Origin: Owenia fusiformis
Taxonomy: Eukaryota; Annelida; Polychaeta; Sabellida; Oweniidae
Length of the DNA: 64,000 nt
Reading direction: 5' to 3'
Assembly (NCBI GenBank): GCA_903813345.2
Contig: CAIIXF020000009.1
Coordinates: 18,625,759-18,689,758 of the forward strand
Part shown: positions 1 through 64,000 of the stretch, piece after piece
How the letters are laid out: every line of letters begins with the position of its first letter
How positions within the stretch are numbered: position 1 is the stretch's first letter
Notes under the pieces: model-generated
Told to the model about the DNA's origin: nothing
Databases searched by the model: none
The model's input: the letters and a program-made list of their open reading frames with translations, nothing else
Made by a program: the position numbers and the translations under genes

Positions 1-173
1 ATTTATGTTCATTTTTGACAAACTTGCCCTCTGCTTTTACAAGGACTTGGGACCTTCTAGCTAGGCTAGGTAGCATTACAAGTTTGTCGGTCTTCACTCT
101 TCACTAAACTTGGACACTCTATCGCTTAGTGGCTTTGCCGTCCATCTTGTTCTTCTCCACTCTTTTCCTATAG

Positions 174-302
174 GATTTTGTACTCCTGGGTATCGCGACT
201 TTAGGAACAAAGGCCAGATTAACCAGGACACAGCTAGTCCCTGGAGTAGGAGCAATCATAACATACCTTGGAGCAGGAGCTGGAGGAGCACTTGCACTGG
301 AG
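174..302 (+). CDS. Possible isolated exon, unrecognised hydrophobic Gly/Ala-rich peptide
   Basis: A long pyrimidine tract (cttgttcttctccactcttttcctatag, 145-173) ends in a good acceptor. It is followed by a 129-nt open frame (DFVLLGIATLGTKARL, then VGAIITYLGAGAGGALALE) and a fair donor GAG|gtgaat. The exon is phase 0 to 0. Other frames and the opposite strand are also open across this GC-richer stretch, so strand and coding status are uncertain. At 440-510 a related-looking segment contains ADEALALD. No flanking exon could be joined. Confidence 0.22.
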
Positions 303-559
303 GTGAATGAAATCAAGTTGGAAGTTGGTTGAGGTTGAAAGGCAAGAGTATCAGGAAGAATCCTCCTGTTTGTTCACTCGTGACATTCCTTCACCAGCTG
401 TGTTCTTGGGAAGATCGAACATGTGGGGATCATCCACGTTGGCTGAGGGCAATGCTGCCACCTTCTTGTCCTACGGGAAGGGATCTGCTGATGAAGCACT
501 TGCACTTGACAGGGGTATCCTATCCTAGAGTGTTTCACCAGTTTCAACTAATTTTTCAA

Positions 560-660
560 ATCAAGATGGAGTTTTGCCTAGTTGGTCTCCTGGTAAGGAG
601 ACAATTTTTGTGCTTGCTTTCCTCCACAAGGAGATCAACTGGGCAAAACTCCATCTTGAT
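560..660 (+). repeat. Imperfect hairpin, about 39-bp arms
   Basis: Bases 560-598 (starting ATCAAGATGGAGTTTTGCC) pair with 622-660 at roughly nine of ten positions, with a loop of about 23 nt. Either a small foldback element or a microRNA-precursor-like hairpin. Confidence 0.6.
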
Positions 661-718
661 CTGAAAAAAACGTTAACAAGACACACAGTGATAAATATCG
701 CACTTTGAAGAGCAAACT

Positions 719-1575
719 GGCCACCATGCAATTTACCCAGCATGGCCAAAACCTAATCAGACCTTGGCACTAGTCTGCTCTTGCATCTGTTAACATTTCA
801 AGTTGACAAGGTTAGCGGTTTTCCTGCAATTTTGATGACAAGAATTTATTTGTAGTCTTGAACTTTGGGAAAATTTAGATAACATTGTTTGTGACCTAAT
901 TTGATGACCTTCGACCTTCAAAATTTCCTAAATTTAAATCCAAAATATCAATTTAGAAAATCAACTTTTTTGACCTTTTCAAGGTCACTGAAGGTGAATG
1001 AAAGGTCAAATCTGTTACCTAGTTTAATGACCTTCACCTTCGACCTTGAAAATTTCACTTTTTCAGACCTCAGTAGGTGTTTTGTAATTAAGCTGACCTA
1101 AATTTAAATCCAAAATATCAATTTAGAAAATCAACTTTTTTGACCTTTTCAAGGTCACTGAAGGTGAATGAAAGGTCAAATCTGAAATCTAAGGTCAGAT
1201 TTGAACTTCTGAGAACTTGTAGATGTTTTTAAAAAAAATTTGGTCAATTTGGAGCAAGTTGAAAAATTCAAAATGGCCGCCAAATTGAAAAATTCAAAAT
1301 GGCCACCATGTAATTCAGCCAGCATACCCAAAACCTAATCAGATCTTGGCAATAGCCTGCTCTTGCATCTGTAAAAATTTCAAGTTGAACGGATAAGTGG
1401 TTTTCCTGGAATTTTGATGACAAGATTTGTTGAAAAATTCAAAATGGCCGCCACGTAGTTTACCCAGCATGCCCTTAACCTAATCAGATCTTGGTACTAG
1501 TCTGGTCTTGCATCTGTAAAAATTTCAAGTTGAACAGGTAAGCAGTTATCCTGGAAATTTGATGACAAGATTTGG
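719..1575 (+). repeat. Cluster of two interleaved repeat families
   Basis: A unit of about 130 bp (ATGGCCACCATG..CAATTT, CCTAATCAGA, CTCTTGCATCTGT, TTTTGATGACAAG) occurs at about 719-848, 1300-1430 and 1447-1572. A second unit rich in GACCTT and AAGGTCA recurs at 917-1019 and 1095-1185. It is followed at 1583-1601 by a CCCG-rich tract. Non-coding. Confidence 0.8.
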
Positions 1576-1678
1576 TTTATGTGCCGCCCGCCCGCCCGCC
1601 CAACAGCACAAGACGACGACAATATAGCACTTTTTCAAAGTGCAATAAAAAGGGAAACACTCTAGGGTATCCCCTGTT

Positions 1679-1961
1679 CTGTCCTATGTCATTCCTTTCG
1701 TGTCTATTTTCTAAAAATCCACAAAGTGTACACTTTATTTCAGGAAAACTAAAGATATTTAAAATAATCTATTATTTGGGAGAATTTAAACATTTTTCAC
1801 TCGTTTTTGCATTTTGAATCTGTCCTATGTCATTCCTTTCATGTCTATTTTCTAAAAATCCACAAAGTGTACACTTTATTTCAGGAAAACTAAAGATATT
1901 TAAAATAATCTATTATTTGGGAGAATTTAAACATTTTTCACTCATTTTTGCATTTTGAATC
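1679..1961 (+). repeat. Tandem duplication, two copies of 141 bp
   Basis: The segment beginning CTGTCCTATGTCATTCCTTT repeats after 141 bp almost without change (one C/T difference near the start and one G/A near the end), so the duplication is recent. Confidence 0.9.
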
Positions 1962-2284
1962 CATTTTAACTTCACCAATTTATAACATATCGTGAATCTT
2001 CTGGGAATATCGTATTTGGAATTGTAAGGAATAGATTGGTAGGTCAACAGTACATGTTGCTAGTAATTTTTTCATCCCTATAGATCTGATTCTGCCTTTA
2101 AGTACAGCAACACTCTCCTTCCTTTTCTTATCATCAATCCTGAAAAATAGTGTAATGTAACATTAGACTGAATGAATATTTTAATATATCGGTTGATAAA
2201 AAAAAAACTAATTTGCTACAATATCACAATTTACTCTAGATTGTGGCTACAGAGTTGCGGTATCATTTTTCAACATGTTCAATG

Positions 2285-2410
2285 AACTTTGTGACAAAGA
2301 ATTTCATCACCTATTGCCCCGAACCGGTCCGTCTTATCGCTGCAAGCAGATTGCCCCGAACCGGTCCGTCTTCTCGCTGCAAGCAGGATGAAATTCTTTG
2401 TCACAAAGTT
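2285..2410 (+). repeat. Foldback: perfect 24-bp inverted repeat enclosing two 37-bp tandem units
   Basis: 2285-2308 (AACTTTGTGACAAAG...) is the exact reverse complement of 2387-2410. Between them two 37-bp units (2313-2349 and 2350-2386) differ at one base and contain GAACCGGTCCGTCTT. The surroundings to 3090 hold two more CCGGTC motifs (near 2735 and 2757) and otherwise nothing recognised. Confidence 0.92.
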
Positions 2411-3259
2411 TGGCATTTTTTATAAAATCAAACGCGCGTGATTGAAACTCACAAGATGTAAATAGCATGTCATTTACATCATACCTTGATGGGGAAAAAT
2501 AGATCTTATATGTCAGAAGTACTAAATAAAAGTTATCGTGAAAATGAGACAGTCGTTCTCGAGAGAAAAGAGCATAAATGCGCATTTAGAGAGTTTTGGT
2601 CCGTTTAAAAATCTGTAAAAAATTAGGGTACTTAAAAGCATCGGGAGGCATCATATATTTCAAATTAGACACGAGGAAGTCAATATTGAGCAAGTTATGG
2701 CTATTTTAAATTCAAATAAAACCGTTAACCTGTACCGGTCCAGCTTTTGACCCGTACCGGTCAATTTTCGTTAGCTGCGTATACCAAGGGTGAAACATAA
2801 AATTTAATTTCTCTGCTATATATATTATAAGACCCATCAAAGCAGTATTCACATATGCTAATATTTAAAAAATTCTCTGAGACAGTCTGCATTGTCAGAC
2901 ACTACAAAATTATTTATCAAATAGATAAAGGCCCCATGTCAAGTTTGGATATATAGTTTTAATCATTTAAATATTACTTTTAATGACTTAAAAAACTATT
3001 TAGATAGGTTGCTCACTTTGTAATTTTCAAATATTTGAATTTTAAATGGGGCCTTTAATTTCTTCAGAATATTCCAAATAAGAAACTCACCTGGTATGAT
3101 TATTGTGAAAAGACCCAAGCGATGTTGAGCCCCGGGGACATCTGTAGATGGGAAGTGTTACCCTACCTTTCACTAATGTCCCAACCTCCATGTACAGAGG
3201 AACAGGTTCTCAGATCTAGGTCCAGAAGTTGTGCTCGATAGTATTGCGTCCATCTCTAC

Positions 3260-3416
3260 CTTTAAAGGTATTGAATGCTTAAAATAATTATCCAACCTTG
3301 GGGGACTTTGGGATTTGGGAAACGATTGAAGGACCACATCTCCTGTTGCTTGCAGCAGCTCTGTATCTGTCACATCATCTGTGAAAAGATCCTCTTGCTG
3401 CCCTTTCTTCACTCCA
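3260..3416 (-). CDS. Unrecognised protein, candidate exon 3
   Basis: Acceptor tatttacag on the minus strand, then an open frame that starts in the phase left by exon 2: GVKKGQQEDLFTDDVTDTEL, VVLQSFPKSQSPPRL, YFKHSIPLK, ending AAG|gtagag in phase 0. It is acidic then Ser/Pro-rich, with no family recognised. A further exon-like piece, 3091-3141 (acceptor cccatctacag, donor CCAG|gtgagt), meets a TAA in phase 0, so it may hold the stop codon or belong to another isoform. The 3' end is unresolved. Confidence 0.45.
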
Positions 3417-3901
3417 CTGTAAATAAAATAGGTCCATTTCAAAAGATTAATGTGAAAAATATGTATTATGATGAGTATAACATACAATGCATTTGCCAGT
3501 TTAAACACTTGTGTGCAACAAAGGGTTAGGCTGACCTGAGTGGAAAACTCTGGAGAAGCCCCTAGGATCATTAAGTGCATTCATTAATAAAATCATTATA
3601 TCGGACTCAAGATATTATTTGATTTTTAAGATATGTTGACAGGCAAGAGGCAATTTTCACCTGTTGTTTTCACAAAATCGCCTGTTGTTTTCAGGGATTT
3701 TTCAACTTTTCCATGTTAAATTTATGATTTCCATAAATTTTTCCTGTTTTCTTTTATCTAGCCTGTTGTGAGAAATTCTAGTGAAACCCCTGTGTTTATG
3801 TAATACTATAGAGTTCACATTAGCTTGTTAGGTTTCAAAATAATTTTATAACATGTTTGTACATACTAGGAAACATACTGTAACAATTATTTTTATACCT
3901 C

Positions 3902-3971
3902 AATCAAACATTTAAACACTAATATATTCACTGTAACAGTGAATATCTTTCAGTGTTTGAATGTTTGATTT
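3902..3971 (+). repeat. Near-perfect 70-bp palindrome
   Basis: The arms start AATCAAACATTTAAACACT and meet at TTCACTGTAACAGTGAA with almost no loop. It lies in the intron between candidate exons 2 and 3 of the minus-strand gene. Confidence 0.8.
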
Positions 3972-4246
3972 CTAAATTTTGTTATATGTACGTACATGCT
4001 AGAAATAAAGTTAGAGATCCTACATATTGTGGATGAAAAAAAATTTTGCATGTGTAAAAACTTGAAATAATACTGCGGGGCCATTCAGAATAATGCTAGA
4101 AATAAGACTAGAGCTCTTTACAGCTCCAAAATATTTTTAGCATGTACGCACATATAAGAATATTGCTCGGGCTATTAAGAAAATTCTTACTGCGATTTCC
4201 CTGAAATGTTTTACATGTACGTACATGAGAAAATGGATCTATATAC

Positions 4247-4656
4247 TTAATCAGCTTCTGGGGTCTTTTCTTGGAACCCTTTAACTTCTTCATCTCTATG
4301 GCCTCTTTGCCCTCCAGAAATGCCATAAGGTACTTGACCAGGGTTGCCTTGTTCTGGCTCAGGGATGCAGGAGTTGCACACTCTCCGTCGACAGATTCTA
4401 CAATGTATGCAGCATACCCAAAGAATTCTTTACAGGCCACTTGAAGGTCTGGCCTCTGAAGGCAGCAAACTGTAACATGAAGTGAGGGAGCCAATCCCAC
4501 TCTTCCTTCGCACCAGGTCCAGTTTTCTTTGCTTGTGCCAGCACCTCAGCTAGGGCCATGGGCCTCCCAACAGGCTTCCTCGCCTTATTGACTTGGGCAG
4601 CTTTTGCAGCTTTCTTGCTCAGACACAGCTTTCCACTTGATAGTCTCACGAAGAGG
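4247..4656 (-). pseudogene. Unrecognised protein, candidate exon 2 with a one-base frame break
   Basis: The minus-strand frame runs SSGKLCLSKKAAKAAQ, KARKPVGRPMALAEVLAQ, KEEWDWLPHFMLQFAAFRG, then shifts by one base near 4438-4442 and resumes as ACKEFFGYAAYIVESVDGE through KATLVKYLMAFLEGKEA. Adding one base at the break makes the exon 411 nt and gives the phase 2 exit that exon 3 needs, so the exon model is consistent. The acceptor (atgtctag at 4657-4658) is poor; a better one 12 bases upstream (tatgtttcag) would create a stop at the junction. RKPVGRP is only loosely AT-hook-like. It is either a decayed gene, a polymorphic null allele or an assembly error; function unknown. Confidence 0.45.
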
Positions 4657-4961
4657 CTAGACATATTCTGAAACATACCCCCAGGTTATTCTTATTATTT
4701 GAGGGCTCTTAGTTCTACATTTCAAAAGTCTGAGAAAAATAAACATCAAAACTACGACTCGAAACCCGCATATATATTTTTTGAAAAAATGAAAGAATGT
4801 TTCCTGCTACAATGAAGCTGTCTATACCCTCTCAGTTCGTCAGAAATCGCCGATGAGTTTTCAAAGTACCAGTAGATCAAAAAAATCCGTTTTTTGAAAT
4901 ATTTCAAAATTCGATCGATCATTTCGTAGAGAAATACTTCGATTTTAGAGTGGAAACTTAC

Positions 4962-5065
4962 CAATTCTCGTCTCTGGGTAGATATTCTTCAAAATATATC
5001 ATGGTTTTGCTATGAAAAGCAGTTATCACGGAGTAAATCCAACTCAAAGTACGCATTTTCTTCAT
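4962..5065 (-). CDS. Unrecognised protein, candidate exon 1
   Basis: On the minus strand an ATG at 5065, preceded two codons earlier by an in-frame TAG, opens MKKMRTLSWIYSVITAF and later EEYLPRDEN, ending TTG|gtaagt (phase 2) with a perfect donor. A second in-frame ATG (5002) gives MIYFEEYLPRDEN. Just upstream, GCCATCTTTG at about 5083-5092 resembles a YY1-type site often found at transcription starts. The exon is too short for ORF tracks. I do not recognise the protein; the call rests on the donor, the stop-bounded start and phase agreement with the next two exons. Confidence 0.5.
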
Positions 5066-5278
5066 TTCAAACTAGTTGAAAACAAAGATGGCTGAACTAT
5101 GAAGTGACAAGTTAGAGTAGAAGGGGTCTTTTGACTTTTGGTATTTTAGGCCACTGATAAAAATAACTGATTTCCATGTGTTTAACATTTACTAAGTACA
5201 AAATACCAGGTATATCATTCTAATTAAGCACATTTTTCTATTTCTTAGCCTCATTAAACACTTATTTCGTTTGGAATG

Positions 5279-5460
5279 CCCTTAAACCCTGCTGAACCCT
5301 GGTCTGAGAAACAAAGATCTAAATAAGGCCAAAGAGCACCCGGGTTCACTGTTAAACCTCCTGCTCACTGTAGTATGAATCATGAATGTACTTTCACACA
5401 GGGTTTAACAGAAAGAAACAGTGAACCCTGGTCTAACGAATCCGTGTTTCCAGGGTTCGC
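5279..5460 (+). repeat. Small inverted-repeat element
   Basis: The ends are related by inversion (CCTTAAACCCTGCTGAACCCTGG at left; CCTGGTCT.. TCCAGGGTTCGCC at right), with GGGTTCACTGTTAAACC internal echoes. No coding content. The following 5463-6120 shows only AT-rich unique sequence. Confidence 0.5.
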
Positions 5461-6130
5461 CTAGCATGCCTTCGACTCTTTCTCAAATATTGGGCCCAAA
5501 TTTTGAAAATTTATGGCCCATTTATGATAATTTTCCTAAAAAGGTCCAAAAAGGCCCACTAATTGAGGCCCAAAAAAACAATTAAAAAATTGCCAAATCA
5601 AATACTGTAGATACCAATCCCTGGAAGTCGGTCATTTCAAAATAAAATAGCACCAAATTAAGGAGAGATACAGTAACCATTTTCAACTCTATACAGAAAT
5701 TCATCTCAGATATTTATCTTAACAAATGGATAAATCCATCATAATGCAGCCCCATATTTTTCACCCTTATGTGTTGTGGACCCTTGCCCTCTGCACTGTA
5801 CCATTTATAAAAAACAGTATAAATCATATTACCTGTCCTTTTAGCTGTTCAAGAGCTGCAGCAATTTTAGGACCATCTGTCAACTGGGCTAAATGTTCCA
5901 TCTTTAAGTTGTCATTGCTGTGTGGTTTCCTCCTGTATGTTACTTTTAGATTTGTGGTCTCTCAAGGATTTTTCCTGTAGAGGAAATACAAAATACATCA
6001 TGTATATAAAATTAAAACCCCACATGGTAACCATTTGGATAATTAAAATGGAATGGGCAAGAGGAAGTAAAACATAAGAATAACTATAAACAACATAAGA
6101 TATAAGTCCGACTTAATTTAGGCCAATAAA

Positions 6131-9036
6131 ACACCGTCCGTTTATGACCTAATCCGCTGCAATGAGCTTGTTGACATTACCACGGAATATAACTGATCAT
6201 TTCAGTAAAAATGGTGACCTTACCCTACTGAAATGGAGATTATGTTCCACAGCTATTTCTGAGCTGCGATACAACAGCGCCCAGTCTCTAGGGAACTGAT
6301 TTTATTTCTACAGGTAACAATACTATACCTGTGAATAATGTGGTTCTAAAGCCTTAACGAAGTAACCTCCTTTGTTTACATTTGCCAAAACATAAAGAAA
6401 TTAGAAAATTTGTCATAACTTTTTAAAAGCTCGTTAATCTGAACCGATTTCACTTGTTAGTGATGGGTATTTTAGTTGTACACGAACTGAGCATGTCAGT
6501 GGCGTTTGTAATATCTCCAAATTAAATATTTCCCCAGTTGAACACACTCAATCCAAGACTTTGTATAACCACGGAATGGATTATACAAAAGAGTATTGAA
6601 CTAAGATGATCCATTCCGTGGTAATAAATTGAATGCCTTCAACTGGTGAAATATATAATTTGAAGATATTACAATACTGGCATTACAAATGACGCTGGCA
6701 TGCTCAGTTCGTGTAAATCGAAAATATCTGTAACTGATAAGTGAAATTGGTTCCAATTATTGAGGTTTTAAAAATTTATGACAACTTCTAATTTGTTTAC
6801 GGTTTGGCGAATGTTAACAAAGGAGGTTACTTCGCTAAAGCTTTAGAGCCACACTATGCCTGGGTATAGATTTGTTACCCCTGGAAAGTAAAATCAATTC
6901 CCTGGACACTGGGTGCTGTTGTATCACCCTCAGAAATAGATGTGGAACATTATCTCCATTTCCACAGGGCAAGGTCACAATTTTTACTGAAATGATCAGT
7001 TATATTCTGTGGTAATGTCAACACATAGCCGTAGGTAGCGGGGGTTCGGTCAGGATTTCCCAAAATATCATTTTGCGGAAAAATGCAAATTAAATTACTG
7101 TGCTATTTGAAAACTACATATATGAGCAGTAAATGATTTAATATTTGTTATGGTGAACACGAGAGCCTTGTTTTGTTTAAAAAAACATGTCATAGTGAAG
7201 TAACACTTCCCTCAAAACGTTTGGCAACCTTAGGCATTGGGTGAGATTTAAGGGAAGACCCCAGAGCATGAGATTTTACATTTAGAAATAACAATAATTT
7301 CGGACAAGTAACTTAAAAGCTGCTTCTTCTTGGACAAAATAACCCATTTTTGGCAATGGTTAAATCAGTAATTTGTAGGAATTTTGTTTTAAGCCAGTTC
7401 TGGTCCAATACGAAGTTATTGAAAGTTATTGAAAACAATGCAGACGTCCCATACTCCGAATGATTTTTACAACATTGACGAATAAATATCTGGGATAGTC
7501 GTAATATTGATGAAACACATGTTCTTTCAAATGTGTACATCTCTGCTTTGTTTTATTTCAATTAAAATTTAAAATATTTCTTGGGACGTCCCTGGGGCTG
7601 ACAAGTCCCCGAAATCAATTGTGTTAAATAATCAAAAACAACGTTGTGAAATGAATTATTTAAAAGCGTACATATCATTTATAAACACAAGCATTTGTTC
7701 AAATTTATTCATTCTTCCATTTGTTCAGTATTTATTTACCCATCACTTTTCCAAAGAAAATCAATCATTGCAAAAAATGATTTCGTCTTTTCAGATACAC
7801 TCCACTCATCTAAGAGATTGTATAGAATTCAAATTGTTATCGTTCCAGTTGAATTGCTCTCCATTTTCATGACATTTGTTAATGTCATGATATGTTAAGC
7901 GAATAAATTATATAATAAAAAACATTGAAAAATCATATGGTATTAATCTTCAAATAATGAAGGCCTAATTTGTTATCAAGCCGTCTGAACTTAATAAAAT
8001 AACAGTCGCTTGTATTTATATATGATTTATATCCACTAAAACATTTTTATTATCAATTGCGGTTGATCTGCTCCGGGGGACTTACCACTGAGCTCCGGGG
8101 ACGTCCAAAGAAATATTTTTAACTCTTTAAAACAAAGCATAACCGAGACCCACTTATTTGAATAATAGATATTTTTCATCAGTAATACGACTATCCCGGA
8201 TAGTTTGAAAAGCCTTCGTGTAAACTTTGTGAAAAGTTATCATGGAAGAACGATCTTTCGGAGTATATTGGTGTTTGCGTCAATTTCAATAACCTTGCAT
8301 TTGATCCTAACTGGCTTCCAACAAGATTCTTGAAAAACAATTATAAGCCATTGCATGAGGTGATTTATTTTGTCCTAGATGAAGTAGATTGTGCGAAATA
8401 TAGTTGATATTCCTTGTAAACAAATCATGCTCCAGGGTCTACCAGAAATCAGTCGAAATAATGGTGGATTCGGGGCAAATCAGATTTCAGGATATGTATC
8501 CAGTAAAAGATTCACCGAAATATATTTTGATGCAGAAAATTAATCATAAGTTGTCTGACTTTTTTGCACGTTGCCTGTTTATTTTACTTTGTGAACATTA
8601 AATTTACAAAGCTGCAAGGTCATTTTTGAAAATCATTTTTACGTCCTGTGTTATTTCAATGGGAGAGGTTTCTTGATAAAGCCTATTACTTTCAGTAAAT
8701 AAAGACATCATTTTGTTAAATAAAATTCAAATTCAATTGTCTACTTAACTTAATGAAGGAAATAAAATGAATTATTTTTCCCCTCCAAAAATAGTTTTTT
8801 TTACATATTATGCATATAAGAATTCAAACCTTAAGATGCTTTAATACATAATCCAAGGGTTAGTTAGGATTCCCAAACTTTTGGAGGTAGTGTAATTGTA
8901 CAAATTGCATAATTTGAGGAACCCTAATGAAGGGGGGGATTGTGAATAACATAAAAATAGAACCCCCGGTCACCAAATCCTGGCTACGCCACTGCAACAA
9001 GTTCATTATCGTGGATTAGGTCATACACGGACAGTG
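6131..9036 (+). mobile_element. Long foldback element (about 440-bp arms), split by a later insertion
   Basis: The left arm 6131-6581 and right arm 6609-7023 plus 9000-9036 are inverted copies meeting at ACCACGGAATGGAT / ATCCATTCCGTGGT. The arms have diverged by substitutions and small indels. The outer ends match as CGTCCGTTTATGACCTAATCC and its complement GGATTAGGTCATACACGGAC. No transposase reading frame is visible. Confidence 0.85.
7024..8994 (+). mobile_element. Insertion element of 1971 bp nested in the foldback
   Basis: It is flanked by CAACA direct repeats (7019-7023 and 8995-8999); the other foldback arm carries the uninterrupted site. The ends are loosely inverted (CATAGCCGTAG.. 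GGGGGTTC at left; GAACCCCCGG.. GGCTACGCCACTG at right), the latter of the CAGTGGCGTAGCC terminus type common in animal DNA transposons. It holds an internal inverted repeat, 7310-7590 against 8097-8395. No intact transposase. Confidence 0.75.
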
Positions 9037-10318
9037 TATACATGTATATGTAGCTGCATGCAACAACAATAACGCAGATGTGGAGGAAGTTACCAGTTTT
9101 CCACATTTACAGCCTATTCTTATGGGTGTACTACTCTCCCAATCATTCGATTTGGAAAGTACGAGGTTTTCTAAACAAAGCCATTATCATTGACTCTATT
9201 CAAGTCAATATACAGGGTGTCCTCAAAGTATCTTTACACTTTACAAAGACTTTGTATTGTTTATTTTGTAGAAACTTTACGGGACACTCTGTACAGTAAT
9301 TAGTTGAAGATGGCATCTATTGCAATAATAAGACTTACGCGTGTTTGTGTTGATATAAGGACGACCCTTAAATGGTGAAATATAATATTATGCTAATACA
9401 GGGGGTGTTTCTGCTCTTATTTAGATATATAGATAAAAGGCTTCAACAGAGTTTTGTCTGGATTTGCTTTCACATATAGGCCTAGTAATGCATTGATTGA
9501 TCATCGTGATCACGTGACATGATGACAATGCTGACATGTGATCCCTGATGTTTGGATGTTTGCTGATTATTTTTTTGGGAATTGTGCACAAATCTTAGAT
9601 GATTTAGACCCACACCTCTACATTTCCTCGTCATTCAGTTAATTCATCTGACAAGATAATCTTATCAACATAGCTTTACCATGAAAGAGCTTGCACTTGT
9701 TGGTTGTTTACACTTCAAGTTATAAGTTATACCATACCTGTTCGCAGCAGATTGTTTTTGTTTTCAAAGACTGATTTTTGGCAATGGGACTGACCTACAG
9801 TGTCGTGATATTTAGTGTATCTTAAGAAAGCAGAGTTTACCAGATTTTTACATGTAAAAGCACAAGAGATATGATTAGGTAAATGATTAGGTAACTTATC
9901 TTTGAAGTATTTCGACCAGAACATATTTTTTTGAAGCTGAGGGCGAGTTATCTCCAGAGAAGTTCAAGGGTGGGAGAAGTTCGTTCAGCACGTTCGTGCG
10001 TTCTTTCCTAATTACCTTTGGTTAATTTATTCATTCTCACGATCCCGTATAATCACCAAATTTCTGACAATTTTTGGAAACACTTTTCAAGAATATTAAG
10101 GATTTTGTATAGACTGTGTAAAAAGACTTCTGTTAATGAGCTTCTTAATATTCCCGGGAAATTAAACATCTGAAGAAGCATTGACGATTTGCTCTGGGGA
10201 TTGATATTCAAATTTCCCGCAATTTGTATCTGGTGATTCATGGACAAAACTGACCAATAAGATAATTGGTTATTCTTTACTGCGCCACAGATCGATTTTT
10301 GCCACAAATCCACAGAAA
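9037..10318 (+). promoter_or_regulatory. HID1 upstream region
   Basis: This is presumed promoter and 5' UTR. It contains a short element with ACAGGGTGTCC / GGGACACTCTGT ends (9212-9295). No TATA or initiator could be assigned with confidence, and no coding sequence is evident. Confidence 0.4.
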
Positions 10319-10384
10319 ATGGGAAATACTGACACTAAATTGAATTTCAGGAAAGCTGTGATACAGCTGACAACAAAAACACAG
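10319..10384 (+). CDS. HID1: HID1 coding exon 1 (residues 1-22)
   Basis: The exon begins at the only suitable ATG, giving MGNTDTKLNFRKAVIQL, the conserved family start with glycine 2 as the myristoylation site. It ends in phase 0 at ACACAG|gtatta. The 5' UTR and transcription start are not marked by any clear TATA box. Confidence 0.95.
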
Positions 10385-13300
10385 GTATTAGGTTTTTATA
10401 TGTTCTGTGAATCATTGATTGGGCTAGGGATCTCATTGGAGCCATTCCATACACATACTAGTGTAAATAAATCACAACCACGTCTCAGTAAAAAAATTAC
10501 AGTAGACTAGAGTAGCCTAGCCTAGATCTAAGTTAGGCCTACAGTGGGGATCATAAAGAATTGCAAAAGCTATGAAAATTACATGCTGTCGCACATGTAA
10601 TAAATTCTTACCTCAGTGTATTCAGTGCTCTATTTTCTCCGTCTTAGTAAGTCCAAATATAGTGGAAATTGTGTCCCTAATGACAAATAAGAACTTCAAA
10701 AGTTGAAGTGGATATTCACATGTTATGCCGACTCTTCAAATGTTGAGGTGATTTTATCGCCCGATTGCGCCGGAATGGAGGATTGGCTCCCAGAATGCAA
10801 CATGACACGTGCCAGCTTTCAAAATGCTGTTCCGCTATTTTGAAACCTGTCATGAGTAAATACGGTTAACTGATGTTGCATTCTGGGAGTCAACCGTCCT
10901 TGGATAACAAACATGGCGATTCATGAAAACATTCATTCGATTTGGTAGGGATTTATCCATTATTTGCAGGTATGAAGCTTTGGATTCATTTATTGTGCTA
11001 CTTTAGTGAACGGGAATTATTTTTCTACCGCTTGGGAGAGTTTTAAGGCTCTCTAGCCAAATGGGTTACCAAAATGCTAAAGAGCCTTAAATTTAAAGGT
11101 TCTTTAGCATTTCGGCTAAAGAGCCTTAAATTTTAAGGCTCTTTAGCATTTTGATAGCCAATTCTGCTAGAGAGCCTTAAAGGAATTCCAGGCGACAGAA
11201 ATGAAGAAATATTGCTTCTGGGACAAGATCAAACTTATCCCGTGCCAGGACTATAGTCCTGTAACGAGAGCATTCTTTTGCCTGTACGATTACAACTTGG
11301 GAGAATTATCTACGCCCCTTACACTTAAGATACCTACTTCAATAGATTCCTGGGTATTTTAGCATTCTTTTCGTGTAGTTGAATCCACAATTGTTTGGGT
11401 AAATCGGCAGAATTGGAACATTTTTCTTTTTCATTGAGAGATATTCCATCACTTTCCAAGATGGGGGTTGGATTTAAAAGGGGATTCCCCGTTTGACTGA
11501 CCCTGAAGTGGCCCGGATAACCAATAAATGGAAGAATTTGACGATTGAAATAAGTTAAATATTACACGCAAATATTGCGATCAAAAACGAAAATTTCGTT
11601 GTTCTGCCGATAAACCCAGACAATTGTGGATTCAACTACACGAAAAGAATGCTAAAATACCAAGGAATCTGTTGAAATAGGTATCTTAAGTGTAAGAAGC
11701 GTAGAAAATTCTCCCATGTTGTAATCGTACAGGCAAAAGAATAAGACGTTCGCAGGACTATAGTCCTGGTACGGGATAAGATCAAACGACTTTGACATAT
11801 TCGATACCCAGCCTATTTTGTAATTTAACAATAAGCACAAATATACACCACATTAGCAGATATCAGACAAATTCAAAAAGAAATATTTTTTGATCGATAA
11901 AATCACTGATTATTAAACCGGAAGTGTCTTCTCTGAGGTCCGCGATGAAGAAAACATATAACGATTTCAGTCAATTCAATTTTGCCGTCGGTTTAATTTT
12001 AAATGGTTCTAAATAATCTTCGAATGCTTACAATGACTTCTATTAGTACTGTTTTGACTTCCCCACTATCACTTTTTACTCGACTCATAAATTTACTTCT
12101 GGTCTACTGAGAAAAATAGAAAGTTCTAAAACCTTTTCAATATTCAGTCTAAATTTGGCTTTTTAAAGGTTCAAACGTTGACTTTGAATGGACCTTCATG
12201 CATGTATCGAAAATAGGTTCACCAGAGAAGGTGTAAGACCAGGCAATCAAGTAAAAATGTCTTGAGAGTCACATTTATTGATGAATTTGATGCTAGCCTA
12301 AAATTGTTGATACATGTACATACATGTACATGTAACAAATGAAGGACTTTTGAGCGGAAGTTTTTGCAAAAGTTTTGAAAAAATATCTCGTCAGATGGAA
12401 AATCCTAAAAACAGCATTGAAATCTAATAGGCAATAGATTTTGAAGTGTATTCTGTGATGTCCCCGGGCTGATGTCCCTGCATTCACGATAAACTGCGTC
12501 AAGATGTGCTTTATCTAGAATAAACAAGATCCTTTTTTCATCCCCAGGTCTTCATCATACTTTTTGCCATCTTAAAATGGGATTCTCTGTATTCTCGTGA
12601 CTATAGCAAAGCCAATACAAGTGATTAATTTCATTAAACATTAAACATTGATGATTGAGCGATGGAGCAAGCCCAAGAATTCTAGAAAAAACTGTGTACA
12701 TAATTTCCGGACCTCAGAGAACAAACTTCCGGCTTGTTATTCAAAATAAAAAAGTGCTCCGTCGGAGAATCGAGCCCACGCCGCAGAAGTGGAAAGCGAG
12801 CACCCTAACCAATATACCAGAGTGTTTTTCCATGATAGGACTAATTTTTTTGCAACTCTATAGTCATATACATGTGTGAAATTTTTAAGTGGCATTCTTG
12901 GTTGAAAAACTTTCGAGAGTGTTGTTTTATTGTTTAGATGACGAAAACTTCAATAAAAAACAATATAAACACTGATTATAAACACAAAGGCTCTCTAGCC
13001 AAAACACTATGTTCGCAGCTAAATAGCCTTAAATTTTAAGGCTCTTTAGCATTTTGGCATTTAGCGAACCCCCCCCTTTCAAAATCATGCAGTTTTTCAC
13101 CATTCTGACTATTTTTTGAGTGATTTTTGGCCAAATTTGTCAAAGTGAACCCCCCCCTAGAATTTTTTGGAAAAGTGAACCCCCCTTGGAAAATTGGAAA
13201 ATTCTGGCTACGGGCCTGATCGATGAAACTTTCTTTCAACTTGTCTAATTGCCAGCTTTGGTTGAGCAATTTTTGAGATTGGGTGCCTTTATACCATCTC

Positions 13301-16300
13301 GTGGAGACCTTCCCATACCCTATACTCGACGGGTTTACATCAGGGCTATAAGCTCAGTGATTATCTGGCCATATCAGTTCAGGTACATGATGCAAATTCT
13401 GTTCATTTCTCATGGCACACCACATATTTAAGTGAGACGCTGGTGACCTATTTTATTGAAGTAAAAGGGAACAATTCATAATCCATGGCTAGATTGCATC
13501 TTCAAGTTTCATTTGGTATGCAAATTATGATTTTGGGTCAAAAATTAAAAAAGCTATATCATTTTGAAAAAAGTGGCATTTTTTGGCCTACCCTGTATAT
13601 ACTATCCTTTGCTAGAAGGGTGAACTTCTTTCCACTCTACTATACTACTAGTCCCCTGATCTCACTTAACGAATCAAAGCCTGTCAGCTCTTAGAGGTTG
13701 TTAATGTACTCTGTAGTTCTCTCTGATTGGTTGAATGTCTAATTATTAAATGAACTGTTTTAGTTAGAGAAGACTAGATAATCTTATAAGCTCAGGGTGG
13801 CTACCTACAAGTAATATGATTTCTCTTTCTTTCAGCCAGTTGAAGCAGCAGACGAAGCATTCTGGAATCAGTTCTGGGCAGAGAGTGTCACAACAGTCCA
13901 AGATGTATTTACGCTTATTCCTGCAGCGGAGATACGTGCCTTACGGGAAGAATCTCCGTCAAATCTCGCCACATTATGTTATAAAGCTGTTGAACAGCTG
14001 TTGCGTGTGGCAGAAAACACATGCGGAAATGCAAGGGATGTGCAAATAGGTACTGTCATGATGAATGAAAATTACCAGTTTCCTTAACATCAGGCAACAG
14101 CAATTTTCTCTGGTTGTTTTTACCTTTGCTTTGAAGAATTTTTCTAGTGGCCCCAAAAAGTTGGCCTTTTTTGTCAATACTGGGCATTTTAAGACCTTAT
14201 TTTTTAATTTTAGGTCAAATTTTGAAGAAAATAGGCCTCAAAATTTCAAAATTTGGGCCCATTTTTTAGTTTTAGGGGCCCAAAGGGCGGAAGTTTTTTT
14301 CTTAGACCTGAAATTTAGCCCCCCCCCTTGTTGGGTCGCAGATCCGCCCCTGCATATTGCTTTGGTCTCATGTCGACCAAAATATGAACAAAATATGAAT
14401 ATGAAATATGTTAATTCCAGCTTTAAATTGTGTTCGACTCTTGACGAGAATCCTCCCCTATATATTTGAGGACCCTGATTGGAGGGGGTTTTTCTGGTCG
14501 ACGCTTCCTGGCCAATCAGAGGAGGGCATGGATGTAAGTACATGTAGTGATATATATTTTTCCCATATAAGTCATCTCTGTTCCTCACACTCATTCAAAG
14601 TTGACTATCACACGATTATGATTTAATGAAATCCATTGAACATCTTTATCTAAATCATATGTTTTGTTAGGCTTTATAAAGCAATCTGTTTTTTATAAAA
14701 ACATGAGTAAATCAAGGTGTATTTTCCTATTAAATTATTTTGGAACATATTTTGATGGAGAAGCTGGATTCGAGAGTTCTGAATGTTTCAGAAGCTTGTA
14801 TTTATTGATTTTCTGATTGGTTGATTTTTTGATTGACATAACAATAATAGTACTTATTGGATATTTCAGAATGCCACACCAGCTTTAGCACAATCATTAC
14901 TCAGTGCATTGGGGGTAAGTAGCACAATCATTTATTAGCACAATAGGAGTAAGAAGCACAACAGTGTATCTGTATCTATAAATAAATATATTATTCGTTT
15001 TACAATATTTTCATATCTAATTTTTACATGTTTTGAAAGGGGACCAAAATTTGCGTCAAAGTGAAATAATATTAGCAAAAATATGATGCTATCTATATGT
15101 TTAGGAGTTGTAAAGTAAAAAAAAGTATTTTATGATTTTGTAAAAGATCAGCTTTTTCTTCCAGGATTTGTTGTTTTGTCCAGACTTTACAGTTCAAAGT
15201 AACAGAAAGGCAGGCCCAGTAAGTATACGTACCTTTTTGTTAAAATATGACAATATGAAAATACATGTATATTCTTTGTACACATGGAATCTAATCGTTG
15301 TGAACTACAGATAGTGAATAACATTTGGGCAATGGAGTATATTATAATTGATTGATTTTGTTTCTAAGACCAATAACGTATCCTATAGATGAAGGCATTA
15401 TATGTTTTGAATTTTTAACCCTTATCCCAAAGCTCTTTTGAAGTTCTCATGCTGTCATTTTCATTTCTTAAAAAATAATTCTAAACCCTCATTCCTGACA
15501 ATAAATTTTTTATCTGGCAATAAATGTTTTTTCTTCCAGGACAACCCAGAGGAACTGGCTTCCTTAGATAGCTGTGAATATAATAAATGTTTTTTCTTCC
15601 AGGACAACCCTGAGGAGCTGGCTTCCTTAGATAGCTGTGAATATAATAAATGTTTTTTTCTTCCAGGACAACCCAGAGGAACTGGCTTCCTTAGATAGCT
15701 GTGAATATAATAAATGTTTTTTTCTTCCAGGACAATCCCGAGGAGCTGGCTTCCTTAGATAGCTGTGAATATAATAAATGTTTTTTCTTCCAGGACAATC
15801 CCGAGGAGCTGGCTTCCTTAGATAGCTGTGAATATAATAAATGTTTTTTTCTTCCAGGACAACCCAGAGGAACTGGCTTCCTTAGATAGCTGTGAATATA
15901 ATAAATGTTTTTTTCTTCCAGGACAATCCCGAGGAGCTGGCTTCCTTAGATAGCTGTGAATATAATAAATGTTTTTTCTTCCAGGACAATCCCGAGGAGC
16001 TGGCTTCCTTAGATAGCTGTGAATATAATAAATGTTTTTTTCTTCCAGGACAATCCCGAGGAGCTGGCTTCCTTAGATAGCTGTGAATATAATAAATGTT
16101 TTTTCTTCCAGGACAACCCCGAGGAGCTGGCTTCCTTAGATAGCTGTGAATATAATAAATGTTTTTTCTTCCAGGACAACCCAGAGGAGCTGGCTTCCTT
16201 AGATAGCTGTGAATATAATAAATGTTTTTTCTTCCAGGATAACCCTGAGGAACTGGCTCCCTTAGATAGCTGTGAATATAATAAATGTTTTTCTTCCAGG

Positions 16301-18272
16301 ACAACCCTGAGGAACTGGCTTCCTTAGATAGCTGTGAATATAATAAATGTTTTTCTTCCAGGACAACCCCGAGGAGCTGGCTTCCTTAGATAGCTGTGAA
16401 TATAATAAATGTTTTTTCTTCCAGGACAACCCAGAGGAACTGGCTCCCTTAGATAGCTGTGAATATAATAAATGTTTTTTTCTTCCAGGACAACCCAGAG
16501 GAACTGGCTTCCTTAGATAGCTGTGAATATAATAAATGTTTTTTTCTTCCAGGACAATCCCGAGGAGCTGGCTTCCTTAGATAGCTGTGAATATAATAAA
16601 TGTTTTTTCTTCCAGGACAATCCCGAGGAGCTGGCTTCCTTAGATAGCTGTGAATATAATAAATGTTTTTTTCTTCCAGGACAACCCAGAGGAACTGGCT
16701 TCCTTAGATAGCTGTGAATATAATAAATGTTTTTTTCTTCCAGGACAATCCCGAGGAGCTGGCTTCCTTAGATAGCTGTGAATATAATAAATGTTTTTTC
16801 TTCCAGGACAATCCCGAGGAGCTGGCTTCCTTAGATAGCTGTGAATATAATAAATGTTTTTTTCTTCCAGGACAATCCCGAGGAGCTGGCTTCCTTAGAT
16901 AGCTGTGAATATAATAAATGTTTTTTCTTCCAGGACAACCCCGAGGAGCTGGCTTCCTTAGATAGCTGTGAATATAATAAATGTTTTTTCTTCCAGGACA
17001 ACCCAGAGGAGCTGGCTTCCTTAGATAGCTGTGAATATAATAAATGTTTTTTCTTCCAGGATAACCCTGAGGAACTGGCTCCCTTAGATAGCTGTGAATA
17101 TAATAAATGTTTTTCTTCCAGGACAACCCTGAGGAACTGGCTTCCTTAGATAGCTGTGAATATAATAAATGTTTTTCTTCCAGGACAACCCCGAGGAGCT
17201 GGCTTCCTTAGATAGCTGTGAATATAATAAATGTTTTTTCTTCCAGGACAACCCAGAGGAACTGGCTCCCTTAGATAGCTGTGAATATAATAAATGTTTT
17301 TTCTTCCAGGACAACCCAGAGGAGCTGGCTTCCTTAGATAGCTGTGAATATAATAAATGTTTTTTCTTCCAGGACAACCCAGAGGAACTGGCTCCCTTAG
17401 ATAGCTGTGAATATAATAAATGTTTTTTCTTCCAGGACAACCCTGAGGAGCTGGCTCCCTTAGATAGCTGTGAATATAATAAATGTTTTTTCTTCCAGGA
17501 TAACCCCGAGGAACTGGCTTCCTTAGATAGCTGTGAATATATATGGGAGGCAGGGGTTGGATTTGCTCATTCTCCTGCAATCAACCTAACACATGACTCT
17601 AATAGAGCAGAAATCCTCAAACTGATATTAACATGTTTCTCAGAAACAATGTATCTTCCTCCCGCAGGTCAGTGGTTTATTATGGAAAACTGTAAAATCC
17701 TTTTTGTTGCATTTTAAATAATCCAAGCCTTATTTGAATGTCTCTGTTTTTAAGATAAGTTCAATAAACCATAATTTTTGGCGAAGAGAGTACCTGACAT
17801 GATGCTTGCTCACTTTATTCCTTGTAGTATGTAGATTCCTCTTAAATTCAATCTCATGCATATTTATGATTTTAGCTGAAGCCCATGACAAAAAGAATCT
17901 TTGGATTCAGTACCTGACATCCACAGAAAATAGGTTAGTTATATATAGCACTCATCATGTTATAGCACATATAATGTGTTTTCTCACTTTTGCTTAGTTG
18001 CAAAGAGGAAGTAGTATCAGAGATTTAAATATACAACTTTGTCCAAAAATTGTAACCTTTTCATCAATCAAAAGAAATAAAATCAATGCATTGTGCATCT
18101 TCTATAAAAAGCCTGTCACATTCATGCATTAAACTAGCCAATGTTTGGTATTATTGCTCAGGTCTGAAGTTACAAGTTCTAGGAAGAGAACATAAGCCTT
18201 TTTAGCTCACATGGTGAGCTTTTGCAATCGCTCACTTGTCTGTCCGTCCATCCATCCATCCGTCCGTCCGTC

Positions 18273-18303
<31 letters not shown>

Positions 18304-21300
18304 CCGTTAACAATAGTGGCACGTTTTAAAACCTCTGTCGATAGGATTCCTGTTTTAAGTTATTTCTGTTCAACATCAATACAGAAAACTCCCCTATGAC
18401 TCCTGGTTCAAAAGCTCGCCTATTTTCAAAATGCCCGCCATTTTTGTCTTGCGAAATTCACTTTTGACCCATTTCCTAGCTTTACAAATAATTTCAGGTG
18501 GCCTACATTGTAAAAATCCATGTCAATGTAAAGAGTAGATATATGAAATAATTTTGTTACAAAAATCAGCAAAAAATTATATCCATTTTTTTTATTTTCA
18601 GCCATTTTAGTTAACATTGATTTGTCCATCTGTCTTGCAAAATCCACTTTGGACCATTGGCCTTAAACCCTCTGTCAATAGGATTCCTGTTTTAAGTTAA
18701 TTTTGTTCAACATCAATACAAAAAACTCTCATATGACTCTTGGTTCAAAAGCTAGCCTATTTTCAAAATAGTCGCCATTCTTGTCTCGCGAAATTCACTT
18801 TTGGCCCATTTCCTAGCTTTACAAATAATTTCAGCTGTCCTGCATTGTAAAAAGCCATGTCACTGTAAAGAGTAGTTGTATGAAATAATTTTGTTCCAAA
18901 AAATCGGCAAAATATTATATCAGTTTTTTTTATTTTCAGCCATTTTAGTTTACATTGATTCGTCCAACTGTCTCTCAGTCAGTCCAAAATAGTGGCAAGT
19001 TTTAAACCTCTGTCAACACTTTTTAAATCCTCTGTAGATAGGAATCCCGATTTAAAATATTTTTGTTCAACATCAATAAAGAAAAAAAAACTGTGACTCC
19101 TGCTTCAAAATCTCGCCTATTTTCAAAATGGCCACCATTTTTGTCTCGGGAAATTCACTTTTGGCCCATTTCCAAGCTTTACAAATAAGTTCAGGTGTCC
19201 TGCATTGTAAGAAGCCGTGTCTTTGTAAAGAGTAGTTGTATGAAATAATTTTGTCACAAAAAATCTGCAAAAAATTATACCCGTCTTTTTTATTTTCACT
19301 TTTGAGCAACACCATGTGAGCCCAGTACCCACGGTACTAATTTTTTACAAATAATACGCTAAGAGTCACTTACAATTTTGAATTCTAAAACCGTGAACAT
19401 TTGAAAATAAGTTCTGATATTTCTGACTAGTTATCTTATTTAATTTTTCTTTACTATATCCATATGATTTCTCTGATTCATTTGTGTAAACTTGAAATAA
19501 GTTGTAATTCCTCATTTTCTTTTTTCAGACACGCTTTACCCCTCTTCACATCCCTACTGAACATTGTGTGTGCCTATGACCCAGTTGGATATGGTGTCCC
19601 CTACAATCACCTAATGTTTAATGACTCCAGGGAGCCATTAGTAGAAATAGCACTTCAGGTAAGCTCATAAATTAACTTCTTCAGTGATATTTTGAAAGAT
19701 TTGAGAGGAATCCTCTGTTTTATGTGTAAATAAGCGATGGACATATAAATAAAACATAATCCATAAATAAAATGGAATAATGTGTCTTTATGTTATTGTA
19801 CACTGGCATAATCTTTGTGTACAACCTCAACTTCTAATCACTTCTAGGTCAACAGTTAGGGTGGATTAAAACACATATGTGTGTCATAGGAAATGACCAA
19901 CATCTTCAGTCTACACAGATAGGCAAAAAATAATTGGTTCGATCAACTCAAGAAGTCAAGAAAACAAATACGGGGATTAAATATCAGACAAAGATCTCAC
20001 ATGTTATGTATAAAGGCCTTAAAGGGACTTATCATGGCAAAATTCAAACATTTAAGACTTATAACATGAAAATAACCTTGTCACATATGTATTGTATGTC
20101 ACTTTTACATATATTGTAGGTATTATGTGTCACATTAGAGAATGAGAATGCAGAGAAAACACAGGACCAAGACAAAGATGCTGGTGGAGATTGCATTACA
20201 TCAGATAATCTATTTGTCAACTACCTTTCCCGTATACATAGAGAAGAGGTGAGTTAAGAGAAAATAATGATTTGAAGAATATTGCCCAAATGTCAAAATA
20301 CGCAATATGTTGAATCTACACTTGTTTTCATGGTGTGTTTTGAGTAATTTAAAGCACCATACTAACCTAGCTCTATTTTCGCATGTTCACACCATTCCAT
20401 TGGAAATTTTTAATCCATCTTAGAACATAAGGTTCCAAAATTGTCACTTTTACCCAATTATAAGTTATGATCTTTACTTCTACATGTCTGAAAGATAATA
20501 TTATACAAGATGCATTATTCGAAAACCAGTCTTTTAGAAAAAATTTGTGAGGAAATGCATTTGAATTCAATCATGAAATGTTGGCGTGAAAGAAAATAGA
20601 AAATATAACATTGTTAATCCATTATTAGTTTAATTGATTTTGTGTTTTTGACCACAGGACTTCCAATTTATCCTACATGGGATAACACGATTATTGAATA
20701 ACCCCCTTGTACAAACCTACCTGCCAGGATCAACAAAGAAAGTGCAATTTCACCAAGAATTACTGGTGCTCTTCTGGAAGACGTGCGACATTAACAAAGT
20801 AAGTTGTAAATAAATATATTTAAATTGAACACAACACTGAAAAGTAATGAATGTCCAGAAATAATTTTGAATAACTTCGACATGATAACTCTTCTAAATG
20901 TAAGACTTCTTTACTTAAAGATCTATTTTAATTGTGGATTCAATTTTATTTATTAAAAATATGTGATGGATATGAATTTTTGCTAACATTTTTTGTATCT
21001 TAGTCATGTTCCATGTTATAATGTTTATGTCTGTTTATACACTCTCTTTCAGAAATTTATGTTCTATGTCTTAAAAAGTAGCGACGTTTTAGAAATGCTG
21101 ATACCTATATTGTATCATTTAAATGATGCTCGGGCTGACCAGTGTAAGTTGAAATGATGATTATGACATCACAATGATGGCTATGACATCACAAGGTTTC
21201 ACGTCGTATAAGTTGTGATGTGTGAAAGCAAATTATAATTCATGTTTATACATTTATTTATAGTAAATATAATGCATTTTAACATTCTGATCTCAGGTGA

Positions 21301-24300
21301 AAAAGTAAAAGTTTGATACTCTAAATCATTGGATTTTGCACTCCCTGTATTGATTGACATAACTTAGACAACATGAATGAAACAATTCATAGAAAATCAT
21401 AAACATGAAGGTTTGCTTCCATACTATATATAGTATATTATTATAATTATTTTGTTGTACCATGTTTATCATATATTATTTCCACTGTAACTTTGGTAAT
21501 AGTGTCACTTTCGATGCACATTTTGGGTTGTCCATTTTTCACTAGAGAGGTTTTGGGTTGGAAATATTTTTCTAAAATATTCATGTCTTTTTACAGCTAC
21601 TGTGAGTTGTATGAGGTTTCATACATATTTAGTTCTACTTTATAAGGTACACATCAGCTAAATAATACCATGGTTACAGTGGCTCTGGCCAGATATAGAT
21701 AATGCATATAAAGATGGACTAAGTACGAGAATTGATGCTGTTTTCTCATATTTGGTCAAACTATATCACCCACCTTACCCTCCCAACCTCCTTTTCGAAA
21801 ACTGATATTAGCATCTTCATAACATAACAGGTAGATTTAGATTTTGCATGAGATTGATGATTGTTCATTACTAAAAGCATGATTGCAAATTGGTTGGATT
21901 AACTAACTAACAAAAATTGCTTTTATAAGGGGTCTCTACCTAACTTAAATTGCCGCCATTCCCAAGTCAAATCGCCATACCAGTCAAATTAACCTGATTA
22001 TTGGGTATAACTAGATACACAACTTTTTTGAATGATTCTAATATCAGGCTCGAAATGTGATTGGTTCAGTATTTTATAAGTTGTTATGGTTCCTAAATAT
22101 TTATTTATCCTTTTTTGTATTTTGTAGAAATTCATGTTTTTTGTGTTAAAAAGCAGTGCCGTGCTAGACGTTATTGTACCGATATTGTATCACTTAAATG
22201 AGTCCCGGTCTGATCAATGTAAGTGCGCTTGCACTTGAATAGAATGCCTTATATAGACTTGCACGCATTATGTGTGTCACTAACAGCATGTGTTGATCTA
22301 TATGTGTGTCCTGAAGTAACAAAAGTGCTAGTGTCATTAACTGAATGTATTAGGTTTAAAGGTGTCAGCTATTATAGCATGTGTCATAAATTGCCCTGAA
22401 TGTATTAGGTTTAAAGGTGTCAGCTGTTATAGCATGTGTCATAAATTGCCCTGAATGTATTAGGTTTAAAGGTGTCAGCTGTTATAGCATGTGTCATAAA
22501 TTGCCCTGAATGTATTAGGTTTAAAGGTGTCAGCTATTATAGCATGTGTCATAAATTGCCCTGAATGTATTAGGTTTAAAGGTGTCAGCTATTATAGCAT
22601 GTGTCATAAATTGCCACTCATGTCAGTTTACAATAATGTTGTCAATAAAAGGAGTAGAGTTTTTTTTTTATTATTATGAATTAAAGTGTCATCAGTATGT
22701 TCATTAGGTGTCATTAGTCAGATTTATGTTTCATGAATAGAAGGTGACATTAACACCATATGCTTCATTATGTCTACATCACTAATAAATGTGAATGTGT
22801 CACACATCAGTCATTACAATTAATGTGATATAAATTAGTGAGTTTGGTCACTTTGGTATAGGTGCCATTAATATGTAATGTTGGAAAGCATGTTCCACTA
22901 GTATGGGTCAGACAGTGTCACATTGCATATATGCACACATTTAGATGTCACTAATAAGACATCCTCCTAAGCAGGTGTACAGAATCCGTACCTCCTTCTT
23001 CCCCCCTGCTATAACCAATTTGGAAGTGCCCGATTTAACTGAGTCACGTGATCTAATTATTCACCGATGACGTATACATGTTTGCTGTCGCAGTGTTGCG
23101 ACAGCGAATCAAATTGCAAGTTCTTAATCGGGGAAATGCTAAGTGCTTATAGCAGGGTGTAAAAAGAAAGAAGATATTCTGGATTTTGAAGCCCTGTGAT
23201 CGTAGGATGCTAATAAGATATATCACTAATAAAAGCACAAACAAAAAGGATTTAAGTCCAGGACTCAATAAATTGTGTATGATTTATGCACAAACTGATT
23301 AGTTTTCATACTTTAATTATTTTGTAGCTTTATAAATACTTTCAGGTGTACTTTGTTGTAAAAGCCTATGTTATTGTTAATGGTAGTTATATGTGATAAT
23401 TTTGTAAAAAGAAATCAGCAAAAACTCATTATCACTTTTTTATTGTCGGCCATTTTGCATTTTTTCATCCTAAAATCTTGTTTGTAAGGTCTTGTCTACA
23501 CATTTTCAGGTGAACCGTTTGGTAGATCAATTTTGAATTTTCAGGGATGATTTTTAGTACAAAAATCTAGATCTGATTAGTTTTTTGGCATTCTGGGTAA
23601 ATGTCAAGGCGGCCATTTTGGATTTTCCATCCTAAAATCTTGTCAGTAAAGTCTTGTCTACACATTTTCAGGTGAACCGTTTGGTAGATCAATTTCAAAT
23701 TTTCAGGGATGATTTTTAGTATGAAAATCTAGATCTGATTAGTTTTTTGGCATTCTGGGTAAATGTCAAGGCAGCCATTTTGGATTTTCCGTCCTAAATC
23801 TTGTCAGTAAAGTCTTGTCTAAGTGTTTTCAGGTGAACCGTTTGGTAGATCAATTTCAAATTTTCAGGGATGATTCTTAGTATTAAAATTTAGTTCTGAT
23901 TAGTTTTTTGGCATTTTGGGTAAATGTCAAGGCAGCCATTTTGGATTTTCCGTTCTAAAATCTTGTCAGTTAAGTCTTGTCTACGCGTTTTCAGGTGAAC
24001 CGTTTGGTAGATCAATTTCAAATTTTCAGGGATGATTCTTAGTATGAAAATCTAGAACTGATTAGTTTTTTGACATTCTGGGTAAATTTCAAGGCAGCCA
24101 TTTTGGATTTTCCATCCTTAAATCTTGTCTGTAAAGTCTTGTTTACCCGTTTTCTGGTTAAATGTTTGACGGATCAATTTCAAATTTTCTGGGGTGGTTC
24201 ATAGTATGAAAATCTAGAACTGACTAATTTTATGGCATTCTGGTTAAAATTTAAGGTGGCCATTTGGATTTCCCGCCCTCAAATTATGTCGGTAAAGTCT

Positions 24301-27300
24301 TGTCTATTCATTTTCAGGATAACCATTTGACAGGATCACCCATTGTTGGGGACATTTTGTACACATTTGTGTTCTTGTCTCACATTGCTGAAGATTTGTA
24401 CATTATCATTTAAAAAGATTTTAACCAGAAAAAATTTTGTAATAGTTTTGTATGGTTTGGCATGCATAAGCACCTACCCTGCTATTCATTATGATACTGT
24501 ATTTATTTAGTTTTTTGTCTCATCTGCCAAATGCACAATATGAAATTGATGAGGTCTTGGTTTAAAAAATAGATTGCAAACTTTAGATTGCAAATTTTGT
24601 TCTGATTGTCTAGAGTGTTAATATGTCATGGCTTATTATGCGTGAATGTTACATACATGTATAACATTTAAATCATTTATGCTTTTGATGTAACAATAAC
24701 AACTTGCTTTCTTCATATGATTTATGTTTTTTGATTGCTGTATCATTGGTCCAATGGTTGGATTCTTTGTTTCATGTCACCACCAAGCATTGGTGACACC
24801 TTGTGTTAAAGTTACTGTTTTGTGGCTGACATTAAGTGTCAATGCGCTGTTATAAATGGCTACACTTTATATTTCGAAAAAGTGATGAACTTTTGTCTTG
24901 TTAATATTAAACTTGGTTTGTGCTTTAAGTCATTTTTTCTCGGTTCTGCTTGGAAAGTTACTAAATAAATTATTTTGTTATTTTGGATCAATCTTTCAAT
25001 AGCATCCTTATTAGGATTTGGAGGTAAATTTTTATGGTACATGGGTGTTCAACATTCTAAGACTACTTTGTTTTGGTTGGAGCTTACGTATAAACCTTCT
25101 TGAGGTTTAGATTTAGAGGAGGTTTTTCATTATTATTCCTTGTAAAGGTTACATCCAACTTGTACTTAAAGGTCCCTGGTTACATCTTTGTTTTAACTTG
25201 TACATCTTAGTAACCAAATTTCAGTTATTATATGAACTGATTTGAAATTATATAAAACCACACATGTTTTAGTTTTATTTATGCACCACTTCAAAAAGTA
25301 TTGCTGGATTGTTTAAAATCTAAGTGTGTCCAAAATATCAAAAGCAGCTCGCTGATCATATGTCTATGTCAAATATCTTAGGATTAGTTAAGGACAGAAT
25401 GCAAAGTCAAAGTACCTATCACCATGGTTATTCTTTGACTGATCTGTCCTAAATTAACTCTGAGATTGATTTCTTACATGTTTTTGTATTTAGATAAGTA
25501 ATTTTAACATGCCTTGTGAGACAAACAATCCTGTACAGTCCTTTTACTAATGGACATGCGGAATAATGTTGTTGACCTTTATATTAATGACGTGTTAATA
25601 TTTGTTTGATATAAAGAGTCCAAAGGGAAAGTCATGTTGAAAGTTATTTATCTAGAAAGTCATGCATCAAGAATCAACATCACTGACTTTACTCTCCCAG
25701 ACCAATTGTTGTGGAAAATTATTTCTCAACCTTAGTATTATATTATTAAATTTTACTTATAAATTGTTTGAATATTTTTCAACAATAATGTGATTTTGAG
25801 AAATTATGCAAACCTTGATGTTTGACTCTTGTTCATTGTGTGGTTTTGGTTGCTTTTTAGTTAGATACACAATGTACGCATTTTTATTTGCTGTGTCCCT
25901 AGCTATCCACTTGACATATCTAAAAAGACATTTAAGACATAAACTTTTTATTATTTTTCTTTATTTAGTCGTTTATTTTTGTTTTTACCATTATCAGTTT
26001 TATTACTGTGGTGAGATTATAAATTCAGAACCAAGAACTAAATATTCATTTACAAAGATCAATACAATGCACATTGCTGGAATTTAAATGAAAATCAAAG
26101 CAATACTTGAATCCCTATAAATGATATAATAAAAATTCATGTTTTTTTTTTATTTTGCAGCACGCGTTGGTCTGATGCATATTGGAGTTTTCATCCTCTT
26201 ACTTCTTAGTGGAGAGAGGAACTTTGGAGTGCGACTGAATAAACCATATACTTTACGGGTTCCAATGGACATTCCAGTTTTCACAGGCACCCATGCTGAC
26301 TTTCTTATTGTAGTAAGAGCTTTTTCCTTGTTTTTCTTTTTTAAATTTTAAGTATACATGTATTATTAAGATTTCCAGTGTGCTAGATTTGATTGAATAA
26401 TGCCATATTATAAGTTATTGAATGATTTGAAGTGCAACACAGGATATATTCTGCTCGAGAAATTCAGTATTGGTACGAGACGAAGTCGAGTGCCAATACA
26501 GAATATCGAGACAGAATATATCCTGTATTGCACTTCAAATCATTCAATAATGTTTTTATCGTGTGATCCTCTGTATTGCAACTCAGATTGTCCCCTCCGT
26601 ACCAATATTTTCTGTATTGCGACGGAGATGATCAACGGGGACAATCTCAGTAGCAATACAGATTGGTACAGCACAAGAACTGACCAATCAGAGGGCTTCA
26701 TTTTACAGATCATACGATAAACACAAGTATTGCTTTTAATTTTGTTGCACTTTTTTGATGTAGGTTTTCCACAAGATTATCACGACTGGGCATCAGCGAC
26801 TTCAGCCTTTATTTGATTGTCTCCTCACAATTATAGTAAACGGTGAGTGAGCAAATATTGCATTCTATCTATTCCTATTATTGGTATATGTAATTTACTC
26901 TTATCTTCTCCAATATTTGGTTCACCCTGTATAAACACAAAAATACTTACAGGGTGTTTATACATATGTATCCCTCTTATACTCATGCAGATGCATAGGA
27001 CATAAGTGTTAAACATCATTGTAAAGATAATCAAAAGTCACATGTGAAGTGCATTGCACCTTGTATGGTACATGTTTATATATAGCCATTTTGATTTTAA
27101 AATACTACCACTAAAGACCATTTTTTAATCTACCATAGACTTCCATGTTAAAAAAAACTTGAAATATGAATACCTGGCTCCCTGAACACTTTTGGTGAGT
27201 CCCATAGGTCCCAGACTTATTGTATCTGGGTTTTATTTCACATACAGTATTAGCCGTAATTGGTGCCCAGGCACTTAAAGTAAGTCAAAACAGTTCAAAA

Positions 27301-30300
27301 AGTTGTCCTTATTAGTACCCATATGAGTCCCAACTGAGAAAAATGCCAGAGTCTCACTTTCAGTTTATAAAGAAAATTGAAAAAATGTTTGTTTTTGAAA
27401 TTCGCTACGTTTGCATGAACTGTGGGGTTCTTACCTATCCTACTCTTTTTGCTTCACCAATGGAATATTAAATATGTACTTACATCAGTATTTTAATCGA
27501 CTAGTTGATAGGAAAACGATATAAACCTACTGAATCGAATTCAAATTTCTTCTCAGCCTCATTTTGCATTGCATATTGGGACTGACTATTTTCAACACAC
27601 TGAAACGAGGTGGCAAGATTACTGGAAAAATCACTGGTAGACATAAAAATAATGGATATGGACTTGAATTACCAACATTATATACATCTTATGGTGAAAA
27701 GCGTGACATATTCAAGCAGGAATACCTTTTGGAAAGTACTCTATTATTGGCCACTGGATTTCTCAGGTTTGACCCTAATGATCGCTGATTCTCCACCCAG
27801 GGGCTCACCCTCGGGCCTCCAAATGTCTGGGGGGGTGCTAATAGGGACATGGGCGCCAATTACGGCTAATATGGTATTACATGTCTGTTCACCATTTCTG
27901 ACATAACTTGTATTATATTTCCAGTGTCTCCCTATTTGAAGACACTCTCAATGGTCGCCAGTACAAAGCTACTACATCTACTAGAGGTAGGTAAAGCACA
28001 CCATTTGCAATGTAGCATGCACACATTTGTGGTGAAACATCATTTATAATGAGAAAATATCACATGAATCTTGTTTTTGATTCAAAATTAGATCAAAACA
28101 CTGGCTTAGATAAGCAAAGTGAACATGCTCAGTTTTATGATTATATGCACACACATCAAATGTGTAATTATGTCTATTTATACTCTGCTTTTCAGGCTTT
28201 CAGCACTCCTTGGTTTTTGTTTGCTAGTCCAACCAATCACCATCTTGTTTTCTTCCTCCTTGAGGTCTTCAATAACATCATACAATATCAGTTTGATGGT
28301 AAGCATAAATTCATATACAGGCATTTGAAATCTACTTATGGTTATTGTTTAAACAGTTTGGTCTTCTGTCAAATCTTAAGAAAGTACATGTATCTGATTT
28401 TCTTTTATTTTTATACAATTCTGAGTTAAAAAGTCAAAAATTGAGGTAAAGTTGGACATTCAAGAAAAGCCAGATATTTATGGAAAGACAGACATCCTGT
28501 TAAAGCCAGATATTCAGGTCAAGCCAGATATTAAGGTTAACTAAGCCATCCATTTAAAGTCAGACATTCATGTAAAACCAGCCTTCCAGGTAAGGCAGGC
28601 CTTTCCAAACAATAAAGAATTGCAGACAGTTATTTCTTAATCCATGTGCTTATCTTTTCAGGCAATTCCAATCTAGTCTACACAATAATCCGCAAGCGTA
28701 ATGTTTTCCATCAGCTAGCCAACCTACCTGTGGACCACAGTTCTATCGCCAAAGCCCTCTCTAAAAAGAAAGGTATACATATTTTTGTTTTTGTTTACAG
28801 ATTGCTGTATGAGTTCACTAGTACAGGTAGTAGTCTCTGTTGTCTGATTTAGTATGAAATTATTTCAATAAAGATCAACAATAACAATAATTCACACATA
28901 GCTAGGCAAGGTGTGTCCGATTCCAGCCAATCCCAACAGGGTATTCACATAATGAACAGTGTGTGAAACTATCAATAACACATGTAAGGTCACTGGTTAA
29001 ACAGTTGTCATGGTGATGAATGGATTTTTCACATTGGATTTGATGACTTGCCAACTTGACCCTTGCATAAAATTTCATTGAAAATGTGTTCTTTTAGTGA
29101 TTTCGTTTCGTTCCTTTTAAATGATTTTATAGAAAAAATTGAAATGTGTGAAAAGAATTTAAGCCCAAGACTCAATGCATTGTAACTGCTTCATTCCACT
29201 CAGGCGTTGTTTCCTAAACTTTGCATTCCCGCTGTGCGGTCATGCAAAGGTTTGGAAACAACACCTTCATGGTATGATTCAGCAAACAATGCATTGAGTC
29301 TTGGGCTTAGATCCTTTAATATTTCCAGATGACTGTGTATGATATATTCAAAAGATGATACTGTCAGCAAATTTCAATTTTGTGAAAGCATTTAGATAAT
29401 GCCAGGGTAGGGGATGGTATCCAAATGATGACATTGTTGAAAATTCATTTTGGTTTTACCCCACCCTGACTATTCTAATCTATGAAATTTGAAATTTTTT
29501 ATTGACTTTCAATTCAATTTTCCGAGATCTTCATTAATAAAACAGTCACGTATTCCCCCCCTGTATATAATGAAATCAACTTTGTTCATTCACAACTGAT
29601 CCTTAACAGTATATTATAACATGTACAGTTATGTAAGAAAATTATAACATGTACACAACTAATAGGAAAGATGGCACCAGTGTCTCCCACACTTGATGAT
29701 GGGGCAGCACCATTAAAGTCAATGGAAGGCTCAACCCCAGCAACAGAAGCAGAGCCAGGGACACTGAAGGCTTCTCTACCAGCACTTCCAGGTACACTAC
29801 ATATAATATCACTCAAATATTTTTTACACATTTCCATGCAAACTGCAGTATGAAATTTACAACTAATTATTTTAATCCCTTAAATGTATAATGTTACTAA
29901 GTGTTTATAATCTCACATCATTTTTGATGTTAATTCCTTAGATAAATAACAAACTACACTATCATCATACTTTTGCCAAACTTTGTATTTAACCCTTCTT
30001 AATATTCTTTTCAATGGTGCAATATTGTTCACTCTGTGCGGTGTTAACTGACAAAATAGCCTTTAACAATGCCTTGTTTGCAGGATTAGAGAATATGGTG
30101 GAGAAAACACCAGCTGCTATGATGCCAGGGAATCCAAGTGGTGATGAAAAAGTGACATTAAAAAATCTAGCATCAACAAGTGGATCTGAATCTATACAGC
30201 CTCCTAGTGATATCAAAGATGAAGAGCATGTGGCAGGTGGTGATGCAACTAAGAACAAAACACTATCAAACACTAAAAGTTTGGTATGTGTTAACTGCAT

Positions 30301-31817
30301 TTGTATAAGCTGCTTCATTAAAGGATTTAAGCCTGTATTGTATCAAGAGTTTCAATTAGGGTGCGATGTGTAGTTTTCACCCAATTAATCATTGATTCCA
30401 TAAACACTATTATATTATAGTATATAAGTAGGCTATATATAATATGATATGTTTTCTAGATACATAGGAAAAAGCAATATATTTTAAGTTCATTTTTCAG
30501 CCTACACCACCGCATAGTCCTACAGAGAAAGTTGGGCCTAGTGACGTAGCAAGGCCTCCACTGATGCGTACAGGATCACAGACAAGTACAGGATGGGTGG
30601 CCTCACCTGATTGGGTAAAATAAATCTATATTTCTCTCTCATTTTCATAAATAGAGCAAGCTATATGCCCTTTTACTTTGTGCCTTCATAACTCCTCCAA
30701 ATCCTTCTTGTACTGTTGGAAAACATGCTTAATGGTATTTTCTCCATTGTATTTAGGTCCAGTCTTGGAAGCAGAAACTCCCATTACAGACCATCATGAG
30801 ACTGTTGCAAGTTTTAGTCCCCCAAGTTGAAAAGATCTGCATTGACAAGTATGTAGTTTTGTATGTAGTCATGAAAATAAGATGTCACTGAAACAAAAAA
30901 AACTCAATAGTTTTTATAAGTTTAGTATATCAGCAATCTTAGTCAATCGAGCAGTGAAACCAACTCACTTATTACTACCAAAAACTCTGAAATGCTCTCA
31001 AAATGAAGATCCAAGAACTGGCTTTTTCAATACTATCTTTGGAGTAATACTGTAACTCACCAAGTTATGCCGAGTGACTCAACTGCTTTTATTTACTGTT
31101 TAGCAATAACGATCGAAAATTCTGACCCTGGCAGGAAATTGCATAAAAAAATGGCAAATTTCAACCCTCCCCCTTCCAATCCCAATTCTGTTAGACTTAA
31201 GTGCTAATTACACCCTTGTGGCAATTAACACTTGAAGATTCTATTTGGACAACTTCTGGATTATGTAACAGTACTGTACACCTGTTATTATAAGTGAAAA
31301 CCAAACCAAAACAAAAATGATTTTCTGATGATTTTAGGGGCTTGACAGATGAAAGTGAAATCCTTAAGTTCTTACAGCATGGTACACTAGTTGGTTTACT
31401 TCCTGTTCCTCATCCAATCCTTATAAGGAAGTACCAGGCAAATAGCGGCACAACCATGTGGTTTAGAACTTACATGTGGGGTGTCATATATCTCAGGTAA
31501 TATATTATATAGTCATATACTAGCTTTCTAATAAGAAAACTCCAGCTTTCTTAATGATTCAATATGTGTTTTTTCTGTTCAAAATGAATGTTTAAGCCGT
31601 GAATTGATAAGCATTGTGGTCAATTGTATTTCCTGCCATTTTCTCCAAAATAATTATTTTTAATCAAGAGTATGCCTTATTTCTCTATTTCCACTATATT
31701 TTGCAATCTCAAAGCATTATAACATTTTATATTCGTTATTTTTATATTTCCAGGAATGTGGATCCCCCTATATGGTATGACACTGATGTAAAATTATTTG
31801 AAATCCAACGAGTCTAA
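10319..31817 (+). CDS. HID1: HID1 family protein, complete gene, 22 coding exon positions (exon 11 duplicated)
   Basis: HID1 is a peripheral, N-myristoylated Golgi/trans-Golgi protein needed for dense-core vesicle biogenesis and neuropeptide sorting (known from worm and mammalian orthologues). Joined exons: 10319-10384, 13836-14049, 14421-14533, 14870-14914, 15165-15218, 17499-17667, 17876-17933, 19529-19658, 20120-20248, 20658-20798, one of 21053-21143 or 22128-22218, 26161-26312, 26764-26842, 27925-27986, 28196-28298, 28662-28772, 29666-29791, 30084-30283, 30501-30614, 30757-30848, 31338-31496, 31754-31817. The sum is 2472 nt, 823 codons plus stop; the human protein is about 790 residues. 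Similarity to HID1 runs end to end: MGNTDTKLNF start (Gly2 for myristoylation), YIFEDPDWRGFFWST, GVGFAHSP, ALPLFTSLLN, GERNFGVRLNKPY, VPMDIPVFTGTHAD, LVFFLLEVFNNIIQYQFDG, and the terminal WYDTDVKLFEIQRV. Residues about 573-719 are a Ser/Pro/Glu-rich variable linker. All 21 introns are GT-AG with matching phases. Confidence 0.97.
10775..10900 (+). repeat. Short inverted-repeat element in HID1 intron 1
   Basis: GGCTCCCAGAATGCAACAT near 10786 pairs with ATGTTGCATTCTGGGAG near 10872. Total about 125 bp. Confidence 0.7.
11043..11181 (+). repeat. Nested palindromes of AAGGCTCTTTAGCATTTT
   Basis: The motif and its complement alternate several times here, and again at 12988-13060 at the far side of intron 1, where it abuts a CAGGCCCG-type element. 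The two clusters may be the ends of one larger composite element. Confidence 0.7.
11222..11788 (+). mobile_element. Foldback element with coding-like arms
   Basis: Arms 11222-11413 and 11600-11788 are inverted copies separated by about 190 bp. Read outward-to-inward, each arm has the same open frame ending in the same stop (FFCLYDYN-x-GE-x-ST, LTLKIP, S-x-D-S-x-VF). Confidence 0.8.
12758..12832 (-). other. tRNA-like sequence, probably a SINE head or tRNA pseudogene
   Basis: Read on the minus strand it has a box A-like TGGTATATTGGTTAGG, a box B-like GGCTCGATTCT and a 3' CGGAGCA. The 5' side does not pair with the 3' acceptor strand, so it is not a functional tRNA. Confidence 0.45.
13065..13218 (+). 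mobile_element. CAGGCCCGTAGCC-type element, left end missing
   Basis: It ends TTCTGGCTACGGGCCTG and has GTGAACCCCCC motifs and ATCATGCAGTTTTTC, as in the copies at 43367 and 62747. The left terminus is lost where it meets the TAGCATTTTGGCATT palindrome. Confidence 0.75.
13836..14049 (+). CDS. HID1: HID1 coding exon 2 (residues 23-94)
   Basis: Acceptor ctttctttcag, donor ATAG|gtactg, phase 0 to 1. It encodes the conserved DEAFWNQFWAES, TVQDVFTLIPAAEIRALREE and SPSNLATLCYKAVEQL segments of the HID1 N-terminal region. Confidence 0.96.
14050..14420 (+). other. HID1 intron 2 with a degraded element end
   Basis: Near 14321-14353 a C-rich run followed by CAGATCCGCCCCTG resembles the terminal sequence of hAT-type non-autonomous elements. 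The opposite end is not clear. Introns 3 and 4 (14534-14869, 14915-15164) and the unique part of intron 5 (15219-15539) show nothing notable. Confidence 0.4.
14421..14533 (+). CDS. HID1: HID1 coding exon 3 (residues 94-131)
   Basis: Acceptor ttaattccag, donor GGATGGAT|gtaagt, phase 1 to 0. It encodes RLLTRILPYIFEDPD and WRGFFWSTLPG, one of the most conserved stretches of the family. Confidence 0.96.
14870..14914 (+). CDS. HID1: HID1 coding exon 4 (residues 132-146)
   Basis: A 45-nt micro-exon, too short for standard ORF tracks. Acceptor atatttcag, donor TTGGGG|gtaagt, phase 0 to 0. It encodes NATPALAQSLLSALG, which corresponds to the LAESLLLA segment of vertebrate HID1. Confidence 0.93.
15165..15218 (+). 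CDS. HID1: HID1 coding exon 5 (residues 147-164)
   Basis: A 54-nt exon with acceptor tttttcttccag, donor GGCCCA|gtaagt, phase 0 to 0. It encodes DLLFCPDFTVQSNRKAGP; DLLFCPDFTVQS is nearly invariant in the family. Confidence 0.95.
15540..17539 (+). repeat. Tandem array of 32 copies of the exon 6 splice acceptor plus exon start (62-64 bp units)
   Basis: Each unit holds the first 41-43 bases of HID1 exon 6 (peptide DNPEELASLDSCEY) followed by a 20-22-base intron piece (AATAAATG, a run of 5-7 T, then CTTCCAG). Exon-start positions: 15540, 15603, 15667, 15731, 15794, 15858, 15922, 15985, 16049, 16112, 16175, 16238, 16300, 16362, 16425, 16489, 16553, 16616, 16680, 16744, 16807, 16871, 16934, 16997, 17060, 17122, 17184, 17247, 17310, 17373, 17436, 17499. 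With six T the unit is 63 bp and stays open as a 21-residue repeat; five or seven T shift frame and soon hit a stop. Copies 3-15 (15667-16488) recur as copies 16-28 (16489-17309), an 822-bp higher-order duplication. ORFs on either strand across the array are by-products of the repeat. Confidence 0.97.
17499..17667 (+). CDS. HID1: HID1 coding exon 6 (residues 165-221), using the last of 32 tandem acceptors
   Basis: Only the 32nd and last copy of the tandem acceptor unit runs on into the rest of the exon (CEYIWEAGVGFAHSP onward), through LTCFSETMYLPPA to donor CCCGCAG|gtcagt (phase 0 to 1). Using this last acceptor gives a protein without repeats and of normal family length, so it is the default model. 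Acceptors at copies 27-31 would be in frame too and would add one to five 21-residue repeats. Confidence 0.93.
17876..17933 (+). CDS. HID1: HID1 coding exon 7 (residues 221-240)
   Basis: A 58-nt exon, acceptor atgattttag, donor AAATAG|gttagt, phase 1 to 2. It encodes AEAHDKKNLWIQYLTSTEN; the STENRHALPLFTSLLN motif spans the junction with exon 8. Confidence 0.94.
18201..19340 (+). mobile_element. Non-autonomous DNA element in HID1 intron 7
   Basis: Perfect 12-bp terminal repeats: GCTCACATGGTG (18205-18216) and CACCATGTGAGC (19310-19321). Near the left end there is a TCCG/TCTG tract (18238-18306). Internally about 350 bp is repeated three times (starting near 18420, 18758 and 19118: TTTTCAAAATG..CCATTTTTGTCT, TTTACAAATAATTTCAG). 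No protein. Confidence 0.85.
19529..19658 (+). CDS. HID1: HID1 coding exon 8 (residues 240-283)
   Basis: Acceptor cttttttcag, donor CTTCAG|gtaagc, phase 2 to 0. It encodes HALPLFTSLLNIVCAYDPVG, YGVPYNHLMF and REPLVEIALQ, all family signatures. Confidence 0.96.
19659..20119 (+). other. HID1 intron 8
   Basis: AT-rich unique sequence with normal splice ends; nothing else seen. The same holds for intron 9 (20249-20657) and intron 10 (20799-21052). Confidence 0.7.
20120..20248 (+). CDS. HID1: HID1 coding exon 9 (residues 284-326)
   Basis: Acceptor catatattgtag, donor GAAGAG|gtgagt, phase 0 to 0. It encodes a short acidic variable stretch (ENENAEKTQDQDKDAGG) and then NLFVNYLSRIHREE, which is conserved. 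Confidence 0.95.
20658..20798 (+). CDS. HID1: HID1 coding exon 10 (residues 327-373)
   Basis: Acceptor ttgaccacag, donor AACAAA|gtaagt, phase 0 to 0. It encodes DFQFILHGITRLLNNPL, QTYLPGSTKKVQFHQELL and VLFWKTCDINK. It is followed by two alternative copies of the next exon. Confidence 0.96.
21053..21143 (+). CDS. HID1: HID1 exon 11a, predicted mutually exclusive with 11b (residues 374-404)
   Basis: A 91-nt exon with acceptor ctctctttcag, donor GACCAGT|gtaagt, phase 0 to 1. Its peptide begins KFMFYVLKSSDVLEMLIP and ends YHLNDARADQ. It keeps the SSDV and NDARADQ forms seen in vertebrate HID1. The split last codon is completed by CA at the start of exon 12 to give Ser. Confidence 0.93.
21144..22127 (+). 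other. Spacer between HID1 exons 11a and 11b
   Basis: The spacer is 984 bp and AT-rich. A TATATATAGTATATTATTAT palindromic stretch (21425-21445) and a CACCTTACCCTCCCAACCTCC pyrimidine-rich segment (21771-21791) are the only marked features. No element insertion is visible. Any splicing-selector pairing would have to lie here or in intron 11. Confidence 0.5.
22128..22218 (+). CDS. HID1: HID1 exon 11b, predicted mutually exclusive with 11a (residues 374-404)
   Basis: A 91-nt exon with acceptor ttttttgtattttgtag, donor GATCAAT|gtaagt, phase 0 to 1, the same as 11a. Its peptide begins KFMFFVLKSSAVLDVIVP and ends YHLNESRSDQ. It matches 11a at 21 of 30 positions; eight of the nine changes are conservative and one is Asp to Ala. 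It is open, with clean splice sites, so it does not look like a dead copy. The 11a-11b interval is 984 bp. Confidence 0.92.
22341..22615 (+). repeat. Minisatellite, five copies of 55 bp (HID1 intron 11)
   Basis: Units start TTAGGTTTAAAGGTGTCAGC at 55-bp spacing (22350, 22405, 22460, 22515, 22570) and differ only at A/G in CAGCTATT / CAGCTGTT. Confidence 0.93.
23007..23160 (+). repeat. Short inverted-repeat element with an inner perfect palindrome
   Basis: CCTGCTATAACC-like and GCTTATAGCAGG-like ends; inside, GCTGTCGCAGTGTTGCGACAGC (23083-23104) is nearly perfect. Confidence 0.6.
23449..24330 (+). repeat. Tandem repeat, about 5.5 copies of a 162-bp unit (HID1 intron 11)
   Basis: Units begin GCCATTTTGGATTTTCC at 23449, 23612, 23774, 23935, 24097 and 24259 and contain TCAGGTGAACCGTTTGGTAG. 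The last units are the most diverged. The rest of intron 11 (24331-26160) is AT-rich with no recognised element. Confidence 0.9.
26161..26312 (+). CDS. HID1: HID1 coding exon 12 (residues 404-454)
   Basis: Acceptor after a ten-T tract (tattttgcag), donor ATTGTA|gtaaga, phase 1 to 0. It encodes RVGLMHIGVFILLLLSGERN, FGVRLNKPY and VPMDIPVFTGTHADFLIV, the best conserved block of the protein. Confidence 0.97.
26390..26725 (+). mobile_element. Paired inverted-repeat element in HID1 intron 12
   Basis: The first half, 26411-26551, is a hairpin with TATTGAATGATTTGAAGTGC arms. The second half, 26560-26723, carries GATTGTCCCC / GGGGACAATC and repeated TGTATTGC motifs. It fills most of the 451-bp intron, 38 bp short of exon 13. 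Confidence 0.75.
26764..26842 (+). CDS. HID1: HID1 coding exon 13 (residues 455-481)
   Basis: Acceptor tttgatgtag, donor AAACG|gtgagt, phase 0 to 1. It encodes VFHKIITTGHQRLQPLFD and CLLTIIVN. Confidence 0.95.
27250..27869 (+). mobile_element. TIR element of 620 bp flanked by TA (HID1 intron 13)
   Basis: TTAGCCGTAATTGGTGCCCA at left and TGGGCGCCAATTACGGCTAA at right are inverted with one mismatch, flanked by TA on both sides, as in Tc1/mariner-type insertions. There is no transposase inside. Confidence 0.8.
27925..27986 (+). CDS. HID1: HID1 coding exon 14 (residues 481-501)
   Basis: A 62-nt exon, acceptor tatatttccag, donor CTAGAG|gtaggt, phase 1 to 0. It encodes VSPYLKTLSMVASTKLLHLL plus the closing Glu. 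Confidence 0.94.
28196..28298 (+). CDS. HID1: HID1 coding exon 15 (residues 502-536)
   Basis: Acceptor ctgcttttcag, donor TTTGATG|gtaagc, phase 0 to 1. It encodes AFSTPWFLFASPTNHH and LVFFLLEVFNNIIQYQFD. Confidence 0.96.
28455..28600 (+). repeat. Degenerate short tandem repeat (HID1 intron 15)
   Basis: About six variants of AAGCCAGATATTCAGG-like units spaced 20-25 bp, well decayed. Confidence 0.6.
28662..28772 (+). CDS. HID1: HID1 coding exon 16 (residues 536-573)
   Basis: Acceptor tatcttttcag, donor AAGAAAG|gtatac, phase 1 to 1. It encodes GNSNLVYTIIRKRNVFHQLA and NLPVDHSSIAKALSKKK, and leads into the variable linker. Confidence 0.95.
29159..29311 (+). mobile_element. Hairpin element, 153 bp (HID1 intron 16)
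   Basis: TAAGCCCAAGACTCAATGCA and TGCATTGAGTCTTGGGCTTA form perfect terminal arms, with further inverted pairing inside (GTTGTTTCC / GGAAACAAC). The rest of introns 16-21 is unremarkable. Confidence 0.88.
29666..29791 (+). CDS. HID1: HID1 coding exon 17 (residues 573-615), variable linker
   Basis: Acceptor caactaatag, donor CTTCCAG|gtacac, phase 1 to 1. It is Ser/Pro-rich; SMEGS and AEPGTLKASL match short islands kept in vertebrate HID1, which anchors the frame. Because entry and exit phases are equal, skipping it would keep the frame. Confidence 0.91.
30084..30283 (+). CDS. HID1: HID1 coding exon 18 (residues 615-681), variable linker
   Basis: Acceptor cttgtttgcag, donor AGTTTG|gtatgt, phase 1 to 0. 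It encodes a low-complexity, charged, poorly conserved segment (for example DIKDEEHVAGGDATKNKT). It is assigned by phase continuity and clean splice sites rather than by similarity. Confidence 0.85.
30501..30614 (+). CDS. HID1: HID1 coding exon 19 (residues 682-719), variable linker
   Basis: Acceptor catttttcag, donor GATTGG|gtaaaa, phase 0 to 0. It begins PTPPHSPTEK and ends GWVASPDW, the latter matching the SPTPEW segment just before the conserved C-terminal block. PTPPHSPTEK contains several Ser/Thr-Pro sites. Confidence 0.9.
30757..30848 (+). CDS. HID1: HID1 coding exon 20 (residues 720-750)
   Basis: Acceptor ttgtatttag, donor GACAA|gtatgt, phase 0 to 2. It encodes SWKQKLPLQTIMRLLQVL and VPQVEKICID, which are conserved. 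Confidence 0.96.
31338..31496 (+). CDS. HID1: HID1 coding exon 21 (residues 750-803)
   Basis: Acceptor tgatgattttag, donor CTCAG|gtaata, phase 2 to 2. It encodes GLTDESEILKFLQHGTLVG, LLPVPHPILIRKYQ and MWFRTYMWGVIYL. Confidence 0.96.
31754..31817 (+). CDS. HID1: HID1 terminal coding exon 22 (residues 803-823, stop TAA)
   Basis: Acceptor atatttccag. It encodes NVDPPIWYDTDVKLFEIQRV and then TAA, the standard family C-terminus. Confidence 0.97.
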
Positions 31818-34800
31818 TACAACCAGCTGCTATAAATACACAATGAAATACACTCTATAGAGGAGATTGCCCCATTGTTGAATAAAACTGTGGCTTGTAC
31901 ATTATACACAAATGTACTGTATATCCCTGAAGCGATGTCCTCTTAGTCCAGTTGCCCAGAAAAAGGGGTCGTTTTAGGATATAAAGTTTTTTTCAGTGCA
32001 TAATCTGATAGTTCTTGACATACTGAAGTTTAGCAATCTGCAAAATTTTATATATATGCGATAGTGTTCCAATAGGAAAGAGTGCAATGGTATCTGCTTG
32101 AAGTACAGTTAAGCAATGGCTAAACAATAATTGTCCTCTTAGGATTTTTGGTTGTATATATCCTTTATATCAGATAAAGTGTATTCTCAGTGCAGCTCTT
32201 AGGTTTTCAACGAATAGACCTATTAAAAATATATTTAATTGAGGGCTTTTTCATTTCAATATAAACAGTATGAATCCTTGCAAAGAATGATAATAAAAAT
32301 AGGAAGTTTTTAATTCAACAATTATCAATAAAAACTTGAATAGACAAGGCATGCAGAGATATCAATAATCTGATTGGTTCACAGACAGCTGCTAATTATA
32401 TTCCACCAATCAGATTACTCTAGTCTTTGATTTGTATATAAGCTATTCATTCAAGATTCTTTCAGGTATTGCAAACTCCTGAATGTTTCAGTTTAATGTT
32501 CCATTTTGTTTTCCGATATAAAGTACATATTAGTGCACATACTTATAATACTAGGATACATGTAGGTATTAGACATTTTAGAAGTCGTTTCCAGTCGTAT
32601 ATCAGCTTGTTGCAATATCACCCAATTTACTCTTTCAGTTGGATTCCATATGTAAAAGGAGTCTTGTTTAAATAGTAAAATGGATGAAAGAAATGCTTAA
32701 ATATTTTGTTAGAATTACCTGATAGTATAGGTAGCCATATAGGACAGTCCATATGTGAAATGACTGAATGGTTATGTTTTCAATGAAAATGGATTTAGCA
32801 TGGAAAAATACAATTTAGAGAGGAGTGGCATTGAAAAGCATGACCAAGTAGTCAATTACACAAACTGTTAGTGATCCCTTCAATGTAATATTGTACATGT
32901 GTAATGTATGCAAGATAAATATTATATTATGAAACACAGCTATAACTGAATGTTATATGAATAGCTTGCTGTTATGCAGTCTGAATTACAACATCATTTT
33001 GTCCCATAAAAAGGTTAGTTCTGCTTTTCACTGGACACCCTGTGATTTATCTTCCAAAATGGTTGGTGATTCAGAATGTATAGTATCAAGTAAGGAGCAA
33101 ATAATTTATTTATTTTTAATGAGATGTATATAATACAATAATTCAGTGTATAATAATTATCATTGATTGTACATATAGAGGGGGGTAGAGGAAAAGGGTT
33201 TATAGTCAGTTGAGACAGAGGAAACAATGATCTGTATTTTTAATAGCCCTGTCGGAATGGTTACTAATAACGTTGTTTATTTTGACACCATCCATGCGGG
33301 GTTGTAAGAATATAGCATAAGGTTAAAGTAACACCATTGAATATCTCTTCAGTAGCAACATTTTCTGACTTGAATTTCACAAAATGCAAATAAATGAAAG
33401 ATTAAGTTGAATGAAATCTTTTTTTTGAAAAGTAAGTTGAATGAAATGTCCTTTTGCATAGGGGGCTCAAGTTTGTCAACAGACTCTTTAATTAATCTCC
33501 TATTGCATTCTTCTTCTCATGTTTTCTATTGATGATAATCACAACAGTAATAACACAGAAATGATAATGTTGTATGTTAATTTATGTCATCAATATTGAA
33601 AACATTTAGCAGCTAGGTGAAGGAGTCTATAATGGAATGGCCTCTCTAATATGGCTCTGGATATCTATGAAAGATCCTAGTACAGTAGTACAAATATATC
33701 TTTTTCTTTGTAAGACTCCTTATCCTTTAAAGACACTTGTTATGTTGTTTTCTGGACACATGTTGCTTGATTTCACTTGTGTCTTTCACGAGTTGTTGCT
33801 TAATAAAAACAAAATATGGTGTTCAATATAAGCTAATGTAAGAAATATATTCAGTTGATATTGTTTTACTTATGTGACCTGTCATAAGAGATATCTAGTA
33901 TATAAAATAAATATGTATACATTGTAAAATAACTAAGTTTGTTTATTTTCCATCATATACCGATTATGTCAGAGGAAATGACCATATATATAAAGTTGTC
34001 AGTATTTTGCCAATAAACTCTGATTGGCTTGGTGAGTTCAGAGATTCATTGTAAACTGAGAGTAAAGACGAAGTTCTCTTTTAAGAAGCGTTGTCATACA
34101 AATGCAAAGGGTAACTGCTCACAAGCTCTGGTTCAAGTTTGCCCATATATCACTGCAAAGATTGGAGTCGAAGTTTTCTCAAAAAATAATGCTAATAATA
34201 ATAATCTTCAAGGTCTGCAATAAAAAAAAACCATGACTTTCAAGATGCAAGAATAATTTGTTTTCTGCACCAATTCCTCATGGTATCAACACCAGATATT
34301 TTCTGCATACTCAATCTGCATAGGTAATATCAAACCAATATTTGCTAAAATTTGAACATGGACATGGACAATTTGATAAAGAACGAATCTTCCCCTGAAA
34401 AATGATATGCAAGTGAATCAATTTTTTTACTTGAAAACCTAGATAATAAATGCTTTTTCCCATTTATGCGAAATCATCAAACTTTGGGATTGTATAGGAA
34501 GGGTGAATTATGGTAAGCAAATGAAAATATTCACATGACTATTTAGTAGTATTTACCCCTAAAGGAATACCTTTTCTAGTTATTTAGGATCACCCTCGCT
34601 TTAAATTTATTGAACATCGTTGTCCCCAAGCCAGAAAAACTTTCAATTCTATTTATTTCCTCTTTTTCATTTTCAATATATTATTATATCATATATAGAC
34701 TATTTATAACCGATGGGTGCTCAATACAGACTAGCTATTAAAGATGGAACTGCAAGCATTGATTGAAGTTGTCATGGAGGTCAAGAATTAATATTATATT

Positions 34801-35373
34801 GGTTCAATACCATTATGCCATCTATTAGCAGCCAGGTGCATGATCACGTGACCACTTACTCAATCAAGAATGATTACTGAAGAAAGAAGTAGTTTCACGG
34901 ATGCTCCGTGTTACATTGTCAAAAATGACAGATTAATGGGAATTTTTCAAATACCAACGTGATCATCGGATGCAGTGAATTATGTATTCTTAATTGAACA
35001 CATTTCAAACGGATTTAAAGACAGAGGGATTATAATTTCAGCTGTTAAACTAGGAGCAGAATTTGTGCTTTAGCAAGGAGCGCCATTCGACCATCTTTGA
35101 TATTTGAAGAGAAAAAAAATTATCAGATCTTCATTCTCATTCTGAAAGGTGTTACATCTACACATTCTGTTTATAATCTGCATATGGACATAAATTCTTG
35201 GATTACCTCCAATCTAAAGAGGATATTATTTACCCTTGGATTTTGATACACACATTGCAAATAGCTATGTCAAAATGCAATGTTTTGATTGTGCTTCAAT
35301 CAAGCATAAACTCTCAGTAAAATACCACAGTTTGGGTATGGGTCCGATATTATAGCAGTACATATGAGTTATA
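31818..35373 (+). other. HID1 3' UTR/flank and intergenic region
   Basis: There is no coding signal. Candidate AATAAA poly(A) signals on the plus strand lie near 31881, 33904 and 34012; which one is used cannot be told. At 32388-32450 two mirror-image CCAAT motifs (gattggt / accaatcag) stand before a TATATAAG, a promoter-like arrangement with no gene after it, probably fortuitous. Near 34845 an E-box-like ATCACGTGAC lies about 500 bp upstream of the Cav3 start codon. Confidence 0.6.
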
Positions 35374-35771
35374 ATGGCAGAGGAATCTAGTGGTAAAATG
35401 GACACCAACATTCTGACTGTGGATATACCTTTGGAGGTTATCCATCGCAACCCAACAAATCACAACAATGACGATTCAGATCATGAGGAATTAGATGTTG
35501 AGTCATCCCTAAATCGTAGACATGGTTCATTTAGAAGTGCATTAAGTTATAGAACCGCAACGGATTCAGAAATGAGTGTCCCGGCTCGAGAAAGACGTGA
35601 ATCTTATGGAGTTCGTTTATCAGAGACACACGAAACTGTGGAATTTGATATCAATGACGATTTGGATGAAGAAGAGGAACTACCGTTCCCAGGATTTTCT
35701 AAAATATCTTGTTGGAAGTTGACGCAAACAATGCCGTTAAGATTTTGGTGCCTCAAGATCATCACATGGCC
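35374..35771 (+). CDS. Cav3: T-type (Cav3) voltage-gated calcium channel alpha-1 subunit, first coding exon (partial gene)
   Basis: Cav3 channels carry low-voltage-activated calcium current across the plasma membrane through four six-helix repeats. Only the cytoplasmic N-terminus (132 complete codons plus two bases) is here. It starts MAEESSGKMD, with an in-frame TGA three codons upstream fixing the start. It is acidic and Ser-rich, then DLDEEEELPFPGF, and ends SWK-like WKLTQTMP, LRFWCLKIITWP. This matches the animal Cav3 pattern: acidic run, LP-F/Y-P, aromatic segment, R-x-WC-L/I-K/R, then NPWFE at the start of helix IS1. The exon must stop at 35771 (phase 2, CC|), because the next bases are the U12-type donor ATATCCTTT; reading on gives YPF and a stop. 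The next exon should begin with one base and then a Trp-Phe-Glu-like sequence; none was found in the window, so the gene continues to the right. Confidence 0.87.
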
Positions 35772-35782
35772 ATATCCTTTTT
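35772..35782 (+). promoter_or_regulatory. U12-type (AT-AC class) 5' splice site
   Basis: ATATCCTTTTT directly follows the Cav3 exon and matches the minor-spliceosome donor consensus (A/G)TATCCTTT. No GT donor that fits the homology lies near the exon end. Established knowledge: voltage-gated sodium and calcium channel genes keep U12 introns, AT-AC ones included, at the junction just before helix IS1. The predicted split (Pro codon CC|N, then Trp-Phe) is at that place. Confidence 0.85.
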
Positions 35783-38700
35783 AAATAAGTAATTCATAAA
35801 TATTGTTAATTAATTATATAAAAAAATGGTAAGTATTTTTTCAGAATTTTCAGATTTTTTGCTTTTTGGAATCAAATCCATGTATTTCACAATATTAGAC
35901 TATAGATTTGATATCCACATACCATTTCTAGGACTATGTTGATGGAATCTTGTACGTTCATACCCTTTGTAAGTTAGGTTGTGCCAGATAACGCAACCAA
36001 TTACTGAGAAAACACATTTGACATTTCCAACGTTATCAATCTCAACCTACAACAAAAATAGCTGCTAACAACAAGAAAAATGGTCCAATCAAACAATCTC
36101 CCAAGTGCACTACATGTTGTGTATTCTGTTATATTGAATAGTACCTGTTCCATTCCCAGACAACAGTTAACCAGAGATCCATATAGTCAACGATAATGAG
36201 GCCCAATTATATTGTTCAGCCACAATAAGTTGTAAAAGTCGATGCATTTAATGATCATATCAATACGTAGGTTCCTGGGTTGTCATGCTCTGGAAAAATT
36301 CCTTGCTTTGAGAATAAGAGGTAGCCTAGGTAGAATATTAATCCAATATGCAAAATATAATTTTCGATCATGCACGAGGTTAGTGCTTATCCACAGGCTG
36401 CAGGGAATATTGATCTAGCACATTGATTAGTCCACAGTGAGGCAATACAATGTTAAAATAGTAGTTGTCTGCTCATGCTAACTGAATTCTGCGATCTATT
36501 TCACCATGAAATTTGAAGCAATGACAGATTTCATTGCTTCCCAGTACGTAATTTGATGTGTAGGCTTCATGCTTATATGATTTATTCCTGGTAAAGTTGA
36601 CTTTTTCAAATTACACGATTGAATATTTAAAAGATGATACTTAAGACATTTTACAAGTCAATGTTATTTGTTTATATGGGTAAAATACAGTTACTTAGTT
36701 CAGTTCATGTTTTGATTATTTATAGAGGTTATATATAACAATAAGAACTTACAATTGGCAATCCTAAACCCAATAAACAATAGAAAAATGATTCTAATCA
36801 ACTGGGCTCATAGGGTTATTGGTATTTGTGTTATTGTCAAGTATATCACAGAGATATATTGCGGAATAATTGGGAACTGATATTAGATGTTCCTCAAATA
36901 GATGGTCTCATTTGCTTGCCATCTACTTTATACATATTATTCGGATGCATTGATTTTTGTACATCTCCACATTCATGGTTATATCTTACTGAAAATGGGA
37001 ATTCCGTTCTCACAAAATATAACTCCAAATCGAGGTAACATCAACATGTTACATATTCTTCATCAATTGTTCTTTTAAACTTTCGAATGTTTAGACAATA
37101 ATTGCAAATTTTTATATTGATTTTTAATTTGACATTAATGATATGATATGTATATTATGAACGCCTTATATTGTAAGGTCATCTATTATATATGTACATA
37201 TATATTGTCGTCCTGTAAAGTGATGCCACATTATGTGAGTTACATCCAAATGAATGAATCAGTTGCAGAAATAGATATTAAATCTAAAGTGATTTTTCTT
37301 GAGTGTAGCTTGTCATGTTTTTTTTTTTCTATCACGAGAGATGGCAAGGGGAGGGGGGGATTTAAGAGAGGCAGGGGGCCACTAATTAAGTATTGGAACA
37401 GCATGGCTTGATTTTATTACAGACTCAAGAATATAGGTTTATATGTGATTATTAATTTGAAAACATCGTTAATAGCTAAATGAAATGGCATACCAGAGAG
37501 TTAGCAATAATCTTGGTTTCCAAACATTGCCAGTCAAGATTAAACCATGGGTCTGTAAGTTTCTGATTACAGATTACTGTATTTGTTACATTATTTCTTT
37601 TCACTTACAATGTTGATATGATTTAATAAATAATGTTAAGCTTATTACACCTATTGTTGCACAAATTATGTTTTCGAAATTTACCATAATCTGGTATATT
37701 ATAACAACATATATTATATCATACAGAATGTTATTCTGTGATTCACCATGGCAAGATTGTGAGGGGCCGAGGCTACATAGCATTATTGGCCCCCCTCTAG
37801 AAAGTTAAAACATATAATAAATCACTGGAGTGTGTAGGATTGCAACGGACAGACGGTTGTCCACCAGGTCTTGACCATGATGATATAAATGAGTGTTAAA
37901 AATAGTTTACATAAATCTTAATATAAAGGGTCCAGATTCATAATCGCTTCTTTTGAAATGTTCTGAATATAAAATAGGCACCCAGCTTAGAACTGAATTT
38001 AAGGTGCATTGTAGAAAAATTAAGATTCAAGAGATCATGGCCTAAATAACATTTTAGGAAGATTTATATCTCATATTGGGTTAATTATACATAGTTGACC
38101 TGGTATTTTAAAATAATTTTTGACATATATTTCTGATTTTCCTGCAATCATAGATGACTACAATTATGAAATTTAAGTTTGGCCTCTGACATAATTTTTT
38201 TTCTCTTACAAAGAATATCAAACTTCCAAAAGATGGATTATTGAAAAGGTTTGCTTAGAATAACTTTTTATGAATTTTTGTTCTCATGAAAGCCATATTG
38301 CTGATAAGATTATTACAACGGCATGTTCTTGACATTCTTGTTGGAGATCATCTTAGAAATATCCATCCTTCACAATGACATTTCAAAGAAACTAAGTTAA
38401 CACCTTGGACGAAATTGCTCTCTCAAGTCAACCTGCGTCTATCTGGATCATCAAATATTCTTCAGCTGATATTTCCCATTTCAATGTCATGTAGATTTTT
38501 CTTCTCCCAGTTTGTAGATTCACAATAATGACATTATACAATCAATATCACCAAATTGAACTCAGGGCTGTCTTCGTGCAATATGATTATACACTCGCTG
38601 ATTCTGTTCAATAAAAAGAATGTATAAGCTGCAGACGAGGGAAATTGACAAGTGTGACCCCCAGAATATGTTGAAATTCCATCTAGAAGCATTTAGTATC

Positions 38701-40825
38701 ATAACTGAGGTTTCTTGTGAAAATGATGCCTATTTATAGGATCTAAATCCTAAAATCCTGGGATATATACATATCATATATATGGGTACCAACCATCTGC
38801 CATACGGTGTTACTTTGCATGTAATAATATATTAATCATAAAACTAGAATTCTGGCTGAAAGTAAATTGTTAAAGGTCAATATGTCTCATTTTTGACATG
38901 TCTCCAATTATTCTTATTGTCTAGCTGGACTTTTGTCTGAAGATTATGAGATGGCAAATCAATGATTCGTATTTCTTCTTAGTGAGTTTGATGATATTGT
39001 TATATAGGCTAGACTCCTGAATCATGATTCTGATCCATGTATGAATCTTTGAAATAAATGTATAAGAATCAAGCATACAACATGGTACAGCTCTATTCCT
39101 TTTTGATACTCATCTGTTTTACAGCTTGTATGGACTGAAAAAAGTCTGCGCTCTTTCAGGATAGATTTTATATGATATACATGTATATAACAGGTATAAT
39201 CAATTAATGTAATATCATCTATCAAGGACATGATATTCGCGCAATATATTGTAGAGAAACCCCAGATTGTGCATCCATCATACCCATACATGTATTCACT
39301 TTCCTTCTGAATAAATCTTCCATTGTTAATTGTCTCAAGAACATATTGCACAGTGCATGGGAATAATATATTTATTAGTGGTCCCAGCTGCAGAGATTCT
39401 ATTGTATGGTATATTTGTCTATTATTTATCATGTATAACATTTCCTATAAAGAATTCATTGCACAACGGTTTCTGCTTGAGTGGTTCTAGTAAGTACAGT
39501 TAAAATTGTTCAAAATAGTTAACTGTTTTGTACGAACATCTCACCCTTTGTATACAGGTCCTCTCATTCCATATTGGTCTGGGGATATTAGGGAGTAGAA
39601 GACACATCAGTTTCCACTTAAGTAGTTTGATTTATTACTATTGATTTGGCAGAAATAGACATTTTGTATATAAATGTCATTCCAGCCTGTAGTAATCTTG
39701 AATCCACTAACAATATGTGCTCAATAACATGCACACTCTGCCTGCTATGGGTGAGCTGCCTGACCTGACTTTTGTCTGATGTAAATCTGCATCTAGCATC
39801 ATGATATACCATGACATCTCATTTCTTCTCAGCCCTGATGAAACAGAAAGATGGTATGAGTATCAGAATGGCATCTATGGAGATTCTAGAAACTTATCTC
39901 CTGTGTGGGCAGTTTGATGTGAATGTCATTTTTTACACCTAGCCCTCATGCACCAGTCCCTATTTCTCCATCGTGGTAAGCCACGCCCTCTCCATCTCTA
40001 TCCTTCTGTGATGCAACAGAGAGAGATGCTATGAGTATCAGAATGCCATTTCTCTCATACTGTTAAACCAGTGCATTCCTTCAGTCATATGAAATACCCC
40101 GAGGGATTAAGATTGTATTTCTTTATCTAAGGGAAATGAACAGGGGTGCAAACTCGTTTCCCAGTTTGATTTTCAAAATCATCATACCTTGTAAATCCAA
40201 GATGCAGGGGTGGGGGCTTGGGGGTTCTGATCAGAGACATGATTCAAGACTAGATGGAATAAACAGTGTGTACATGTACTAAATAGTCTCCATTTCTCTG
40301 ACTGCTTATTACAAAGCAAGCTCTGTTGTTGTCATGTGGATTGTTAGTATATATGCCATTAATGTAATGGTTCTAATTTTCCTGTGCTTTCCTGTGCTTT
40401 CAATACTATTGATTTCATCACATGTATTCTCTGATCTGCCGCATGAGGTGAATTTATGAAGATCTAAGGAGTTCAATGATTTTCAGTTGCAATACAGGCC
40501 ATAATACAGGGTGATCATTAAGGTCTTGTACATTAGTCTGCCATGTCATTATTTCTCCAGCTACTCCATTTTGATTCACAAGGTTACAGTTCCAGCTATT
40601 CAGATTTATTCTCGATTGGAACACAAATTCTCAAATTCTGATGTTGATTTGAGCCTGTGTTTGTTTGGTGATCAATAGCTAGTTAGTTGGAATATTTTGA
40701 AATAATGGTAGAAAATCTCATGGTCTGACTTTTATCATCACATTACATTCATCATGTAATGTTACATCTAAGTGTTTGTATTGTAGTCACATGGACATTT
40801 CAATTCATAGCCTTATACACACATT

Positions 40826-41149
40826 GTCTATTGGTCCTACATTGTCTATTGGCCCTACAATGTCTATTGGTCCTACATTGTCTATTGGCCCTACAATGTC
40901 TATTGGTCCTACATTGTCTATTGGTCCTACATTGTCTATTGGTCCTACATTGTCTATTGGTCCTACATTGTCTATTGGCCCTACAATGTCTATTGGTCCT
41001 ACATTGTCTATTGGTCCTACATTGTCTATTGGTCCTACATTGTCTATTGGTCCTACATTGTCTATTGGCCCTACAATGTCTATTGGTCCTACATTGTCTA
41101 TTGGTCCTACATTGTCTATTGGTCCTACATTGTCTATTGGTCCTACAGT
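40826..41149 (+). repeat. 18-bp satellite, 18 copies, one ATTGG (inverted CCAAT) per unit
   Basis: TCTATTGGTCCTACATTG repeats 18 times without length change. A GGCCC..CAATG variant occurs at 40845, 40881, 40971 and 41061, giving a 90-bp higher-order period in the right part. Because 18 is a multiple of three, all frames that lack stops stay open on both strands; these are not genes. Confidence 0.97.
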
Positions 41150-41388
41150 AGTTAGGATTAATATACAAATAGTACATGTGGTCATGTGCTCAAGAAATGG
41201 AAATCTATTCTAATATAATAATTATATTACAATGTAATAAAAACGCCAGCCCCTTCATCACATTTATGAGGCAAAGATCTATAATATCAGGCAGAAAATA
41301 TACAATAACTAACTCTGATACTCTGAGGATGAAAGAAATTTATCGATGAAGCTCTCTTTTAAAGATGTGAAATGGAACTCTTGAAAAG

Positions 41389-41756
41389 TACCCTTTGCAT
41401 TCGTTCGACTTCACTTCTTAAAAGAGAGCTCTGTCTTCACTCTTTCAAACTAAAATAAACCTGTGAACTCACCGCGCCAATCAGTGCTCGTCGGCCAAAT
41501 TTGGCCGACGTTCTATATATGGTCATTCCTTCTGACGTCATCGTTAAACCCGGAATTGACCAATGACAATTCAGAATTTATTTTGGCACGTATTTCTTCA
41601 AGCTCGCTGATTGGTGGAAGAAAGGTCAGCGCGTAGGTCAGAAGTGATTTATTACCCGAACTGTCACTGGCACCCGTTGTGGGGGCGGGGCTACTAATCT
41701 GTAATATGGTTTCTACTAGGCAGAGTGTAGTTTAACTAGACTATGCATGCAGGGTA
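41389..41756 (+). mobile_element. Mutator-like non-autonomous element, copy A (368 bp)
   Basis: Ends TACCCTTTGCAT and TGCATGCAGGGTA; flanked by the 9-bp direct repeat CTTGAAAAG (41380-41388 and 41757-41765). It carries CCAATCAG, TGACGTCA (CRE), GACCAATGAC, TGATTGGTGG, GGGGGCGGGGC (GC box) and a TATATATGG. No protein. Confidence 0.9.
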
Positions 41757-43366
41757 CTTGAAAAGGGTAACAATAATTGAAAATATACCAATTTACTTTT
41801 TACATATTGATTCACAAGAATAAGTTGTTTTTCAGGCCAGTAGAATTCAACAATTTTTTTATTTATTAAGTAGTCAGGAGATGCAGTGCTGGTCAGATTC
41901 ACCCATCCAATTCTAATAAACGGGCTATATAATGATAATAAAGCCAACCATTTGTCAAATGTCTCTTATTATATTGTTCCCATTTCAAATGATGGATGTC
42001 TTTTATTTGAAGTTCTTTGTTGAAAACTAGGCCATATATACTGACAGATAAACAAACCTAGAAATTGTTAGATTATTTACATAACCATCATGACCCTTCA
42101 TATTATGTTTAGAGTCAGTATAAGAAAAGTTAATTTTTCAGAATTATTTTTCTATTGACTTTATGTTCTCAAATATGCGCAGTTCTTGCTTTTAATTTAG
42201 CAATTGATCTGATTAATTCCGGATCCAATCTCAAAATCTTTGCATGGATTGCTTAAATCATATTATCTCCTATTCATGTTACAAATTGAATTGTATTTGA
42301 TACAAATACAGTAGAATACATTCGCGAAAATGTCTATTTAATAACAGAATTATTTCGTTCAATTTAAGGCATGATATTGCCTTTCATATATTGTTAGATA
42401 TTTAGAGACTCCTTTTGAGACTACTAATATTTCATATATTTTTTTGAATTTCAGAGATTGTTTTGAAAGTGCTTGCATGGATCACATTTAGCATCGCACC
42501 AAGTCTCTTGCCCCCCCCCCCTCCCTCCAGGGGGTCACCAGGGCTTGAGGCAAGACCACTCCATATTGCATCAGTGGTAGACCATCTCGTAAAAATCTTC
42601 AAGAAAACCCAAGTGGTGAGGCATCAATAAAATAAGATGGTCTGTTTTATTGAATGACTAACTGGAAATAATAGATCTTAGTATCCTAACCAATGAGCTT
42701 AGAGACAATATTTAACCTGGTTCAACCCCTTATTGTTAGCTGTATGCTATAGAATTCTGTCATTGTTTCAATATGTAACATTAAAAGTTCATTGACATTT
42801 TGTAAATGTTGCTTACATAATTAATAATAATTAATAACAAAAACACAGTTTTGTATCAATAATAATAATATGTGATATGAAATTAATAAGGAAATGAACA
42901 ATACCTTTGGGATACAACTAACAAAGTCACAATTCACTAAGCATATTATTCACTGGTAATTATGACACTTATCAAATATAGGTTCCGCAAATTGGAATTC
43001 ATTTATGCCAAATGTGAGGCTAAAGTTCAAAGACTTTAGCAAGTCAAGTTAAACTGAAGTCTTCTATCATGTTTTTAGTTCTTCATGTTTAATGATTCTC
43101 TCAGCTTTAAAAAACAATGCTATAACTTTAATAGACCAGAAGTTGCAAAAATGACACTTTGTTACCGACCTAATAAAGTATGTGTATTTGTGTATCCCCA
43201 CTAGATATTATGGTAAACCTTGCGTCAAGCCATACTCATTTACCAGTTTGGAACGTCATACCTTGGTAAGCCAAGATGGAGGCAAGCAGTAAAAGCTATA
43301 TATTGAGATCCAAACAAATTCAAATTGTAAAAGGTAATGTTATGATGAGGTGAAGGTTTGAAAGAT

Positions 43367-43557
43367 CAGGCCCGTAGCCAGGGGGTTCAATGGGTTCGGG
43401 CAACCCCCCCCCCCCGACCCAAATCATGCAGTTTTTCTCCATGCCGAGCACTTTTTAAGTGATTTTGGCCATGTTTGGACCAAAATTGTCAAAAGTGAAC
43501 CCCCTTGGAATTTTTCAAAAAGAGAACCCCCCTTGGCAAATCCTGGCTACGGGCCTG
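43367..43557 (+). mobile_element. CAGGCCCGTAGCC-type TIR element, 191 bp
   Basis: CAGGCCCGTAGCCAGG at the left, exact complement CCTGGCTACGGGCCTG at the right. The interior has a C-run, ATCATGCAGTTTTTC and GTGAACCCCC motifs. No clear target duplication. Confidence 0.88.
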
Positions 43558-46500
43558 TTAAAATGTTGTGCAAGAGGGGATGTTTGACCACAAGATCAGA
43601 GTCATCCTGACTTGTCTTAGCCAGTGACTGTATAGTGAATGTTCAGTTTACTCTTGAGGAGAGGTTCAAGTTTATTAATAGCCTCTACACTTAGTGCTTA
43701 GTCTAATAAGAAGAGAAAATTCCTGCCATATACAGTTTGAATAAAACACATGCAGACGCCTCTAATTGTCATTGATTTACGCCAATTCCTTACCATATTT
43801 GGCAAGAAAATTTTGCAAAAATGCACCCGTGTTACATATACTACTGCAACGGAATATAAGCTACTTGTTTTTGAATCAACAACCTTCATAGTAAAGTATG
43901 GATATCTTTAAAGTACATGGTACATGTGCTAGTCAGTTTTATGGTAGCTATATATTTTCTTTTGAAGCATCTGATATTATCGCATTCTTTCTTTTCAATT
44001 AAATTGAGCATTTGAGGAATGTCTTGGAAATATGAGGATATTGTACATATTTCTAAATAAATGTTTTGAATGCATGTAATTTAGTATATTAAGATGTCAG
44101 GTTTCAAACTAAAACATGTTGTTGATGAACAAAGAGGGGGGGGGGGGGTAGGTAAGGGTTTTAAAGACTTCTCCTTTGGAAGAACTAAAGAACCACACTT
44201 GTAAAAATTAAATGGAAAAACAGATTTGCTTAGGGTTTCTTCTTGAGTTTAGCTGTTTCTCATGTCTATTGTTTTTCATGTTGACATGAAGTACTATTGT
44301 ATGATCTCATACAATTTCAAGTAAAAAGCTCTCTCCCCCAGTCAGATACAACTCCTAATTCTTCCTCCATTGCATTTCTCAGTAATACATCAAGAACATC
44401 ATGCACATATCAGTCATTACAAAGTCTATAGAATATTGCCAATGAAAAGAAAATATGTGGACTATTAGAATGAGATATGGTATACATAATAAGGTGTATG
44501 TAATGCCATATTAATTATATTGAATGATTTATACATGTAACGGTGCTCTCGCAAGGAGATTACATATATGATATATCACGATGCAGAAATGCCATGGAAT
44601 AATGAGACCAGCATTGCTGAAGATTCAAAAATTGGAAAGAAATATTCTGCATAGTAGGGCAGATGTATATGTAGCATATGTTGTCAGGTAGCAAGATCAA
44701 TTAATAGGTACATCAAAGCTTGAAGAGGATGCCTGGTATTGGATTCAGATATTTACATACATGTAATGTATGTTTAATTGACTTATCAGTTTACTAGTGT
44801 AGCAAACAACATTATTGACCAAATTCTAACATTTCGGTATGATACAAGATCTATCATTTTATCACCTTTCATAACTTTTCATCTACAGTATATGAACTTA
44901 AGAAGGCCATTTATAAGAGATGGGGATCAGATCTGAAATACTTTTTAGTCGCTCATTGCCCTCCGCCCCTACAGTCTAATCCAGTCATTTTTCTCACCAA
45001 GTGTGTGCAGAATTATTAATATCAAATTCAAACCATAATTTGTCCAAAAATACAGTGTCTTATTTTTATGATTTTACTCATTTTCAAATAGGTGTACATT
45101 GCTTTCATGTAGGTGCAAGCCTCATCAAGATTCCAAGTAGGTGCAACCTTGGGTGCATTGCTTGTGAGATCACTGTGTACTACAAGATCATGTATAAACA
45201 GTGTCAGTAATTGTAACAGAGAATTCATATGAATGGCTAATTTTAACTGATACTGATTCACGTTGATGTTTATCAATAATATGAATATGATATGTATTGG
45301 ATTAATCCTTGCTCCTGGTGTAGCAGCATTAGCAAAGTCTACTTTGATGCTTCCCATGAGTGAAATATCATGGTTAGCATATGTTAAATGGCAAAATAAA
45401 GAGGAAATAGAGGAAGTAGAAAGGAATAAGATAAAGGCAATTCGTTTGTTCTCTAAATTACCAAAAATATCAGAATATTTTTTTATCATATTTCAAAAAC
45501 AATCCAGTGGAATAAATATAACTTGAGTTACGTTTTAACTATTACTTGTCTGCTTTCAACTTTTAATCCTTGATATATGGTTATATTAATTTCTAATATT
45601 TATTAATTAAAGTGTTTCTCCATAAGCATCAGGCAGGAGTTAGCTAGCAGCTGATAATATGATCATGTATAAATATGAATATTATGCAATGAACATAAAA
45701 AGAAAATCAATTCTGTATTATAGAACATCTGTACAGTACTATAATATAAATTAACCGTTAATCATGAAGTGTTCCAGGCAAATGCCAGGTCTGATCGTAC
45801 CCTGTGGCACACTGCATAGACGAAGCTCTCTTTTTTGCAATGGCAAAATCAAACAAGGGCACAGAACTATTAGCATATTCAATACCATGTTCTCTCTAAT
45901 GAGTGCATAGTTCCAATGAGTGCTCATGCGATTTTAACCTTGAATATGCTCGCATAAGAAAGCACAAAGTTAAATGCTTTAGTTTCGATTGTTTACATAA
46001 CAATATTGATTGATGATTCTATTTTATGCGGAGGGAGAAATACAGGAGCTGTAGAGAATGTAAACCCTTTAGTGATAACAACTAAAAAGATCATCAGCAA
46101 TATTTATTTTTCTAAATTTTTGTTTTTGCGCTTATTGGAATCTCAATATCATCCCCCTTTAAATTTCTATTCAGAACATTTTTCATAGGGGTAAAGAAGT
46201 AGAAGTGGCCAGACTCGCAAAGTAGCACCCATTCCCAGATGTGGCTATGTATAGGATACTGGGTAAAGCCTGATGATGGTGTACATGGCTATTGTCATGA
46301 ATGAAGACAATAGACTCTCAGTGTTATTAGTATCAAGTATATTATGAATGACTACATTCGTTCTTATATTATCATCTGTCAGTATGTATACACAAACCAT
46401 GTTGCAACTATTGAATGACTCACTTAGGGGTATATCATGGATATCATGTAATGAAGAGAAATGTGGAACAATACCATATTGTTCTTTCCCTATTGTGATA

Positions 46501-46920
46501 TTTTTTCATATACATTAGATAACTATCACAACTTGCAGTAAGACTGCATTAGTATATATCAGATATTTCTTTGTTTATACGTTTATTATTCAATTGATTT
46601 TCATAAGAACAATTTATAATATAAATGAATTAAGAAGTCCTATGATTTATCTGTAAATGTTGCATCTCCATGTTTCATTTTAGCTTGAATCGAATGCTAG
46701 GTTCATATATTATTCCCAATAAATATTTCATAACACTCTTCATGTAATAACAGCAAATATGATTGTGTAATATACGATGTCTAGATACAGAGAGAGTAAA
46801 ATATATTAAGATTTCACCTTTACCATGTTTTTTTCTCAATATCTCAAAAATTTTATATAACTCTAGGATTCTTTTGCATTTTTTTTTATCATTTTAAAGG
46901 TTATCTACGTTGCACTTATT

Positions 46921-48346
46921 ATCCCATCGAACGAAGTTCGGAGGGATATAGGGAACGCCTCCGTCCGTCCGTCCGTCCGTCCGTCCGTACGTACGTACGT
47001 ACGTCCGTCCGGGCAATAACTCAAATACCGTTGGCCCGATTTTGTTCATATTTTGTACACATATACCCTATGGGAGTAGAAGTTCTGCTCGAAAGCCGAT
47101 TTTCAAAATGGCCACTCATTTCAAAATGGCGGCCATTTTAGTGCCGAATTTACAGTAATTTAGGTGCAATATGTAAAACTGTAATAGCAATATGTTTTAG
47201 ATGTAAAAAAATTATATAGGACATTAATAAAGCTAGATATGTAGATATTAAAGAAGTACATGGCAGCCATCTTGAAAAATGGCGGCCTTTACTCGTTATT
47301 TTACGATTTTTGCTGTAACTCGAAAAGTAGTGAAGCGATTTTGTTCATATTTGGTATGTGAATACTATAAACATTGCACACTGTCTAAAGACACTTTTGG
47401 TAGAAGGTGGCCATTTTAAAAAATGGCCGCCATTTTGAAAAATGTCCGCCATTTTAACCTATTTTACTATAACTCGAAAAGTAGTGAAGCGATTTTGTTC
47501 ATATTTGGTATGTGAATACTATAAGGATGGCACACTGTCTAATGACACTTTTGGTAGAAGGCGGCCATTTTTTAAAATGGCCACCATTTTAAAGTATTTT
47601 ACTATAACTCGAAAAGTAGTGGAGCGATTTTGTTCATATTTGGTATGTGAATACTTAAAGCATGACACACTATCCTATGACACTTTTATTAGAAGGTGAC
47701 CATTTTGAAAAAAATTTTGAAAAATGGCCGCCATTTTAATGTATTTTATAATAATTCGAAAAGTAGTGAAGCGATTTTGTTCATTTTTGGTATGTGAATA
47801 CTGTAAGCATGGCACACTGTCTAATGACACTTTTGGTAGAAGGCGGCCATTTTTCAAAATGGCTGCCATTTTAACGTATTTCACTATAACTCGAAAAGTA
47901 GTGGAGCGATTTTGTTCATATTTTGTATGTGAATACTATAAGTAAACAATGTTTATAAAAATTACCCAAACTGAATGTTTTTGTTATGAGAAATGGGCAT
48001 ATAAAGATATTGTTGCATATGCAATTGCAGTAAAATTATGGGCAGCTCCGGTGGCTCATTCCTCCCGTTGCTATGACAACCATAATTTTTTGCCATATTT
48101 GGCAATGGGCTTGAAAATGGAATCAAAAGATGCGGAATTCTACACTCTATGTCTGTACCAAATTTCAGTGGAAATAAACAAATTTAAAAGAAAATAAAGC
48201 AAAAAGTAGCGAATATATTGCTCGGCCCTTGTATGGCAAATGGTCTGATGACACTTTTGGTAGAAGGTGGCCATTTTGAAAAATGCCTGCCATTTTTGCT
48301 ATATACTTTGTTTGTAAAAATGCCATCCATGGCTGTTCGATGGGAT
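46921..48346 (+). mobile_element. TIR element of about 1.43 kb made mostly of ATGGCCGCCAT-rich tandem units
   Basis: Ends ATCCCATCGAAC (46921-46932) and GTTCGATGGGAT (48335-48346). A CCGT/ACGT tract follows the left end (46961-47010). The core repeats about 135 bp roughly five times (47290-47945): AACTCGAAAAGTAGTG, GCGATTTTGTTCATAT, GACACTTTTGGTAGAAGG, then an AAAATGGC / GCCATTTT palindrome. ORFs inside are repeat artefacts. Confidence 0.88.
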
Positions 48347-51300
48347 TCGCTACGCTTTGGCGTTGCCGTTGTTCTGGTTTTATTTTATTCCTTGCTTATT
48401 CCATTTCTTTCCACATTATTTTGTATTTTAAAACAAAGCCACCACAACCTTTAACTCTGGGGATTTATTGATCAAGCTGCACAATTAATGCTGATTCCCT
48501 TCCATTCTAAATTTGTATACCTCTCTTAGAAACCTTATTAAAGATCTAGGTTACCTTTCAAGATTTAAAACTGCAAAGATTATGATGTTCGAGATGTAGG
48601 GAGTGATTAATTTTTTTCTAGGGCAAACCAATAAAGAGCTTAGGGGCAGTCCATCTTTGTAATAAAATATATGTGAATATACTTGCTCATTTTTTCCTCA
48701 GATATTATATGGTTTGAACTTACGCCTGGTAATATTGACAAGTGAGCTGTCAAATATGTATATTTTCTCTTTCCTAATGATTTGTCCTTGAATAACTTAT
48801 ATCAATATTTAAATATTTGATTCAAGTACTTATTTCAATCCTGTCTGAAAGGTTTGGAGTATCTAACTCAAGATTTGTCTAATTAGATATGCGCATATTT
48901 ATCCAGCTAGAATATAAGTACGTAAATGTTTGAATTATATGTCAGCAACAAATAGAATAACAAATGCCAAGTCGGTAAGTTTCACTCATATTCTTTCCTA
49001 ATCCTCTCCCAATATTTATAATTATTTATTCCTCAATACACGCTGCCAATTGTAAACATTTAAGCCAAATATTCATATAAATTGACTCAGCGTGTGCAAA
49101 TATCTGATAAATAAGATAAATGACAACCATCTATTGTATGTTTTTAGCCCAATGTTTTGTTAATTTTTTAACCAAATATTAAAGGCAAATTGTGGTTTTG
49201 TATTCTATTAATAGGGGCAAAGGCTAATATCAGATTTAACATCTTGTCTTTTTGAACTCCCGTGATCTTCCTAATAGTGTTTGTTTTATTTCACTATATT
49301 AGGACAGTTTATATTTGTAATGTCATCTACATCATCTTTCTCTGTAAACACTTAAGTTGGAAAATATCAACTCAATATTTTATCATGATTGTTGAAAAGA
49401 AATCAATTCTCTTAATTTATTTTACACAATTTGAAAATCAGTATTTTTTTTTATTTAATTTTTTTTTTTTGAAAATATTTATGACAATACAAGAACAACT
49501 TACTGTTCTGGGAATGAAAGATTAAGATGCAATTTTTCTCAATGCCACAACAATAACTGTATAAAAATAAAATACTTTTTCTTTTTTTTATTTACCTGAA
49601 ACGTAATGACCTTATCATAAGCTTATTGATATTTAACACATGATTTTCTGACACTGCTTCACTATTTAGAAATGTCAACTTCTAGCTGGAATATGACATT
49701 CATTGACTTTTTATATCCCTGAACATCATGGAGGTATTTCTGGAGAAAACAAAATAATGATGTTCACAAGCTTTTCTTGACTTTTTCTATTTGTGGCATC
49801 AGCCATTAAGACCATCTTCGTTCACTCAGCGCCCGACGTTCATCATGTATGCAGTGAAGACCGAGCGTGCGAAGATGCATTAAGACAGTTCCAGATAAAA
49901 ACAAGTGACCAATGATCAGCCAACTGCACTCTTTTTTCTTTGTTGGTTTTTTTATAATCTGACTTTCATATCAGGGTATCTGTCTATTTAAGATGATATG
50001 TGCTTTAATGTACACTCACTGAGAGCTGATAGCATTTTTTAATATATCTGTCTCAACAATGTCTAGACAAACACCATTAAGATCAGGAGATATTTCACAT
50101 TTCAAGGTGTCACATAAGAAGGATTCAACTGAAATTATTCCCATTATCTTGAATCAAGTTTCTTACCCCCATGATTTATTTTTCTAACAAAGGGTAGTGT
50201 CAGTCTTGTTCAAGGTCTTATTTTTATTTGAGAGACTGGTGCAGGGCCTACACGTAGATAGGTGGAATGTAATAATTGTTATAAGGGAAAGAATGAAAGA
50301 TTATTGAACAGAGAATTCTTCATACATACGTATTTGTGTAATAAAATATACTTGAACCAAGCCCTGATTTGCCCCCTCTCCAATTTTCCCTGATGTGCTG
50401 GGAAAGAGATATTCATTCAACAACTCCCCGATCTCTTTGCTGATATTGTTTTGACATGTTCTTCAACTGTTAATATTAACCTTATGGGTTAATCTGACCT
50501 TTCCTAATCCTTAACATTATTTAATCATGGAATCTTTATATTATAACTTCGATTAATTATTAAAGTAGAATGTTGCAGATGATCATTAATGATTCAATTT
50601 CCATTTATTAAAAGTTATTATCTCTATCAGTGGTTACCATGGCATTTTCTCCTTTGTTGTGATAGGCATCGGAATACATTCTCTCTAGTTTCATATGAAA
50701 AATGAAAACATGGGTAGTTGTGCTCTTGCTAATAGAAAAACCAAAACATAAGTTGATTTGAATAGTAATGTTCAAGATTTATGGCCCACAAGATATAAGT
50801 GCTGTACTCATGGGTTATTGAGGAGGTCTGGCATAAGAGCCTCTATTATAGCAATTTTTACCGAAGTCATCTTTTCCCATAGTATCATAGTTTGGTCATG
50901 TGACTGAAACTTCCAATCAGGAACAAGAATGAAATGAATATGGATCAAAAACAATGGACTTTAGAATCATCAGGTTCATTGTTCAGGAGTATACAGCTTT
51001 CTTAGGGTGTAAGGCGCCCATTAGAAAAATCTCATTTGGTTATACATAGTCACCATTATTTCTCTTAAAACTTTGATGGTGGTTCATGAATTCTTGGCAT
51101 TTCTTAAAAATTTAGATTGAACATTTCATGCTTATTTACTTCATTCCTTGCAAATTTCTCTCTTTATCATACTTCTGCATTTTAAACATAACTGGAGTGA
51201 TCACTGCCTGATGACTATTTTATTATTCTTTCCACATAGTATATCGTTTACTTCCTCCTCATTTTTGATGGCTTCACGGATTTACATTGAGATCTTTTTC

Positions 51301-51928
51301 TTTCACTCATTTACCAATCAGTGATTTCTGACTATGGAATTAGGACCATTGATTTTCTTCAACATCCTGAAAGATTCGTGATTTTATCTCAGAAGTTAAC
51401 CTTCATCATTGACCTTCCTAGTAATTGCCTCATAACTTCTTATTGATGGGTATTGAATGCAGGAAATTCTTATGTGTGTTATGTACGTTACTTATCTTTT
51501 CATGGTAAGCTATTATCGCAATGTGTTCTATTATTTATACTTTATATGGTTTTGAATTGTATATATTTATTTCAAATTTTCCATCTCATTGCAGTAAGTG
51601 GTACTTATTAGTTCCTTTCCTATCAGCATCTATAAGGCACATTAAGTTCAGTCACATGTTATTTGGTACAGTCTAGTGCAAATTAGTTCCATCAGGTGCA
51701 AGTTAGATTTGTCTACTTTAGTCAAATTTACAATCAATTATAGTTAAAAATGCAGTGTTAATTTTTATCACATTTTGAAAAAGTGCTATATTGCTTTCGT
51801 CTTGTTCTGATGGGTGGGCGGGTATGCAGGTGCCATATCAATCAATTTTTTATGCCTGAGTCACATTTCTCTAATTTTCAATCCAGCGCCAGACTGATTG
51901 AGTATTTTGCTCAAAACTGAATGAAATT

Positions 51929-52300
51929 TACCCTTTGCATTCGTTTGACTTCACTTCTTAAAAGAGAGCTTCGTCTTCACTCTTTCAAACTAAAATAATC
52001 CTGTGAACTCACCGCGCCAATCAGTGTTCGTCGGCCAATTTTGACCGACGTTCTTTATATGGTCATTCCTTCTGACGTCATCGTTGAGCCCAGAATTACC
52101 AATGATATGCGCATATTTAATTAGAACGCATTTGGCGTATGTTTCTTCAAGCTCTCTGATTGGTGGAAGGTCAGCGCGTAGGTCAAAAGTGATTTACCCA
52201 AACTGTCACCGGTTCCCGTCGTGGGGGCGGGGCTTAACTAAACTGTAATATGGTCTCTACTAGGCAGAGTGTAGTTTAACTAGACTCTGCACGCAGGGTA
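51929..52300 (+). mobile_element. Mutator-like non-autonomous element, copy B (372 bp)
   Basis: Same family and orientation as the copy at 41389, with the same CRE, CCAAT and GC-box set. Flanked by the 9-bp direct repeat AATGAAATT (51920-51928 and 52301-52309). The two copies differ by scattered substitutions and small indels. Confidence 0.92.
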
Positions 52301-53782
52301 AATGAAATTTTTAGCAACATACTCAATATTTTCTATAGAAACAGGCAAATTACATATGTATTCATAATTGATACAGTACATCGCACCAATATATATACAT
52401 ATATATGTACTTATGAGGGTATGTAATTTCATCAAATCTAAATCTATATGATATTCCATTCTCTATAGTATAATCTTTTGTATCTTAATTGGAAAAATTC
52501 CCCTCTGGCAGCTACTTTAACTTTTCAAAGTAGGCTAAATGAAAAAAGTATTCATTCATCTTTATTTTAAATGTGATAATGAAGTAAAGATATTCATGTG
52601 TATCATAAAAACTGGTGGCCATTATCTAAATTGCTGATAAAATGGTGAAATCAACCATAGTTATAGAAACGAAAATCAATTGTGAATAGACTGAACGTTC
52701 CCTCATAGAACTTTGAAGTAGGATTTTCAGACAAGATATTTCTATGAACTTGAAACGTTTCCGCTAGGGTCATCATGTTTGTTCATTACAAGTGATGTCG
52801 GAGTAAAATATGTGCTTTAAGGTGATTCTGAGGATACCTTATAAAACAACTCCTTAATTAGAAAATATAGATGTAATTCTCTCTACTGTTATAATGCCTG
52901 TCTGCCCAAAGTTTTATCACCTCATTTCTTCTTACAGACACGTGAAACATTGAAACACCTCATTTCTTCTTACAGACACGTGAAACATTGTAAATATGAT
53001 TGTATAAAAACAGTAAATTAGCAACCAGAGAATAAACTGCTTCATTTTCTAGCATTTTTGTATAAATTAGAGTATAGATTAATTCTTTTATTGACTCTTA
53101 TATATATCAATCTCTTCTACACATGGGTCACCGTTTATTTATTACTTGGTGTTTCTAATATTCCTTACAACCATTTTCAGTGGTTTCAATTTGCCCCCCC
53201 CCCTCTTGTTAGTTTTCAGATGCAATGGGAGCGCCTCTGAGAACCAAATAAGTAGTCGAAAGGGTATCTTAGAATTCTTCATCATATTTTGCGATGTGGA
53301 ACATAACTACCTCTGCGTCAGGGTATTATATATGACTGAAGGCTAGTATGCCTCTGCGTGGCATGTTACATTTGGGTCATGCATTACTATGTTAATTATA
53401 CATAATTGATGAAGGGATAATAAAGTAACTGACAGTTCTTTGACTTTAATACTATTATCTGCTTACAGTATGTGAGAAATTGTTTATCTTAATGCAATTA
53501 TAGTAATCATCTTGGTCACACTTCTGTCAGGTGATTATGATGTTTTGCTACTAATGTACATGAACCAGAAAATTTCAAAATCTTCTATTTCAAATAAATG
53601 TTAATACATTTATTAAGCAAATGGTTTATCATTATATTCAATTGAGGAATAGTATGAGTTAATCGACAGGTCGGTATACTAATCCACTAAGTTTTTCTTT
53701 TTTATTTATAATATTTAGAGTATTATCTCACTGTCATAACTTTGGCTTTTGTTTGGACCAAATTGGAGACCAACAGCCTACC

Positions 53783-53848
53783 TTTATTAATGCCTGGGTC
53801 ACATTTGCTCCGATCAATCGGCGGGGCGCAAGTGTGACCAAGGCATAA
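53783..53848 (+). repeat. Small hairpin element
   Basis: TGCCTGGGTCACATTTGC pairs with GCAAGTGTGACCAAGGCA around a CCGATCAATCGG centre. Confidence 0.65.
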
Positions 53849-55669
53849 GGTAGATTTCATAAGATATCTTACCACTCATATTTGCCATAAACATTTACCT
53901 TTAGGTACAGATCTGTTGTGTTCTGTTATGCACCCAGAGGGACTCACAGCACGTCTGTTGAACTATACTAATAACAGGTTCCATAACATGTCATTCCCAA
54001 TAGCATATTCCTCATAACAACGGAATAAATAGAGACTAATAGATAGTACCTGGATCCAATCATTAGCAATAATCAACAATAATCAGAGCCAATACATCGC
54101 CATTAAACAATACAAATAAGAATCTATTCCCTCGATGCTTAATTCCCAATTGCAAACTGACTGAGATTCATCATAAGGATTGAATATTAGCCTTGTAAAG
54201 CTTGTAGTAATTACACGACCAATGGCATTCAGTTCTCTATAGCTGTACTGGGATCTAAGAATCTAAGACTTGTTAGGATCTAGTTCTCTAGCCTCATTCA
54301 TCTTGTTTTACTCTGCTGAATCAACGGAGGTGTTTTTCACATGCCATCTTGTTGACAGTCATAAGAAAACATGACCTTCACAATTTGCCCGAATTAGGTA
54401 CGACTAGTGTCCTCTTGAACTTCATATCTTTAGTTATTTTCAAAAGGAGTGGTAGAAAAGGTTCATCAAAATTCGCCAGTTCTGCTTCTATGAAAGCAGA
54501 TTGATAATATCAGATTTCCTGTCAATGTTGAAGATGTTAGATTTAAAAAGATGACATGTATACCATGGCTGTTCTGTAAAAAAACTTTTGGAAACCGAAC
54601 TGTTTATGCAATTTAATCAAAAGTTAATTAAGAAAATGATTTTTGGTAATATTGATCATCATAATAAATCGAAAGTGATTTTTACTGACTATACCAATGC
54701 ACCAACTAATTGTGAGATCCTAATAGGTACATATTGATATAATAAGGTATAATGAGCTGCAAGAAAATAAGGCGATAATAAGGATGAATAACTGCACACC
54801 ATTTGTTCATACTTTGTTTATTGTGTCTGTCCAATATGCCTATGGCATTTAAAACTTGAGAACTGTGGCAGAAATGCATTAAATAATGAATACATTTCTT
54901 CATTTGCCTTTCATCATTGTTATATGTCTTCGTCTTGTGCTACTGATACATATGGTATACTGATACATATGGTGAACTGACACCCTTATTGGTAGCCAGT
55001 AAAGCAGTACCATTGATCCATTCCTATTTTAGTTATATATTTTGGATGCCCACGTTTCATGTAAAAATACAGTTAAAAATTTCTGGAATATTATTATATA
55101 ATATTTTACAACAAAGCTCATCCGTTGAAATTTTCTCAAACCTTGATAGTAGAAGTGCTTAATTTTTGAATTTTCACAATGGTAAATCGTATACAGGACA
55201 TGGTGCAATTTGAGCAGTTTCACTGTATACTGTTTTTTGCATAATCTTAAATCATCAAGTTACATAGGCAATAAAAATGAAATATGACTCGTTGTCTTGA
55301 AACAGAGCTTGTTCTATCATCATTCGAGAATATATCAAAATAGATATCAGCCAAACATATTTATCATTTCATATTTTGCAACTACTAAATCTCTTGGCAG
55401 TACATTCTATAGATACAACCTTGTCTACACATTATGGAAGTCCCACAGTGTGTTGGGTCTGGGATTTCTGATGAGATGAAAATACAGATATCTTGTTGAT
55501 GTCATGTATAGTTCATAATACAATGTACCTGTAAAAAACATATACCCAGAAAACAATGTAATAGAGGCATCTCTAGAGGTATGGAGAGCATATGAGATTG
55601 TTAATAACATACATGCAATGTATAAGCAATTGTATACAGATACACAATGCTGATTTTGGAAGAGAAAGT

Positions 55670-55738
55670 TGGTTCTGTAGCTCAGCAGTAGACCAAATGA
55701 ACGGAAATCAAAAATCATGGGTTCAAATCCTTCTAGGG
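55670..55738 (+). other. tRNA-like fragment
   Basis: A box A-like TAGCTCAGCAGTAGA and a box B-like GGGTTCAAATCC are correctly spaced for a tRNA, but the acceptor and T stems pair poorly. Likely a tRNA-derived relic. Confidence 0.35.
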
Positions 55739-58700
55739 TAGAGTGACTTATTTCCATCATCCCTTTTTGATACTGCACGATAGAGGTATTTCTACACGAT
55801 CTGCCTTTCCCAGTTACAATGTCATTGAATTCAATTTGGCTCTTTCCAGCTTCACCTGAAGCCTTTTGATGTATGCTATGGCATACTCAGTCAGTATATA
55901 TGAAGAAATATGACATAATTTGGATGAGTCTATGTTTTATTGTTCAAGTGAACAAGGAATATGAAATTATGGTTTTATTTATGATTGTTTTACATACAGA
56001 TACTAAACTATTCAATATTATGTACATGCATCAATAGAAATGTATAGAACTAGTAAACCAGAGTAGTGAAGCAGTGAAGTAACCATTTTGAAAGAAAAAT
56101 ATGAATTTGACAATTTCTGTTTTGGTTATTCAAACAATTAGACACTCTTAAGCTTATAAAATGAGTCAAAACATATATGAATAATGGATATTAGCTTTAC
56201 AAATATTTTTCATGTCCAAAGTGTGGCTTATTCAGAGTTAGTTTTCTGATTACCAGTGAGGACATGCTATCAGAGAGACAATACATTACGAATTCAATCA
56301 TTTGATAATACTGATATGGTGTGCAATGGGGGATAGATCCTCCAGTGGTACTACTTTTAATATCCAAAATCAATATGAAGGGAATCCTAGCAGGTCAGCT
56401 CGATCTAATATTTATTATCGCTGAATTCACTTGGATTTTATTTAGAATGACTTGTAAATGTCGGATTCAGGTTTGGCCCATGTTGCATCAATGGTCAACC
56501 AATAGTGAAATATTTAACCCAGATACGAGTAGGTAGTTACCAGTTTCACCACCAGGTGGCTATTTCAGGGGAGATAGCTTACTAGAAAGTTACTTTAAAC
56601 TAGAATATTCATTCATGTTTAGTGGTTCAATTTTCATATTACCCTAACGCATCTGATACCTATACAAATTGGAATATGTCCAGTAAAAGAAAAAACTTTA
56701 TCTGTCCAATATTTGAAAAGATATTTCACTTTTTTTTGATATTATAACATGGGTTCTGTGGGAAGTCTTCTGACCAAGAAGTCACATTTTCAAAGTTAAT
56801 AAACACTTATTAAAACCACAATTCTAGATGTAATTTTACATGTAGATTTCAAATACGATATCACTAACTGAATTTTTTAATGCCGTAATATCAAAGTCTA
56901 TACTCAACTGCAAGGGAGAACTGATCAACCCATCCAGCGATTGTTTCATAGTTTCATCATCCTTGGACATTATAGCCTCATCCTTACAATGGAGGTATTA
57001 TATCAACAGTGCCAAGTATATCACATGATCTCTCTGAACCAATTAGAGTAGATGATACAGCTGTGAGGATAACTTTGCACATTGGTACTGACTAACCTCT
57101 TCTGTATAATGGGCAGATGGAGTTCACTATATTTCTGCTAAATTGTTTTAGAGCTTAGAATTGAAATGGATTTTACATCTAAGCAGGTCACAATTGAATT
57201 AATTCATTATTTATTATACTGGGTTTAACCCTTTTGTTTTTGTTACCAAGGACAATGGGAAACACATGGCACATTTCTATATCAATGCTCAGAACTATGA
57301 AATATATATGGCTTTACATTTTCTATCCCTTGTTTTTTCTATATCAACAATTTTGGACAGTTGACTGTAGTGTATATGGCTGTAGTTCTGTTCATTTCTT
57401 TGAAATTCATTCCAACACTTCATATATAGAAATGAATTGGATTCCCTCTATTGCATTGCTCATTACCTTTATTGGTTTGATATATTTATCGTCAAGTATC
57501 ATCAATTCTATATTTTTTCATTTTACACCTCAACAGATCAAGTAATAAGAGTGACCCCTAATTGAGTTTTTGAAGCATACCAGGATAGATTTTGAAATCA
57601 TTACGCTTTATTGTCCCCAAAGTATCATATGACTGGTCAAAATGTCAGTGTACTTACTGTCAGTGTACTGGCATCTAAGCTTTAATTGCCTCCCTTGTCA
57701 AATATAGTATATTCACCTCTGTTTCCCTTTATATGAGTTTTAGGTATTTTTGCATCTTTAAGAGTGTCACAAACATGTGGTATACTGTACTTCCATCCTT
57801 TATTACGTCAACCTATTTCTATTTTTAATCCCACTTGTGGCCAATTTATTTTTGGATCTAGTTATGTTTCTATTTTGGTATTTTAAAGTATGACCTAAAT
57901 ATTTCTCCAAGGATAGGCTTGTTCGGGCACAATTAAGTTTGAAATCCCCAAGGAATGTGATCTGCATCTTTTGGCTAAATTATTAACACTATTTTTGTGT
58001 AGTGTCAGACAAATTGGAACCTCAACTCAGTTATACGGGAACAATATTAGAATTTGTTATGAAATTGCTGGATTTCCAATCTTGGAATATTTTTGACACC
58101 CAGTGGATTATTTGATAATGAGATGTAGATTTTTTGTTGAAAGTTTCTATTATTGAAGATATAGACGGCTTATACTACACGCTGCCGAAGACATATTGTT
58201 TTATATTTTGACTTCCAGCAAATCAGGCTACATTTAGAAAACATTAGAAATGTTGGTGTAATCAGGATTGCGATTTTGTAAAGTGCTTTTTGCTTTTTTC
58301 TGGTGTATTTCCAGCAACTGTGGCAAAAGGTAGCAATTTGCCATCTTGGTTTTTTCCAATCCAATTTAATTAATTTTATCTGTTGGACGAAGGTCAGGAA
58401 ATAAAACACAGGGATTTGCAAAACATATGCTCCCAGTAGAGATATATTGATAATATTCAGCCAATATTTCATGATATCTCTACAATCTTACAGACATGTA
58501 CAAAATGAAACATGCAGTCCCTATAGGCATTGTGTGCTAAATTGTAATAAGAAGTTCATTTACTGATTGATGTATTCTCAACTATTGGCCCCTAGCGTCT
58601 CTTATATTGTTAATAGAGCTCATAGCTTATGAATCAGTATACTGCAAAACTGACCATATATTTTCCCCAACATTCAATTTACTCCCCTCCAGTTTTTAAA

Positions 58701-61410
58701 CTGATGTACAAATCATAGATTGCAAAAATTAAAGAAAAATAGGCTATTAGAGTATCTAGTCAACTTGTAAAGAAATATGCAATAGATTTGAATATTCTCA
58801 TGGTTTTGTATGGTTAATGTGGTTAGCAATAATCTAATGATCTTTAATATCAATGTTATATGAATGTTACATTACCCCCCATCAGAAAAGTTTGTTCATG
58901 ATCTATAAGATTTATAAACTAAAACTGCTATAATAAAACTAATTCATTTTTCTCTTTCATGTTAAATTGGAGAAGTCTGATATCATCAATTCCATGAGTC
59001 AAAAATAATTTGTTGAGAGTGTTTAATTTTATAAGATGTTTATGGTAAGCAATGTACTATAGTTTTAGAATAATGTGGCACGAATAAACTAAGAAATAAA
59101 TAAACATAGAAAATATGAAAATAATCAATGGTATATTTTACAAAATGATGAAGTAACAGAATTGAAAATGTTCCGAGACACCAACCAAAATCATGAATTA
59201 GAATTGAAATTGCTTTGAGACACCGACCTGGTTTCCTCATGATGGATTGATGAATAAATTGTAATTCAATTGTACATCCTACATTCATCAATGCATAATA
59301 TCCCTTCTTCTGATTAGGTGAAATATTGTCTGATTTCTATTATATGAAGCAGCCAGTTAATGATATAAGAATTCTCCGGATGTATGAGGAGGCTTAGAGT
59401 GAAGTTAGCCAGCCAGGTGCATTATTTTACAAACAAACAAACAAACAAACAAACCTATTACAAATCATCTATCTTTGTTCTCAATGCAAAATCACTTTCT
59501 GTAATATATATTTTAAATAATGGTTATACAATATTGGTTCAAATATTTAAAAAGTGCTTTTGTGCTTGAATTCCTCCTATTTTTGAGTTTATTGAGTCTA
59601 ACATACCATTTCAGAAAAGGCATAAACCACCTGTAAATATGGATCACAATGGAAGAAGTATTCAATGTAAATGTGTCTATCTGCTCATGCTAGTTCCATG
59701 CAATTTCTCTTTAAAATTAAGCTAAACAGTATATATATAATTCACAGAAGTTATAGTATTCCTGTGTATTTTACCCTTTGCTCTGTCCCTCTCTTCTGTA
59801 TGATATATTGGAATTGGAAACTTGACCATTCATGCTTTGTGAGATTTTACTCACTTAATCAGGATGAGCATCCAGGTAAAATTCCAGGTAAGTGTTACAC
59901 CTGTATACAATGTTTGGTACACCTGGTAAAGTTTAGTACATTCCTCTTTATTTCTAATTAAAGTCATTGGATTACTTTACATGTAAGGCAAATAATGTTT
60001 TGAAAGTATGCATTTCCTGGAAATGGATATAAAACTATTGTGATGGATTCACCACATGTTGGCCTCTGAATGTTTTTTATATTACCATTGATATCTCCCA
60101 TACCTGCCTATGGTTAAAATGTATTTATGGTCAGGTTGATTATGAATTCAAATCGATATAATGTATGATTTTCATTTTCTTCACCATTCAGGGTATCAGC
60201 TTCATGTCTATACTTAATTTCTTCCTAATTCTAAGCAGATTTCTCCATTTTTTATTTTAAGAATATATGGTTTAAATCTGATTACCTGGTTGTCTGGAGT
60301 AAAGGTGCAGTGACCTCGTTAGGTCAAACAGGAAATCAGGCTGTTGCTTTGCTGAAATCAGGTTAATGTGGATAAGTCGTGTCTCAATTTCAAAGCATTC
60401 AAACATAAAAAATAATCTAGATCAGAATTTTATTCACTTTCTCAGGTGAACACATTCCTAACAAGAATTCCTGCATTCTTCAGTTGTCATAGAGATTCTG
60501 TTTTCATGTTTTCTAAAGTTAGTTTAGGCGTAGTCTAATTTTTGTTCTGCATCTTATTATTGAATTGCATAAATAAACATATGGAAATTTTTTCAAAGTA
60601 TTTTCTATGGAGCAGCACAGTGCTTATGTTTATGTTAAGGTACAGCATCTGTATTGCATTTCCAAGCAGGAGATCTCTTTTAGGTATCCAAGCGGCTGTA
60701 AGTCACTTGCTGAAATCCTCTTTAACTCCATCAGCCTTTGATGAAGATCCAGTGCCGAAATATCCATCTGTTCAAGCTTACCTCACGGCTTGCTATTTTC
60801 CTCTCCAAAGGAAGGATGTACTGTATTGGATTGTCTAAATATATGATTGATTTACATCTTTTTCTTACACCATTGAGTATTGAGCCTGTTTATTATTATA
60901 TTACATAATTCTATATGTCCGTCTCAAGTGGTCATATCCTACATGTACCTTTTTACCTGAGGTCCCTAGGTGGCCATAATCAGTAAAATACCCTAATAAT
61001 TGACCATGTCTTGTAAAATGCCTTATTAGATCCATAAGTAACATATCTTTGCTTAAAATAAAAGAATTATATCAGTTTTTATCAGAAATAAATAAGTAGT
61101 ATGACTATAGACTGTATAACTCTGACTAGACTAACTGAATATTGTCAGTCACAAAGAATACATCATAAGTTTCTCATTTATGTAAAGAGCAGCATTCTGG
61201 TATGCCAGAGCCCCTCTTATCTGCCGTTTGGGAGAGACTTTGGATGTATAAAGACAAAGGGGCCAAGGCAAAGGGGGCGCAGCTATCGCTATGCTAGAGC
61301 AGTAGATATAGAAAAATGGAGTTGAATATTAATGACTGAGAGGACATTTTGGGTAGAGCTTTCATAGAGCTGTCAATGTTTTACAGAAGATACCTTGAGG
61401 GTAGATTCTT

Positions 61411-61466
61411 GTTACAATGAAGCTCTCCTTTAATTAAGAGCCAAGTCAAGCAAATGCAAAGAATAA
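61411..61466 (-). mobile_element. Truncated end of the Mutator-like element family
   Basis: GAAGCTCTCCTTTAATTAAG and AAGCAAATGCAAAG correspond, in reverse orientation, to the left end of the copies at 41389 and 51929. A second shard joining a right-end piece (TGCGTGCAGAGTCTAGTTA) to GACGAAGCTCTCTTTT lies at 62610-62648. Confidence 0.55.
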
Positions 61467-62746
61467 TATTCAGAGTACAGATTGAATATAGATTATCTCC
61501 CAACCCAGTATAGTTCTGTAAAAAGAAACTACATCAGGTAGGGGGAGTTTACTATAATGTAAACATCTTATTGTTTCAGAGTCAAGGCTTGATGCTATAA
61601 CCATTATCAAATAACACCCATTTCCAGGAATAATGACATAACCCTTAACATATTTTTATAGCTTATGGAAGATAATAGACAAGAAGATATTTTATATTAT
61701 TTCAAGGTTAGTACTGCCAACTTAACCATGTCTGATCAGAGTATGTTATTATTAGATCCACATCTACTGCATGTTTCATATAATATCTTGACTGTAGACA
61801 TCTGATTTTTGTGTTACCTCCTTCGTTCATGTTTAGTATGATTCTGATTTACCAACAAGTCTCTTAAGTATTTAAATGGGGGGGGGGTGATTTAGCAAGC
61901 CTCAGATTTTTTGTCTCAAATGTTTGTTCAAACTTTTTGCCAATTGACATGTTTTTTAATGGAATCAACCCTAAACATTCTTTATAAAAACCGAGTCCTA
62001 TTTTGTCCTATTTTGACTTGTCAGGAAGGGAGTAAGACTATACACCTGCTCAATTCAGATGTTGAGTTATATACATGATGTTTATATTTTGTTGAGTTAT
62101 ACATTGTATGTGGTGATGAGTCTACCTATAGACATGCAGGGATGTGATGATTTGGCAGATAGCATGGATCCTCACCATCTTTAATAGTATCTGCCAGTTG
62201 GTGCATGTAATGTATTTTGCCTTAAAAATATTTGGACAATTGATCTACATTTTAATCTCACCAGTTTCTGGGTTATTCTCTGTTTCTTTGCTCCCATAAC
62301 ATTAAGATGAATAGAATGTTTGACCAAATACCCTGAGTATTGATGATTCAATCAATGGAGATGACTATATAGAGAAAATCCTGGGCAAAAAGATACTGGC
62401 TCTGTGACATACTAAATTGCTCAGATATTTATAGGTGATCTAAAGAGTATGATACAAAGATGCATGCTCTTGCAAAGGATAAGTGTTTGCTATATACCAG
62501 GTCGTTCAATAAATTCACGGAAAACTGCTCTCATTTCAAAGATTTTTGATATTTTCTCATGTGTACAAACTATATCTCATTTGTACAGCCATACCCCTTT
62601 ACTTATGCTGCGTGCAGAGTCTAGTTATAAATGACGAAGCTCTCTTTTCAGAGGACATGCTCTCAAGCTCTAATATAGAACCCAAAAGAGATTATGCTAT
62701 CATCGATCAACGTCATATATGCATTATTAATCATATTTGTCTAAGT

Positions 62747-62945
62747 AGGCCCGTAGCCAGGGGGTGTTCGATGGGTTCAAGTGAACCCCCTGGCCAAAAA
62801 TTCTTTTAAAATCATGCAATTCTTCACCATTCTGAGCACTTTTTAAGTGATTTGGGCCATTTTTGGACCAAAATTGTCACAAGTGAACTCCCCTGAAATT
62901 TTTCAAAAAGTGAACCCCCCTTGGCAAATCCTGGCTATGGGCCTG
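62747..62945 (+). mobile_element. CAGGCCCGTAGCC-type TIR element, 199 bp
   Basis: Same family as the 43367 copy, in the same orientation, ends AGGCCCGTAGCCAGG and CCTGGCTATGGGCCTG. A short direct repeat CTAAG flanks it. Confidence 0.85.
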
Positions 62946-64000
62946 CTAAGTGTGTGTATGTGGTATCGATGTGCAAAAATTTGGATTTTCAAATAGTCTA
63001 TATATCAATATGCAAATTTAACCTCCCCTTCAGGAATTTCTACTTTGTACTTTTTCAGTTTTGTGATATTTGTTACAATGAAGAAAAACATGTGCAAACT
63101 TGCTGTTACAATATTATGAATGTAGTAGTTTATTTATGTTGCATGCTATTTGACTTCGTGCCTGGATGGATTCTATTAATTAAACATATGACATTATATT
63201 GTTTTGTTGTAATTCTACTCTATGTTGATACGCACATGGCGCTGTATTAACATTGTATAGTTAATCTTTGTGAAGCAATAGTTGGCGAAACATGCAAGTG
63301 CTTTTTATCCTAAGTATTAATTATCAGCAGAGTTTGTTATTACAATTTTCAAGATCATTGCTTAAAGGCCGAATCAAGCTAGGAGCGTTTCCAAAAAAAC
63401 TTATTCAATTGAAGAATTTTTTCACTTTACATCATTCCTTGTCATGTCTTCTTAATTTTGGTATGACACAGAGTATACAATTTGTTGTATGTCACAACAT
63501 ACATAATTTGGTATGTCACAGCATATAATTTAGTGTGTCGCAGTATATAATTTAGTGTGTCATAGAGTACACAGTTTTAACTGTCTTAGAATGTGTCATG
63601 GAGTACATATTTATTTATTTTTCTGGATGGCACAATCTGTGATTCTATTGTTTTAATTCTAATTGATGGGTATGGAAACGGATCCATTGGTGATCCATAG
63701 TTCTCGATTGATTTGTTTGATAATTCCTGATGTACCTAACAGCCTCGTCTGAAATCGTTATTGCACCATTTTAACAGATTTTAGGGTCTGGAGGATTATT
63801 TGTATTTTTGTTGTACCACATTTAGGCAATTTGGCCTATGCTAAACATGTAGCAAAAAATGTCAAAATGTTGGTATATTGGTATATTTTACCAGTACTCG
63901 GTCTTTAAACTCATATCGAGTCTTCCTCACAGAAATATACCTCTATCTAATTTGTTCAAATGGTACTTAAATTGATGATTTCCTTACCAGTTTGCCCTGC

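Follow-up and report, generated by a model that had tools for sequence, protein, structure and literature searches.

The window, a stretch of 64,000 nucleotides of Owenia fusiformis DNA (contig CAIIXF020000009.1), carries the 5' half of HID1, with a tandem array of 32 units lying across the boundary of intron 5 and exon 6. The features of the locus are as follows.

10319..20798, + strand: 5' half of HID1, from exon 1 to the exon matching Hid1 335-383 (Pfam Hid1 and exon joining)
15165..15218, + strand: HID1 coding exon 5 (DLLFCPDFTVQSNRKAGP), donor GTAAGT (exon joining)
15219..15518, + strand: unique part of intron 5, with consensus-like candidate branch point TCCTGAC (ad hoc branch point matrix)
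15519..17541, + strand: HID1 array, 32 units of 62-64 bp (TRF and unit parse)
15625..17302, + strand: 822-bp-periodic stretch, units 3-15 again as units 16-28 (exact sequence match)
17164..17477, + strand: units 27-31, whose acceptors would lengthen exon 6 at its 5' end in frame and without a stop (frame reading)
17499..17667, + strand: the 169-nt coding exon 6 of HID1 itself, which begins in unit 32 and has its donor, GTCAGT, at 17668 (Pfam Hid1 match)

The HID1 gene

Coding exon 1 starts with the ATG at 10319 (MGNTDTKLNFRKA). Exons 2-5 occupy 13836-14049, 14421-14533, 14870-14914 and 15165-15218, and exons 6 and 7 occupy 17499-17667 and 17876-17933. Each of exons 2-7 has AG before it and GT after it, and exons 2-8 joined via the last acceptor of the array contain no stop, through the next exon at 19529. 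By the starts at 10319, 13836, 14421, 14870, 15165 and 17499, the exon at the array is the sixth, a numbering that assumes that no further coding exon lies between exon 1 and 13836. Exons 2-6, joined with the last acceptor, score 212.3 bits against Pfam Hid1, and more Hid1 matches are found up to window position 31515.

When the assembly was searched with Pfam Hid1, there were 10 exon matches, none of them outside the HID1 locus (55 of 156 candidates were scored). HID1 was found once in this search, and it reads intact with the last acceptor (exon start 17499). Intron 5 measures 2280 nt to that acceptor and 321 nt to the first one; the intron on the 3' side of exon 6 is 208 nt. The original prediction had named the gene, the exon number and the anatomy of the boundary, all of which are confirmed by the Pfam Hid1 matches, exon joining and the unit parse.

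The array at the intron 5/exon 6 boundary

TRF reports a period of 63, 32.0 copies, 96% matches and a score of 3585, which is far above chance. A single expression parses all 32 units as AATAAATG-T(5-7)-CTTCCAG followed by 42 nt of the start of exon 6. The run of T is six long in 18 of the 32 units, seven in 10 and five in 4. The AG of the first unit ends at 15539 and that of the last at 17498. The exon part, which begins GACAAC, GACAAT or GATAAC, encodes DNPEELA(S/P)LDSCEY, and the rest of exon 6 (IWEAGVGFAHSP...) continues from unit 32 only. The predicted content of the unit (tract, AG and exon start) and the count of 32 copies thus stand; the 41-43 bases of exon that had been predicted are 42 nt in every unit.

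An assembly-wide DNA search that skips some repeats, run with a 221-bp piece of the array as query, matched 13 places, all in the HID1 array. No second HID1 copy or haplotig with another unit number was found in limited DNA and Pfam searches of the assembly. Two other interpretations of the array were set aside. Tandem exon duplication repeats the whole exon with both splice sites, whereas these units hold 42 of the 169 nt of exon 6, without its donor. Recursive splicing or intron creation would call for AG|GT at the acceptors, and AG|GAC or AG|GAT is found in 32 of 32.

Reading frames from the 32 acceptors

Acceptors 1-26, i.e., 26 of the 31 upstream sites, lead in every case to a stop before the exon 6 donor. 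The prediction had expected a stop from the first AG; it comes after 52 codons, and exon 6 would be 2128 nt long. Acceptors 27-31 behave as the prediction said as well: all are open and in frame, adding 315, 252, 189, 126 and 63 nt, respectively, to the 169 nt obtained with the last acceptor. This corresponds, from acceptor 31 back to 27, to 21, 42, 63, 84 and 105 extra residues, or one to five copies of a 21-residue repeat, in exons of 232-484 nt. For acceptors 1-26 the reading frames are in keeping with copies that stay outside the mRNA, and those of 27-31 give no indication either way. With one extra copy the Hid1 profile score falls from 212.3 to 207.1 bits, a drop so small that a HID1 protein with such a copy is not absurd.

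Boundary arrays at other genes

Arrays of this type were sought in the same genome by patterns: pairs of polypyrimidine-AG signals at a spacing of 30-60 or of 61-91 bases, and pairs of AGGTAAGT signals at 30-60. Forward/reverse counts were 43/37 for polypyrimidine-AG at 30-60 (2/38 in the backwards control), 115/124 at 61-91 (6/19) and 558/248 for AGGTAAGT (340/268). Raw counts were rejected as a measure of genome-wide enrichment because the backwards controls were also high; single arrays and one dispersed element dominate among the matches listed. The claim of recurrence rests instead on arrays joined to recognisable exons. Eleven loci were fetched from the pattern searches, and five of these have clear boundary arrays.

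L002: three exact 67-bp units before the exon HDSGIDEILPEYDVKKTGNMYIFYA..., which is followed by GTAAGT; acceptor side; Ig and caspase domains at the locus
L009: about 7 units of 100 bp before an exon downstream of an SMC hinge; acceptor side
L004: eight units, each about 53 bp long, in front of an open exon of 173 nt; acceptor side
L008, 1648-3347 (G000:C1): about 33 units of 52 bp, each the 3' end of a Muted exon plus its GTAAGT donor (Pfam Muted match)
L007, 982-2188 (G000:C1): one exon with two 120-bp units on the acceptor side and 18 units of 54 bp on the donor side

The L002 gene we call paracaspase-like; it resembles MALT1. No Pfam family matched at L007, whose protein looks tetraspanin-like. 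As at HID1, tandem units in these arrays span an acceptor or a donor and one end of the array joins an open exon; the arrays have 3 to about 33 copies of 52-100 bp. The Muted array equals the HID1 array in copy number but lies at the donor, and its first copy is continuous with the exon. On the acceptor side, the exon-proximal acceptor gives an open exon at L002, L009 and L004, and stops are met from 2 of 2 upstream acceptors at L002, 5 of 5 at L009 (six acceptors recognised) and 6 of 7 at L004. These three genes therefore appear to need the exon-proximal site.

The other loci were not counted. On the minus strand of L001 (3970-5177, G000:C12), about 25 units of 49 bp alternate as two types with a 98-bp period. 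Most contain a TTTT(C/T)(C/T)TTACAG signal (23 found), and after the array comes a possible exon of 34 nt with GTAGGT behind it. As L001 matched no Pfam family, it is a candidate boundary array only. L005 looks like a coding repeat on the other strand, and L003, L006, L010 and L011 were left out (no clear exon, or fetched only).

Several further repeats were observed. L002 holds another array at 6393-7636 (G000:C4), made of about 30 copies of a 42-bp unit and placed 2.3 kb downstream of the acceptor array. The dispersed element, with two TTTTCCCTACAG-type motifs about 83 bp apart, occurs in many places in the genome and accounts for most of the 61-91 matches among the matches listed; it is probably a transposon family. 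In the window itself, a 38-bp unit, CACCTCATTTCTTCTTACAG|ACACGTGAAACATTGAAA, occurs twice at 52918-52990; its second copy continues as ACACGTGAAACATTGTAA, with AATAAA at 53031. One possibility is a terminal exon whose acceptor has been duplicated into two units; the + strand of 45000-53999 gave no Pfam match.

Variation among units

By T-run and five variable exon sites (positions 3, 6, 9, 15 and 22), the 32 units (15540-17541) fall into 13 types. Four of the five sites are third codon positions with synonymous states, while the fifth changes Ser to Pro in 6 of 32 units. Since one site has three states, there are six changes, five of them synonymous (P 0.001-0.009 for transition weights of 1-4). 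Counted by sites, 4 of 5 are synonymous (P 0.006-0.026). Four other arrays served as controls: synonymous changes were 1 of 4 in Muted (30 ungapped units of about 33), 3 of 10 in L007 (18 units), 2 of 3 in SMC (4 ungapped units of about 7) and 3 of 12 in L004 (7 of 8 units). The pooled controls (L004, L007, L008 and L009), at 9 of 29, show no bias. The difference between HID1 and the pooled arrays is suggestive only, since the test was chosen post hoc and five arrays had been inspected. Invariance of the intronic part of the HID1 units gave no significant sign of selection (P 0.09-0.16).

Over 822 bp, units 16-28 repeat units 3-15 without a difference, and the perfect match extends over 15625-16480 versus 16447-17302. 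One en-bloc duplication, whether real or an assembly error, could explain 13 of the 32 units. The second of these possibilities implies a shorter true array, e.g., about 19 units without the exact 822-bp copy, or fewer. A block copied without one difference is in keeping with such an error, and lancelet PGBD5 repeats vary by assembly version in the published account as available (PMC3902484). On the other side, five contigs of 32-62 Mb suggest that the assembly was built from long reads, which would cover 2 kb, all 13 unit types are also found outside the second block, and independent arrays exist at other genes. An inflated assembly of this kind is considered unlikely.

Choice of acceptor

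Splice signals were scored in 6 of the 32 units, branch points with an ad hoc matrix. The scored units have 11-13 pyrimidines of 17, compared to 8-14 in five other HID1 acceptors. The top branch point candidate, TCCTGAC (score 7.8), lies 41 nt before the first AG, upstream of unit 1. Units 2, 14, 20, 31 and 32 score 5.4-6.0 with this matrix, and other HID1 introns score 6.1-6.2 in 4 of 5 cases and 7.8 in the remaining one. On this measure the branch points would weakly favour the first acceptor, which goes against use of the last.

Part of what is known of acceptor choice comes from human data and may not apply to this organism. Scanning from the branch point is one rule, in the portion of PMC1431707 available; combined with a best branch point upstream of unit 1, it favours the first AG, which gives the stop. 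In the accessible text of PMC9225289, human alternative 3' sites at least 20 nt apart show an overall preference for the upstream site. With two long flanking introns this preference is reduced, although that text does not say that it is reversed. The class with a long upstream and a short downstream intron is described there as mimicking exon definition, favouring the sites nearest across the exon. HID1 exon 6, flanked by introns of 2280 and 208 nt and measuring 169 nt with the last acceptor, resembles this class, which is why the last acceptor is ranked first here, the in-frame extensions second and the first acceptor third.

The reading we prefer, with a probability of roughly 0.78, is that the array is a tolerated mirage (as the lancelet repeats discussed below are called) and that the last acceptor is mainly used. 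Replication slippage or unequal exchange would have made a minisatellite grow over the boundary of intron 5 and exon 6, and unequal exchange fits the exact 822-bp block repeat. Each unit would thereby have come to carry a complete-looking polypyrimidine tract, AG and exon start. The spliceosome would mainly pick the acceptor nearest the true donor, i.e., the last, because the exon then has a normal 169 nt between introns of 2280 and 208 nt. The other 31 copies would act as intron, and any mis-spliced products of acceptors 1-26 would carry premature stops. The array would be tolerated, not selected for. Neutral drift of intronic copies does not predict five synonymous changes of six, and this counts against the proposal. 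It is possible that the units are recent samples of a functional exon whose own changes are filtered by selection, which would explain the bias.

Appreciable use of acceptors 27-31 is improbable but comes next. It would yield HID1 with one to five extra copies of DNPEELA(S/P)LDSCEYNKCFFFQ between FTVQ and LDSCEYIWEAG. All five sites are open, the resulting exons are not excessive in size and the Hid1 profile score loses only 5 bits when one copy is added. The synonymous bias, whose P depends on the assumed transition weight, also speaks for it: if a share of transcripts used these acceptors, giving a ladder of HID1 lengths dependent on copy number, selection at the protein level would explain the bias, though we hold this combination to be doubtful. 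The in-frame status, however, needs only six Ts in units 28-32, with a chance of about 0.06 if the units are independent (from 18 of 32), and the bias extends to units 1-26, from which no open frame reaches the end of the exon. At the other acceptor arrays of this genome 13 of 14 upstream acceptors hit stops, and the lancelet cases seem to be regularly spliced. Frame, exon-definition layout, other arrays and lancelet cases together lend indirect support to the last acceptor over these extensions.

Still less probable is that, in a considerable fraction of transcripts, scanning settles on the first AG, so that a stop-containing mRNA lowers HID1 output as an unproductive-splicing brake. The branch point candidate upstream of unit 1, the scanning rule and the early stop are all in keeping with such a brake. 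It would, however, call for inclusion of the 2128-nt exon; exons between long introns are efficiently included only below about 500 nt, and where sites are more than 12-20 nt apart the choice typically falls in the first step, each site having a tract and branch point of its own, as far as the available part of PMC9225289 goes.

Whichever acceptor is used, 32 near-identical acceptors facing one donor amount to a natural experiment on how the spliceosome chooses when the 3' splice sites on offer are equal. By exon definition the last should win, by branch-point scanning the first. To our knowledge, most tests of acceptor competition used two sites. If the extended forms do occur, this genome might more widely use amplified splice sites as a source of length isoforms.

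Comparison with known boundary repeats

The original prediction held that no case on this scale had been described. As to kind this is contradicted: repeats across splice boundaries, known as mirages, are in print for the amphioxus Adh3, globin, PGBD5 and troponin C genes (PMC3087553 and PMC3902484, both seen in part). Adh3 is the source of the name. As cited in PMC3087553, its mirages (Canestro et al. 2002) are, like the HID1 array, minisatellites across exon-intron boundaries; their units are 10-72 bp, they show length and somatic instability, and the mRNA is reported to be undisturbed. Regular splicing appears undisturbed from both the Adh3 data and RT-PCR of the globin gene, in the part of PMC3087553 available.

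The closest parallel is that globin gene, BflGb6, as described in the same part of PMC3087553. Each unit there repeats the 3' end of an intron and the 5' part of the following exon, the splice signal survives in many units, transcripts receive one authentic copy, presumably the exon-proximal one, and the units undergo concerted turnover, much as would hold for HID1. BflGb6 has units of 150-160 bp, 6 and 3 copies in two haplotypes and 81-100% identity. In contrast, HID1 has 63-bp units, 32 copies, 96% matches in TRF and possible in-frame extension from five acceptors.

The lancelet PGBD5 repeats are of 60 and 108 bp with imperfect copies; depending on database version there are 2 or 7 of the 60-bp units and 3 or 6 of the 108-bp units (PMC3902484, as available). 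Automatic annotation turned two PGBD5 units into a doubtful extra exon, and gene predictors may do the same with other boundary arrays. Troponin C is a further lancelet boundary repeat in the accessible portion of that paper. Outside lancelets, no boundary repeats were found in the literature by title and start of abstract, a coverage that mostly excludes subscription papers. The genome studied here, with a G+C content of 33-36% in one sample and 35% in another and a contig of 62 Mb, is unlike those of lancelets, which have about 41% G+C and 19-20 smaller chromosomes. GFP and haemocyanin beta-sandwich families gave no match in it, although such a search does not show absence. The recurrence seen here suggests that boundary minisatellites have a wider distribution than the lancelet papers imply.

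By its sequence features the HID1 array looks like a real and large case of this known but little-known kind. Its unit spans a boundary of a real gene, tract and CAG are kept in 32 of 32 units, the unit length of 62-64 bp lies among those published (10-72 and 150-160 bp, i.e., tens to about 160), and the exact 822-bp repeat is what block duplication or concerted turnover would leave, provided the assembly is right. The largest published counts, in the parts of the papers available and with Adh3 outside the comparison, are 6 (BflGb6, PMC3087553) and 7 (PGBD5 in one database version, PMC3902484). What is new is the scale relative to these counts, the recurrence outside lancelets and the possible in-frame ladder.
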